A stretch of DNA of 64,000 nucleotides from Geosiphon pyriformis (lineage: Eukaryota; Glomeromycota; Glomeromycetes; Archaeosporales; Geosiphonaceae): NCBI GenBank assembly GCA_016748015.1, contig JAAOMT010000571.1:561095-625094 (forward strand), given 5' to 3'. Positions 1 to 64,000 of this stretch are shown here, piece by piece (position 1 is the stretch's first letter; each line of letters starts with the position of its first letter). Position numbers and translations under genes: made by a program. The notes under the pieces are model-generated. The model searched no databases. It was not told where the DNA came from and saw nothing but the letters and a program-made list of their open reading frames with translations.

Positions 1-909
1 TTGTTGTGTAGTGGTGGGTTTTGAGCAAGTGTAAATTTCGTGATGTTTTCCAAAAGGTGAAATGGTAATTGGCTGAGGAAGTTGAAAAATCTGGTGGGAT
101 TCATTTTGTGTATTAAGAACTATGTTTACTGGAACTGTAAATCGTCCAGTTGAACCAAAACCTTGAGTTCCTCTTTCACTTTTTCCCAATTGTTCTCTGT
201 TGTTTACTGATTGTAAACCCGAAATGTTGATTAAAGGTAAGTAAATTGCTTGAGCAATTTTTTCAGCATGTTCAATTTTGAATGGTTTGTCTGTCTCATT
301 CTGTAACATGATGGTAATGTCTCCAGTGTATCCTGCATCTATAACTCCTCCTCTAATATTGATTCTTTTGCTTGCCAATAATAATCTGGAGGCAATTTGA
401 ACCATTGCTCCTGGTGGAATTTCAAGAGCAATTTTTATATTGATTTTTGTTAAAGACTTTGGTTGGAGAATCAAAGTATCTTTTCCTGGGTATCTCAAGT
501 CATATCCAGCATCAATTTCATGTGCTTTTTCTGGTCTGATTCCTTGGCCATGGTTGTCAAAATATTTAAATTGTAAAGGTGGTTGCTTTTCAAGAAGATA
601 GATAGGAGTGGTTGGTAGTTCTTCTACTTGTTCAGATACTCCAAATTCGATTTCATTTTCATCATTCTCATCTGGCAGAGGAATGCTAAGAGCATAACAT
701 TCTAAACCCCATTGGTCATTACAAGGCATAACACATTCTTTACACAATTGAATGTTCATTTGTTCTAATTGTTGAATTTGAGCTTTTTTGGTCAGATATG
801 TGTGGCTTGCAATTTGGTAGTAGGTTTCTACTTCATCTTCATAATCAAATCCAGCTAATTCTATGATATACTCAATATATTCAGCTTCTTTCATTTGGTG
901 GACATCTTC
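1..909 (-). CDS. dUTPase domain of family A pol (partial at window edge)
   Basis: This open frame continues from the protease frame after one TAA (910-912) and runs off the window. It carries the five motifs of trimeric dUTPases (dUTP to dUMP plus pyrophosphate) in order: AHEIDAGYDLRYPGKD near 485-530, PPGAMVQIASR, GGVIDAGYTGD with the catalytic Asp and Tyr near 318-353, AEKIAQAIYLPL, and the Gly-rich GTQGFGSTGR near 148-173. All look intact, unlike the versions in families B and C. About 110 residues of linker precede the domain. A retroelement dUTPase would be expected to limit uracil in new cDNA; that role is inferred from lentiviral precedent. Whether it is still expressed cannot be told from sequence. 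Confidence 0.85.
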
Positions 910-2184
910 TTAAGTGGCTCTATTGATTAATGCCATTGCTAAGTCAAAAATCATTTTAGCATTATGAGAATAGTGGTAAAGTTTATTGAGAGCACTGTTG
1001 TATGCTGCATTAAATGGTGTCCCTTTTCTGACTTTTTCCGAAATTGATAGAGCATATTGACAGGTTTGATCACATACTCCTCCTCTCATTGCTACATCAA
1101 TCCAATTGTATTCTTCTGGTAGTATTTCTCCACATGTAAGGCAAGGTGTGTTGTCCCATTTTCCACTTCTTTTTGGAGATCCAAATCGTTTTCTATGGCA
1201 TGTTTTGCAAAAGTAACAGGTACAAGTTTCATATTCCTCTTCTGGAAAAATACATGCTCTCATTAATGAAAGTTTTTTGTTGCAATCTTTACATTTGAGT
1301 GGAATATAGGGTGGTTGTTTCCATGGTTCTGGTGTAGAATATCTAACTTTTTTCCATCCCCTTAATTCTTCAAAAATTTCTTGTTCTGTTTCTTCAGCCC
1401 AATTAGATGTTGATCCAAGAGCCATGTAGGTTTCAGTAAGTGGCATTTCTTTTTCCTCTTCAAATTCAAATACTGGAGCTTTTTCTGATCGTTTGTTAAA
1501 GGTACTACAGGTTGCAGGTACTATGGTATATTGTCCTTGGTATGAGATTTTAAGTTCTTGAGTTTCCCAGTTCAGGTTTGCATTGGCCTTGAGAAGCCAA
1601 TCATTTCCGACTAGAGCTTGGTATTGGGGTGCATCCATAACAAGAACTTTAACTGGAATGGTGATTCCATCAATTGAAAAAAAGAAATTATTAATTTCTC
1701 CTACTGAAGTCTTTTTCATATCATTAGCTGTGACAATAACTGTTTGAGCTGGTCTGTTTACGTTTCGTTTGAGTTGTTGTATCAGCTGGTAAGTGATGAT
1801 ACTTTCAGCCAATCCACTATCTAAGATTAAGTGAATGGGTTTTTTTTCCACTGTAGCTTCTGTGTACATAGCAGTAATTGCTTTTTGTTCATTAACTGCT
1901 GCATTACTAAGCAGAAATGGTGATTCATTTGCTTCACATTCAAATAGAAATATATCTGACAGGTTAGCATTTTGGGCAATTTGAGCTGGTGGAATGGTGT
2001 GGTTGAAAAGATTTGATTTTAGCACTGCAACTTCATCTTCAGAAAGTGTAGTTTGTTGAAAATCCGATTCCTCTGATATTGTAAGATAATTGGGTTGAGT
2101 GTGATAGTGATTGGGTCTTTGCTGACCTGAATTTCGAGGAACCAACTGGTTATTTGGATTGATTCTATTGTGGTTATTCTGCAA
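910..2184 (-). pseudogene. Aspartic protease plus Cys-rich module, family A pol
   Basis: The frame has no initiator: it starts directly after a TAA that sits where a Gln codon is likely, and ends at TAA 910-912 with the same frame continuing into dUTPase. The retropepsin active site reads LILDSG about 120 residues in, followed by the usual hydrophobic flap region and a GNDWL motif. A Cys-rich stretch follows (about 1300-1050): CKDC, then CTCYFCKTC, CLTCG, and a final CDQTCQY. This spacing suggests zinc binding and recurs in families B and C. Protease role (polyprotein maturation) is family knowledge; the Cys-rich module has no function I recognise. Confidence 0.8.
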
Positions 2185-2189
2185 TTAAT

Positions 2190-3920
2190 TTTGGGGTGTG
2201 AATTGGTTATGTTGAACCAATCTTCTTGCTGGTGCTTGATATTGTTGAGTGGGTGGTATCTGATATGGCTGAATTGGTAAAGGTTGCTGATATTGTTGCT
2301 GCATTGATTGTGGAGCTGGTGGGTAGTAGTTTTGATTTTGTGGTCTTAGTGAATAATAGGTTGGTGGTGGAGATTGGTAATAGGATTGTTGTGGTGAAAA
2401 GTAATGTTAATTACTCCTGTTTTGTTGGTCTCTTTGTAATTTCCTACAATCTCATTTCCAGTGTCCTGGAATTCCACAATAATGACAATTTTGAGATTGG
2501 TTGTTGGATGGTAATCCAAAATTGTTTTGGTTGCATCATTGTGGTGGTTGATATCTTTGTGGTTGTTGCTGCTGTTGTTGTTGGTTTGTAAAATAGCTTT
2601 CAACTTTCTTTGTGAGTTGGTCTATCTTTTCTTCAGCTGCTGAGCTGGTTTCTCCAATTGCAAGGTTTACAAGCTTGGTGTGATTTGCTTCTTCCATTGC
2701 CATTTCATAGCTCTTTGCATGTCTAATAGCAGTTGCTAAGTCTGCTGGAGCATGTGGACAGACTTTCTTAATCAGTTTGTCTTTTAACTCTGCTATAAAC
2801 TGATCCAGAATTTGAACATCAGAATAGTAGTCATTGGTTTCCAATTGTCAGATTCGTCTGAGAAGTTTGTTAAATCTTCCAAGATAGGTCATAACAGATT
2901 CAGATGTTTCTTGTTTGATATTGTGAAAGCAGTTTTTGAGAGTAATAGAGGTATTGTTGTCGGTGAATTGTTGTAAAAAAGCATTTTTGAATGCTTGCCA
3001 GTTTTCAAATGGTTCTTCTAAATTTTCAAACCATTTTTCTGCTGTTCCTTGGAGAAAGTAGGAAATTGTTTTAAGCATTTTTGCTGCAATCCAACCATTT
3101 GCATCTCCTGCTTTTTGAATCTTGTCAAGCCATTCTTGAGAACTGGTGTTATTGTTTTCACCAGTGAATTCTGGGATTTTTGCAATGTAAGCAGTTGCCA
3201 TTTCTTCTTCATTTTCGGTAATTTTTTCTGGTTCTGATTTAGTTTCTTCACTTTTCAAGCTTTCTGAATAATTACTTTTGTTTTCCTGTAAGTAATCAAT
3301 GATATTGGCACTTGTTGATATTGGTTCTTGCTGTTGAGTAAAGTTTCTAGCTGACTGAAAATCTTCTGGTCTGGAGAAGTGGTTGAGTGATGAATTTGGT
3401 GTTTGTGGCTGAACAAGTGAAATTAGAAATTTGGTGTAATAGAAAGTGGTAATTGGACACTGGTTTTTTGTTCAGGTGTTTGCAAGTGTTTGGCAGTTGT
3501 CTTTTGTAGTGTTGGAGTGTTTGGAGTGGTTTTTGAGTATTGCTTCAATCTTTGTTTGCCTTTGTTGCTTGTTTCTGTCTCTGATTCAAAGTCAAATGAG
3601 TATTTAGACTGTACTGGGTATTTTTCTTTACAATACTCAATAATGTTAAAATTAAGTTCTTGAAAGTAGGTAGCAAGTGTTTCACTATTCAGGTCTTCTG
3701 TTTCTAATTGTGAATAATGCACTAAATTATTGTAGAGATTGCTTCTAACTTCTGAAATGTTGTAGTTTGCAAAAAGATAATTGTTGATGCAGTTTTTAAT
3801 GTATTGGTATACTGATTTCTTGACAACTTCAATTCCGTCTGAAATGTTGAATCTTTGCTTGCAGTGGGTGTAAATTGACTGGTAATACTTTAGAGTTGCT
3901 GTGTCTGGTGTGGTCGCCAC
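2190..3920 (-). pseudogene. Gag-like region, family A copy 1
   Basis: An N-terminal gag segment (3920-3423) opens at GTG rather than ATG and contains no Met. A capsid-like segment (3258-2848) contains the Trp/Leu-rich retrotransposon gag core (for example AEKWFENL). A downstream segment (2844-2536) ends in a Gln run. A CX2CX4HX4C zinc knuckle, CHYCGIPGHWK then stop then DC, lies at about 2445-2485. Breaks are mostly single stops at codons where related copies have Trp, Arg or Gln. Gag would form the particle and package RNA. The segment order and the knuckle make the call firm; the exact protein boundaries are not recoverable. Confidence 0.75.
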
Positions 3921-3965
3921 TTTGAATTTGTTGTTGCTGTGTTATTTTCGTAAGAGAGCACCAAA

Positions 3966-4936
3966 TGTTACTGGAGGTTTTTGGTCTCTTTTCTTAAATG
4001 TTGTTGATGCCTGTTTGTTGTGAATTCACGTTTTCTGGATGTGGTTGAACCTCCAATAACTGAATTTATCTTCAAATTATCTCCTATAATTTGAACTGTT
4101 GGGCTTATAAGTGAAATGACCAATTCCCTGCCAGTTACTTTATGTAATTACATTGTAGTAAATGTCAACTCTTTCCCAGGAATTGCTTGTCTGGAAGCTC
4201 ACTGAAAATGTGTAGTTACTTTGCTGTAAAAGTCAACTCTTCTACAGGAATCTTGTCTGTAGGCTACCCTAATAATTGTAATAAGAAAAAAAAATAAAAA
4301 TAAAAGAAATGTAAAAGAAATAGAATTTTGTTAAGGGAAACGTTTTCTATCCAGGCCTGGAGTCACTAACAGTTTACTGAAATTGGTAGCTAATCAATTT
4401 CAAAACGTTAGTTGGGTTTTGAGAATTTTCCAAGTGTAATAATTAAAGAATTTGGTTTTTCGAATTATTTGATATTTATTTCTTTTTGTGTGTGTAGGAA
4501 TGGTTCTAAGTGATAAATCTAAAGTAAGATACATTTTCCAGAAGAGAAAAGCTCTTCTTTTATACAACTTGTTGTAGTATTAGTCTATGAACTTGCATTT
4601 TTTCTCTTTGCTCAAATTTTGGCGAACTAAAGATACGTTTTGATGAACTACAAGTTATTTCACTAAACTATTGATTAATTTGGGTGAACTATTCATAATT
4701 TCGGCAAATTTCTGTAAATTTCGGCGAATTTTTGAATGTTACAAAGTTCAGAGTATTGTGTAATTTGATCATCCTACTTTCTGTTATACTAATTAGATTA
4801 TTTTAATTGAATTGTAATATGTGATAATTGATTAAATAATAAATGATAATTTGAAATGATATTAATATACTAATAAATTATAAGAATTATAAGGGTAATT
4901 TCATGCTAATTAATAGCTAAAATTCTACTGGTAACA
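3966..4936 (-). repeat. LTR of family A copy 1 (971 bp)
   Basis: The repeat has TGTTAC...GTAACA ends. On the minus strand its 3' end is followed by two bases and a TGGTGCTCTC primer-binding site. It is clearly homologous in inverted orientation to 7679-8645, and to the decayed relics at 50.4-50.75 kb and 57.66-58.46 kb. The outer end abuts a gag remnant, placing the insertion inside another retroelement. Confidence 0.85.
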
Positions 4937-5180
4937 CCATACTCAAGCCGTTAATCTGGCTATCAATAGAACATCTGATATTAACACAAAAATAATGCAA
5001 TTAAGTGAGAAATTAATTCAAAAAATTGAGGAATTTTTAGCCAGTACTGTAGGACCCTACAAGCCATTACAATGAAAGAATAGTAATAACAACAGACATC
5101 AACAATAACAGAATCATCAGCAACAACAACAATCTTAGAAATTCAATCTTTGTAATTGTTACTATTGCCAGTATTACCGG
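4937..5180 (+). pseudogene. Gag C-terminal relic with damaged zinc knuckle
   Basis: The plus-strand frame begins HTQAVNLAIN, matching the NHTQAVNLVMN of family C gag and the NHTKLVNLAIG of family A gag. It continues through the coiled LSEKLIQKIEEF segment and a Gln/Asn-rich stretch to CYYCQYYRIKAMD, a zinc-knuckle remnant. Several TAG/TGA/TAA stops interrupt it. The left edge is cut exactly at the family A LTR. The right edge runs into the 0.9-kb direct repeat. Confidence 0.65.
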
Positions 5181-6086
5181 ATAAAAGCTATGGATTTGTA
5201 ACTTCTTAGCAACAACAATAACTTTCACCTGGAATACACATTATCATGATTATGCTATGGACTATAGCATATCATAGATGTATGGACTATTTCAGTAAGT
5301 GGGAGAGCAAAAAGGGGTATGTGATAATGTTATTAAAAGTGAAAGAAAGTATTGTTATTATTATTTGTTTTGGGCAAGAACCAGTCTTAGGTATTTGAAA
5401 AGGGGAAAAGAGAAGTCACATCTCTTTATATGTATCAGAAGCACAACCAGCAACAAAGAGTGAAACCAACTACTCAAAGAAATATGTAACCAGAATTTTT
5501 TCAATTAGTTGTCGAAAGGATGTGGTGTTCAAATGCCCACTTTGAAAATGAAGTTATAAGAATTATAAAAAGAATTATGAAAGTCAAACATAACTGAAAT
5601 AGATTTTGTTTAAACTTTTTATTGTTGAGACCACTCTCTAACAATGTGATACTTTATTACTTATTTTTATATTTAACAATTTGTTTAGTGAAACAAGACT
5701 TAATGTGAAATGATGATAACACATGATTTAAAAGATCAAAAATAATAGAACAACTTGAAATGGTAATAACAAATAAGTAAAAGATTATAAACAACATGAT
5801 TCCAAATAATAATAAGGAATATGAGGAGACATACTTGAGATTGTGATGACAAGTATTTAAAGCATAGAAAGGGAAAAGAGTGTGTAAAAAGTAGAGGAAA
5901 GGACTAACTGCTCACTATAAAATTATAGCAAAGAGTTGGCTTAGTATTGAACTGATACTTTTCTGAGCTGACAGAGAGGCTATATATATAGCTAAATTAC
6001 ATCCAATCTACATACTATATTATAACTATTTAAAATACATCAATTATTTATATACATTTAATTAATCAATTCATGATGAGCTTACT
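5173..6086 (+). repeat. 0.9-kb direct repeat, copy 1
   Basis: This 914-bp segment recurs nearly intact at 6733-7647, from ATTACCGG to AGCTTACT. It contains imperfect palindromes near its start (a ...GCTATGGACTATAGC... hairpin) and a TATATATATAG promoter-like stretch near its end. No convincing protein is encoded. Its first codons overlap the gag zinc-knuckle relic. It could be an LTR pair of a small non-autonomous element or a segmental duplication; no clear TG...CA ends or target duplication were found. Confidence 0.75.
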
Positions 6087-6732
6087 CAGTCTGTTATTTA
6101 TTCAAAAGCTAATAATTTAGATAATCAGATTTTAGATGGCTTGATCTAGAACATTAATTGTAAATTAATGATACCAATTGTGATTATGATCAACATAATC
6201 AGAAGTAGATCAATTGATTACATTTCTTGGTAACTACTTTTAACCATTGATTACAAATCTGGAATGTTAGATTGTTTTAATAAGGGTGTATGAGAATTTT
6301 GGAGTATAACAAAACCTGTTGTTATCTGATTACATGCATCAATCATTCATTTCCATTGGTGTTTCTTAGTTTGCCAAGATTTCTTTATATCCAACTTAGT
6401 TAAATTGTTGGATTGTGCTATATTTTTTTGTTGTAATTAGATTGATTGCTGATCATTTATTTCCAGATTGCTGGCTGATTTTGTTGATTAAGTGTGATGA
6501 TGTAGGCTTTTTTTGCATGATTTTGATGTTAATTTTCATTGTATGTGTTGTAATTTTTGCATTGAAAAATGAGAAAATCTTCCGGTAACATTTTCTCTAT
6601 CTTTGAAAAATGAGCTCCTGCAAATTGTTAAATTTTTCTTCCTCTCTAGGAAAAATCAAAGTCTTCTGAGATATCTAAAGGTTATTTAAATATTCATAGT
6701 TGTCTCCATACTGACAACAAAAAGCACCATAT
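6087..6732. other. Spacer between the two direct repeats, no gene seen
   Basis: This is 646 bp of AT-rich sequence with stops in all frames. I recognised no protein, RNA or repeat signature here. If the flanking repeats are LTRs this would be the internal region of a small element, but no primer-binding site follows copy 1. Confidence 0.5.
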
Positions 6733-7647
6733 ATTACTGGGTGAAAGCTATGAATTTGTAACTTCTTAGCAATGACAATAACTTTCACCTAGAACACACA
6801 TTATCATGATTATGCTATGGACTATAGCATATTATGGGTGTATAGACTATTTCAGTAAGTGGGAAAGCAAAAAGAAATACGTGATAATGTTATTAAAAGT
6901 GAAAAAAAGTATTGTCATTATTATTTGTTTTTGGGCAAGAACCAGTCTTAGATATTTGAAAAGAGGAAAAGAGAAGTCACATCTCTTTATATGTATCAGA
7001 AGCACAACCAGCAATAAGGAGTAAAACCAACTACTCAAAGAAATATGTAACTAGAATTCTTTCAATTAGTTGTCAAAAGGGTGTGGTGTTCAAATGCCTG
7101 CTTTGAAAATGAAGTTATAAGAATTATAAAAAGAATTATAAAAGTCAAACATAACTGAAATAGATTTTGCTTAAACTTTTTATTGTTAAGACTACTCTCT
7201 AACAATGTGATACTTTATTACTTATTTTTATATTTAACAACTTGTTTAGTAAAACAAAACTTAATGTGAAATGATGATAACACATGATTTGAAAGATCAG
7301 AAATAATAGAACAACTTGAAATGATGATAACAAATAAGTAAAAAATTATAAACAACATAATTCCAAATAGTGATAAGGAATATGGGAAGACATATTTGAG
7401 ATTGTAATGACAAGTATTTAAAGCATAGAAAGGGAAGAGAGTGTGTAAAGAGTAGAGAAAAAGACTAACTGCTCACTATAAAACTATAGCAAAGAGTTGG
7501 CTCAGTATTGAACTGATACTTTCTTGAGCTAACAGAGAGGCTATATATATAGCTAAATTACATCAGATCTACATACTATATTATAACTATTTAAAATACA
7601 TTAATTATTTATATACATTTAATTAATCAATTCATGATAAGCTTACT
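6733..7647 (+). repeat. 0.9-kb direct repeat, copy 2
   Basis: It is collinear with 5173-6086 and differs mainly by scattered transitions and single-base indels. It includes the same GGTGAAAG...CTTTCACC and GCTATGGACTATAGC inverted motifs and the TATATATATAG stretch. Its end lies about 30 bp before the second family A LTR. Confidence 0.75.
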
Positions 7648-7678
7648 TGGAATTATCAAATGAAATTAGAGATATTGT

Positions 7679-8645
7679 TTAGCATGAAATTACCCTTATA
7701 AATCTTATCATTAATTAGCATATATTATTGTTTTAAATTATCACTTATTACATTAGCAGAATATCCGAAATTATTATTTAATTAATAACCCAATTTGTAC
7801 ATAACACAAATGTAATCTAATTGTAATGATCAATTATGCAATACACCAAACTATGTAATATTCAAAAAGTTCACCAAAATTTGTAAGAAATTTGCCAAAA
7901 TAATTGATAGTTTGCCGAAATATCTAATAGTTTGCAGAAATAACTTGTAGTTTGCTGAAATGTATCTTTAGTTTAGCAAAATTATAGAAAATAGCAAAGT
8001 TCAAGTTCATAGAATAGTGTTATAACAAGTTGTATAAAAAAAGAGCTTCTCTCTTCGAGAAAATGTATCATACTTCAGATTTAATAATTAGAATTATCCT
8101 TTATATACAAAAACAAAATAAATATCAAATAATTTGAAAAACCAAATTCTTTAATTATTTGCACTTGGAAAATCCCCAAGAACCCAACTAACATTTTGAA
8201 ATTGATTAGCTATCAATTTCAGTAAACTGTTAGTGACTCCAGGCCTGGATAGAAAACGTTTTCCTTGACAGAATTCTATTTCTTTTACATTTTTTTTTAT
8301 TTTTCTTTTCTTTTCTTTTCTTTTATTAGTATAGTCATTAGAGTAGCCTATAGACGAGAATTCCTGTAGAAGAGTTGACTTTCACAGCAAAGTAACTACA
8401 CATTTTTAGTGAGCTTCCAAATGAGCAATTCCTGAGAAAGAGTGACATTTACTACAACGTAACTACATAGAAGTAACTGGCAAGAAATTGGCCATTCCAC
8501 TTATAAGCCCAGCAGTTCAAATTATAGGAGATAATTTGAAGATAAATTCAGTTACTGGAGGTTCAACCACATCCAGAAAACGTAAATTCACAGCAAACAG
8601 GCATCAACAACATTGAAGAAAAAAGACCAAAAACCTCTGGTAACA
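7679..8645 (+). repeat. LTR of family A copy 2 (5' end slightly truncated)
   Basis: Plus-oriented and homologous to the reverse complement of 3966-4936. It ends in GGTAACA at 8645, directly before a TTTGGTGCTCTC primer-binding site. The first roughly 27 bp present in copy 1, including the TGTTACC terminus, are missing or altered. Confidence 0.85.
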
Positions 8646-8647
8646 TT

Positions 8648-8660
8648 TGGTGCTCTCCCA
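8648..8660 (+). promoter_or_regulatory. Primer-binding site, family A copy 2
   Basis: TGGTGCTCTCCC begins two bases after the LTR end, the normal place for pairing with a tRNA 3' CCA end. Copy 1 has the same TGGTGCTCTC on the minus strand and family C has TGGTGCTTCC. The tRNA species was not identified. Confidence 0.65.
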
Positions 8661-8690
8661 CAGAAATAACACAGTAACAACAAATTCAAA

Positions 8691-9098
8691 GTGGCGACCA
8701 CATCAGACACAACAACTCTAGAATATTACCAGTCAATTTACACCCACTACAAGCAAAGATTCAACATTCCAGACGGAATTGAAGTTGTCAAGAAATCAGT
8801 ATACCAATACATTGAAAACTGCATCAACAATTATCTTTTTGGAAATTACAATATCTCAGAAGTTAGAAGCAATCTTTACAATAATTTAGCACACTCTTCA
8901 CAGTTGGGAACTGAAGACCTTAACAGTGAAACACTTGCCACTTACTTTCAAGAACTTAATTTTAACATTATCAAGTACTGTGAAGAAACATACCCAGTGC
9001 AGTCTCAATACTCCATTGATTTTGAATCAGAGACAGAAACAAGCAACAAAGGCAAACACAAATTGAAGCAATACTCAAAAACTATTGTTACAAGTTAA
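8691..9098 (+). pseudogene. Gag N-terminal fragment, family A copy 2
   Basis: The 135-codon frame opens at GTG (AAAGTGGCGACC context) with an in-frame TAA nine codons upstream and no Met anywhere. It matches the copy 1 gag N terminus almost residue for residue through ESETETSNKGK, then loses homology near 9090, so the element is 3'-truncated here. The predicted segment is helical and acidic to polar, with no motif of known function beyond gag kinship. Confidence 0.75.
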
Positions 9099-9416
9099 CA
9101 AATCTTAAATTAATCAAAATAACAATACTAAAAAAATTGAAAGTATTTTTAATATCATTAAATAATATGCCAAGAAAAATATTATAAAGTACAATAAAAA
9201 TAAAAAAAAAACCAGAAACTATTATAAAAATTTTGTAATCTTAAGTAAAATCAAAAAAAACTATTAATAAAAACTTTAACAACAATAATTAAACAAGTTT
9301 TAAAAGCAAGATTTATATAAAACAACTTAATATTGTCTTTTAAAATTAATTTAAGTCTAAAAAAACCAAACAACAAATAAAAAAAATAAAAATATATATA
9401 TATATATATATATATA
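9099..9416. other. AT-rich spacer with (TA)n microsatellite
   Basis: This is low-complexity A/T sequence between the truncated family A copy and LINE1, ending in a pure TA run at about 9392-9416. I see no gene. Confidence 0.7.
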
Positions 9417-9550
9417 AAACTTTTTTCTCTCCTTCGTCCCAAATTCCTGAAAAAAAGTCAAATTTTGTAAGAAGGTTTTTCTGTTTTTGCATACTGTCTT
9501 CCACTATTTCACAAGAAACAAATCCTTTTGTTGTTAGACCAGCTGCCACT

Positions 9551-11392
9551 ATAAGTGGTCCTAGTGTTAAAAAAAGGTCAATCAGAGTCTTGATTGCTAG
9601 TTCAATTGGTGGAGGTTCAACTCAAAATGTCAAAAAGTCTCTCAGTGGTGTCAAACTCTCAAGTGCGGATAAGAATCTCAAAGATAGTGGGTCTGTTTGT
9701 ATGGATGGGCAGTTTGCTAGCATGGACATGGATGAAGAAGTCTCTGATGGTAATGGCGCGTCTAACTCCCAGATGAATACGTTCAATGCAAAGTGTTTCA
9801 ATACTGGTGCAGCTATCAGTTCCCTTATCAGCACTATTAGTTATGACATGGATGATAAGGAGGAAGTTTTTCTTCCTCTCCATTTGTCTTTCTCTTTAGA
9901 AAAAGTGTGAGTGGACCCCAAAATTGTTAAGTCTCAGGTGGAAGTCACTGTGAAAAAGTCGTTTGCTTTGGACATCAACCTATCTGTTGTGGAGGAGAAG
10001 TCAGCTATGGCCAAGACTCAGGTTATCAGAAAGTTATTTTCAACAATCAATAGTTTTGGGGGGGCCACCACTCCCTCAAAATTTGAAGGAATCATCCAAT
10101 CAACATTTACTTTATTTGAAAACATGAAAAAGGCCATGTTATTGGCCAGAGAAAACAACATCATAGTAAACAGCGATCTTAAGAGACAAGGAGTTCACTC
10201 AGATTGGACTGTAGTCATCAAGAAAATTTCCATGAATATGCCAAAAAAAATGATCATTGCCGCAGTATCCAAGTTTGGTCAAGTGGTGTCAATCCGAGTA
10301 CAACTCATTGAGCTGTGGCAGAAGACTGTGGTGGAGTTTGCTGAATCAAGTTAGGCAGATCAGTTGGCAGTTAAGTGGTCATTCTTAATCAGGAAAGATT
10401 TAATGTGTATGGCCAAAACTGTGAGAGATCATAAAACATAGGCATCTAGAGATTAGTATAGGGTGTTTTTGTTTACTTTGCCAGTGGGAACAACAGCTCA
10501 TGATCTTGGCAATCTTTTGGTAGGGGCTGGTGGGAAAACTTGTGTCATAAATCGATTCTTAGATACTGGTAATAGGGTTTGTTGTGCTGTGATTTGTTTT
10601 GAAAATGATGAGGAATTGGAGTCTGCATTTTGTATGGAGCCTATTTTTGGTGGGGTGAAACTGTTTTGGGTTAGATTGGACATGGTCTGGTGTGAACGGT
10701 GAGGGGAACTTGATCATTCTGTTCTAGAGTGTAATGCTGGGACCTCAACATCTCCTACTCTTTTTAAGTCATTTAAAAGGGTTGTCTCTGATGAGAATCA
10801 CCTCTAATTGGCCAAGCTGTATGTGAAAAAAGATGTGCCTATCTTCAGACCGGCTGTATTCAGCAGCAAATCATGGGCCCAGGTTGTCTCTCTGGTATCT
10901 TCTTCTAATGGTTCTCACTTTGGTTTTGGTCCTGGTTTTAGCTCTTTTTCTGGTGTCTCAGGTGTGGTTGGTCACTTATCTCCTGTGGGTCCTGTTAGTT
11001 CATTTTTGGAAACTCGTCTTACTTTTTTGGAGCACTCTTTGGAACTTTTCACAGATAAGGTGTCTGGTATTATTGACAAACTTGACAGTTTAAACCTGGT
11101 GCCCTTGGCTCTCGCCTCCTCCTCTCAGCCCTTGGTTGTCCCTGGTTCGGTTAATGTGGAATTTGGTTCGGATATGGTTTTGGACAAACTTAAATCTGCA
11201 GTTCCTCCTCCTTCTTTGGTTTTCTCTGGTGCCTCAAGTTTGGGTTCAAGTAGTTCTAAAATTTTGACTTCAAAGGTGGGCTGTTTGGAGTCAAAGTTAA
11301 TGGCTCTTGAAGCCTTGGTTTGTTCAGTATTGGAGAAGTTAGATCAGATGTGTGCTGACTCGGGTTCTGCAGTCTCTTCTGTACCTCAATGA
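9551..11392 (+). pseudogene. LINE1 ORF1 (nucleic-acid-binding protein), broken
   Basis: The likely start codon is ATA at 9551-9553, where LINE3 has ATG; a G-to-A change removed it. Stops follow at about 9908 (TGA where LINE3 has TGG), 10,353 (TAG where LINE3 has CAG) and several more before 10,810. Homology to LINE3 nonetheless runs the full length. The middle holds a CX2CX4HX4C-like knuckle (GELDHSVLEC, about 10,685-10,733) whose second Cys is a stop here but is present in LINE3. The C-terminal third is Ser/Val/Leu-rich and ends in a heptad-like segment. ORF1 proteins of LINEs bind element RNA. Confidence 0.75.
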
Positions 11393-11396
11393 ATAA

Positions 11397-13232
11397 TTTA
11401 GTATGAAAGATAGCCACATGTAATGTTAGGAGAATGAACAATTTAGCCAAGCAAGAGGACATTATATATTGGCACAGAGATATGAACAATTTGGTTTCAA
11501 TTGTTACTGAGACGAAGTTAAAAGATAAGGTTTGGCCTTGGATTGCTAATAAATTCGATGGTGTTCAGGTCTTCGTTTCTGGTTTGGATTCTGGTTACCT
11601 TGGTTCTGGTGTAGTGATCATTATGAACAACGCTCTGGCAAAACATGTATGTAAAGTTTTTGAGGTTCCTGGTTGTCTTTTGTCTGTCAAGCTGCTTTTC
11701 AAAAATAAGCTGTCAGTGTTGATTCTGGATTTGTATACTGATGCTTCAGTATCTGTGTGCTTTTCACAAGTAGACGAGATAAATTTCTTAATTGCTAAAG
11801 CTGTTAATGAGTCTTCTTTCATGATATTGGGTGGCAATTTCAATGAAGATGGCTCTCACAGATGTGCTAGTTTCAGGAAATGTTTTGATTTGGGTTTGGT
11901 TAATGCCTTGGGAGGGAGTCTGTTTGGGAAGAATGCGACTTGGACCAATTCTCGAGGGGTGACCAAGACTATTGATTATGTGTTTGTGTCATCAAGCTTG
12001 GTCAACGCAATCTTAAATCATAGTGTAACCAGAGTTGATGAATATTTTGATACTGATCATAGGGCTGTTACTGTTTCTGTGGACCTGGGTGGTCTTTTGG
12101 ATGTTAATTTAATGTCTTTTCACAAACAGACGAATAAAAATCGTTGGAAGTTCAATTTTAAGGATACTACAGCTGCCAAATGGGCTGCATTCAAGGAATC
12201 TTCTACTGCCACCATGGCAATGTTTAAGTGTGAGTTTGATGCTGCTCTATTGTTTCTGGATCTGAATACTATGTGAGACATCGTCTGCAAAATTGTGTAC
12301 TTATCAGCAAATGATGTTTTCAAAAAGAAATGGTTAAAGAGTTATGATAATGTGTTTACTAAGGAATCTTCTAAGTTTCACAAGTTAGAACTTTTGGTGT
12401 CTAAACTAGTTAAAGCATCACATTTGATTTCCTCTGAGGAATTTGTTGCATTATTGGGTATGTGGAACTCATTAGATACTACAAATGCTTCTGTAGTGGA
12501 GTCTTTTTTTCTTTCAGGGTCGCATTTTGAGGTCATAAGATCTGTCTTGTTCAGAGTCAAGAAGTTGTATCGTTCCTCTAAATTGTCCGAGTCGAAGTGT
12601 GCTAAAGAATTTCGTATTAGATCAGTGGTTAGTAGGAGAATAAAAAGTTTTGAGGTAAATAAGGGTCATACTATTAGAAGTGTGCTAGAGCACCTCTTTC
12701 ACAAGATGGTATTGGATCACTTGGTTGTTGATGATAAACTGGTTTTGGATTCTAGTTTAGTTAAATCTAAGGTGGATATTATCATGGAAGACTGGACTAG
12801 AAAATGCGAGTTGGTCACTGATATCTCTGCTGATTGGTGTCACCAGTACCAACTCTTGATGTACGTATTTGATGATGTATTTTTAAGAATAATGGACCCT
12901 ATTAGTTCTGTTGAGTTGTTTGGTATTGTTTCGGACTTGCCTAATGATAAGGCTGCTGGTTTGTCTAGTATTTCGAACGAGCTTTAGAAGCATTGTGACA
13001 AATCGGTTTTGAATATGTTGTTGGTGCTCTTGAACTTTTGTTTGCTCTGTGAGTCAGTTCCTGGTCTTTGGAAGGAAGCCTGAGTGTTTATGATCCCCAA
13101 GTCTTATGAATAGGAAGGAGTTCTTACGAACACCTGACTCATTGCTTTGATTGAAACCACTCATAAGATCCTTTCAAAGATCCTATTGAACAGGATTTCT
13201 TTAGCATGCAGTACTCACAACATTCTCCATGG
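11397..13232 (+). pseudogene. LINE1 ORF2, 5' part: APE endonuclease and start of reverse transcriptase
   Basis: The endonuclease begins ATCNVRR at about 11,410 and shows TETKL, GGNFNEDGS (the catalytic GDFN Asp is Asn here), TIDYVFVSS and TDHRAV, the usual order of APE-type nucleases that nick the target. Stops at 12,274 and 12,985 break the frame. RT follows (DLPNDKAAGLSSISNEL and onward) until 13,232, where family C interrupts the coding sequence. The RT frame resumes at 23,435. Confidence 0.85.
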
Positions 13233-14135
13233 TGTTACAGGTGATTATTTTTGCTGTTGAATTAAATAACAAACCTGTAATTTGGTGCTCAAAAGCTACT
13301 TCCATTGAGACTGTTCTGCAGGTGCTGTATCTGAAGGTTTTGATGTATCTGAAGGTTTTGGTTAATCTGAAGGTTTTGGTTGAGTCTTTTGTATAATGAA
13401 CAGAGATTCAATAGTGTCGATAGTAGAAATATTTTCCAAGAGTTTTCCCAATTTCTTTCTCAGTGTGGTGGCCAGATTTAGTCTGGCAGTTGTGCCCTTC
13501 TAGTAAGCTATCCGATAATATATAAAAATCCTACCTGTATTTCTGGGTCTTTTACCAGGCTATTCTTGATGTCAATAACTCAGCACTTAATTGTTTATCA
13601 ATTAGTATATAACCACAAATCAAAATAAAATAAAGAAAAAGAAATAAAAGAAAATAAAGAAAACAAAAAAATAAGCCAAGGCGATTTGCAGATTAATATC
13701 CTGTCAATAGTCATGATCAAGAGCTATTGTTCCAGTATGGTCAAGTATCAATTACTATCAACATGAAGGGTTAATAGTGGGGAAGTGGATAAAGATATAA
13801 AATAATTATTTATTTAATGATTGCGTTTTTAGGCTAAGGATTCTGTGGTATCAATTCTGTCTTTTCTGTTTCTAACACTATTGCTATATATACATAATTG
13901 AGATTCTTCAATTCCTCGATTTTTTGCAACAAGAATCCTGGAATTTCTGGAATCCTGCGATTCCTTTGAGAGGAATCCTGGAATTCTGGAATCCTGCAAT
14001 TTCTTGTTGGGAATCCTGAAATTCCTGGAATCCTGCAATTCCTGAGAGGAATTCTGGAATTCCACATTTTACTATGCTTACTTCTGATTGGCTAATAATT
14101 ATGCTAATATATTTCTTATATTTCTATGAGTAACA
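13233..14135 (-). repeat. Family C 3' LTR (903 bp)
   Basis: It begins TGTTACAGG and ends GAGTAACA on the plus strand, matching 22,532-23,434 in length and throughout. It contains a roughly 18-bp tandem motif (ATCTGAAGGTTTTGGTT type, 13,326-13,381) and a degenerate minisatellite built on GGAATCCTGGAATTC (13,905-14,062). ORFs over the minisatellite are not genes. Confidence 0.9.
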
Positions 14136-14150
14136 TTATTTCCTCCTTTT
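14136..14150 (-). promoter_or_regulatory. Polypurine tract of family C
   Basis: On the minus strand AAAAGGAGGAAATAA lies directly against the 3' LTR, the expected primer site for plus-strand DNA synthesis. Family B has GAAAGGAGAGGATAA at the same place. Confidence 0.75.
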
Positions 14151-15231
14151 AATATTGAGCTCTGTCAAAATCTAACTCATGTAATTCCTCCTCTTGAAGT
14201 ATTTCCTGGATTTTGTTTTCTAGAATTACTTGTGTTATTTGGGTCTGTAATTTTTCAAATTGAGCATTGGTGATTTTTCCCAATTGATTACTGGTAACCA
14301 GATCCATTGCTCTGTTGAGCAATATTTTTGGTTTATCTTAAAATGCTGTGTGTATTCAGTATATTGCTTGGACTTGTGTAGATAAGTTCTTCTTTTCCAC
14401 AAAATGTTCTAATTGTTGTAGTATTCTTTTGTCGAATAATCGCTTTGTTTTATCCGTATATAGATTCTGAATATTTATGTGTTGTCCCAAGTAAAAATAA
14501 CAATAGTTTCATGGAAATTGTTGTATCCACCAATTCTAAGTTTCTTTAGTCAACTCTTGATATAGTGACTCTTTTGTCAATTTTTTTATTGCTAATTTTA
14601 CTTTTGCCATAATTTTGTCCACAGTATTTTCAGTTTTCTTCTGTGTTCTGAGTTGAAATGTCTTTCTAGTATTTTGATATCAAATGGTTTGTTGATTGAT
14701 TGTAATCTCCATTTCTTGGTGTTGGATTAATTGAAAGAGTTGTTGTGCTAGTAAGTGAATGTTGTCTGTAATTTTCATTTTTCTGATATTTCCTGTCATG
14801 TCTACCATGTCTTTATATATTCTTTTGATGGATCAATTTAACGTGTTGTTGTCAATAATAATAATTGGTTCCAGATCTCGTGGAATCTTATCTGGTTGGA
14901 CTAATATTCTCTGTACTCCTAATTGTGGAATATTATTGGTAGATGGTAGTGTAATGTTGTGATATGGTTTCAGTCCATCTCCATGTGCTGCTTTGGTTAA
15001 AATTTTGTTATTCAATCTTAATTTGTAAGCTCCATTTCCTAGAATTTCTTCTATGTGAAATGGTCTGTCCTATTTGGGGTTAAATTTTCCACTCCATTGT
15101 TTTTCCGCTTTGGTACGATGTAGTAATACTTTGTCTCCGATCTTGAATTCAACTGGTTTGTCTGGTAGTTGACTATCATGTCTTTCTTTCTGTGTTTCTT
15201 GTGATTTTTGAATATTATCAGCTGCTCTTCT
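14151..15231 (-). pseudogene. Integrase C-terminal tail and post-integrase ORF, family C
   Basis: Reading minus from 15,231, a segment with FKIGDKVLLH and SGKF resembles the usual integrase C-terminal beta-barrel. From about 15,000 on, a Lys/Gln/Ile-rich helical region continues to HELDFDRAQY-stop immediately before the polypurine tract. Family B has a matching ORF at 35,435-36,106 ending NFDFDGAQF-stop. Several stops break this copy. No known domain was recognised; it may be an accessory ORF or a long pol extension. Confidence 0.6.
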
Positions 15232-16200
15232 TCATTTGTTTTCCAATGTTTCTATTAAGTCATATGTTTTTTTCAGCAATGTTTCTTGAAAATTTTCAGC
15301 TGGATATGTATTAATTTCTCTCTCTACTGGTAACATTGCTATTTTCCCATATACTAATTCAAATGGTGTTGCTTGTGTAGTATCCTGTTTCGTTGTCCAA
15401 TAAGCAAATAGTACTGATAGTATGAACAAATCCCAATTGTTCTGGTTTTCTTGACTGAGCTTGGCTATTGCTTTACACAATGTTCTGTTGAATCTTTCTA
15501 CTAATCCGTTGGTTTGTGGATGGTATGGTAATGATAATAGTCTCTTAATTCCGAATCTTTGGCTTAATTCTGTTAATGTTCTGTTCACAAAATGAGTTCC
15601 TTGGTCTGATAATAATTCTTTTGGACATCCATGTTGACAAATCAAATCCTGATGAACGAATTTGGCAACGGATTCTGCATTCGCTCTTTGAATTGCTTTT
15701 ACCTCTGGCCATTTAGTAAGATAGTTCATAGTTACTGCTATGTATTTGTTTTCTCTGCTGGTGATTGTTAATGGTCCGACTAAATCAATTCCCATATGGT
15801 CAAATAGTTGTCCCACTTTGATTGGTCTTAATGGTTTACTGGGTTTTGTTCCTCCTCTTTGCTGACAAGCATCACAATTTTGCACATATTAAATGATGTC
15901 TGGATATATTGATGGCCAATAGTATTTTTTTCTAGTTCTTTCTATGGTTGCTTCTTTGTGAAAATATCCTGCTGTTGGATTTGAATGCATGTTGAATAAT
16001 ATTGTCTCTTTTTCTGGCTCCATAATTACTCTGGTTGGTTGATCTGGATCCCTTCTATTTTTCCAATAAAGTATATTTTGGTGAGTAATGAAATATTTTG
16101 ATTGGTGTTTAATACTCCTTTGTTCCGTATGTGATAAATTTTTTTTGAACTGTTGAGTGTTTAGATAATGTTGCAATTGTTGATATTTTTGTATGTTCAT
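15232..16200 (-). pseudogene. Integrase, family C
   Basis: An N-terminal HHCC zinc module is present (MHSNPTAGYFHKEATI, then CDACQQ), split by a stop near 15,889. The catalytic core has all three acidic residues in context: GIDLVGPLT, LLSDQGTHFVN and TNGLVERFN. This is the DDE integrase that inserts element cDNA. The frame is otherwise open across the core. Confidence 0.85.
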
Positions 16201-16229
16201 CTTTTTGTTGTATTTTTCGTTGGTATTAT

Positions 16230-17525
16230 TCTGGTTTTATTATATTTTTGGGTTGAAATGTTCTTAGATTTGTTTTATTTGCAATAAACCATCAGCATTT
16301 CCATTGTCTTTTCTCTTTTTGTAATGTATAGTATAATTGTATAGTGTGAGTGCCATTTTCCATCTTGACTGTCTTCCATTTCCAAATTCTTGTTTTTGGA
16401 GTGATGTTTATCCCTTGTGATCTGTATATACTTTAAACTTCTGGCTCAAGTATTCTTTTCATTTTATGACAGCCCAATATATTGCTAAGTGTTCTTGTTC
16501 TGGTGTTCTATAGTTCTTTTTGGCTGGTGTTAAATCTCTGCTGGCATATGCTACTGAATGTTTTCTGCCATCTGGTCCTCTCTAAGATAATACTGCTCTC
16601 AATGCTTGGCCAGATGCATCGGTGGTGATAATAAATGGTTTGCTGTAATCTGGATAGATCAGTACTGGAGTTTGGATAAGCTTTTTCCTCAGAATACCAA
16701 AAGCTTCTTGTTGACTTTCTGTCTATTTATATTTTGCATTTTTGTTTTGTAGTTGATTGAGTGACTGTGCTATCTTGGAAAAGTTCTTGATAAAATAACA
16801 ATAGTAGCTGGCAAATCCCAAGAATGATTTCAGTTCTGTTATATTGGTCAGCACTGGAAAGTTCTTTACTATCTCTATTTTCTCTGGATCCGTTTTGATG
16901 CCATCTTTGCTAACTATGTGTCCCAAGAATTTGAGTTCTGTTTTGCCAAAGAAGCATTTTGTCGCATTCAACTTCAGTCCTGCCCTTCTCAGTCTTTCGA
17001 ACACTTATTGAAGATGATGAAGATGATCATCAAACATCTTTGAAAATACATTGGTGTCGTCCAAGTATACAGCTACTGATTTCCACAATAAGCCAGTATA
17101 AACAATTTTCATTAGCCATTGGAATGTTGCTGGGGCATTGGTTAAGCCGAATGGCATCACTTCAAATTCGAAATTCCCTTCTCTAGTAGTAAATGCCATT
17201 TTCTCTTTGTTAGCTGAATTCATGGCTACTTACCAGTAACCACTGTCCAAATTTAATGTAGAAAACCATTTGTTCCCACTGAAAGCATCGAATAATTCCT
17301 GTATTCATGGAGTTGGATAACTGTTTTCACAAGTTACACCATTGAGTTCCTGTAGTCTACACAAAACCAGATTTTTCTATTTTTCTTATGAATGAGTACC
17401 ACTGGTGATGACCATGGACTTATTGATGGTTGAATTAGCCCATTGTCAAGCATTCTGTTTATCTCTTGACGAATAATCTTGTGGCTGGCTGGCAACACTC
17501 TGTATGCTCTTTGTTTGATTGGCAT
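16230..17525 (-). pseudogene. Reverse transcriptase and RNase H, family C
   Basis: RT motifs appear in order on the minus strand: SPWSSPVVLIHKK, FCVDYRN, FEVMPFGLTNAPATFQ and the active site VYLDDTNVFS (about 17,060). The thumb and RNase H regions follow (LGHIVSKDGIK, then PFIITTDASGQALRAVLS). Stops near 17,330, 17,004, 16,722 and 16,590 interrupt, typically where a Trp or Gln is expected. It copies element RNA into DNA; this copy is dead. Confidence 0.85.
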
Positions 17526-17702
17526 TGCATCTCCAGTCTTGATCTGATGCTAAATAATATTAGTTCGGCCAAACTCATTTTCGCTGGCAAAGATGTCATT
17601 GAAATTGTTGAGTAACATCTTGAGCTGCATACATTGGAGTGGATCTAAGTTTCTCATGTTCACTTGTTCTAATTGTTCTGGTTGGAGCAAATAACATTCG
17701 TC

Positions 17703-18488
17703 TCATCCATAGATTGTCTGTGATGTGATGTCAACATATCCACAAAGTTGTGGAAAGTCTGGAATGGAGTTGGGTGGTTGGTTTTCTATTTCTGTGGTTA
17801 AATATCTGATGGTAATTCCTTCTGGTATGTTGATGACATTGCCAGTGTTGTTGTAGATGAGAATTTTTATGCTGCTATAGCTTTTGGCTGGTATGTAGAG
17901 ATTGATCAACCCAATCTCTCCTGATTCACAAAGGGTTGCTTTCGCTTCAAAAATCTGTTCTTGCTCCTTTTCCTTCCTTTCTATTGCTAACATATACTGG
18001 CTATATAATGGGATAGAGATAGCTTGACCAGTTGAGATAATTTCTCCTTGGCCAACAGTTTTTTCCTCTGCCATGTTAACTGGTATATTTATTCTATCTG
18101 TGGATCCAAATCCCTGTATTCCTCTTGCCGTTATTCCTAATTCCTCCCTCTTTCCCACTGATACTAACTGAGCTATTCTAACCAGAGGCAGAAATATTGT
18201 CTGTGCTATCTTTTCATTGGGCTCTATTACATAGGCTTTTTCTGAGTTATTTTGTAACATAGCGATGATATTTTCTACATATTCCGCATCAATTATTTCT
18301 TCTCTTATATTGATCCCTCTTTTTACTAAGCTACTCCTAGATGCTAATTGAACCATTGTTGTTGCCAGAATTTCTAGTGCTATTTTCAGATCAATGCAGG
18401 TACATGAATGCAGTTCTAATTTGATGGCATCTTTTCCTGGATATCTCAGATCAAACTCTGCATCCATATTATGCACATGTTCTGGCAT
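17703..18488 (-). pseudogene. dUTPase domain, family C
   Basis: The five-motif layout is retained: AEFDLRYPGKD, MVQLASRSS, REEIIDAEYVEN, NEKIAQTIFLPL and RGIQGFGSTDR. In motif 3 the Gly residues seen in family A (RGGVIDAGYTGD) are Glu here, each explained by GGA-to-GAA. The catalytic Asp and Tyr remain. The domain sits between the Cys-rich module and RT, as in families A and B. The Gly losses at the active site probably abolish activity. Confidence 0.8.
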
Positions 18489-19799
18489 AATACCTTCCCT
18501 ATTGTCACTATACTATTTCAACTCTTGTTTCTTGGAGAGATCTGGTAGTGCAATGTATTGTTCATAGTTTACATTGGGTTTTGAATCTGAGTCTGAATCG
18601 TTTTCATCATTATTGTCAATTTGAACGGAGCTTGAACCATTGTTATTGTCATCATTGTTGGAGTTTGAATCGCGATTGATCAGCGATTCTGATTCTGATG
18701 TGCAGCTGCTGATTGGTTCTTCTTCTTCAGGGATTGAGTAGATTATGCGTGGTGGTGGATTGTAAATAAGGTCATACTCATCACAATACTGGAAGTCATA
18801 GGGAATTAGGCAGTGTTGATATAGTCAAGCATTCAACTGCTCTAATTGTTGTTCTTGTTCTTCTCTTGTGGGTGCTAATTCTTGGTAGTGTTCATGGAAT
18901 TGTTCCAGATTCAGGAGGTTTATGATGGGTTCTGCATCTCAGTCAAGCTCTAAAGGTTCTGGAGGATTGTCTTTGATTGTTTTTATTTTTTCTGGCGTCG
19001 CCTCTTCAATTTTTGCAAGTGTCATTCACCAAATTTTGTTGTCATCATGTGAACAACTGTCCAGTCACTGCACAGCTTTTCTCCAGGCTGCTTCTATTGA
19101 GGTTCCTTTTCTTATCCAGTCACTTATTAGAATTGTGTATTGACATGACACGTCACATGTTCCTCCCCATCCTGGGATGTCGTTCCATATCTCTTCATCT
19201 AGCAAGGTCTTCTCACAAGCAAGACAAGATTGGTTATCCCATTTTTCTTGTCTCTTTGGTCATCCGAAGTGTTCGAGTAAGCATGGACAACAGTAAAATT
19301 TTGTTGTGGTATGGTATTCCTCATTGTTACTACAGCATACACCCATTGATGACAATTTCTTGCCACAATCAACACATATAAGCTTAAGTCAATGATAGGT
19401 AGATTGTTGTGGAATAGTGTAGGTGTTATAAGTGGTGGTGGTTTGGGTGGTCTCTTTTTCTTTTCCTTTCCCTTTATTTTCTTTGTCTTCTTCCCATTCC
19501 CAGCTTGATGTCAGTTCGCTCTCATCATTGTCAGTTCATGTCAAGTTATCGGTTTTCCAGGTAAGTTCTTCTTTTTGTTTCCCTTTTTTCTTGTTGTTGT
19601 TGTCCCAGGAGAATATTGGCGGCAGTTTGTTGTGCTCTTTGTCAGCCCACAATACTTGGTAGGCTTCCCAGGTTGGCTTTTCTTTCTCCTCCTCCAGTTT
19701 GATCAATAGTTTCTCTCTTGAAGGAGTTTTGAAGTGGCCAAACATGGCCGGAACATGTATATGTTGGTCCTGATATATTAGCTGGAGTTTTTGGGTGTT
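18489..19799 (-). pseudogene. Cys-rich module and acidic linker between protease and dUTPase, family C
   Basis: Minus-strand frames from about 19,400 to 19,150 show CGKKLSSMGVCC, FYCCPC, SCLACEKTL and CDVSCQYTILISDW, the same cysteine ladder as in families A and B. It is followed by a helical region and a low-complexity acidic Ser/Asn/Asp stretch near 18,560-18,740. Multiple stops break it. Apparent plus-strand ORFs here are shadows. Confidence 0.65.
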
Positions 19800-20411
19800 T
19801 CAGTCTAACATTGCATTGACTTTGGATAACCAGTCATTACCAATGAGAGCTTGGTATTGAGTGGTTTCTATTACTAGAACTTTGATGAGAGTCATGATGC
19901 CATTGACTTCAAAAGGAAAGTCGTCAATTTTGCCAATTGGAGTTTTGGTTGCTCCATCAGCTGTGATGATTCTGGCGCTGGCAGCTCGATCAACTCGGTG
20001 ACCTAATTGATCCATGAGTTGTCTTGTGATTATGCTGCCTGCAGAACCACTGTCCAGGATCAATTTGATGGATTGTCCTTTGACTTTGGCATCAGTGTAC
20101 ATCGCGGTGATTGGTTTGGCTTCAAGAGTGGCTTCACTAAACAATGGTGTTGCAGCTGTTTCTTTGAATTCGAATGGGAAGATAGTGGCCAATGACTTGT
20201 CTTCGATGATGGTAGTAAGTGGGATATTACTGGTGAGTAATTGTTTTGGGGTAAATGCTGGGTTATTGGTTGAAGCGTCTTCTGAGGTGACCAGAAGACT
20301 TAAATAGTCCTGGGAATTTGGGTTTTGGACACGACTAGTATTCAAATTCTGGGTGCATGATCTTGATGGTGGGTCTAGCAAACGGGGAATCAGTTGGTGA
20401 ACAACCATCAC
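19800..20411 (-). pseudogene. Aspartic protease, family C
   Basis: Retropepsin-like frame with the active site LILDSGSAGSIITRQL and a later ALIGNDWLSKVNA motif that recurs in families A and B. The DSG triad is intact. No genuine start is present because it is part of a gag-pol frame. Confidence 0.8.
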
Positions 20412-20439
20412 TGATCTCCAGTTTTAAGTGACTCTGGAT

Positions 20440-22490
20440 CGAGGGTTGCCTGATGTCATTTGAGTTGGGTTCTGGGGCGGTGTTTGAATTGGTTGGAGTT
20501 GATAGATGATTTGTGACTGTGGTTAATATATTACTTGTGGCTGCGGCTGATAAATCGGAGGTTAATATACTGGCAGTTAATAGATTGGTTGCTGCATCAT
20601 TGGCAGGTAATTATTCCGATATTGGTCTTGACTTTGATTTGGATAATGATTCGGAGTTTGGAACTGGTGATCAGGGTTTCGATATTGATTTTCCGATCAT
20701 TGGTTATTTAAACACTGGCAACAGTCAATTTGGATATGTTCTTGGTTACCACAATAATGGCAGATATGCATTTCCTGTTGCCACTGTTGATTGGTTGATG
20801 AAGATGAATGCAGTTGATTTTGGCCACAATTAGGATGTCCTTGATTATTGCATCGTTGTGAAGGCTGATAAATGGCATAATTGTCAGCTAAGTATCCTTC
20901 CAATCTCTTATTAATTAATTCACTGAACTTCTCCAATTTGAAATCCAATTCAGATGATCCGTTCATTACTAGATTAACGGCTTGGGTATGGTTAGCCTCT
21001 GACTCAGTGGATTCAAAATCTTTGGTGTGTGTGACTGTGTTTTGAAGTGTGCCAGAATGCAACGGACATACATGTTGCAAGATGCTGCTGTGTAGGCCAC
21101 AGATAAACTGGTTGAGTATCTGTGGTGCTGTGAAATAGTCATTATCAATTGCTTAAATTTGGTGCAAGTTTCGATGAAAGCGTCCCAAGTAAGTGGTGAC
21201 TGCTTTAGTTTCTTCTTGTTTTATGGTGGTGAATGTATTGACTAGGCAATTGATGCTATTGTTGTTGCTGAAGTATCTTAGGAATTTTACTTTGAAGACA
21301 TTGAAATCTTGTGGTTTATTAACCAAGCTCTGATACTATGAATTGGCAGTATCCTTGAAAAAGTAGGGAATGGCTTGCATTACTCGAGTGTCATTCCATC
21401 CATTGGCTGCAATGGCCTTTTTTACATTATTCAGTCATATTTGAGCGTCATCTTCTTTGCCAGTAAAGTTGTCAAGTTTTGCGATGGGTGCATAGGCCAT
21501 TGGGTCTAAGTTAGGTGGTTGTGGTGGCTGTTGAAGTAGTTGTTGGGGTGGTAGTTGAAGTGGCTGCTGTATGGGTTCGGCTATGGGATTAATTAGTGGT
21601 TGATTGATGATAATTACTGGAGGTAAGTTTTGCTGATTAATTAATTCGGAGTTTTGATTTCTTGGATTTGGCGGCGTTTGAATATTTGGAGTTTTAATTT
21701 CCGGATTTTCTAACTGTTGCTGAGTTTGAATGTTCGGGGTTTCAACTTCCGGGTTTTCAAGTATCAGGTGTAAGTAAGTGAATTCTTAATCCTCTGATTC
21801 TTCTTCCTTTTTTTCTGATTCTGCTGCTTTCCATGGATCAAAGATTCCGAAATCTGGTGGAGGCGGTGGTGATCAAAGTCCTAATGGGGTTGATGATCGC
21901 AAATTAAATCCCTTAAAGTATTTGCCATATAGTCCTAACAATTCTGTTTTCCTTTGTCTACTTTGGAATAGGAATCATCCAAATGCTGATGTTACAGTTG
22001 ATGGAAACGCGTTGGTTGATGATATGTTGATGGCATTTCCAGGTGTATAGTGGTAGGATGGATTGCTTGGGGATTCAACTCTGTTTTTCTTCCAAGCAGG
22101 TGGCTGTAATTTTCTGGGTGTTACTGCTGATGTTTGTAATTTTCCCTTGCCTTTACTAGCGTATGTAATTGGATATCTTTGTTGAGTGTGGTGTTCAATT
22201 TCTTTGTTGATCTCAGTGATGATGGATGCAAAATTATGATTTATTGGTAGGTTGGTGTTTTGAATTAATTCTTTATAGAAAGTTTCTCTTGCTGATTCAG
22301 TATTCACTAGTGTTCCTAATAAAAAAGAAATCTTTTTGTTGACGTAGAAATTGAAGGCTGATTCGGCGGATATATGATTGTGGTTTAATCCCAAGTATTA
22401 ACAATAGTGTTGAAATAAGGATTTTGCGAATCCTAAATGGTTTGCTCCTAAAATTTCTGATTCTGCCACTTTTGGTTTGGTGTTGTCGGT
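20440..22490 (-). pseudogene. Gag, family C
   Basis: The frame opens near 22,469 at GTG in the context AAAAGTGGCAGAA; an upstream in-frame TGA and no ATG precede it. It proceeds through an N-terminal helical segment, Pro/Gln-rich linkers (about 21,510-21,740), a capsid-like core (GWNDTRVMQAIPYFFKDTA), NHTQAVNLVMN and a CX2CX4HX4C knuckle CHYCGNQEHIQIDC near 20,720. Stops interrupt it at several likely Trp and Gln positions. Confidence 0.7.
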
Positions 22491-22517
22491 GCTGGTTCTC
22501 TGTAGGATTATATCTCA

Positions 22518-22529
22518 CAGGAAGCACCA
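22518..22529 (-). promoter_or_regulatory. Primer-binding site, family C
   Basis: On the minus strand TGGTGCTTCCTG starts two bases inside the LTR terminus TGTAACA, as in family A. Confidence 0.65.
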
Positions 22530-22531
22530 AA

Positions 22532-23434
22532 TGTTACAGGTGATTATTTTTGCTGTTGAATTAAATAACAAACTCGTAACTTGGTGTTCAAAAGCTATTT
22601 CCGTTGAGGCTGTTCTGCAGGTGCTGTATCTGAAGGTTTTGATATATCTAAAGGTTTTGGTTGATCTGAAGATTTTGGTTGAGTCTTTTGTATAATAGAC
22701 AGAGATTCAATAGTGTCAATAGTAGAGATATTTTCCAAGAGTTTTCCCAATTTTTTTCTCAGCGTGGTGGCCAGATTTAGTCTGGCAGTCGTGCCCTTTT
22801 AGTAAGCTATCCGATAATATATAAAAATCCTACTCATATTTCTGGGTCTTTTACCAGGCTATCCTTGACATCAATAACTCAGCGCTTAATTGTTTATCAA
22901 TTAGTATATAACCACAAATCAAAATAAAATAAAGAAAAAAAAATAAAAGAAAATAAAGAAAGCAAAGAAATAAGCCAAGGTGATTTGCAGATTAGTATCC
23001 CATCAATAGCCGTGATCAAGAGTTATTGTTCTAGCGTGGTCAAGTATCAATTACTATCAACATAAAGGGTTGATAGTGAGAAAGTAGATGGAGATATAAA
23101 ATAATTATTTATTTGATGATTGCATTTTTAGGCTAAGGATTCTGTGGTATCGATTCTGTCTTTTCTGTTTCTAACACTACTGCTATATATACATAATTGA
23201 AATTCCTCAATTCCTCGATTCTTCATGACAGGAATCTTGGAATTTCTGGAATCCTGTGATTTCTTTGAGAGGAATTCTGGAATTCTGGAATTCTGCAATT
23301 TCTCGTTGGGAATCCTAAAATTCCTGGAATCCTGCAATTCCTGAAAGGAATCCTGGAATTCCACATTTTACTACGCTTACTTCTGATTGGCTAATAATTA
23401 TGCTAATATATTTCTTATATTTCTATGAATAACA
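22532..23434 (-). repeat. Family C 5' LTR (903 bp)
   Basis: Same length as the 3' LTR, with TGTTACAGG...GAATAACA ends. Differences from the 3' LTR are scattered and mostly transitions. It carries the same tandem motifs (22,626-22,680; 23,194-23,361). It ends exactly where LINE1 RT sequence resumes (GACAATTTTTTGG). Confidence 0.9.
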
Positions 23435-26286
23435 GCAGAGACAATTTTTTGGTTTTGAAGGGTACAATGACACAGTTTCTTATCTTTGCTGTCAACTCTG
23501 TAGTTGAAGATACTCTGGAGAAGAACTACGAGCTTTGGCTGGTGTTGCAAGACATGAAAAAGACCTATGATTCTGTCAGCTGGGAGCATTTAAAAAAGAG
23601 TCTGATTAGAATTAAAATGTGTGGCAGGTTCATTCGATTTTTTGGTAACATTCACAATAACCGAGTCAACAGAATAATGACTCTCTTTGGCCTAACTGAT
23701 GATTATCAAGTCCATGATGGTCTGGATCAAAGGAAAGTGTTCTCACCTCTTTTCTGGCATATATTTTATGATTCTCTTTTGTGTGAAGTCAAGAGGCAAA
23801 AAAAATTTTGTGGATATAGGTTGAATTCTCATTTTGTTGCTAGGACTGGCCGTGTTAAACCTCGGGCTGGTTTTTCTTTTTTTTTTGCTGCTGGTGCTTT
23901 TGTGGATGATACAATTTGGGTCAGCAGCAGTTAGACTGCAACACAACACATTCTCAATGTTGCTAGTGAATTTTTTAGAATTAATGATATTTCAATAAAC
24001 AATGATAAAATAGTGGCAATTCCTATTAACTGTAGAATTGTGAACCCCTTTCTGACAATTAGTGGTGCACCTATTTCTATTGCTAAGAAAAGGAAATCTC
24101 ACTGGTATTTGGGCATCTTTCTGTTTACAGATGGTTTGTTGAAGCCCAGTTTGGCCAAGGCACATTCAGATGTCTGGTTTTTTACCAATCTCATCCTGAA
24201 GAAGGCCATCTTTGATAAGCAATTCTTTTATTTGGTTTCAGCAGTTTTTCATCCCATTGTCAGTTATAGAATGCAGTTTAGTTTTGTTCCACTTAGTGTT
24301 TGCTGTAAATGAGATGCTTTGATTCATAAAGGCTTCAAATCCAAAGTGGGTCTTCCTTCGGACTTCTCCAATAATGCTCTTCATCACCTCTTCCTTTACG
24401 GCTTAAAAACTTTTGAACAGATTTAGGTCGAGAGTAAATCGGTGTCTGTAGTGTGTTTTGCCAATGCTGTTGGAATTCTGGGTCATTTGTTTCTCCATAG
24501 GTCTCATGACTTACAGACTCTGAGCTGGCATCCTGTGCATTCTTTGGTCTCCTCAGCTCATTTAAAATTGAATTCCTCGAACAATTTTTTGGCAGGTGTG
24601 GTTTGTGTTTTTGCCGATTGCAGTTTATCTTTTAGTAGTCTCAGCCCCAGTGCATTTTGATTCTCTCATGGTACCTCCATGTCTTTGGTTCTTAAAGAGA
24701 TGAAATTTTCTAAGTGTTTCTCCTCACTTCAGTGGTATGGAATTGCCTTTGTGGAACAATTGTGTCATTACAATAGTGGTGCTTTTGATTGGAAGACTTT
24801 CAAGTATTGGAAAAGGCTGGACCCGCGTGGCTCTATTCCTGATTGGTTTAGTGTTTCTATTGATCATCTTGGTAGTGCAGAGTTATCTTTTTCTGTTTGT
24901 GACTGTTCGGTGGGTGTTTCTTTTGCTCCTAATGTCTTGGAATCCACTGATTTTGATTTGGTTCGTAATTGTTTGTTGGGATTGGGTGCTGATAGCCTTT
25001 CGGTTTATACTGATGGATCCTTGGCTGGTTTGGGTACTCTCAGTGTTAAATCGGGTGTGGTGGTTTTCTTTGATAATATTAATATGGGTTTGGGTGTTAA
25101 GGTTTTGGGTTTGTTGTCATCTACTTTGGTGGAATTGCAAGCTATTGCACTTGCTCTCAAGTGTGTTTCTGCAATTAGCAAAGTTTGCTTATTTTCAGAT
25201 AGTCAGGCTGCATTGAATGCTTGCAGGTTAGAATTGGATTTGGCACATCTGAATTTTCGGAATAGTTGTTGGGTGGAGTGTCATTATATTGCTAATCTTG
25301 TTCATGCTAAGAGGTTGGATGTCAGCTGGTGTAAGGTTAAAGGACATTTTGGTGTTATGGGTAATGACCGGGCTGATGAACAGGCTGGCCGTGTAGCTCT
25401 TTCTGATTTTGTTCTTCCCTTTTGGCTGAATGAGCGGTTTATTCTGGCTGGTGGTGGTCCTGTTTTGGGTAATTTTAGGCATTTTGTGTGTGACATTTAT
25501 CAGTCCATTTACCATTCGCGTTGGAGTTTCAGTTCGGGTACTAGGGTTGTTGCTGGCAAATTGCTCTCTAATATCGATTGGTGCAGGTCTTTTTCTGTTT
25601 GGCATCCTGATTCACACATGGCTGCTGGCTTCACCAGTATATGGACTGCTGGTTTGTACATGTATTTTATAAAAGCTCTGCATTACAGACTGCCTGTGGC
25701 CATTTGCAAATGCCTTTATAATAGGAGTTACTTTAGTGTGGTTTGCTTGTATTGTAAATGTGTAGAGATTTCAGACCATGTCTTTTCCTGTGATTCTGAC
25801 TTTGCTAATCATGATCGGCTGCTTGGTGATTTTGCGGTTAAATGAGAAGGTATTTCTGGCCCTCACTGCCCTTCTTCTCACGTGCTGCGAACTTTTTCTT
25901 CTTGTATTTTTGACATCTCAGTCCGTGTTGCTCTATGCAAAGACTTTGTTTTTAATAATTGGTTTTCTGAAATGGTTTCTGTTTTTGATGATCTGAAGCT
26001 TGCTGGTGCGAAAATTGTGGACTTTATCCATGATTTTTGCCTAGCTTTTAGAGATGAGGTTTGGTTGGTTCATGTCAAACATTGTGCATTTATGGAGAAA
26101 CATGGGTTAATTCCTCGAAACAGTTCTATGCCAGTTATTATTTCTGGTCTGTCTTCCCTGTATTCGGCTGGGATTGTCAGGTTGTTGGGTATTAACAATG
26201 CATTGGGTATTAGGTTTGGTTTGTGTAAATTTAATTTGTTCATTTCAGGTGCTTTAAATGCGGTTTCCATTCATATAGGTGCATAG
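23435..26286 (+). pseudogene. LINE1 ORF2, 3' part: reverse transcriptase, RNase H, C-terminal domain
   Basis: RT continues with DMKKTYDSVSWEHL and the active-site box AFVDDTIW (about 23,900), then a long thumb/connection region with several stops. RNase H (24,679-25,845) shows YTDGSLAG, a Glu in LVELQAIALAL, FSDSQAAL and NDRADEQA, so the catalytic acids are present. A TGA at 25,843-25,845 separates RNase H from a C-terminal segment with AFRDEVWLVHVKH and SVHIGA-stop. LINE2 and LINE3 carry the same TGA. Confidence 0.85.
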
Positions 26287-26425
26287 TGTTGTTCTGATTG
26301 GCCTGAATGGCTAGTCATGTGTAGAAGGTACATGATTCACATCTAATTTAGATCAATTATTTGATGTATAGTTTTAGGTAGTGTTTGGACTTCACTCAAT
26401 AAACGTGATAAAAAAAAACAAATAA

Positions 26426-26657
26426 AACAAAAAATTAACTAAGACCAGTTTGATTTTAAAAATAATACTAAGTACTAAAGCAAAAACTATTTACTTAAAG
26501 AATTTTTAATAATTAAAAATTGTTTTTTAAATATTATTAAAGACAACATTAAAAAACAAAAAAAAATTGATTTAGTTTTTATTTAATCGGCTTAATTTTT
26601 AAGATTAAATAACTTAATAAATTGTTTTGCTTCTAGAATTAACAATAATTTACCAAA
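26426..26657. other. AT-rich spacer between LINE1 and LINE2
   Basis: A/T-rich sequence without a gene. Its last 11 bases (AATTTACCAAA, 26,647-26,657) match AATTTGCCAAA at 37,481-37,491 and form the LINE2 target-site duplication. Confidence 0.7.
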
Positions 26658-27312
26658 GTCAGAATTGGGTCTGGTGTGTTCCAACTTTTGTAATCAGTGT
26701 TGGATCGAACATTGCCATATTGTCAATGTTATTTACAGTAAGAATTTGAGAATCAGCTGACATAAGGTTAAAGACCACTTTGGTATTTCAGAGAATGAGC
26801 ATACTGATGTGATTACTGGCAACATTTCTCTCTCTAGTTGGTATCTTCCTCTTTGTTTGAGTAAATACTTCATAATGGCTAATGGTAGTATGATTTTTGA
26901 CAATTCTAGACATTTTGTCTATAATATTTATTGTTCAGTTTGTTATGTATGCTAGGAGATTGGTTCTGGTTCAAAGTTCTTGGAAGATGATTTGCTCTCT
27001 AATGTTGACTGGGTTTGTTTTTCTTTGGTGTGGCATCTTGATTTATACATGGCTACTGGTTTTACTAGCCGATCCTCAGCTAATGCATACACATACTTCA
27101 TAAAAACTTTACATCATTACTTGTCTGTTGCCATTCAGAAGCATCTTTATAGTAAACTTTATTTCAGTGTGTTGTGCTTATATTGTGGTGAAGTGGAGGT
27201 GTCAGATCATGTATTCTCTTGTAAGGTTGACGAATTTGCCTGCTATCAGTTATTAGATTTTCATGTGAATTCTTGAAAGGCACTTTCTGGCTTTCCCCAT
27301 TCTTTTTCACAT
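26658..27312 (+). pseudogene. LINE2 ORF2 fragment: RNase H end and linker
   Basis: The frame follows LINE1 25,225-25,860: HKVKDHFGISENEHTD, then WHLDLYMATGFTSRSSANAY and CLYCGEVEVSDHVFSC (a CX2C...H...C cluster shared by all copies). In-frame TGA occurs at the same junction (HVNS-stop-KALSG) as in the other two LINEs. Interrupted at 27,313 by the family B LTR. Confidence 0.8.
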
Positions 27313-28129
27313 TGTTACAGTTTAAGAATTTAATAAGAATTATAAATAATATAAATTAGCCAATCATGAAATAGCACAGCAACAATTTATAAAAAGAAAT
27401 AATTTACAAATAACAGTAAGCACTATCGTGCAATAGCAGTAAGCATTATCGTGAAAAAGCAGCAAGCACTATTTCACAATTGCAGTAAGCACTATTTAAA
27501 AATAACAAAAATAGAGTATTACAAGATATTATTTTGTAAAACAATAATTATATATATATACAATAGTTTTAATGATGAAAAAAAAAACAAGCTTCAACTA
27601 AGAGCAACAAATATCTAAATAAAATCTTATTCAAAAAGAATTAATAAAAATAATAAATTAAATGAACATCACAATTACAAGATTAATAATAAAATTCACA
27701 TATCCTCTCTAGCAAATGAAACTATCATTCCATCTTTGAACTCTTTGGAAGAATAATCTCTGATCAAGATTATTCACATGATTACTAATTAAATTGAAAA
27801 AGCTTTATTATATACTTAGAGAAATCACAAAAAGACCATTAACATTCTATGTTTCTAGATTAGAGAAACACATTAGACAATTGCAAGGATAGCCTCAGAG
27901 AAGACCCCAAACAGTGGGTAGATTTTAGATTAACCTCTGGGAAAAAGTACACAACATACAAAGACAACTAGAATTAAAGAAAAGACTTACATCACAACAT
28001 TAAGAGAAAACCTTCAGTACATTATCATTAATATCCAATACATAAAATAAAGGAACTCACAAAAGACTGATTGCAATTAAAAATGGGAGATCAACAATTA
28101 AAATATATCAAGAAAACCATCCCATAATA
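27313..28129 (+). repeat. Family B 5' LTR (817 bp)
   Basis: It starts TGTTACAG and ends CCATAATA, where the 3' LTR ends CTGTAACA. It includes four tandem copies of a 23-bp motif (CAGYAAGCACTAT core, about 27,414-27,505) and a TATATATATA stretch near 27,550. It is homologous to 36,120-36,937 and to the solo LTR at 62,219-63,060. Confidence 0.92.
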
Positions 28130-28131
28130 TT

Positions 28132-28143
28132 TAGTGAACCCTA
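28132..28143 (+). promoter_or_regulatory. Candidate primer-binding site, family B
   Basis: TAGTGAACCCTA follows the LTR after two bases and matches the TGGTG start of the other families with one G-to-A change. Confidence 0.45.
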
Positions 28144-28211
28144 CAAAGAAAGAAAATCAAAAAGAAAATAATAATTAGCAATAATTCATTGCTAAAAAGG
28201 AAAAAACAAAA

Positions 28212-29900
28212 GTGGTAACAAAAACCCCTACTCTTACTGTTCTTGAATTCTGCCATGCTATTTACACACAAAATCAAAGTGATCTTGGATTACCAGAAGG
28301 GTGTTGTCCAGCAGAATCTGCTCTTACTTATTATATCAATGCCAGAATAAATTATTATATAGAAAAGGAAAAAGAACTACATGATGCAAAACTTGGATTG
28401 TATAAAGAATTATCACAATACATTACAAAGGAAGTAGCAGTAATAGCCGCAACTATTGTCAAAATCTATTGAGAAATTGAGCAATATGCCAATGAAAATT
28501 TTCTAATATCCACAGAAAACACTAGGGAACATGCCAACAAAACCAAAGAAAATTTAGAAACTAATCAGGAAAATAACCAGCAAAAACTAGAAACATCTGC
28601 TCAAACACCAAAAAAAACTGTCACTTAATCAATAAAGAAACAATGTATTTATTTACCAGAAAATAAATCATACCATTTTTCACCAGAAAATAAAATACAA
28701 ATTTCATTAGAAGCTGTATTATTATCAACATCAACTCCACAAATGCCAAGAACTCCTAGTTATATTGATAAAATTAAACAATGTAACTGGAGAGACATAC
28801 CAATTACAGAAGGATATTCATCACTATTCCAAAACCCTCTTTTTTAGCCAAAATTCAGAATGGGGTTTAAAAACCATAAAAAAGAGTCTGAATTAGAATC
28901 CGAAAAAGAAACCAGCAAAAAAACAATCACAAGACTGGTCATTGGAACAAGCAGCCAGTCCAGAAACCAAGAAACTCATGATCAAGAGAAAGAACTGAAT
29001 ATAAGGGAAGCCACCTTTAGGAATGCTCAAGAAAATATCATCTCATCTCTTCTTAGACCAATAAACCCACCAACAGGAAACAACGACAAAATAACCACAC
29101 CATACATCACACGATTAACAAATTTCTCAGGAGAGGAAGAAGAAACAGACATGCACACATGGCTTAGAGAAGCACAAAAAGCCATCCAGACAAATAACTA
29201 GAATAATCAAAGAGCAATTCAAATGTTATCTTTCTTCCTAAAAGACACTGCTGACTTATAGTATCAAAGCTTGGAAACAAAACCCATGAGCTTTGCTGAA
29301 TTCAAAGACACATTTTTGGAGTATTTTAGTGATCTAAATGCCATAATTCAACTGCAGAATAAATTCAATACTATCAAGCAAAGTACAGATAAAACTGTCA
29401 CCCAATATCTTGCTCAATTCAATCAAATTTGCCATCAGATTGAAGCGATTGAGCAAAGATACTATACTGATCCTTAGGTTTTAAATCAATTTATTAGAGA
29501 ATTAAAAAACAGCATTTTAGGAAGAGTATGTTCTGCCCACCTTAATTCCTTACCAGAAGCCATTACACTTACCAGAGCCCTTAAATCGGCTGAGAAAGAA
29601 GCTAACCATAGTCAAATAGTTAACATAATGATTGAGGAAAACAAGACAGAAACTTTAGAGAAGAAAGTAGCACAATTAGGGGAAGAACTCTCTAAAAAAA
29701 TAGAAAGTTATCTCATCTCAGACCCAGGAAGAAATAACACATACCAAACACCTTAAAGACGCAACCAGGAATTCAGTGGCAGCCAAAATAATTGCTCATT
29801 GTGTCAGAACTTCAGAATAGAAACATGTGTCTGCCATTTTTGCAAACACATAAGACATTTGATTGGCCAATATTGAACATGAATGATGCAAAAAGCACAC
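28212..29900 (+). pseudogene. Gag, family B
   Basis: Opens at GTG in AAAGTGGTAAC with in-frame stops and no ATG upstream. Segments: N-terminal helical region (28,212-28,470), charged linker, capsid-like core (TNN-stop-NNQRAIQMLSFFLKDTADL-stop-YQSLE, both stops where relatives have Trp), coiled segment, and zinc knuckle CHFCKHIRHLIGQY whose last Cys is Tyr (about 29,838-29,875). Breaks at about 28,470, 29,200, 29,259 and 29,476 are all stop codons; no frameshift is needed for most of the length. Confidence 0.75.
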
Positions 29901-30344
29901 GAAAATAATTATTACATGCCTCCCCAAATGCTCAGAAATCAATACATGCCAATACCATGTTAATACTCCATTACATACCAAAATCAAAGAACTTACTAGC
30001 AATGACCAGCAATTCCAAATTCAAACTGGCATCCAGAGTTTTGAAGCCAGCCAATATTAAGTCAAAATGTGATTATTACTAGAAATCTTAATCACATAGG
30101 ACCTAATTAGCAAACAAATGCAAACTACCCAAACTATCCAAATTTCCAGCCAACTTATTTTAATATATCGGAAAACTTAAATTTCGGAAATATTAATGAT
30201 AATGTACCTGGAACCAAAAATATCACCAATAGCCAGAACTTGATTTAAACAATACTACCAACTGTTGTCACGGAAAATAGCAGCCTCACAGCTATTTTTT
30301 CTTTTGAATTAGAGGAAAAAAAGGCTATATTTAGTGGAGCAGCA

Positions 30345-30821
30345 TTGGACAAGAAATGTCCAATCACTGCTATGTACATGGAAGCAAAAGTAAACAACAT
30401 GCCAATTAAACTCATCTTAAACAGTGGATCTGCCAGAAGCATTGTGACATTTCAACTAGTAAACCAACTGGGTTTCAAAGTTGATCGCACTACGATGTCC
30501 CAAATTATAACAGCCAATAGAAGTACCAAGCTGCCTTATGGCAAAATCAACACATTTCTTTTTGAAATTAATGGCATAATAATACCTACAAAAGTATTAG
30601 TAATGGACACTATACAATATCAAGTATTAGTAAGAAATAACTGGCTAATAAAAGCCAATGCCATATTAGACTGGACCACCCAAGAGTTTCTTATCAGCTA
30701 TAATGGCCACCATGCCAGAATTCCAGCCACATGTGGCCACTTTCAAAAACCTAGCACCAACCAAAGACCCACCTTCAAATTTGAGGAAAATCCAGTTCTA
30801 CCAGCCATTAAAACTTATTAG
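30345..30821 (+). pseudogene. Aspartic protease, family B (catalytic Asp lost)
   Basis: Collinear with the proteases of families A and C (CPITAMYMEAKV, KVLVMDTIQYQVLV, NNWLIKANA). The active-site triad reads NSG because codon 30,420-30,422 is AAC rather than the GAC expected. A retropepsin without this Asp is inactive. Confidence 0.82.
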
Positions 30822-30935
30822 CTCTTGTGGACTGACGACCAAAGAACAGGACTACTGATCGTACCAACTTGGAGGAGCAAAAGAAGATCCAAATAGAACC
30901 AGGTAAGTCCACAAAGAAACTGCCAGCAAGGTAAA

Positions 30936-31500
30936 CCAAAGTTAGAATGCTTGGTTTGCAATAAAAAACTCTCATCCATAACTGCATGCAGCACACCAGA
31001 CAAAGATCCAAGAAACCTCACCCACTACTATTGTAACTGTTGTAACAAAAAAAAATACGGTTATCCAGAAAGACATGAAAAATGAGACAAAGAACTATGT
31101 TTCACTTGTGGAAAACCATTGCCAAAAAGATGCAACTGGATCAACATGCCAGGCAAAGGAGGGATGTATAACACAACTTGCCAATACACAATCCTCATCT
31201 GTAACTGGATAAAAGAAGGAACGCTATTCAAAACAGCATTCAACAGAGCAGTAAGAAGACTGTAGCACTACTTATATAATAAGGATAAGTTGTACAACAC
31301 CACACAGGCCAAAGTAAGAGGAGGAACTGCCAAAAAAATACAACATTGGAAAGAGTCAGCCAAAGTAGTTAATGAAGTTGCCAGCTACAACATGTTTGAC
31401 CCAGTAGACAAATTTCAAGACTACTACCAACAACTATGCCTCACTCAACAAGAGCAAGAACAATACTTTGCCTAAATCAACACTTATCTTTATGAAAACT
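30936..31500 (+). pseudogene. Cys-rich module, family B
   Basis: The cysteine ladder CLVCNKKLSSITAC, YYCNCCNKKKYG, CFTCGKPLP and TTCQYTILIC matches families A and C in order and spacing, followed by a helical stretch (31,290-31,475) and stops. Conserved NWI and GG residues lie between. The pattern is compatible with two or three zinc sites. I recognise no named domain. Confidence 0.65.
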
Positions 31501-31565
31501 GTCTTATTCCGTGCCAAAATCAATGCTATGAAGAATGTCAAGACAAAAGGAACTTAGAAAGAAAA

Positions 31566-32567
31566 ATGGAAATTGAGAATCAGCAGTCTCAAAATCAATC
31601 AATAAATCAACAAGACTCACCTGACAGTCCTGAGTCAGAAAAATTTGTAGCCTATACTGACCTAAAACAGGTGATCGACATCCGATATTATAACAATGAG
31701 CACTTAGGAATAATACCCGAAAGAGCCCATTCAACTGATACCGAATTCGATCTATATTATCCAAAAGACCAATCCACAATGTTACCATCCAGAAGCATCA
31801 CCAAAATTGACCTGAAAATAGCAGTTAAAATTTTGCCAAGAATAATGGTTCAAATAGCATCACAATTAAGTCTTGCGAAAAAAGAAATAAGTATTCAAGG
31901 AGGAGTAATTGACTCCGGATACACTGGAAATTTGATGGTTTTGCTACAGAACAATTCAGAAAAATTTTATATCATTAAATCTAAGAAGAAGATTGTACAA
32001 GCAATTTTTTTACCATTAATAAAAATTGGGAAATTCATGTTAGTAGAAAATTGTAAGGAATTGATACAAACAACAAGAAAAACTTTTGGTTTTGTATCGA
32101 CAGAAAAAAGAATTGAAGCAAATTTTGCTGAAACAATAGAAGAAAAAAGCAAATTAATTAAAACTGAGTGGTTAATCACACTCACGCCTTATGGAAAATC
32201 AGAAATTAAAATAAAAAAGACAATAAAAAATATAAATTTAATATTTGAGCCCTACTCAGAAACTTGCCAACAGTTTCCCATAGGACTTATTAACCTTTTT
32301 ATTCCAGCTGACAAAACACAATGGATAAAAATTCCTATTATGAATATTACAAAAGACCTCATATACATTCCAGAAAACACCATCATGAGATACCTTGAAA
32401 CGGAGCTAAAAAATGCATCAACACCACAAGAAATTCTAAATTTTCCAGAAATCGCCCTTTACTGTGAATTCACTTCAATAAATTGGCAACAACTGTTGGA
32501 ATGCTATCAATTTACACCAGAAAAATTGACCAAATTAAACATTAGAACAATGGATCCAGACCAATAG
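31566..32567 (+). pseudogene. dUTPase domain, family B
   Basis: A 333-codon open stretch within pol. Motifs: AHSTDTEFDLYYP, MVQIASQLSLAKK, GGVIDSGYTGNLMVLLQN (catalytic Asp and Tyr kept), KKIVQAIFLPL and a weakened motif 5 TFGFVSTEKR. Motif 1 has lost the Gly and motif 5 its normal GFGSTG, so activity is doubtful. A C-terminal extension of about 150 residues precedes RT and is also found after dUTPase in family C. Confidence 0.8.
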
Positions 32568-32574
32568 TGACAAT

Positions 32575-33940
32575 TAAAAGCATTAATTTTAAAATACTCT
32601 AATATATTTTCATAAAATGGCAAATTTGGAAGAATCAACTTGGTTCAACACCAAATTCCCACTGGAAATGCCAGACCTAAAAAACAACATGCTTACTGTG
32701 TCCCACCAATAAAACATAATTTTATCAGAGAAAAAGTCCAAAGCATGTTGGAAAAAGGAATAATTCAATCATCAATAAGTCCATAGTCCTCACTAGTTGT
32801 TTTAGTAAAGAAAAATAATGGAAAAATTAGATTTTGTATTGACTATTGCAAACTAAACAGCAAAACAACCAAAGACTCATACCCAATACCATTAATTAAC
32901 AAAATCTTCGATGTTTTTGGAGGAGCAAAATGGTTTTCTACACTTAACTTGACCAGTGAATACTGGCAGATTGAGATGGACCCAAAAAACAGACATAAAA
33001 CAGCATTTACCACACAAAACAACAATTATTAATTTAATATAATGCCCTTTGGACTCACCAATGCCTCTGCAATATTCCAAAGACTAATGAATGTAATTTA
33101 CTTCGGAATTCTGTGACAATCCATTGTTGTCTACTTGGATGATACAAATGTTTTCTTGCCAAAATTTGCAGATCATCTCCAACATTTACAACAAGTTTTT
33201 GAGAGATTGAGACATATTGAACTTAAATTAAATTTAGAAAAATGTTTCTTTGGAAAAAATGAGCTAGCATTTTTAGGACACATAGTTGGAAAAGATGGAA
33301 TAAAACCAGATTCATTAAAAATAGACAAAGTGAAAAATTTTCCAGTACCTCGAAACATTTTAGAAGTTAGAAGCTTTTTAGGACTTGTATCTTACTACTA
33401 TTACTTTGTAGAAAACTTTTCAAACATTGCCAAACCTCTTAATTATCTACTATCCAAAAATGTGAAATTTAAATGAACCAAAACACATCAAAAAGCTTTT
33501 GAATACCTTAGGCAAAAGCTTATTGAATCACCAATAATAATCTATTCGGATTTCAACAAAAAATTCATTTTGGCCACAAATGTTTCTGGAATAGGACTTG
33601 GAGCCATTCTTTCATAAAAAGATGATAATGGAAGAGAACATGTAATTGCTTATGTCAGTAGAAGTCTCAGTATGGTAGAGCAAAACTACACAGCACACAA
33701 ACTAAAATGCTTAGCAGTAGTCTGGAGTTGCATTCACTTTGATACATATTTACAGTACAAACCCTTTGATATTACCACAGATTATAGAGGTCTGGTCTGA
33801 TTAAATAACAAGAAAACACTGAAAAGAAAATACACCAGATGGTCACAAATATTAGCACCATATGATTATATTATCAAATACAAAAAAGATATCAAAAATG
33901 CCAATGCTGACTGTTTGTTGCAAATGAGACACACATAAAA
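32575..33940 (+). pseudogene. Reverse transcriptase and RNase H, family B
   Basis: RT blocks in order: FCIDYCKLNS, KWFSTLNLTSEYWQI, NIMPFGLTNASAIFQR, active site VVYLDDTNVF (about 33,130), LGHIVGKDGIKPD and FLGLVSYYYYF. RNase H has FILATNVSGIGLGAIL, with Asn replacing the first catalytic Asp, and later TTDYRG and ANADCLLQ. Stops at 32,784, 33,114 and 33,474 (all at expected Trp) and 33,615 (expected Gln) break a single frame. Confidence 0.87.
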
Positions 33941-33969
33941 ACCATCAAACAACAACCAATTCATAAACA

Positions 33970-35349
33970 ATGGACAATTACCTTTACAAAAATCTTAGCC
34001 AATACTTGAAAACACTACAGCTAGATGAAGACACATCGATAAAAAAACTAATTAAGTTCCAGAAATTATCAAAACATTATTTTATTCAAAATCACATACT
34101 TTATTACTGGAATCAACAAAATCCAGATAATCCATTGAGAGTTATAACCGAAAATGAAAAAGAAACTATCTTATTTAACATGCACTTAGATATCTATTCA
34201 GGCCACTTTGGAAAAAAAGCAACTATTCAACATACAACTAGTTATTATTATTGGCCAAAAATGCACTCAGATATTATCCAATACATAAAAAATTGTGATC
34301 TGTGCCAACAAAGAGAAGAAACAAAAACAACAGAACCACTAAGACTCATAAAAGTTGGACAACCATTTGATAGAATTGAAATTGATTTAGTTGGATTATT
34401 ACCAATAACAGCAAAAAACAATCATTATATTGCAGTAGCAGTAGATTATCTCACTAAATGGCCAAAAATCAGAGCCATTCAAACAGCTGATGCTATATCT
34501 GTAGCCCACTTTGTACATGAAGATTTAATTTGCCATCATGAATGTCTACAAGAATTGTTGTCAGACCAAGGGACACATTTTGTAAACAGTACACTAAATA
34601 AGCTCAGCCAAAGATTTGGAATTAAATGACCACTATTATCATCATATCACCCCTAAACAAATGGATTAGTTGAACGGTTTAACCATACACTATGTGAAGC
34701 ATTAGCCAAAATCAGCAATAAACATGAAAAAGAATGGAATTTGTTCATACCAGCAGTTTTATTAGCATATAGGACATTAAAACAAAATACTATACAATTC
34801 ACACCATTTGAATTGGTTTATGGAAAAAAGGCCATATTACCAATTAAACTTACTATTCCAATTTATCCAAATAAAATTATTACAGAAACAACATTCCACG
34901 AAATAATACTTAGAAGAACATATGAGTTAATAGAAATTTTGGAGAACAAAAGAAGAAAAGCAGCTCAAAATATTAAATAGTCACAAGCACAACAAAAAGT
35001 GAGACATAATAACCAGTTACCAGATAATATAATTAGCTATAAAATAGAAGACAAAGTATTGTTGCATCATACCAAAGCAGAAAAGCAATGAAGTGGAAAG
35101 TTTGACCACAAGTAGGATGAACCATTTTATATTTATGAAATACTTGGTAATAGAGCATACAAGTTAAGACTGGATGAGAAAATTTTAAGAAAAGCAGCAC
35201 ATGACAACCAGCTAAAATTATATTACAACAAACCAGTGATAACAACACAAACATTTAGAATTGGAACACAAATACCACTAGTATCACCAGATCAGATTCT
35301 GCGAAATTTAGAACCAGTAGTTTTAATTGAACATTATATAAAAAGATAA
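33970..35349 (+). pseudogene. Integrase, family B
   Basis: The HHCC module (MHLDIYSGHFGKKATIQH, then CDLCQQ) and the core acids in EIDLVGLLP, LLSDQGTHFVN and NGLVERFNHTL are all present. TGA at 34,627 (from CGA), TAA at 34,654 (from CAA) and stops near 34,978 and 35,089 interrupt it. The C-terminal part has EDKVLLH and YEILGNRAYKLRLD, typical of the chromo-like/SH3 tail. Without the stops it would be a complete integrase. Confidence 0.87.
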
Positions 35350-35434
35350 TTAATCTTAAATTACACCAAAAAACAGTTAACAAAGCATAAAAATACATGC
35401 AAAAGAGCCCAAAAAGCAGTCAAGAATTAAAACA

Positions 35435-36106
35435 ATGACATATATTCCAGAAAACATTAGTAAGTTAACCCAACAATTATGTCGAAGCTTACAACAATCA
35501 AATTCAGATTTGGAAATTACAATCAATAGTTCTGAGATATCATATAAAAGAAAAATAATACTAAATTCTATGATAAATGAAAAACCTAGTTTTGCACCAT
35601 ATACTACTATTGCCAAAAACAGTAACAGCTTTATTGACAAAACCATTAAAAATTTAGGAATAGCATTGGACAATACATTGATAACAGAAGAAATAAACAT
35701 AATAGAATTAACACCAAGTATATTTGAACAGCTGAAAGAAAAATTCCCTATTAATTATTGTTATTACCAATTGGAAAAACAATAAAACATACAAACATTA
35801 TACTCAAAAGATTTAGTCAAAGTATTCAGCAAAACAATGATACAACAATTGAAAAGTTTTATCGGAAAAACCAACAATATACTTTATATAAAAGCTGTTT
35901 ACAGAATTTTTAAGGCTTTCAAAAACTGTCACAAAGTACTATTGGATCCAACTATAAATCTTATAACAATTAATAGCATTGGACAATTAACTAATTTACA
36001 ATTTCAAAATTTACAACAACAAATTAATAATACAGTATTAGATTATTATAGTAATATAGAAATCAATGAAGAAATTAATTTCGATTTTGATGGAGCTCAA
36101 TTTTGA
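35435..36106 (+). pseudogene. Post-integrase ORF, family B, unknown function
   Basis: Two stretches (MTYIPENISKLTQQL... and MIQQLKSFIGKTNN...) join with one TAA near 35,784. Composition is Ile/Asn/Gln-rich and apparently all-helical. It ends INFDFDGAQF-stop, seven codons or fewer from the polypurine tract; family C ends ELDFDRAQY-stop at the equivalent place. It starts about 85 bp after the integrase tail ends. No signal peptide, transmembrane segment or known domain is seen, which argues against an envelope-like protein. Confidence 0.6.
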
Positions 36107-36119
36107 AAGGAGAGGATAA
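36105..36119 (+). promoter_or_regulatory. Polypurine tract, family B
   Basis: GAAAGGAGAGGATAA directly precedes the 3' LTR. Confidence 0.75.
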
Positions 36120-36937
36120 TGTTATAGTTCAAGAATTTAATAGGAATTATAAATAATATAAATTAGCCAATTATGAAATAGCACAGCAACAATTTATAAA
36201 AAGAAATGATTTACAAATAACAATAAGTACTATCATGCAATAGCAGCAAGCACTATTGTGAAAAAACAGCAAGCACTATTTTACAATAGCAGCAAGCACT
36301 ATTTAGAAATAACAGAAATAGAGTATTACAAGACATTTTTTTGTAAAACAATAATTATATATATATACAATAGTTTTAATAATGAAAAAAAAAAACAAGC
36401 TTCAACTAAAAGCAACAAATATCTAAATAAAATCTTATTCAAAAAGAATTAATAAAAATAATAAATTGAATGAACATCACAATTACAAGATTAACAATAA
36501 AATTCACATACCCTCTCTAGCAAATGAAACTATCATTCCATCTTTGAATCCTTTGGAAGAATAATCTCTGATCAAGATTATTTACATAATTACTAATTAA
36601 ATTGAAAAAGCTTTATTATATACTTAAAGAAATCACAAAAAGGCCATTAACATTCCATGTTTCTAGATTAGAGAAACACATTAGACAATTGCAAGGATAG
36701 CTTCAGAAAAGACCCCAAACAGCGGGTAGATTTCAGATTAGCCTTTGAGAAGGAGTACACAACATACAAAGACAACTAGAATTAAAGAAAAGACTTACAT
36801 CACAACATTAAGAAAAAACCTTCAGTACATTATCATTAATATCCAATACATAAAATAGAGAAACTTATGAAAGACTGATTGCAATTAAAAACAGGAGATC
36901 AACAATTAAAATATACCAAGAAAACCATTCTGTAACA
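36120..36937 (+). repeat. Family B 3' LTR (818 bp)
   Basis: TGTTATAG...CTGTAACA, homologous to 27,313-28,129 throughout, with four copies of the 23-bp motif (about 36,221-36,303). Differences from the 5' LTR are mainly transitions, indicating an old insertion. Confidence 0.92.
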
Positions 36938-37345
36938 GCATGTGTTGCAGCTGTTATTATCATGTTCTTCTGGTTCTTCTGTGTTTATGGCTCTCTTTAA
37001 GAGTTTTGTTTTTGATGATTGGTTCTATGAGGCTGTTTCCATTTTTCGTGATCCCAAGGTTACTAGTATGGAGGTTGTTAAATTTGTGCACTCTATTAGT
37101 ATGGCTTTTAGGGATAATATCTGATTGATTCGCACTAAGCACCATACATATATGGAAAAAAATGGTTTGATTTCTCTTAATGGTTCAGCAATTATCCCAG
37201 TTTCTGGTTTGACTTTAGGGTTTTCTGCTGGTGTATTAAAATTGCTTGACATCACTGATGCTTTTGGTATGTGTTTTGGTTTTTGCAAATTTTGTTCATT
37301 TTTTTCAGGTGTTAGCAGCTCAATATCAGTTCATATAGCTATATA
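36938..37345 (+). pseudogene. LINE2 ORF2 fragment: C-terminal domain
   Basis: Continues the LINE2 frame after the family B insertion: FKSFVFDDWFYEAVSIF, SMAFRDNI-stop-LIRTKHHTYMEKNGLI, ending SSISVHIAI-stop. It aligns with LINE1 25,915-26,286. The internal TGA at about 37,124 is where LINE1 has Trp (EVWLVHVKH). Confidence 0.8.
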
Positions 37346-37491
37346 GTATTGTCCTGATTGGTCTGAATGGCTGGTTATATATAGAAAATACATAATTCAT
37401 ACCTAGTTTAGATTATTTTTTTGATGTATAGTATTAGACTGTGTTTGGATCTTACTTGTTAAATAAAAAAATAAAAAAAAAATTTGCCAAA

Positions 37492-38760
37492 AAAAATTAT
37501 ATTTAGTAATATAGTCAATAAATAATTTTGATTTATTTTGAGAAATATGTTATTATTATTGTTATTTATATTAAAAAAAAAGCTAATTACTACTAAAAAA
37601 ATTTTATTTAAAACTACAAAAAAATTTAGTATAATAATAACAAATATAAACAATTACTGCTGTTTTTTTAAGTCTTTGGTCTTTTTGATTATTAACAAAA
37701 AAGTAGTAATAATATTAATAATAAGAACAAAAAAGACCAGTTTATTAACTGGCTTATTATTAAAAACTTTTGGGCTTTTGGAAAAAAATAAAAACAATAT
37801 TAAAACTAATTCAAATATGTCTTTTAAAAAAATTTTTAACTAAAAAAAATTTATTAGTTAAAGATAAAAAAAACTTTAAAAGTTATTAAAAATAGCTTTT
37901 AATTTAATTATTGATTATTTTAAATAACTATATAAATAATATATCTCTTAGTTTTAAAAAAACATGTTTTAATATATAAGACATATACAAATCAAAGTAA
38001 TAAAAAATATTTTTAAATATTTAATCCTTTCTAATTTGTTTATTTTTTTTAATTTCTTTTAAATATTTGAATATTTTTGTAATAAAAAATTATTTATTAG
38101 TATTTATCTGTAATTATTAGTTTCGAAAATTATTAAATAAATATATTAAAAAATATAATTAATATTTAATATTAAATTCTAAAAGTATTAATATAAAATA
38201 TAAAAAGATATTAGTATATTATTTTTTGTTAATAGTACAGATTATCTCTTTACTTTCAAATTCTTTTATTGTTTTTTGAAAAGAATAGCAACTAAAATAT
38301 TTATGAGACTAATCTTGTATATTGGATTTTTACTAATTTAATTTACTCTTTGAAGTTGAATTCTTCTTTAATTATTTTTATTATTATATAATTTTATTCT
38401 ATTTTGCTATTGTTAGTTTATTACTCTAACTTGTAATATAAAATTAAGAAAAAAAAAAAGTTTTCTAAGCATTAATTTGTTATTTATAATAGTTTTTTTT
38501 AAATTTGGGTCATAAAAACTTTTAGTTAACAATATTATGTTCAAATAATAATATAATTCTTTAAACTTGGTTATATTAATAAACTGATTACTAATACTCA
38601 AATTAACTTTTTTTTTTAAAATTTTAAACTGATTAATTATTGATTTAAATATTCAAAAAGGTTATAAACATAAAATAAAAATTATTTAAATAAAATTAAT
38701 AAAATTATTTTTAAAAATAATTGTAATTTAATTTGAAAATAATAATAAGTTAAGCCACTG
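37492..38760. other. Very AT-rich intergenic block
   Basis: About 1.3 kb of near-pure A/T with homopolymer runs and short spurious ORFs. No homology to the repeats described here and no protein was recognised. It separates the transposon block from the gene island. Confidence 0.7.
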
Positions 38761-39037
38761 TCGTGTTCCCCATGTGGGTTAATTTAATTTGAGCTTAGCT
38801 TATCAGATTGCAGCCTCGCAGATTGAATGAGAGTCGTGGGCGAAATTCATTCGCTATTTATTTCAACCTGTGATTGGTTGCGCATTATTATTTTGGTATT
38901 TTATGCGCGGATTTGTTAATCTATTTCGCTAAACTTTTTCCTCGTTCTCGACCGTTGTTTCGTTTTTTTCGTCTTATCCTGCTTGCCTTAATATTACGTC
39001 CGGCCTCCTCTCACTGGTTTACTATTGATACAAAAAT
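38761..39037 (+). promoter_or_regulatory. SEC61 upstream region with inverted CCAAT box
   Basis: Base composition shifts sharply to more G/C at 38,755. An ATTGG (inverted CCAAT) in TGTGATTGGTTGCG lies at 38,873-38,877, about 165 bp before the SEC61 start codon, and pyrimidine-rich sequence follows. This resembles a fungal housekeeping promoter. The transcription start is not defined. Confidence 0.5.
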
Positions 39038-40984
39038 ATGGGTTGTATGTATAGAGAGCCCTTTGGCTTGATTTTCAATTGAAATGCGGAAACAGCAATA
39101 ATTTACCGGGTTATATTAGAGAAGAATAGATATAATTAATATATGTGCCTTGGCACCGCTGAACCGCTTGATTTCCTGTTTTTGCTCGGTTTCCTTATTT
39201 TTGACCAATTTCGATTTAACATGTGTTTATGCTTTCTTCTCCTTATAAATAGTTCGATTCCTCCATCTTATCCGGCCATTTATGGCCATACTCCCTGAGG
39301 TTACGTCGCCTGACCGCAAGGTAATAATATCTTAACTATTCGCCTAAATATTAAGATTGATTCAACCTTTCCCACAACAAACCATTAACGGATACATCTT
39401 GGCTCTCGTCTTTAGGTGCCTTTTAAGCAGAAGATTTTGTGGACAGCCGTAACACTATTCATTTTCTTGGTATGCTCCCAAATCCCACTCTATGGTATCA
39501 TGTCTTCCGATTCTTCGGATCCTCTGTACTGGTTACGTGTCATTCTTGCGTCCAACAGAGGCACCCTAATGGAGCTCGGAATAACTCCAATTGTTACCTC
39601 TGGTATGATTATGCAATTGTTGGCCGGCGCCAATATTATTGAAGTCGATTTCAGCGTCAAAGAGGATCGTGCATTGTTCAGTGGTGCTCAAAAGCTCTTT
39701 GCAATGGTATTTGCATTTGGTCAGGCTACTGTTTCCGTAATGACAGGTCTATATGGCGATCCAAGCGATATTGGTGCTGGTGTTTGCTTGTTGTTGATTA
39801 TTCAATTGGTCATTGCTGGTCTTATCTCTATGTTGTTGGATGAACTCTTACAGAAAGGCTACGGACTTGGTTCTGGAATTTCTTTGTTTATTGCCACCAA
39901 CATCTGCGAATCCATTGTCTGGAAAGCCTTCAGCCCTACTACTGTTAATACTGGACGTGGTCCCGAATTTGAAGGCGCCATCATTGCTTTGTTCCATCTT
40001 GTGTTCACTCGTAGTGATAAGACACGAGCATTGAAAGAGGCTTTCTACCGCAACAATTTGCCAAATGTGATGAATCTTTTAGCCACTTTGGTTGTGTTTG
40101 CTATAGTTATCTATCTTCAAGGTTTTCGTGTGGAACTTCCTGTAAAGTCGCAACGTTACCGTGGTCAACGTGGCACCTATCCCATCAAACTATTTTATAC
40201 TTCGAACATGCCGATTATGTTGCAATCTGCTCTTACCTCCAATGTGTTTTTGATCTCGCAAATGTTATACAATAGATTTCCAGATAATTTTCTTGTCCGC
40301 TTGCTAGGTGTATGGACGGTGAGTCTTTAATTGTTTTCTCAGTTTAAACATAATTTTTTATTGACCTATGGCTTAATTTTATCGTTTTGTTAGCCTTTCG
40401 AAGGTGGTTCTCAATTACATGCATCCAGTGGTCTCGCTTATTTCATCTCGCCACCTCTGAGTATTAAAGAAGCAATCCTTGATCCTATACACACTACTAT
40501 TTATGTTGCCTTTATGCTAACTGCATGCGCCCTTTTTTCAAAAACCTGGATTGAGGTTTCTGGATCTTCACCTCGTGATGTTGCTAAGCAACTCAAAGAG
40601 CAGGGCATGGTTATGGCCGGTCATCGTGAAACATCCATGTATAAAGAATTAAAACGTGTCATTCCTACTGCTGCTGCTTTTGGTGGTGCTTGTATTGGGG
40701 CTTTATCTGTTCTTGCTGATTTACTAGGTAAATTATATTCATTTATTTTTCTTTACCTTTTTTTCTGAAAAACTTTAACTCCTTCAACATACTCAGGTGC
40801 TCTTGGATCTGGTACTGGGATACTATTGGCTGTTACCATCATCTATTCGTACTTTGAGATGTTTGTCAAGGTTTGTTTAGGGTCTCATGGATGAAAGTTT
40901 TTGGTATTTTTCCATCTAAATCATAAATATTTTATTATCCAACAGGAACAAGCACAAGAGGGTGGTCTTGACGCACTTTTTTAA
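39038..40984 (+). CDS. SEC61: SEC61 alpha, translocon pore subunit
   Basis: Six exons: 39,038-39,044; 39,253-39,320; 39,416-40,318; 40,394-40,727; 40,797-40,870; 40,946-40,984. They give 474 residues, the normal length of Sec61 alpha. The first exon holds only seven bases (ATG GGT T), which with exon 2 restores the family N terminus MGFRFL...[10 protein letters not shown]. Landmarks: plug region near [14 protein letters not shown], the [20 protein letters not shown] loop before TM7, the cytosolic GHRET loop, and C-terminal [15 protein letters not shown]. It is the ten-TM ER channel for protein translocation. All introns are GT-AG and phases agree. The gene looks intact. Confidence 0.96.
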
Positions 40985-41665
40985 TCGCTATCTGATTGAC
41001 AATTCAACCGAAAAAAAAGCGAGCACCGCCTTAGATTATTTTTTTCCCAAAAAAGAAACCTATATTACAAACATTCTTTAATATCCTCAAAATCCTGCAT
41101 ATTGCACCAGATAAAAAGAAATTAGTTGGAGGAGTTGATTCTCATTGATATTTCATCAATGGCTTCGGGGTTTTTCGACAGGAAGGACCATAGAAACGAG
41201 TGCAAGAATATCTTGTCTCCGTTATCATCTTTCGTTGAGGTTGTCTTAACGCTTACTCATTTTTTCTTTGTAAATGTTTTAATTAAATTCATTTTGCTTT
41301 AGATTTATATCCTAGAGATATGTTTGAATCAATGTTGTGAATATCATGATTAAATGCAAGACATGGACAATGATTCTATTTTTTGGCTTTTAAATTTAAT
41401 TATTCTAAAAACAATTTCGATATCTAGCAATGGTTAAGTTTTTTACAAAGAAATTAATTTCAGCCAATAGCCCAATCACGAACTTCTCGACTTCCATGTT
41501 ATGGCTAAAACTTGACGATTCTTCAGTCGATTATCATCTTCACTTAATACCATTCATTTTATATTAATATAAATACAGAAGTATTGTATTTAGGTAAAGG
41601 TATAACTTGTGTGATTTACAAAATTACCGTGTATCAATAATAAATACAATATAAGGAAGATTCGA
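40985..41665. other. Convergent intergenic region, SEC61 / dynein light chain
   Basis: 680 bp with 3' UTR-like A/T-rich sequence and several AATAAA or ATTAAA variants for both flanking transcripts. No further gene seen. Confidence 0.6.
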
Positions 41666-42265
41666 TCATATGCGATCTTTCCCCAAGTCAATCTTTCGTT
41701 CGGGATTCTGTATTACGATTAAAAGGTATTTGTGCTCTGTGACGTCTAGTTCACAAAAGAGAAGATTTAATCAAAAAGCTTTATTGATAGAATATTGTGG
41801 AATCCATTTTGTTACCTGGGGCAACCAGAATTTCATATTGCTTGCTTCTGACACGAAGAAATGTCAGTTCGTTCTGAATTGACAACAGCAATATTGATTA
41901 TTAGATTGCTCAAAAATGATTCCATAAATATAATAAAGACTCAGATGCTCTTGAAGACTACCCTATTTCTGCTCAATTTTTTATTTCTCCGGTACTTACG
42001 CTGTCACTCTCGTCCACCTCAGAAATTAGATTCTGAGTCTGTTTGACAAGTTTTGCAATCTTTTCAGCATAGAGTTTTGTCTGAATCGCATCAAAGGTGG
42101 TCTTAATTATAGAACCTTCTTTGTCGGTCGCCAACACCCCTTTAACATGCGAATTGACAATCAGGGGTTTCATAATTTCGTCCAAGTCTTGTGATGTCTA
42201 TATCAAAGGATCAAAAAAATCAAAAAAGAGAAAAACTTAGAGAAACAGCAAGAATAACTTACCAT
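41666..42265 (-). CDS. Roadblock/LC7 dynein light chain
   Basis: Four exons on the minus strand: 42,265-42,263 (ATG only), 42,197-42,000, 41,873-41,816 and 41,745-41,666, giving 112 residues. Read in order it shows MTSQDLDEIMKPLIV, HVKGVLATDKEGSIIKTTFD, NELTFLRVRSKQYEILVAP and YLLIVIQN, the complete roadblock fold of DYNLRB (about 96-110 residues). It would dimerise on the cytoplasmic dynein intermediate chain. Phases agree across all introns and each has GT-AG ends. The single-codon first coding exon is unusual. Apparent plus-strand ORFs here are shadows. Confidence 0.9.
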
Positions 42266-42557
42266 GGCAAAGTTCGTGAATCAACTATTGGAATTCATCT
42301 TGCAACAGATTTTAAAGTTTTCACATTACTGGTGTAACATCTGCTCATGATCCTTTTCTGCTAAATTGGACAAAGGTCTCATGCATTTGTAATTTTTGAC
42401 TTTCATTGCAAAAAACATTTGTTTTCGAAACATTATTTAACATCAATAAAATATATTTAACTGCTAATTTAAACTTTTTTCTCATATTTTAAGATTGGCA
42501 AAAGGGTTAAAATTTTTAAAATAGTCATTCTTATTATCTTTTCAACTATATATTAAT
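42266..42557. other. Short intergenic region, dynein light chain / RnpA-like gene
   Basis: About 290 bp containing the promoter of the minus-strand dynein light chain and the 3' end of the upstream gene. T-rich; no gene. Confidence 0.5.
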
Positions 42558-43965
42558 TTAATCATCCCATTCTGGTGGAGGACCTAGTTCATGGCTCTGC
42601 ATTCCATTATAATCGTTGGCTTCTCGTTTATACATTTTTTTCAAGTTATCTCCCTGGTGTCCATTATAAGGACGGTCTATATTATTACAATCCAATTGTC
42701 CAAAATAATTTGTTCCCATCATGTATTCCTCAATATTTCCAACCTCACTGGCGAGATATTCCCAATTAACTTCGCGTCCAGAATATGAGTTTTTGCCCTT
42801 ATATTTTCTACCATCTTGACTTGAAGAATCTAATTCATTTTTATAACCAACCTGTTCAATGAATTCGCTATAGCTGAGTCCTCCTCGACGATTACGAACA
42901 TTTTCATCATATAACCTTGAAAGCCCCAGAGCCCTTTGCACCTCATCTTTTAATGTTTTCCATTCAGCGTCGTGAACCGCTTCACGACCAATAAAAAGGT
43001 AATCATAGCCTAGATAGAGAGTTTTTATTTAAAGAACAGATTTGATTCGATGAATTTTCATGATGGAAAAGGAGTTAAGCGTACGTAGCTTTCCCACAAT
43101 TGGTAATGCGTATCGAATCGACTCTCTTAAACGACGTCTAATGCGCATTAGATATTGCTCTTTTCTATTTATTTGTTGATAGTTAGTTATAACTTTATAG
43201 CGAAAAGTCTGAATCGGAATAATTGATGACAAAGCTATTTTAAAGATGTGATCAGTTGATTTTTTAATTAAGGGAATTTCATTTAAATAATTTTTTTTAA
43301 AACATACAATAAAAAACATCCTCTGGTCGCCACTTCCGGCATACCAAGGTGAAAAATTTATTAGACGTGGATGGATGAACTCTTTTTTTCAAAATATCCT
43401 TAATCGTCATTTCGTCTATGATGTGCATCTAATTGTTGATTATTAAAGATTTCACAGAAATATACAAGGGATTCACCAGAAATATCCCTTCTGTTTTAAA
43501 TCAAGATCAGTTTATAATATTAAGAATTTTCGCGGAACTTGCCTCATTGGGATGTAAAAGAGGAACGCATTTTCCGTCTGGGGATTTTTTTAGAAAACTT
43601 TTCTCATCCGGAAAATCTAAATTTTTCAGTACTTGTTTTTGCTCCAAGCTTAATTTTGAAAATTCCTCAGATCGATTGAAACCATCTTGGTGGGATAGAA
43701 CTTTGGAATGTTGATTTTCCAGAACAGGCCAACTTTCTTGGGGTGGCTCGAAATTTTGATCTTTCCTTTCCAAATTAGGCCAACTTTCTTTGGAAGTGTC
43801 AAAATTTTGATCTTGCTTTTTGCTAGAAGACCAACTTGTTCTCTGGAAGGTATTTATAGAAAATGGTATAAACCATGGTCTTGAACGGTGAGACCCTGAA
43901 ATTTTTGGATGGGCAACCTGTTCAAAAGTAACTTGACGCAATCTCAACGGTAGAAGCTTGAACAT
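42558..43965 (-). CDS. Candidate RnpA-like (bacterial RNase P protein-like) mitochondrial protein
   Basis: Proposed exons 43,965-43,543; 43,428-43,308; 43,234-43,085; 43,009-42,558 give 381 residues with consistent phases. I start at ATG 43,965 (MFKLLPLRLRQ, mitochondrial-presequence-like) because the frame further upstream lacks ATG. Residues 1-141 are low complexity with a 17-residue repeat. Residues about 148-258 resemble RnpA: KKRVHPSTSNKFFTLVCRKW, the helix RIRRRLRESIRYAL (212-225), then YDYLFIGREAV and AEWKTLKDEVQRAL; the FTVSKKVG strand is poorly matched. A Gly/Asn/Tyr-rich tail follows. Intron 1 uses a GC donor (GCAAGT). In bacteria RnpA assists RNase P RNA in tRNA 5' maturation. The domain call is moderate and the middle exon junctions are uncertain. 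Confidence 0.55.
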
Positions 43966-44222
43966 CAGGTAGTTAATAAATTCGTTGCTAACATCCGCAG
44001 CCACGAAAAAACACGTGTACGAATCTCATTATTAATTTTTAATCAAAAAACAAATTTTTATTTTTTAATTATTATATTTATTAAAATATTATTATAAACA
44101 TCACAAATTAATTTTTCCAAGGTATACTGTAACTTATCTGACGTCATGTTTGTCCAAGGAAATAGTGACAAAAAACGTCATCCTCCATATGATAGATAAT
44201 ATTTCCGAACACATGCGACAGA
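43966..44222. promoter_or_regulatory. Shared intergenic promoter region, RnpA-like / RRG7
   Basis: 257 bp separates the two divergent start codons, so both promoters must lie here. It contains an AT-rich core (44,030-44,100) but no motif that I can assign with confidence. Confidence 0.5.
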
Positions 44223-44954
44223 ATGAAATTCCCAAACGTCAACGTTTTCTTTCCTAGAAAAGCGTTAGAGTTATTTCCTATTAAACAAATATCAAGCCGA
44301 AAGTCAGTTGCGTTTTTTGCACCGAGGACGCGTCTCTTTTCCCTTAGCTCACAAGTACAACAACAAAAGCAGGAACATGATAGTCTTGAAACATTTCTTG
44401 CTCTCAAAAATCTGAACACAACAGCTTCTGTCTATACTGGCACTTTATATGAATATGAAACAATTCACTGTCTCCAAAATATTTTTGGAGTTGATTCAAG
44501 ACGAACTGGTCAATCTTATGATTGCGGGATTGACTTCCGTGGATATTGGACGTTTTTCGGAAAAAGATTATGTTTAATTGGGCAATGTAAAAATCATTAT
44601 ACAAGATGTGGTCCAAGACATGTCCGTGAATTAGAAGGAACACTCAGTCACGAATCACCTGCAACATGCGGAATTCTTTCCGCAAAAAAAGGATTTACTG
44701 AGGCAGCTAAGTTACAATTTAAAGCATCACCGTGGCCGTTAATTTTGATGGCTGTTAGGCCAGGTGGCGATAACTGTGAATTATTTATGTGGAACAACGC
44801 TGCTGAGCATTTTTTCGATGGATTTCAAGTAACAGTCCAATTTGAGAATCATCCGGAAATCCCAGCCTTAACAATCGAACGACCGGTTTTGATGTATCAA
44901 GGAAAACCTTTTAAAACATTGCTTAAAAAACAAAAACTTTTAAATCAACAGTGA
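44223..44954 (+). CDS. RRG7: RRG7-like mitochondrial protein (DUF2034)
   Basis: Single exon, 243 residues, about the family size. The N terminus (MKFPNVNVFFPRKALELF) is basic and hydrophobic as in mitochondrial presequences. The core has a restriction-endonuclease-like signature: Glu in GTLYEYE (about 74-80), D104 in DCGIDFRGYW and QCK at 121-123, consistent with a PD-(D/E)xK fold. RRG7 is required for respiratory growth in yeast; its biochemical role is not established. It is divergently paired with the RnpA-like gene. No defects seen. Confidence 0.85.
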   Translation: MKFPNVNVFFPRKALELFPIKQISSRKSVAFFAPRTRLFSLSSQVQQQKQEHDSLETFLALKNLNTTASVYTGTLYEYETIHCLQNIFGVDSRRTGQSYDCGIDFRGYWTFFGKRLCLIGQCKNHYTRCGPRHVRELEGTLSHESPATCGILSAKKGFTEAAKLQFKASPWPLILMAVRPGGDNCELFMWNNAAEHFFDGFQVTVQFENHPEIPALTIERPVLMYQGKPFKTLLKKQKLLNQQ

Positions 44955-46004
44955 GGAGTGCGTGTTTATAGATTTGTTGCGATCATGGAAGGAGATTGGG
45001 AAAAGTTAAAATGGAAATAGCAGGCCAAAATTTCTACCGGTTTAACTGATGTCTTTAGACTTCCTTTTTTAAAAACTAATAAAATTAAGAAACTGAACAA
45101 TAATTTAAAGTAGTGTTTTTAGTGGATCTAATTATCTATTTTTGGCAAGATACTGAACATACTATATTTTAATTTTAACTTTTTTAAGATAAATAGAGGC
45201 TTTTCATTATCGCTTTTGGTTACGCTGGTATGACAACTCAAGGTCGGAGCCTTGAAATAGAGATTTCGCGCTCAAATTTGGCCTTTTTTTTACTGTTTTT
45301 AAAGGCCATTTTAACACTGGGGAGGTTTACTTGAAAACGTACAAAAATACCCAAAAAGATACAGTACTATGATTTCATACTTTTGAAATGATTGCCCAAA
45401 TTAGTTCATTTGCTTGAAATGAGAAACATCTGGCCTAGTTTTCCAATGAACTTTCGATGACACTTGCGGATCATTTCGATCCACTGTATCGTAGGTAATT
45501 AGAAAATCCTTATTATTGTATTGATTGCGATCTCAAATATTTAATTTTTGTTTATAATTGCTTTCTTTAACATTAGGATGCTTCTCATGTCCCCCCCCCC
45601 CCACCCCCCGGTATTATTCAGAATTATGTTGATCATCCTGTTCTTATGGTTGCTAATCATTGCTAAAACCTTTCAAGATTATGGCTAAAAGTTGGCTACA
45701 TCTGCTATGACTAAAGATCTTTGTTTCCAGTTTTTTAACTCAATATTTAAAGTTAAAAACTTTATGTTAAAAAATCTTGGAACATTGGAGAATGGTCAAG
45801 CCATAAGAAATAAACGGAATTATAAAATTCTTGTACGTTTTGAAAAAACAAAAGATTAAGTTCTAAAATAACTATGTAAGGACTTTATTGATATCAATCA
45901 GAATAGGGAATTTTCTTTATTAAACATGTTTAGGCAACAAACTTCAACTTTAAATGTGGGCTCGATCACATGATATAAAAAATTATAATTTCACGTTTAT
46001 TTCA
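44955..46004. other. Convergent intergenic region, RRG7 / EBP2
   Basis: About 1.05 kb without a supported gene. It contains a poly-C tract (about 45,593-45,609) and a small perfect hairpin TCAAGG...CCTTGA at 45,237-45,254. No tRNA or snoRNA could be supported. Confidence 0.5.
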
Positions 46005-47530
46005 TCAGGGTTTTTTCTTATTTCTCGCAGATTTTCTTCTTGCCTTACCTGGACGCTTTTTGACAAATTTCTTCGACTTACCTGGTGATGCCTAAATATC
46101 AAAATATATGGAAGATTAGCTAGGCTTATATAAATGGTCATCCAAATTAAAACAATTCTACATAAAAACCAGGCCACTTACTCCCCATGTATCTTTCATC
46201 TTTTTTGGATTAAATCCCTCTATATCCCCAGAAGATTCTGCAGTGTTGGATTTTGAAAAACGTTTTTTCCCTCCAAACCCGAACTTCGAATCCTATTATT
46301 AAAATTTTCCCAGTTATAGTTTTAAGATCGATGATTTTTTTGGAGATTTTAATAATTTATTTACCTTTGTGATGCGTTTTTTATTAGCAGCCCCTGTTTT
46401 TTGCCATTTATTTGGCCTTTTATCACTGGTGGCAGCTTCCTCCAGCGCAATATCAAAGTCATCATTTAAGGCGGTGTCTTCAATACCCTTTCGTTCTAGT
46501 ATAGAGAGCACAATTGGTAATCATAGGATCAAATATTCGGTTCATCAATAACAACGACAGAGCAATGAAATCAAAATATTTTACTTTTTTTCATCGCCTT
46601 GATCTTATCCAAATCCTGGGACTTTTGCTTTTGTCGTTCCTGAATTTTTTCGATTTGTACCTTCTTCCCAAACTTTTTCAACTCACGTTGACGGCGCGCA
46701 TCTTCGCCCACTTTGATTTTTTGGGATTCGTCCAACAATCTCTGTCGAATTCGTGCCATCTGTTCGTCGGATTTTACCATTTCAGCAAAGTAGTCATCTG
46801 GACGACTGAATGGAATACCAGATTCAAGAAGACGAGCACGACCTTCCATTGCTGCTCCCAAGGCTTGCTTATAACTTTGATAAGATATCCCAAGGCAAAA
46901 ATATGAGACTCGAATCTTATAATTGATGAAAAAGAAATAGGCCAAATGGATGATTACAATGCAAGCTCCCTTTCCATGTCATTATTGACATCTGTAATAA
47001 TGATGGGTTGGGAGGATATTAGGGTCTGTGTCTCAATCCAGGGAAGCTCGAGTTTCAATTCGGAAACAACCCGTTTTAATGCAACCTTCATTAAAAAGAA
47101 TTTTTAAAATTTGAGATATGCCACAGAAGAACGGCATCAAGATTAGGTTCTATTGATTTTATTCGGATTTTTTACCAAATACCTTATTATTAATGGTAAT
47201 GCGTTGTCTTGGAACTGCATCTTCTTCTAATTCCTCTTGCGACAATTGATCTAATGTTATCTCTTCTGTATCTTTTATTTCATGCTCTTTTGTTTCCTCA
47301 ATGTCAGAATTTTTATCTGATTCACTGTTTTTTTCTGCTGATAGTTCACGAAACATCCTATCTATTTTTCTAGTATTATCTTCTTTTTCTGTCTCTTTTT
47401 GATCTATTTCCGAGTCTTGGTCAGTCCATTCTTTATCCTCTTCTTGCTCTGCATACTTCTGTTGTTTTATGCGTGATTCCTTCCTTGTTGCTTTTTTACT
47501 TGATTTGAACTGTATTTTTTTTGAATGCAT
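46005..47530 (-). CDS. EBP2: EBP2, rRNA-processing protein
   Basis: Six exons: 47,530-47,183; 47,085-46,958; 46,874-46,585; 46,495-46,365; 46,292-46,182; 46,091-46,005, giving 364 residues. The N-terminal 110 residues are acidic and charged. The conserved core has VALKRVVSELKLELPWIET, then GIPFSRPDDYFAEMVKSDEQM and a basic coiled region. The C terminus has KFGFGGKKRFSK and the basic tail RPGKARRKSARNKKK. This order is that of EBP2/EBNA1BP2, a nucleolar 60S assembly factor. Phases match and introns are 73-110 bp. It faces MRF1 head to head. Confidence 0.93.
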
Positions 47531-47688
47531 CTGTCAAATTTCCAAACCCAGTGGGAAAAGTAAATTTGAGGTAAATCGTACTTTAATCACCAGTTTTCAC
47601 ATCAGATCCGAACACGATCATCGATAAGTAAGAGAAAGATGTATTTCTATTGGTGGGATTGATCTTGTAAAATCATACCAAAACCACG
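47531..47688. promoter_or_regulatory. Shared intergenic promoter region, EBP2 / MRF1
   Basis: Only 158 bp lies between the divergent start codons. It is less A/T-biased than neighbouring intergenic DNA and includes GATCCGAACACGATCATCGAT, but no known site was assigned. Confidence 0.55.
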
Positions 47689-49828
47689 ATGAACCAAACA
47701 CAACGCTGTCTTGTTGCTTTCTCAAAATTATCCAATTGCCCTCGAATAGGCAGGATCAAGAAAGTTAAAACGTCAAGAATTCAAAGTGAATTCGAATATA
47801 ATTATCATCTCTGTAATTCAATACTATTTCTAAAAAGATGGTATTCGACAGGTATTATAAACAAAATAATGCCGAAAATTTTTGATCAAATCAGAATGTG
47901 TCAGAACTAGTTAAATCTTGATTTTGTGATGAACTGGAAAATTTGGGTTGTTGATAATTAGGCAAAATCACGAAATTTGATGAATCAAATTCTGGAACCA
48001 TCCTCAAAGATACATTACTGAATGCCAAAGTGCGTGAAAAACTCGAGGAGTTGATCATGCGGCATAATGTGTTGTTGAAAGAGTTTGATAGACTGGTGGG
48101 TAGGACAGCTTTTATATTCTATTCCAAAAATCAAAATTACCCTTTGCAAATACCTGCTTAAACTTTATGTATATTTTTTTATCTTTAGGCTTCAAATTTT
48201 CAAGACTCAGATGCCTATACTAAGAAATCGAAAGAGTTGTCAGATGTTGGTGATATTGCTTTGCCATACAAAGAATTGAAAAAGGCTGAATATGTATTGC
48301 GATGTAATTTGGCTCACTTTAACTTGGATTTATGGCTCATTTATGGTTCATTTTTTGTTATAATACATTGGTCTTTAAAGGAACTAACGGAAATCTTGCA
48401 AATGATTGCTGAATCAGAAAACGATCAAGATCTCAGATTAATGGCTCAGGAAGAGTATACCAATACTGTGAAACGGATCCTAGATATTGAACGAAAAATT
48501 GTATCAGCTCTTCTACCAAAAGATAACGCAGATCAGGGAAATGCAATTCTTGAAGTTCGTGCAGGTATCAGTTTTAATTTTATTAATTTTCTTTAAAAAT
48601 GCTCATTTAAGTCTGACGTTTTAATCGTTATGATATTCAAAATTTAAATTATGATAGGAACTGGGGGTGATGAGGCAGCACTTTTTGGCAATGAAATGCT
48701 ACGGATGTATGAGAGATATGCCGTTTTAAGAAAATGGCAGTTTGAAATTTTGTCCGTTTCAGAAGAATCGAGTGGTGGGATTAAGGTAATTTTTTGTGAC
48801 CACGCTCAAACGTGATTTGGGTTATCACATTTGAGTATAAATTCAGAACAAGATTTTGAGCTAATATTTTTAATAGGAAGCTTCGGTATCAATAAACGGT
48901 AGTGGAGTGTTTGGAAATCTGAGATATGAATCGGGTGTTCATCGTGTTCAACGCATTCCGGCTACTGAAAATCAGGGCCGAGTTCATACTAGCACAATTA
49001 CAGTGGCAATTTTGCCGGAGCCTACTGAGGTAGTCAGTTTTTGAGGTCAAAGAAGCTTTCATTTTTGGCTGGCTCATTTTATCTTTAAATTTATTCTTGT
49101 TTCAAAGGTGGATGTTAATATCAAAGAATCAGACCTAAGAATAGATATTTATCGTGCAAGCGGAAAAGGAGGTCAACATGTGAATAAAACAGAAAGTGCT
49201 GTTCGACTGACACACATACCCACTGGTTTGGTTGTTGCTATCCAAGATGAGCGATCACAACCAAAGGTATTAGAAAAGTTAATGTTATATGATTACTTAT
49301 ATTCGGTAACTTTTCACAGAATTGTTACCTTTCCATAACCACCGGTACATAGAACAAAGCCAAAGCTTTAAAAATTTTACAAGCAAGGTTATACGATTTG
49401 GAACGGAAAAAGCTGCAGACTGAGCGAACGGATGCACGGCGACAACAGGTTAATTAATTGATCGATAGCATCTTCTATTTTATCATCTTACAGAAAATTT
49501 TTCCAAGTAAAATTTGCTGAAAATATATAATCGTCTTTATAGATTGGAACAGCGGAACGATCCGAAAAGATTCGTACATACAATTTTCCCCAGGTATTTT
49601 ATCTACGCGCGTGTTTTTCACCTAGTATTATTTGAAGTTTTTTAAGGCTCCTTTGATTATTGAATATAAATTTTGCTTTGTTGATGAACTTAGAATCGTG
49701 TCACGGACCATCGGCTAAACCTTACACTTCATGAATTGGAAAATGTTATGAATGGGATTTCGCTGCAAACCATCATTGATAAATGTAAGCTTTACTTTGA
49801 AACAGAGGCTTTGGCGCGTTCTGTTTAA
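47689..49828 (+). CDS. MRF1: Mitochondrial peptide chain release factor 1
   Basis: Ten exons: 47,689-47,851; 47,962-48,095; 48,189-48,293; 48,381-48,564; 48,658-48,785; 48,877-49,029; 49,108-49,266; 49,353-49,448; 49,543-49,593; 49,694-49,828, totalling 435 residues. The basic N terminus ending LKRWYSTG is presequence-like. Class I release-factor landmarks: EVRAGTGGDEA, the PAT codon-recognition tripeptide (266-268) within [15 protein letters not shown], the GGQ peptidyl-hydrolysis motif (310-312) in [28 protein letters not shown], and [17 protein letters not shown] rather than SPF indicates UAA/UAG reading. All junctions are GT-AG with consistent phase. It ends translation in mitochondria. 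Confidence 0.96.
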
Positions 49829-49937
49829 GATTCGTCAGTATATAAGGTATCTTATATTTGAAATATATAAATTATATTTTATTTAATAAAATAATTATAA
49901 TTAAATTAATGTATTCATTTAAATCTTATAATGTTTA

Positions 49938-49976
<39 letters not shown>

Positions 49977-50044
49977 ATACTAAAACAAATTGTAGCCTTA
50001 TTATTAACTATAATATAAAACTAAAATATTCTACAAATAGTTAT
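49829..50044. other. AT-rich spacer with (TTA)n microsatellite
   Basis: Right edge of the gene island. A pure trinucleotide ATT run of about 40 bp sits at 49,937-49,977. No gene. Confidence 0.7.
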
Positions 50045-50362
50045 AATTATTGTTATTAAGATCCAAACCAATTATCTTCGAAAGAGTCGAGTCATAAATA
50101 TTTAACTCGGAATAATATGAGTCAAAATCTCATGATTTGACTCGACTCGCCGAGTCTTATATATAAGTAGATCAAATCTCAATTTAGCTCTTTTTAACTT
50201 AAAAAATGACAGATAATTAGAATAATATATTTGTTCCTGAAAATAATATGTTTGATAGTGATATTGAAGTAGATACTATAGTTATTATGACTGAAAAAAA
50301 GAAGTGAGCATGGGTTTGGAATTTTTATGAGCAACTTAGCAATAAAAAAGCTAAATATAATA
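50045..50362 (+). pseudogene. hAT-like element remnant with BED-type zinc-finger fragment
   Basis: The block has clustered GAGTCGAGTC / GACTCGACTCGCCGAGTC motifs (50,085-50,155), like subterminal repeats of hAT elements, and a TATATAAG. A plus-strand frame from ATG 50,205 is interrupted by TAG and TGA and ends AWVWNFYEQLSNKKAKYNNC, resembling the start of a BED zinc finger (Trp-Val-Trp, then Cys-x2-Cys with the first Cys now Tyr). It is cut off by family A LTR sequence. Confidence 0.45.
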
Positions 50363-50868
50363 ACTGTTAATACTTTCAAATCTGAATTCAAAATGATTTT
50401 CTTGAATTTATTTCTCATTTTTTTTTATATTATTGGGTAGTTTACAGTCAAGATTTTCTGTAAAAGAGTTAACTTTTATAGCAAAAAACTACATATTATT
50501 AAAGAATTTACAGATTAAATTTTTTTGTAAAAAAGTTAACATTTACTACAAAATAACTATACAAAGTAATTAGCATAAAATTGGCCATTTTATTATAAGT
50601 CTAACAATATACATAGTTCAAAATATAAAGAAATACTTTAGAAGATTAATTAACTTATTAGAGATTCATTAACTTTTATTAACAGCAGAATTAACAACAC
50701 AATAGTATTAATAATATTAAGAAAAAAATAAAAAAATCTTCAATAATATTTAGTGCTTTTTCAAAAATAATACAGCAATAACTATATCAAAGTGATAATT
50801 GTATTTAACATAACAACTCTAAAATATTATCAATAATTTTATACTTATTATAAACAACAATTTTTTTT
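50363..50868 (+). repeat. Decayed family A fragment: LTR 3' part, leader and gag start
   Basis: It is collinear with 8221-8755: the LTR end (AATA for AACA), a TTTAGTGCTTTTTC primer-site relic, the leader AATACAGCAATAAC and the gag start CAAAGTGATAATTG (intact copies: CAAAGTGGCGACCAC). Differences are overwhelmingly C-to-T or G-to-A. The right edge is the LINE3 tail. Confidence 0.75.
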
Positions 50869-50995
50869 TTTAATCATGTTTATTAAGTGAAATCCAAACA
50901 CTACCTAAAACTATACATCAAATAATTGATCTAAATTAGGCATAAATTATGTACTTTCTATACGTAACTAGCCACTTAGGCCAATCAGAACAACA

Positions 50996-53900
50996 CTATG
51001 CACCTATATGAATGGAAACCGCATTTAAAGCACCTGAAATAAACAAATTAAATTTACACAAACCAAACCTAATACCCAATGCATCGTCAATACCCAACAA
51101 CTTGACAATTTCTGCCGAATACAGGGAAGACAGACCAGAAATAACAACTGGCATAGAACCGTCTCGAGGAATTAACCCATGTTTCTCCATAAATACACGA
51201 TGTTTGACATGGACCAACCAAATTTTATCTCTAAAAGCTAGGCAAAAATCACGGACAAAGTCCACAATTTTCGCACCAGCAAGCTTCAGATCACCAAAAA
51301 CAAAAACTGCCCCAGAAAACCAATCATTAAAAACAAAGCCTTTGTATAGAGCAACATGGACTGAAGTGTCAAAAATGCAAGAAGAAAGAGTTCATAGCAC
51401 ATAAGAAGAAGGACAGTAAGGACCAAAAATACCTTCTCATTTAACTGCAAAATCACCAAGCAGCTGATTATGACTAACAAAGTCAGAATCACAGAAAAAG
51501 ACATGGTCCAAGACCTCTACACATCCACAATACAAGCAAACCACACTAGGGTAACTCCTATCATAAAGGTGTTTGCGAATGGCCACAGACAGTCTGTAAT
51601 GCAGAGCTTTCATAAAATACATGTGCAAACCAGCAGTCCGTATACTGGTGAAGCTAGCAGCCATGTGTGAATCAGGATGCCAAACAGAAGAAGACCTGCG
51701 CCAATTGATATCAGAGAGCAATTTGTCAGTGACAACTCTAGTATCTGAACTGAAACTCCAATGTAAACGGTAAATGAACCAATAAATATCATGCACAAAA
51801 TGCCTAGAATTACCTGAAACAGGACTACCACCAGCCAGAATAAACTGCTTATTTAGCCGAGGGGGAAGAACAAAATCAGAAAGAGCTGCACAGCCAGCCT
51901 GTTCATCAGCCCGGTCATTACCCATAACACCAGAATGTTCTTTAACCTTACACCAGCTGACATCCAACCTCTTAGCACGAACAAGATTAGCAATATAATA
52001 ATGCTTCACCCAACAACTATTCCGAAAATCCAGATGCACCAAACCCAATTCCAACCTACAGGCATCCAACACAGTCTGACTATCCGAAAATAAGCAAACT
52101 TTGCTAACTGCAGGAACACACTCGAAAACAAGTACAATAGCTTGCAATTCTGCCAAAATAGATGACAACAAACCTGAGACCCTAACACCCAAACTCATTT
52201 TAATATTATCAAAGAAAACCACCACACCTGATTTAACACTAAGAGTACCCAAACCAGCCAAGGATCCATCAGTATAAACCAAAAGGCTATCAGCACCCAA
52301 TCCCAACAAATGATTATGAACCAAATCAAAATCAGTGGATTCCAAAACATTAGAAGCAAAAGAAATGCCCACTGAACAGTTACAAACAGAAGAAGATGAC
52401 TTCGCACTACCAAGATAATCAACAGAAACACTAAACCAATCAAGAATAGGGCCATGTGGGTCCAGCCTTTTCCAATGCTTGAAAGTCTTCCAATTAAAAG
52501 CACCACTATTGCGATGACACAATTGTTCCACAAAGGCAATTCCATACCGCCGAAGTGAGGAGAAACACTTAGAAAATTTCATCTCTCCAAGAACCAAAGA
52601 CATGGGGGTACCATGGGAGAATCAGAATGCACTGGGGCTGAGACCACTAAAAGATAAACTGCAATCGGCAAAAACACGAACCACACCTGCCAAAAAATTG
52701 TTCGAGGAATTCAATTTTAAATGAGCTGGGGAGACCAAAGAGTGCACAAAATGCCAGCTTAGAATCTATAAGTCATAAGACTTATGAAGAAACAAATGAC
52801 CCAGGATTCCAACAGCATTGGCAAAACACACTACAGATGCTGATTTACTCTCAGCCTGAATCTGCTCAAAAGTTTTTAAGCTGTAAAAGGAGGGGTGATG
52901 AAAAGCATCATTAGGGAAGTCCGAAGGAAGACCCACTTTGGATTTGAAGCCTTTACAAATCAAAGCATCCCATTTACAGCAAACACTAAGTGGAACAAAA
53001 CTAAACTGCATTCTATAACTGATGATGGGATGAAAAACTGCTGAAACCAAATATAAGAATTGTTTATCAGAGATGGCCTTCTTCAGGACGAGATTGGTGA
53101 AAAACCGGACATCCAAATGTGCCTTGGCCAAACTGGACTTCAACAAACCATCCATAGACAGAAAGATGCCCAAATACTAGTGAAGTTCCCCTTTCTTGGC
53201 AATAGAAATAGGTGCACCACTGATTGTCAGAAAGGGGTTCACAACCCTACAGTTAATGGGAATTGCCACTGTTTTATCATTGTTTATTGAAATATCATTA
53301 ATTCTAAAAAATTCACTAGCAACATTGAGAATGTGTTGTATTGCAGTCTGACTGCCACTGACCCAAATTGTATTATCCACAAAAGCACCAGCAGCAAAAA
53401 AAGAGGAAAAACCAGCCCAAGGTTCAACACGGCCAGTCCTAGCAATGAAATGAGAATTCAACCTATATCCACAAAATTCTTCTTGCCTCTTGACTTCACA
53501 CAAAAGAGAATCATAAAATATATGCCAGAGGAGAGATGAAAACACTTCCCCTTGATCAAAATCATTCTGGACTTGATAATCATCAGTTAGACCAAAGTCA
53601 GTCATTACTCTGTTGACTTGATTATTGTGAATGTTACCAAAAAATTGAATGAACCTGCCACACATTTTAATCCTAATCAAACTCTTTTCTAAATGCTCTC
53701 AGCCAACAGAATTATAGGTCTTCTTCATGTTCTGCAACACCAGCCAAAGCTCGCGGTTCTTCTCCAGAGCATCTTCAACCACAGAGCCAACAGCAAAGAT
53801 AGGAGACTATGTCATCATATTCTTCAAAACCAAAAAATTGTCCCTGTGGAGAACATTGTAAGTACTGCACGCTAAAGAAATCCTGTCCAATAGGATTTTT

Positions 53901-55615
53901 GAAAGGATCTTACAAGCAGTTTCAATCAAAGCAATGGGTCAGGTGTTTGTAAGAACTCTCTTCCACTCATAAGGCTTGGGAATCATAGACACCCAGGCTT
54001 TCTTCCAAGGACCAAGAACTGACTCACAGAGCAAACAAGAGTTCAAGAACACCAACAACATATTCAGAACTGATTCATCACGATGCTTCCAAAGCTCGTT
54101 TGAAATACCAAACAAACCAGCAGCCTTATCATTAGGCAAGTCCAAAACAACACCAAGCAACTCAACAGAACTAATAGAGTCCATTATTCTTAAAAATGCA
54201 TCATCAAATATGTACTCCAAGGATTGGTACTGGTGACACCAATTAGCAGAAATATTAGTGACCAACTCATGTTTTCTGGTCCAGCCTTCCATGATAACAT
54301 TCATCTTAGATTTAACTAAACTAGGATTCATAACCAGTTCATTATTGACAACCAAGTGATTCAATACCAATCCTCCTACTAACCACCAATTTAATACAAG
54401 ATTCTTCAGCATGCTTCGACTTGGACAATTTAGAGGAATGATACAACTTCTTGATTCTGAACAAAACAGATCTTATGACCCCAAAATGCAACCCCGAAAG
54501 AAAAAGAGACTCTACCACAGAAGCATTTGTAGCATCCAATGAGTTCCACATACCTAATAATGCAACAAATTCCTCAGAGGAAATCAAATGTGATGCTTTA
54601 ACTAGTTTAAACACCAAAAGTTCTAACTTGTGAAACTTAGAAAATTCCTTAGTAAACACATTATCATAACTCTTGAACCATTTTTTTTTGAAAACATCAT
54701 TTGCTGATAAGCACACAATTTTGTGAACAACATCTCACATAGCATCCAGATCCAGAAACAATAGAGCAGCATCAAACTTGCACTTAAACATTGCCACGGT
54801 GGCAGCAGAAGATTCCTTGAATGCAGCCCATTTGGCAGTCATAGCATCCTTAAAATTGAACTTCTAATGATTCTTATTCACCTGTTTATGAAAGGACATC
54901 AAATTAACATCCAAAAGACTGCTCAGGTCCATGGAAACAGTAACAGCCCTATGATCAGTATCAAAATATTCATTAACTCCAGTTACACTATGATCTAAGA
55001 TTGCGTTGACCAAGCTTGATGACACAAACACATAATCAATAGTCTTGGTCACCCCTCGAGATTTGGTCCAAGTCGCATTCTTCCCAAACAGGCTCCCTCC
55101 CAAGACATTGACCAAACCCAAATCAAAACATTTTTTGAAACTAGCACACCTGTAAGAGCCATCTTCATTGAAATTGCCATCTAATATCACGAAAGAGGAC
55201 TCATTAACAGCTTTAGCAATCAAGAAATTTATCTTGTCTGCTTGTGAGAAGTGTGCAGATACTGAAGCACCAGCATACAAACCCAGAATCAACATTAACA
55301 GCTTATTTTTGAAAAGCAGCTTGACAGACAAAAGACGACCAGGAACCTCAAAAACTTTACATACATGTTTCACCAGAACATTGTTTATAATGATCACCAC
55401 ACCAGAACCAAAGTAACCAGAATCCAAACCAGAAATGAAGACCCAAACACCATTGAATTTATTAGCAATCCAAGGCCGAACCTTATTTTTTAACTTTGTC
55501 TCAATAACAATTGAAACCAAATTGTTCATATCTCTGTGCCAACATATAATGTCCTCTTGCTTGGCTGAATTGTTCATTCTTCTGACATTACACGTGGCTA
55601 TATTCTATACTAAAT
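50996..55615 (-). pseudogene. LINE3 ORF2: APE endonuclease, reverse transcriptase, RNase H, C-terminal domain
   Basis: Endonuclease 55,577-54,864 (IETKL, LDGNFNEDGS, TIDYVFVSS, TDHRAV). RT from about 54,710 to 52,610, including LVLQNMKKTYNS- and AFVDNTIW-type boxes, with the active-site Asp-Asp reading Asp-Asn here. RNase H 52,603-51,437 (YTDGSLAG, LAELQAIVL, FSDSQTVLD, NDRADEQA). C-terminal part 51,430-50,996 after an in-frame TGA, ending SVHIGA-stop. Other stops lie near 54,340, 53,940 and 53,680. The domain order equals LINE1, where it is split by family C. Confidence 0.87.
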
Positions 55616-55621
55616 TATTCA

Positions 55622-57459
55622 TTAAGATACAGAAGAGACTGCAGAATCCAAGCCAGCACACATCTGATCTAACTTCTCCAATACTGAACAAACTGAAGCT
55701 TCAAGAGCCATCAACTTTAACTCCAAGCAGCCCATCTTTGAAGTCAAAATTTTAGAACTACTCGAACCCAAACTTGAGGCACCAGAGGAAACCGAAGAAG
55801 GAGGAGGAACCACAGACTTAGGTTCGTCCAAAACCATATCTAAATCAAATTCCACATTAACCAAACCAGGGACAACCAAGGGCTGAGAGGAAAAGGCAAG
55901 AGCCAAGGGCACTAAGTTTAAACTGTCAAGTTTGTCAATAATACCAGACACCTTATCTGTGAAAAGTTCCAAAAAGTGCTCCAAAGAAGTGAGATGAGTT
56001 TCCAAAATGAACTAACAGGACTCGCAGGAGACAAGTAACCAACCACACCTGAGGCACCAGAAAAAGAGCTAAAACCAGGGCCAGAACCAAAGTGAGGACC
56101 ATTAGAAGAAGATACCAGAGAGACAACCTGGGCCCATAATTTGCTGCCAAATGCAGCCAGTCTGGAGATAGGCACACCTTTTTTCACATACAGCTTGGCC
56201 AACTGGAGGCAATTCTCATTAGAGACAACTCTTTTAAATGACTTAGAAAGAGTAAGAGATGTTGAGGTTCCAGCATTACACTCTAGAACAGAATGATCAA
56301 GTTCTCCACATTGTTCATACTGGACCATGTCCAATCTAGCCCAAGACAATCTCACTCCACCAAAAATAGGCTTTGTATGAAATGCAGACTCCAATTCCTT
56401 GTTATTCTCAAAACAAACCACAGCACAACAAACCCTATTACCAGTGTCTAAGGATCAATTTATGACACAAGTTTTCTCACCAGCCCCTGCCAAAAGATTG
56501 CCAAGATCATGAGTCATTGTTTTTACTGGCAAAGTAAACAAAAGCACTTTGTACTAATTTCTAGATGCCTATGTTTCACAATTCTTCACAGCCTTGGCCA
56601 TGCACACTGAATCTTTCCCGATTAAAAATGACCACTTAGCTGCCAACTGATCTGCCTGACTCGATTCAGCAAACTCCACCACAGCCTTCTGCCATAGCCC
56701 AATGAGTTGCAGTCGGATTGACACCACTTGACCAAACTCGGATACTGTGGCAATGATCATTTCTTTTGATGTATCTATGAGAATTTTCTTGATGACTATG
56801 GCCCAATCTGAGTGAACTCCTTGTCTCTTAAGATCACTGTTTACTATAATGTTGTTTTCTCTGGCCAATGACATGGCCTTTTCCATGCTTTCAGATAAAG
56901 TAAATGTTGATCGAATGATTTCTTTAAATTTTGAAGGGGTGGTGGCCCCCCCAAAACCATTGATTGTTGAAAATAACTTTCTGATAACCTAAGTCTTGGC
57001 CATAGCTGACTTCTCTTTCACAGCAGATAGATTGATGTCCAAAGTGAATGACTTCTTCACAGTGACTTCCACCTGAGACTTAACAATTTTGGGGTCCACC
57101 CACATCTTTTCTAAAGAAAAAGACAAACAGGAAGGAAGAGAAACTTCCTTCTCATCATCTATGTTATAACTAATAGTGCTGATAAAGGAACCAATAACCG
57201 CACCAGTATTAAAACACTTTGCATTGGGCGTATTCATCTGGGAGTCAGACGCGTCATTACCATTAGAGGCTTTTCCATCCATGTCCATGCTAGCAAACTG
57301 TCCATCCATACAAACAAACCCACTATCTTTGAGATTCTTATCTGCACTTGAGAGTTTGACACCACTAAGAGACTTTTTGACATTTTGAATTGAACCTCTA
57401 CCAACTGAACTAGTAGTTGAGACTCTGGCTGACCTTCTCTTAACACTAGGACCACTCAT
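55622..57459 (-). pseudogene. LINE3 ORF1, nearly intact
   Basis: Starts MSGPSVKRRSARVS at 57,459 and ends SSVS-stop at 55,622. Stops near 56,989 (TAG where LINE1 has CAG) and at two or three later sites interrupt it. Middle region: GVHSDWAIVIKKI. A CCHC-type knuckle EQCGELDHSVLEC (about 56,280-56,320) has its first Cys changed to Tyr. LINE1 retains that Cys but has lost the second one, so together the two copies show the motif. Probable RNA-binding protein of the element. Confidence 0.75.
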
Positions 57460-57660
57460 AGTGGCAGCCGGTCCAACAACAAAAGGATTTGTTTCTTGTG
57501 AAATAGTGAAAAACAGTATGCAAAAACAGAAAAAACTTCTTACAAAATTTGATTCTTTTTCAAGAATTTGGGATGAAGAAGAGAAAGAAGTTTTTAACAA
57601 TTTAAAATTCAAAAAAAAATCACAATTATCAAGAAAACACTATTATCAACAAAAACTTAA

Positions 57661-58460
57661 GTTATTAATTAACATAAAATTATTCTTATAATTTCTATAA
57701 TTAATTAGTATATATATTATTATTTTAAATTATTAATTATTATCTTATTAAATTACCTGAATTATCATATAATTAATAATTTAATTTGTATAAAACACAA
57801 ATATAATTAAATTATAATAATTAGATTATGTAATATTTCGAATTATATTACATTTAAAATTCATTAAAATATTTAAAAATTTGATAAATATTTAATAGTT
57901 TACTAAAATAATTAATATTTTACAGAAATAATTTGTAGTTTAATAAAATATATCTTTAATTTATCAAAATATCAAGAAAAAAAAGTACTAAATTATAAAA
58001 TAAAACTATAATAAGTTATATAAAAAAAATTTTTCTTTTCAAAAAATGTATTTTATTTAGAATTAATTAATTAATTAATACAAATTGCTTTAAATAAAAA
58101 TTACTTTAAAAAACTTAAAAATTCTTAAATATTATTGTTTTAAAATTACTTATTCCAAATTAATATTTTGAATTGATTAATTACCAATTTTAGTAATTGT
58201 TAATACTTTTAAACCTGAATTTAAAACAATTTTTTTGAACTTATTTTTTATTTTTTTTCTTTAATTTGGTTTATTTTTTTTTATTTTTTTTATTTTATTA
58301 AATAATTTACAAATAAGATTTTTTGTAAAAAAGTTGATTTTTATAGCAAGTAATTATATATTATTGAAAAATTTACAAATAAAATTTTTTTGTAAAAAAA
58401 TTAACTTTACTGCAAATTAATTATACAAAATAATTAATATAAAATTATGGTGCAAACCAT
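57661..58460 (+). repeat. Strongly decayed family A LTR
   Basis: Aligns along its length with 7679-8500 but nearly every C or G that differs has become T or A. For example the motif TTTGCCGAAATATC is TTTACTAAAATAAT here. It lacks the LTR 3' end. It could be the downstream LTR of the same element whose upstream part lies at 50.36-50.87 kb, with LINE3 inserted between. Confidence 0.7.
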
Positions 58461-58875
58461 TTATAATTATTAAACAATTTATATAATTTTAAATTGTATT
58501 TAGTCTTTTAATTTTAATAATATTAAAAAACTAAACCATAAATATAATAGATTAAGTTCTTTTCTTTCACATTTACAATTTACTTTTTTGAATTATATTA
58601 TATTTTATAAAGTTATTAAAGTTTAAAATTAGCCATTTTTATTATTAATCTTTAATTTTTGGATGTCAATTAATCAGATTTTAGCCAATTAGTAATTATT
58701 AAAGTCATGTTATTACATAATAAATTATCAAAGTATTATTATTTTCAGAAAAACTTTTAATTAATATTAATCTAATCTTTAAATAGTCACTTTTTTATAA
58801 AAATATAATATCTCTTAGCCTGCATGTTTTTTGCTGATAACATGGTACTATTAACTATGAATATTCTATTCATAC
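58461..58875. other. AT-rich spacer
   Basis: No gene or recognisable repeat. Confidence 0.6.
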
Positions 58876-59622
58876 TGTTACAGATAATTATTTGAGGTCT
58901 CAAATCAAATAACAAATTCGTAACTTGGTGTTTGGTTGATATGTAGTGTTAATATCTGAAAATGTGTTTTCTGAAGGTTTTGTTGTAGAGTCTTTTGTAT
59001 AATAAACAGAAATTTAATTGATGGTTTTATCTATAGCTTCCTGAAACCACAGTTTTGTCAAATTTTTTTCTTAGCATAGTGGCCAATAATTCTCCTAGTA
59101 AGCTATTCTCAAATCTATGAGTGTTTTACTCTTGTTTCTCGGGTCTTTTACTAGTTCCTATGACATCTGTAACTCAGCACTTTAATTCTTAATTAATTAG
59201 TCAAATAAAAGAAATACAAAAGAAAATTTAAAAAAAAAATAAACAAAAGCAATTGCAAATTAGTATCCTGTTAATAGCCATGATCAAGAATTATTGTTCC
59301 AGTATGGTTAAGTATCAATTATTATCAACATGAAATGTTAATAGGGAGTGGATTTGATATAGAGAATAATTATTTATTGATATTTGTGGATTGAAAGGTT
59401 ATTTAAATCAAATCTAAACTGAAAGATCTGTCTTTTCTACTTCTAATGCTATCACTATATATACATAATTTGGGTTCTATGAAATCACTTCTATTCTCGA
59501 GCGATGTGCTATAATTTCTCAAGCAATGCTCACATTGCTGAGCAATGTGCTTATGTGCTAACTACTACTCTCTTATTGGTCTACTATTTTTCTATATCTG
59601 TTTTCTTTTTTTATGAATAACA
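58876..59622 (-). repeat. Family C solo LTR (decayed, 747 bp)
   Basis: TGTTACAG...GAATAACA with collinear family C LTR blocks (AACTTGGTGTT, GAGTCTTTTGTATAAT, TTTACTAG, TAACTCAGCACTT). Flanks ATAC and ACAC could be a 4-bp duplication with one C-to-T change. No family C internal sequence adjoins it. The GGAATCC minisatellite is largely absent. Confidence 0.75.
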
Positions 59623-59649
59623 ACACCACTACTATATTTAGTTGTTAAT

Positions 59650-60130
59650 ATTGAGACAGAAACTCAAATATCAATATTGTTTACACCAGGCATCAAAGGA
59701 ATCGTAAAAGTACTATAAGTAATTATTGAAAAATTTGGGAATATTATTTATGCTCTATTTGTAATCTTGCATCTTTTTCAATAAACATTGAAAACAACTG
59801 GCTTTAATACTGGGAGCAGCAGATTTAAGGCAAAAATTAGAATAACTATAACATAATTGGCTGTTAGTCCAAGAGTAGTACTGTGGACAAAATGTTTGAT
59901 ATTAAGAGATATTACAAAAGATCAATCACTTGCCTCAACTTCTATATCTTAAAGCAAGGGCATAGCTCAAAATTTATGAAAAAAATTAATGCAATTAAAT
60001 TTTTAATAAATAGACTCTGTAGTAAATTATAGATGGCTTATTTTTTTTTACAGCATCATATATGCAACATATGTTTTTCAATGACTGATGTTTTGAACAT
60101 TTTTTTTTTGTTAAATTTTAGGAATAGATT
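59650..60130 (+). pseudogene. Unrecognised decayed coding stretch
   Basis: One plus-strand frame reads TQISILFTPGIKGIVKVL and later LAVSPRVVLWTKCLILRDITKDQSLASTSIS, with stops mainly TAA or TAG. The regular codon-like composition suggests an old gene or transposon piece, but I cannot name it. Confidence 0.3.
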
Positions 60131-60537
60131 GTGTTTTGTCTAATGAGAGAAATAATTAAAAGCTTAAAAATATAAAGCATAAGAGTAGTATTTATGATTA
60201 AAAATTAACTTGATCAGATCTAAAAAAAAAAGAATTTACAAATTGTTTTTGCAATCTATGAGAGATAAAAAACAGTAAACAACTTTGAAAATTTTGACCA
60301 GTATTATTTTTATTATAATGTGAATACTTACTTTGAATTCACAAATAACTTTTCAATGATTATAATATTGTGTTTCAAAAAATTGCTTGGATCTAAGAAA
60401 TATATAAAATTTTTTATAATAAAGGTTTCTGGTTAAATTTAATATTTGAATGATAAATTATACTAAAGAGAAATATAATAACTAAAATATCTATTGTGTA
60501 TTCGACCAAATTATGATTTAGTTTTAGAATTGGTTTT

Positions 60538-61160
60538 TTAGGCTGTAAAAGAAATTTTGATTGTTAAATATTTCAACAATTTATTAGAATGTGATATATA
60601 ATAGCTTATTACAGTAATCAAGAAACTTACATTAGTTGGTATTAATTTAGGGGAATTAGTTTGAAATTGAAAGATCTTTGGCTTTATTTTAATTGGGAAA
60701 ACTGAAGTTGTTTTAAAGCCCATAATCTTGAATAGCTTTTTTTTGTTAGTGTTGTACATTTTCTAACAAGTTTGTTTTAATGCAAAAAATGTATGAAACA
60801 TATTAGTTCAAGTAAATAAAACCCAGATTTTTTTGTAAAGGCTTAATAAACTTCTCATTTATAAAAATTTGACATCTTTAAAAATATGTGAATCATTATT
60901 AAAATACATAATATTTTCGAAATCAATTACAAATTCTGATTAAATTCATAAATAGATGATATTCTTTTCAAATTTTTTATTGATATGATATAAAAAACAC
61001 ATGTCAAGTATTAAGTGATCAATAAGAAAAAAATGCATAGTACCAACTTTAATTATGTTTAAGAATCTTGGTTCTTCAATTACATCATAATATTCTGGAT
61101 ATTTTTTTTTGGATGGTAAATCCATAAATAATTTGGCATATTGTTGACTACTGAATATAA
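60538..61160 (-). pseudogene. Bromodomain-containing gene relic
   Basis: Minus-strand frame at about 61,155-61,050 reads SQQYAKLFMDLPSKKKYP then EYYDVIEEP and LNIIK, a clear match to the ZA-loop/helix of bromodomains of the RSC/polybromo/SNF2 type. It is followed by an intron-like gap and NNDSHIFKDVKFL (about 60,850-60,920), fitting the later part of the domain (F-x-KDV-x-L). Stops then interrupt. A further open stretch at 60,759-60,538 has no recognised domain. Bromodomains bind acetyl-lysine; this copy looks degenerate. Confidence 0.5.
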
Positions 61161-61217
61161 AAATAAAAGATTACAACTAGGCTGTAATACTAAAATTAAA
61201 ATCTATTTCAAATATTC

Positions 61218-61643
61218 TTATCTACTATTTTTTTGATTAATAATTATTTGCAATAAATTTTTTATTAGCTCTGAGAAATTGGCTTTAATTTGAAAATTGG
61301 GTTTTTTTTGAGTTAATTGTTTAATTGTCAATGTTAAACTTTTTTGCCCAAATTCTTTGTTATAAATTGAAGAGATTTTTGTGGTAACTATTTTTATTGA
61401 TGTTATTTGAATTTTCAGTTCAAATAATTTTCCCAATCCCAATAAAAAATTTTTTTTGATGAATACCAAAAGAGCTTTTTTTAATTGTTTCTTATCCAAA
61501 ACTACAAAACAGAAATTAAAGTTTAAATTAGAACCAAAGAGATTTAAAAAATAGATATATACCTGAATTAAAAATGCCATTTCTATTGTAATACAATTTT
61601 GTTGTATAATATTACACAGTTTAAATCTTTTAATTCTGTTCAA
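61218..61643 (-). pseudogene. Unrecognised ORF, possibly same relic gene
   Basis: 142 codons open on the minus strand, Lys/Ile/Leu-rich (VLDKKQLKKALLVFIKK, SIYNKEFGQKSLTLTIKQL). An intron-like GTATAT...TTTTGTAG interrupts the 5' part. It lies just upstream, in transcription direction, of the bromodomain relic. I do not recognise it. Confidence 0.3.
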
Positions 61644-61685
61644 GCACTAATTACACACTAGATTAATATCACATCACATAAAAAA

Positions 61686-64000
61686 ATGTCACTTTATTCT
61701 AAAAGAAAAAGAAAAGCTAAAGATTAAGTTAGAAATACAAAAGAATTATATAAAAAAACACATTATATCACTTCAATAAATAATTATAATATTGAAATAA
61801 ATGAATTTAACAAATTAGATGTTAGTAATAAAGAGTAGAACAATAATAATAACAATAGATGGAATGATACAGAAGATATGAAAGCTGCAATTAAAATAAA
61901 TACAAAATTAAAAAAACTTAGTTTAGTATGGAAAAATGACAATTATCTAAAAAAAAAGAAGTGAAACTCTTACATGACAAAAAAGATACCAAAGTCAACT
62001 TAATATAATAAATATAGACCAAATGATTTATTCACCAAAGCAGCAGCCAGAACTAAAAAAATTATCACTTTTTTTAATATTAGTAATACTCAAACTACAG
62101 ATTTACAATAATTTAAATCTAATGAATTTTCAAGCAATTCAGAAAATAAGATTAATCTATATGCTAATCAAATAAAAAAAAGGCAAAAATTAAAAAAACA
62201 TTTAGAAAAACAACATGCTGTTATGGAAGTGTTTTCTTGGTATATTTTAATTGTTGATCTCCTATTTTAATTGCAATCAGTCTTTCGTAAGTTTTTCTAT
62301 TTTATGTATTGGATATTAATGATAATATACTAAAGATTTTCTCTTGATGTTGTGATATAAGTCTTTTCTTTAATTCTAATTGTCTTTGTATGTTGTGTAC
62401 TCCTTCCCAGAGACTAATCTGAAATTTACCCACTGTCTGGGGTCTTCTCTGAGGCTATCCTTGCAATTGTCTGATGTGTTTTTCTAATCTAAAAACACAA
62501 AATGTTAATGGTCTTTTCATGATTTCTCTAAGTATATAATAAAGCTTTTTTAATTTAATTAGTAACCATGTGAATAATCTTGATCAGAGATTATTTTTTT
62601 AAAGGGTTCAGAGATGGAATAATAGTTTTATTTGCTAAAGAGGGTATATGAATTCTATTGTTAATCTCGTAATTGTGATGTTCATTCAATTTATTATTTT
62701 TTTTATTAATTCTTTTTAAATAAGATTTTATTTAGATATTTGTTGCTTCTAGTTGAAACTGTTTTATTCTTCATTATTAAAAACTATTGTATATATATAT
62801 AATTATTGTTTTACAAAATAACATCTTGTAATACTCTATTTCTGTTATTTCTAAATAGTGTTTGCTGCTATTGTGAAATAGTGCTTGCTGCTTTTGCATG
62901 ATAGTGTTTGCTGCTATTGTAAAATAGTGCTTGCTGCTATTGTATGATAGTGCTTGTTGTTATTTGTAAATCATTTCTTTTTATAAATTGTTGCTGTGCT
63001 ATTTCATGATTGGCTAATTTATATTATTTATAATTCCTATTAAATTCTTGAACTGTAACAATGCTCAGTTAACTGTCTTTGAATATAATCAAAAAAGAGC
63101 TATTTTTGAATATTTTATCTTGTTAAATAATAATAATAAACATGGAAAAATTAATGCCAGTTTGAAAATTGCTCAGAAAGTTTTTATTGATAGTAGTATA
63201 TAGAAAGCATGAAGAATTCAATATCTTGCAAAGTATTGGTTACTTAATAATAAGCTTTTAACATTAAAACATAGAAAACACCAAAAAACAATTAGAATAA
63301 TCAATGATAAAGACATTGTGAAAAGATGTCATATTTGGATTAAAAACCAAAACTTCAATGCCACTCCAGCCACATTTAAAAAATTCATTGAGCATGAATT
63401 GTTTTCTAATATTGAAATAATAAAAGAAAAAACTATTAGTCTTACAACTACAGTAAGATGGCTCAAAATTCTTGGTTATTCATTCCAACAACATTATCAA
63501 GACTTATATTATAATGGACATGAAAAAAATAATGTCTTGCAATCTTGAAAAAAATTTTTAGAAAAAATATTTAAGCATGAAAGTGAATTTATGGATCAAA
63601 TATATTCTAACTTATTTAATAGAAAGAAAGAAAGAGTTCTTGTAGTCCATAATAAATGTATTTTTTATTCAAATGATGGCAAGCATAGCATATGAGCTGA
63701 ACATAAAAATTTGTCACTAAGAAAAAAAAAAAATAGAAGATCAATTATGATCAGTGAATTTCTAACTAAAATTAATAAATGTTTACATTTACAACAAAAT
63801 AATATAGAAAACTATTCTAATATACTAGAAGAAACACAATATTATTTGCAACCTAGTATAAATCAAGATGGTTATTGAACAGCAAACCATTTTCTTAAAC
63901 AAATTAAATGTAAAGCAATTTCAAATTTTGAGAAATTATATTCAGACTATACAGCTGTATTTGCTTTCAATAATAGCTCTAATTATGCAGCATTTAATAA
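61686..64000 (+). pseudogene. DDE-type transposase-like pseudogene, split by solo LTR
   Basis: The N-terminal part 61,686-62,218 (YNKYRPNDLFTKAAARTKKIITFF) resumes at 63,061 (QLTVFEYNQKRAIFEYF) and runs off the window. Family-typical blocks are TVRWLKILGYSF, YYNGHEKNNVLQS (usual form Y-x-DGHER-x-DVV), VVHNKCIFYSNDGK (usual HDE-x-x-F), SIMISEFL and FAFNNSSNYAAF (usual FDNSSNH). Several catalytic-type Asp are Asn here, and stops occur at about 61,725, 61,839, 63,202, 63,545 and 63,696. From memory this is a fungal DDE-endonuclease-like family; the superfamily is not certain. Confidence 0.6.
62219..63060 (-). repeat. Family B solo LTR (842 bp) with target duplication
   Basis: Reverse-oriented LTR, TGTTATGG...CTGTAACA, flanked by perfect 4-bp duplications ATGC (62,215-62,218 and 63,061-63,064). 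It has five copies of the 23-bp motif (about 62,857-62,965) versus four in each LTR of the full element, accounting for the 24-bp greater length. It interrupts the transposase pseudogene frame exactly. Confidence 0.92.

Follow-up and report, generated by a model that had tools for sequence, protein, structure and literature searches.

The three dUTPase-bearing elements A, B and C found in the window (the whole 64,000-nucleotide stretch of Geosiphon pyriformis DNA analysed here) are decayed copies of a large Ty3/gypsy LTR lineage of this fungus. Taken as a whole, our reading, which we hold with good confidence, is of a lineage whose Pol runs protease (PR), a cysteine-rich segment (Cys), dUTPase, a spacer termed POST, reverse transcriptase (RT), RNase H and integrase (IN), and whose dUTPase has been kept by selection to limit dUTP.

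Domain order in the window and across the genome

All three open frames match the dUTPase profile PF00692 well above its curated cut-off of 22 bits, with 73.7 bits (E 1.5e-20) for the A ORF at 1-909 (-), 57.0 bits (E 2.3e-15) for the B ORF at 31476-32567 (+) and 56.8 bits (E 2.6e-15) for the C ORF at 17703-18512 (-), in agreement with the sequence-only reading, which had named this search as a check on its dUTPase assignment. The best 120 of the 417 database proteins matching the A ORF are all from Geosiphon pyriformis. A protease domain lies 5' of the dUTPase in A, B and C alike, RT-RNase H lies 3' of it in B and C, and an integrase domain is present in these two elements. B spans 27313-36928, with LTRs of about 809 bp that are 93.8% identical to each other, and C spans 13233-23434, with LTRs of 903 bp that are 92.4% identical. 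The paired LTRs and the PR-to-IN order of B and C bear out the Ty3/gypsy identity that had been proposed for all three elements. The family A element runs off the window edge, with its RT and second LTR beyond the window in a flank that is masked throughout, and one in-frame stop (910-912) lies between its PR-Cys frame and its dUTPase frame. The proposed position of the dUTPase between PR and RT is thus seen directly in B and C, while the PR-dUTPase-RT order of A would follow from A-family sister copies in which RT is present. The features, in window coordinates, are as follows.

145-534, minus strand: family A dUTPase domain (PF00692; residues 126-255 of the 1-909 ORF; 1/17 motif residues altered)
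694-1302, minus strand: family A Cys-rich domain, between PR and dUTPase, ends approximate and set by eye (207/211 codons aligned; holds the stop at 910-912)
1597-1860, minus strand: family A aspartic protease (Asp_protease_2, 5.8e-08, residues 109-196)
2848-3471, minus strand: family A gag (capsid) piece (Retrotrans_gag, 1.1e-12)
13233-14135, minus strand: family C LTR, 3' in element orientation (92.4% to 22532-23434)
15232-15888, minus strand: family C integrase core (rve, 6.8e-10)
16273-17412, minus strand: family C RT-RNase H, approximate and interrupted (tblastn, 54% identity; codon map)
18099-18491, minus strand: family C dUTPase domain (3/17 motif residues altered)
19824-20093, minus strand: family C protease (gag-asp_proteas, 1e-10)
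22532-23434, minus strand: family C LTR, 5' (pairs with 13233-14135)
27313-28120, plus strand: family B 5' LTR (93.8% to 36120-36928)
30381-30608, plus strand: family B protease (Asp_protease_2, 1.5e-05; RVP_2, 2e-06)
30927-31559, plus strand: family B Cys-rich domain, approximate (211/211 codons aligned; 72% identity to L043; 3 stops)
31710-32102, plus strand: family B dUTPase domain (6/17 motif residues altered)
32772-33854, plus strand: family B RT-RNase H, approximate and interrupted (tblastn and codon map)
34147-34626, plus strand: family B integrase, H2C2 and core (Integrase_H2C2, 1.5e-18; rve, 3.2e-07)
36120-36928, plus strand: family B 3' LTR (pairs with 27313-28120)

Elsewhere in the window, 7664-9082 is an inverted partial copy of 3529-4924 (the A gag start and beyond), at 85% identity. 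The ORF at 39416-40330 (+) resembles a Sec61/SecY translocon subunit and is, by eye, presumably a host gene between the elements. An apparent LINE-like (non-LTR) element, also recognised by eye, is present in two copies of opposite orientation (11407-12276 and 54864-55604; 24661-25845 and 51437-52621), which carry endonuclease-like and RNase H-like ORFs.

We mapped 30 loci on the 1307-residue frame of the reference copy L043, taking 29 of the 30 loci chosen by PF00692 rank (L007 is L043 itself) together with L045, a set that is biased towards well-kept copies. A Cys-rich region (196-211 of 211 codons) precedes the dUTPase (137-139 of 139 codons) in 30/30 loci, and PR, Cys and dUTPase come in the same order throughout, the protease being complete in 29 loci and unreadable in L047, which shows 6/111 codons and has masked sequence. 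RT follows the dUTPase in 24 of the 30 (in two of these it is partial); among the six loci with no readable RT, L001, L002 and L058 have one deletion in common, and L008, L053 and L063 have long masked stretches. Combining L042, which extends from gag to RNase H, with the integrases of B and C gives the full order gag-PR-Cys-dUTPase-POST-RT-RNase H-IN. PF17919 and PF17917 (Ty3-type RNase H) are found in both L042 and L043, and PF17921 (H2C2) in B. No chromodomain follows the integrase in L042:329-1078, the one copy scanned; a 250-residue ORF on the minus strand of this interval, 3' of the integrase, has no Pfam match. As for abundance, there are at least 150 A-type POST copies, the matches listed all having at least 82% identity, and about 140 B-type copies (141 matches at 69% identity or more, some of them partial, the last nine listed being at or below 44%). 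For PF00692, the best 150 of 3181 first-look candidates were scored, and 150/150 lie above the cut-off.

The same genome also holds a Ty3 lineage that appears to lack dUTPase. Among 30 loci taken by RT_RNaseH_2 rank (best of 150 scored matches), 28 are readable before RT, L035 being truncated where its contig stops and L036 masked. The end of a dUTPase is present in 6/28, a proportion that is no census because this ranking favours the dUTPase-less lineage, and the other 22 show none within 1,500 bases upstream of RNase H. In 20 of these 22, all but L010 and L025, we found lineage-typical protease tail or linker sequence, so that a dUTPase could not fit between PR and RT. Such a lineage would mean that the enzyme is not required by every element in this host. 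Its members (within L009-L038) carry a protease tail, then an acidic linker and a small Cys-rich stretch ahead of RT. The many A-type and B-type copies, beside an apparently dUTPase-less Ty3 lineage in the same nuclei, thus offer a within-genome comparison for the old question of why some retroelements carry a dUTPase.

Role and ancestry of the dUTPase domain

Each dUTPase was scored at 17 residues, which we take to represent the five motifs of the enzyme. None of the three window copies is intact (0/3), with one residue altered in A (in motif II), three in C and six in B, and the earlier statement that family A retains all motifs has therefore to be corrected. All 17 residues are kept in 8/30 dUTPase-ranked loci, drawn from the A and B families, and seven of these eight have no stop in the domain, whereas L062 does. 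The scarcity of dUTPase stops in these loci was dropped as evidence of selection, as the loci were ranked by the same domain; likewise, A, B and C were found via open frames and are a biased sample for stop counts. We also took eight A copies (L069-L076) anchored on POST, independently of the dUTPase, at spaced ranks among 150 listed matches. One of these eight, L071, keeps all 17 residues and has a stop in the domain, and stops across the set amount to 3 in 1112 codons of dUTPase, 11 in 1624 of POST and 17 in 1404 of RT. The predicted dUTPase core aligns to the poxvirus trimeric dUTPase 2okb at 2.2 Å over 109 columns, while higher-ranked, longer alignments of the model to solved structures have an rmsd of 10-13 Å; the model, of 606 residues, is of low quality as a whole (mean pLDDT 59.8) and better in the dUTPase core.

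Pairwise dN/dS values (Nei-Gojobori, own script, from pairs that are not independent) are below 1 in every group, and in every pair with a computable dS. Pooled over the eight POST-anchored A copies, dN/dS is 0.44 for dUTPase, 0.29 for POST and 0.22 for RT, and in the dUTPase-ranked sets the dUTPase and RT values are 0.19 vs 0.17 for A and 0.43 vs 0.37 for B. The dUTPase has thus been under selection, if somewhat less strongly than RT. Most of the differences that separate the eight A copies are transitions, and they are commonest at CpG, with C/T and G/A differences at 0.50-0.72 of CpG sites vs 0.09-0.26 in other contexts; RIP-like decay at CpA is unsupported in these copies, CpG being the commonest context. 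Mean synonymous divergence in the same copies is 0.17 for dUTPase, 0.24 for POST and 0.49 for RT, and this unevenness suggests either that copies have recombined or converted one another, or that the choice of POST as anchor has introduced a bias.

The likeliest role of the dUTPase is to limit dUTP during reverse transcription. The element protease would cut the dUTPase out of Gag-Pol, and the freed dUTPase would assemble as the usual trimer and hydrolyse dUTP inside the virus-like particle or close to it, such that little uracil would then enter the cDNA. The benefit would fall in nuclei with low host dUTPase, that is, in non-dividing hyphae or spores, and passages of PMC4531489 provide a retroviral precedent for a dUTPase need in non-dividing cells. 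Four observations count against this role: selection is weaker on dUTPase than on RT (0.44 vs 0.22), no window copy is motif-complete and the sole complete POST-anchored copy (L071) has a stop, a Ty3 lineage of the same genome appears to do without the enzyme, and the host possesses its own dUTPase gene. The latter, at L046 (G000:C262:401600-404000), is intron-split with all five motif regions readable, and we therefore reject the idea that the element enzyme replaces an absent host dUTPase. A full-length yeast Dut1 query gave nothing above 36-37% identity among the 150 matches listed, and a shorter conserved dUTPase segment found the host exon at 52% identity over 42 residues; the host gene is invisible among the elements to a full-length six-frame query.

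There is some chance, which we consider small, that the domain was instead kept for something other than catalysis (for example trimerisation, assembly of the particle or binding of proteins), with hydrolysis secondary or lost. The departure of the window copies from the catalytic motifs would be consistent with such a job, as would the dUTPase-related protein of a bovine lentivirus, which an excerpt of PMC4261571 describes as critical though inactive. However, motif-complete domains in eight of the 30 dUTPase-ranked loci, seven of them stop-free and from both the A and B families, argue for a working enzyme, albeit from a biased set, and the CpG-rich transitions among the eight A copies are what would be expected of post-insertion decay. 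Limitation of dUTP remains the role that we prefer.

In a tree of 33 rows, the dUTPases of A, B and C form one clade (100/100) with P0129, P0171, P0173 and the Racocetra fulgida protein P0289, apart from the Geosiphon host dUTPase, from yeast, and from the copia-type and other Ty3 dUTPases; the dUTPases of P0177, P0179 and P0191 fall outside this clade. The RT tree of 36 rows, which holds 12/22 dUTPase-less loci and some of the others, resolves three single groups, namely A (100/99), B (100/99) and the dUTPase-less lineage (100/100), and joins A, B, C, P0129 and P0173 with moderate support (84/81), the grouping of A, B and C alone being weak (84/49). The RTs of P0177, P0179 and P0191, which are dUTPase-bearing elements from outside, lie beyond both Geosiphon lineages in this tree; both trees are rooted by midpoint only, with the outside rows on long branches. 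The label of L028 as family C is not borne out by the RT tree. Between families, dUTPase dN is 0.36-0.46 at a dS of 1.29 to saturation, and dN is 0.23-0.42 for PR, 0.23-0.28 for RT, 0.46-0.64 for Cys and 0.56-0.71 for POST. Near-saturated synonymous sites together with moderate amino-acid change point to one acquisition, long ago, of a domain that purifying selection then maintained, and the simplest reading of the sequences would be a single acquisition before the A/B/C split followed by vertical retention. As Racocetra and Geosiphon are both Glomeromycotina, the Racocetra fragment in the clade suggests that this acquisition reaches another order of the group. The sequence-only reading had distinguished three families, had proposed vertical retention with selection before decay, and had called for a phylogeny against the host dUTPase; both points are supported by the groupings in the dUTPase and RT trees and by the dN and dS values.

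Repeated or recent capture of a dUTPase by each family, for example from the host gene, is disfavoured and in our view highly improbable: other fungal elements apparently acquired theirs independently (statements in PMC2864245), and the copia-type and other Ty3 dUTPases are placed elsewhere in our tree, but A, B and C sit in one clade with their Racocetra and metagenome relatives (100/100), off the host gene, and have the flanking Cys domain in common. Least credible is a neutral passenger whose integrity in the window is due to chance, which is refuted for the time before insertion as, although the copies in the window are interrupted and far from recent (LTR identity 92-94%), dN/dS is below 1 in every group and every pair with a computable dS, and synonymous change between families is close to saturated.

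The Cys-rich domain and an RT-less derivative

The interval between PR and dUTPase in L043 holds 20 Cys and five CxxC pairs in 336 residues, and the rest of the frame has 0.9 Cys per 100 residues. The Cys-rich domain is also present in P0129 (five CxxC pairs) and P0171 (six), whereas P0179 and P0191, other PR-dUTPase-RT elements, have one CxxC pair each. It has no Pfam match above the cut-off (best E 0.1), including for window:910-1335 (-), a PDB sequence search returned nothing below E 0.4, and fold searches with its predicted model against PDB and viral models gave no match at E ≤ 0.001. This model, built from 25 sequences, has a mean pLDDT of 70.5 with a moderately confident core. The segment appears to be a domain not described before and characteristic of this element lineage, its Cys pattern indicates that it probably binds zinc, and, more speculatively, it may hold the dUTPase in the nucleoprotein particle. 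A domain of this kind between PR and dUTPase is apparently new, and provides a new handle on how the dUTPase is used in the particle.

Three loci of the B family on three contigs (L001, L002 and L058, on G000 C401, C301 and C262, respectively) have an identical junction, at which POST is joined to a point about 100 bases before the 3' LTR, and RT, RNase H and integrase are gone. PR, Cys and dUTPase are retained in all three, in sequence read from just 5' of PR. L001 and L002 rank first and second by PF00692 score in the genome list and have one stop each in the Cys region, and the dUTPase of L058 is interrupted by a stop. The three copies are most simply read as one deletion that was then copied, with segmental duplication as the alternative source. 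The derivative copies are pairwise 94.5-96.4% identical vs 92.9-95.4% for ordinary B copies, and are in this sense no more alike than the latter, such that these values do not demonstrate recent spread. An RT-less derivative that keeps PR-Cys-dUTPase is apparently new. Only tentatively do we put forward a joint reading of these observations, in which Cys would be an undescribed zinc-binding domain that coevolved with the dUTPase as a PR-Cys-dUTPase module common to distant Glomeromycotina, and the RT-less derivative would have spread as a non-autonomous element that may still make particle proteins and dUTPase of its own but takes RT and integrase from elsewhere.

Relation to known systems

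Earlier fungal Ty3/gypsy elements with a dUTPase were reportedly described by Novikova and Blinov in 2008, and Riccioni et al. are said to have found, in the same year, a dUTPase between PR and RT in fungi. PosPlaTy3-5 of Postia placenta has its dUTPase between PR and RT according to a section of PMC2864245, which also cites earlier dUTPase elements of Phanerochaete and Tuber, the Tuber element being Tmt1. For elements of rotifers, fungi and planarians, passages of PMC5408684 and PMC6431247 give the dUTPase this same position, the latter citing Riccioni 2008 for the fungal case. The dUTPase and its PR-RT position in fungal Ty3/gypsy elements are thus already known, and the novelty suggested for this order gives way to published elements of Postia and Tuber, and also of bdelloids; the Cys domain is the variant feature. 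In Glomeromycotina, PF00692 is among the domains of transposon-derived proteins with low-complexity regions (part of PMC11878562), and it is enriched in Entomophthora muscae (part of PMC11105155). Among titles and abstract openings, covering few subscription journals, we found no description of the Geosiphon elements or of the Cys domain.

PosPlaTy3-5 resembles the Geosiphon elements in being a fungal Ty3/gypsy element with a dUTPase between PR and RT; the Postia, Phanerochaete and Tuber elements are compared here by description only. The bdelloid elements Juno, Vesta and TelKA likewise have the dUTPase between PR and RT, but differ in their animal host and in that Juno has an extra zinc knuckle after the dUTPase, in contrast to the larger Geosiphon Cys-rich domain before it (sections of PMC5408684). 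Beyond Ty3/gypsy, P0183, P0185, P0187 and P0190 are copia-type (RVT_2) with a dUTPase that lies before integrase and RT in three of them and after RT in one, and P0184, a plant bacilliform virus polyprotein, has a precomputed PF00692 domain. Retroviral dUTPases belong to the same enzyme family and are encoded in or beside pol. Their place differs from that in the Geosiphon elements. In betaretroviruses the dUTPase lies upstream of PR. In non-primate lentiviruses it is found between RT and IN (a passage of PMC4531489), and in HERV-L between pol and the LTR (a passage of PMC1142308). Racocetra fulgida P0289, a 201-residue fragment from a 1,059-base contig, has by eye the apparent end of a Cys domain before its dUTPase, and the metagenome protein P0129, which matches 91% of the segment used as query at 45% identity, has the order PR-Cys-dUTPase-spacer-RT.
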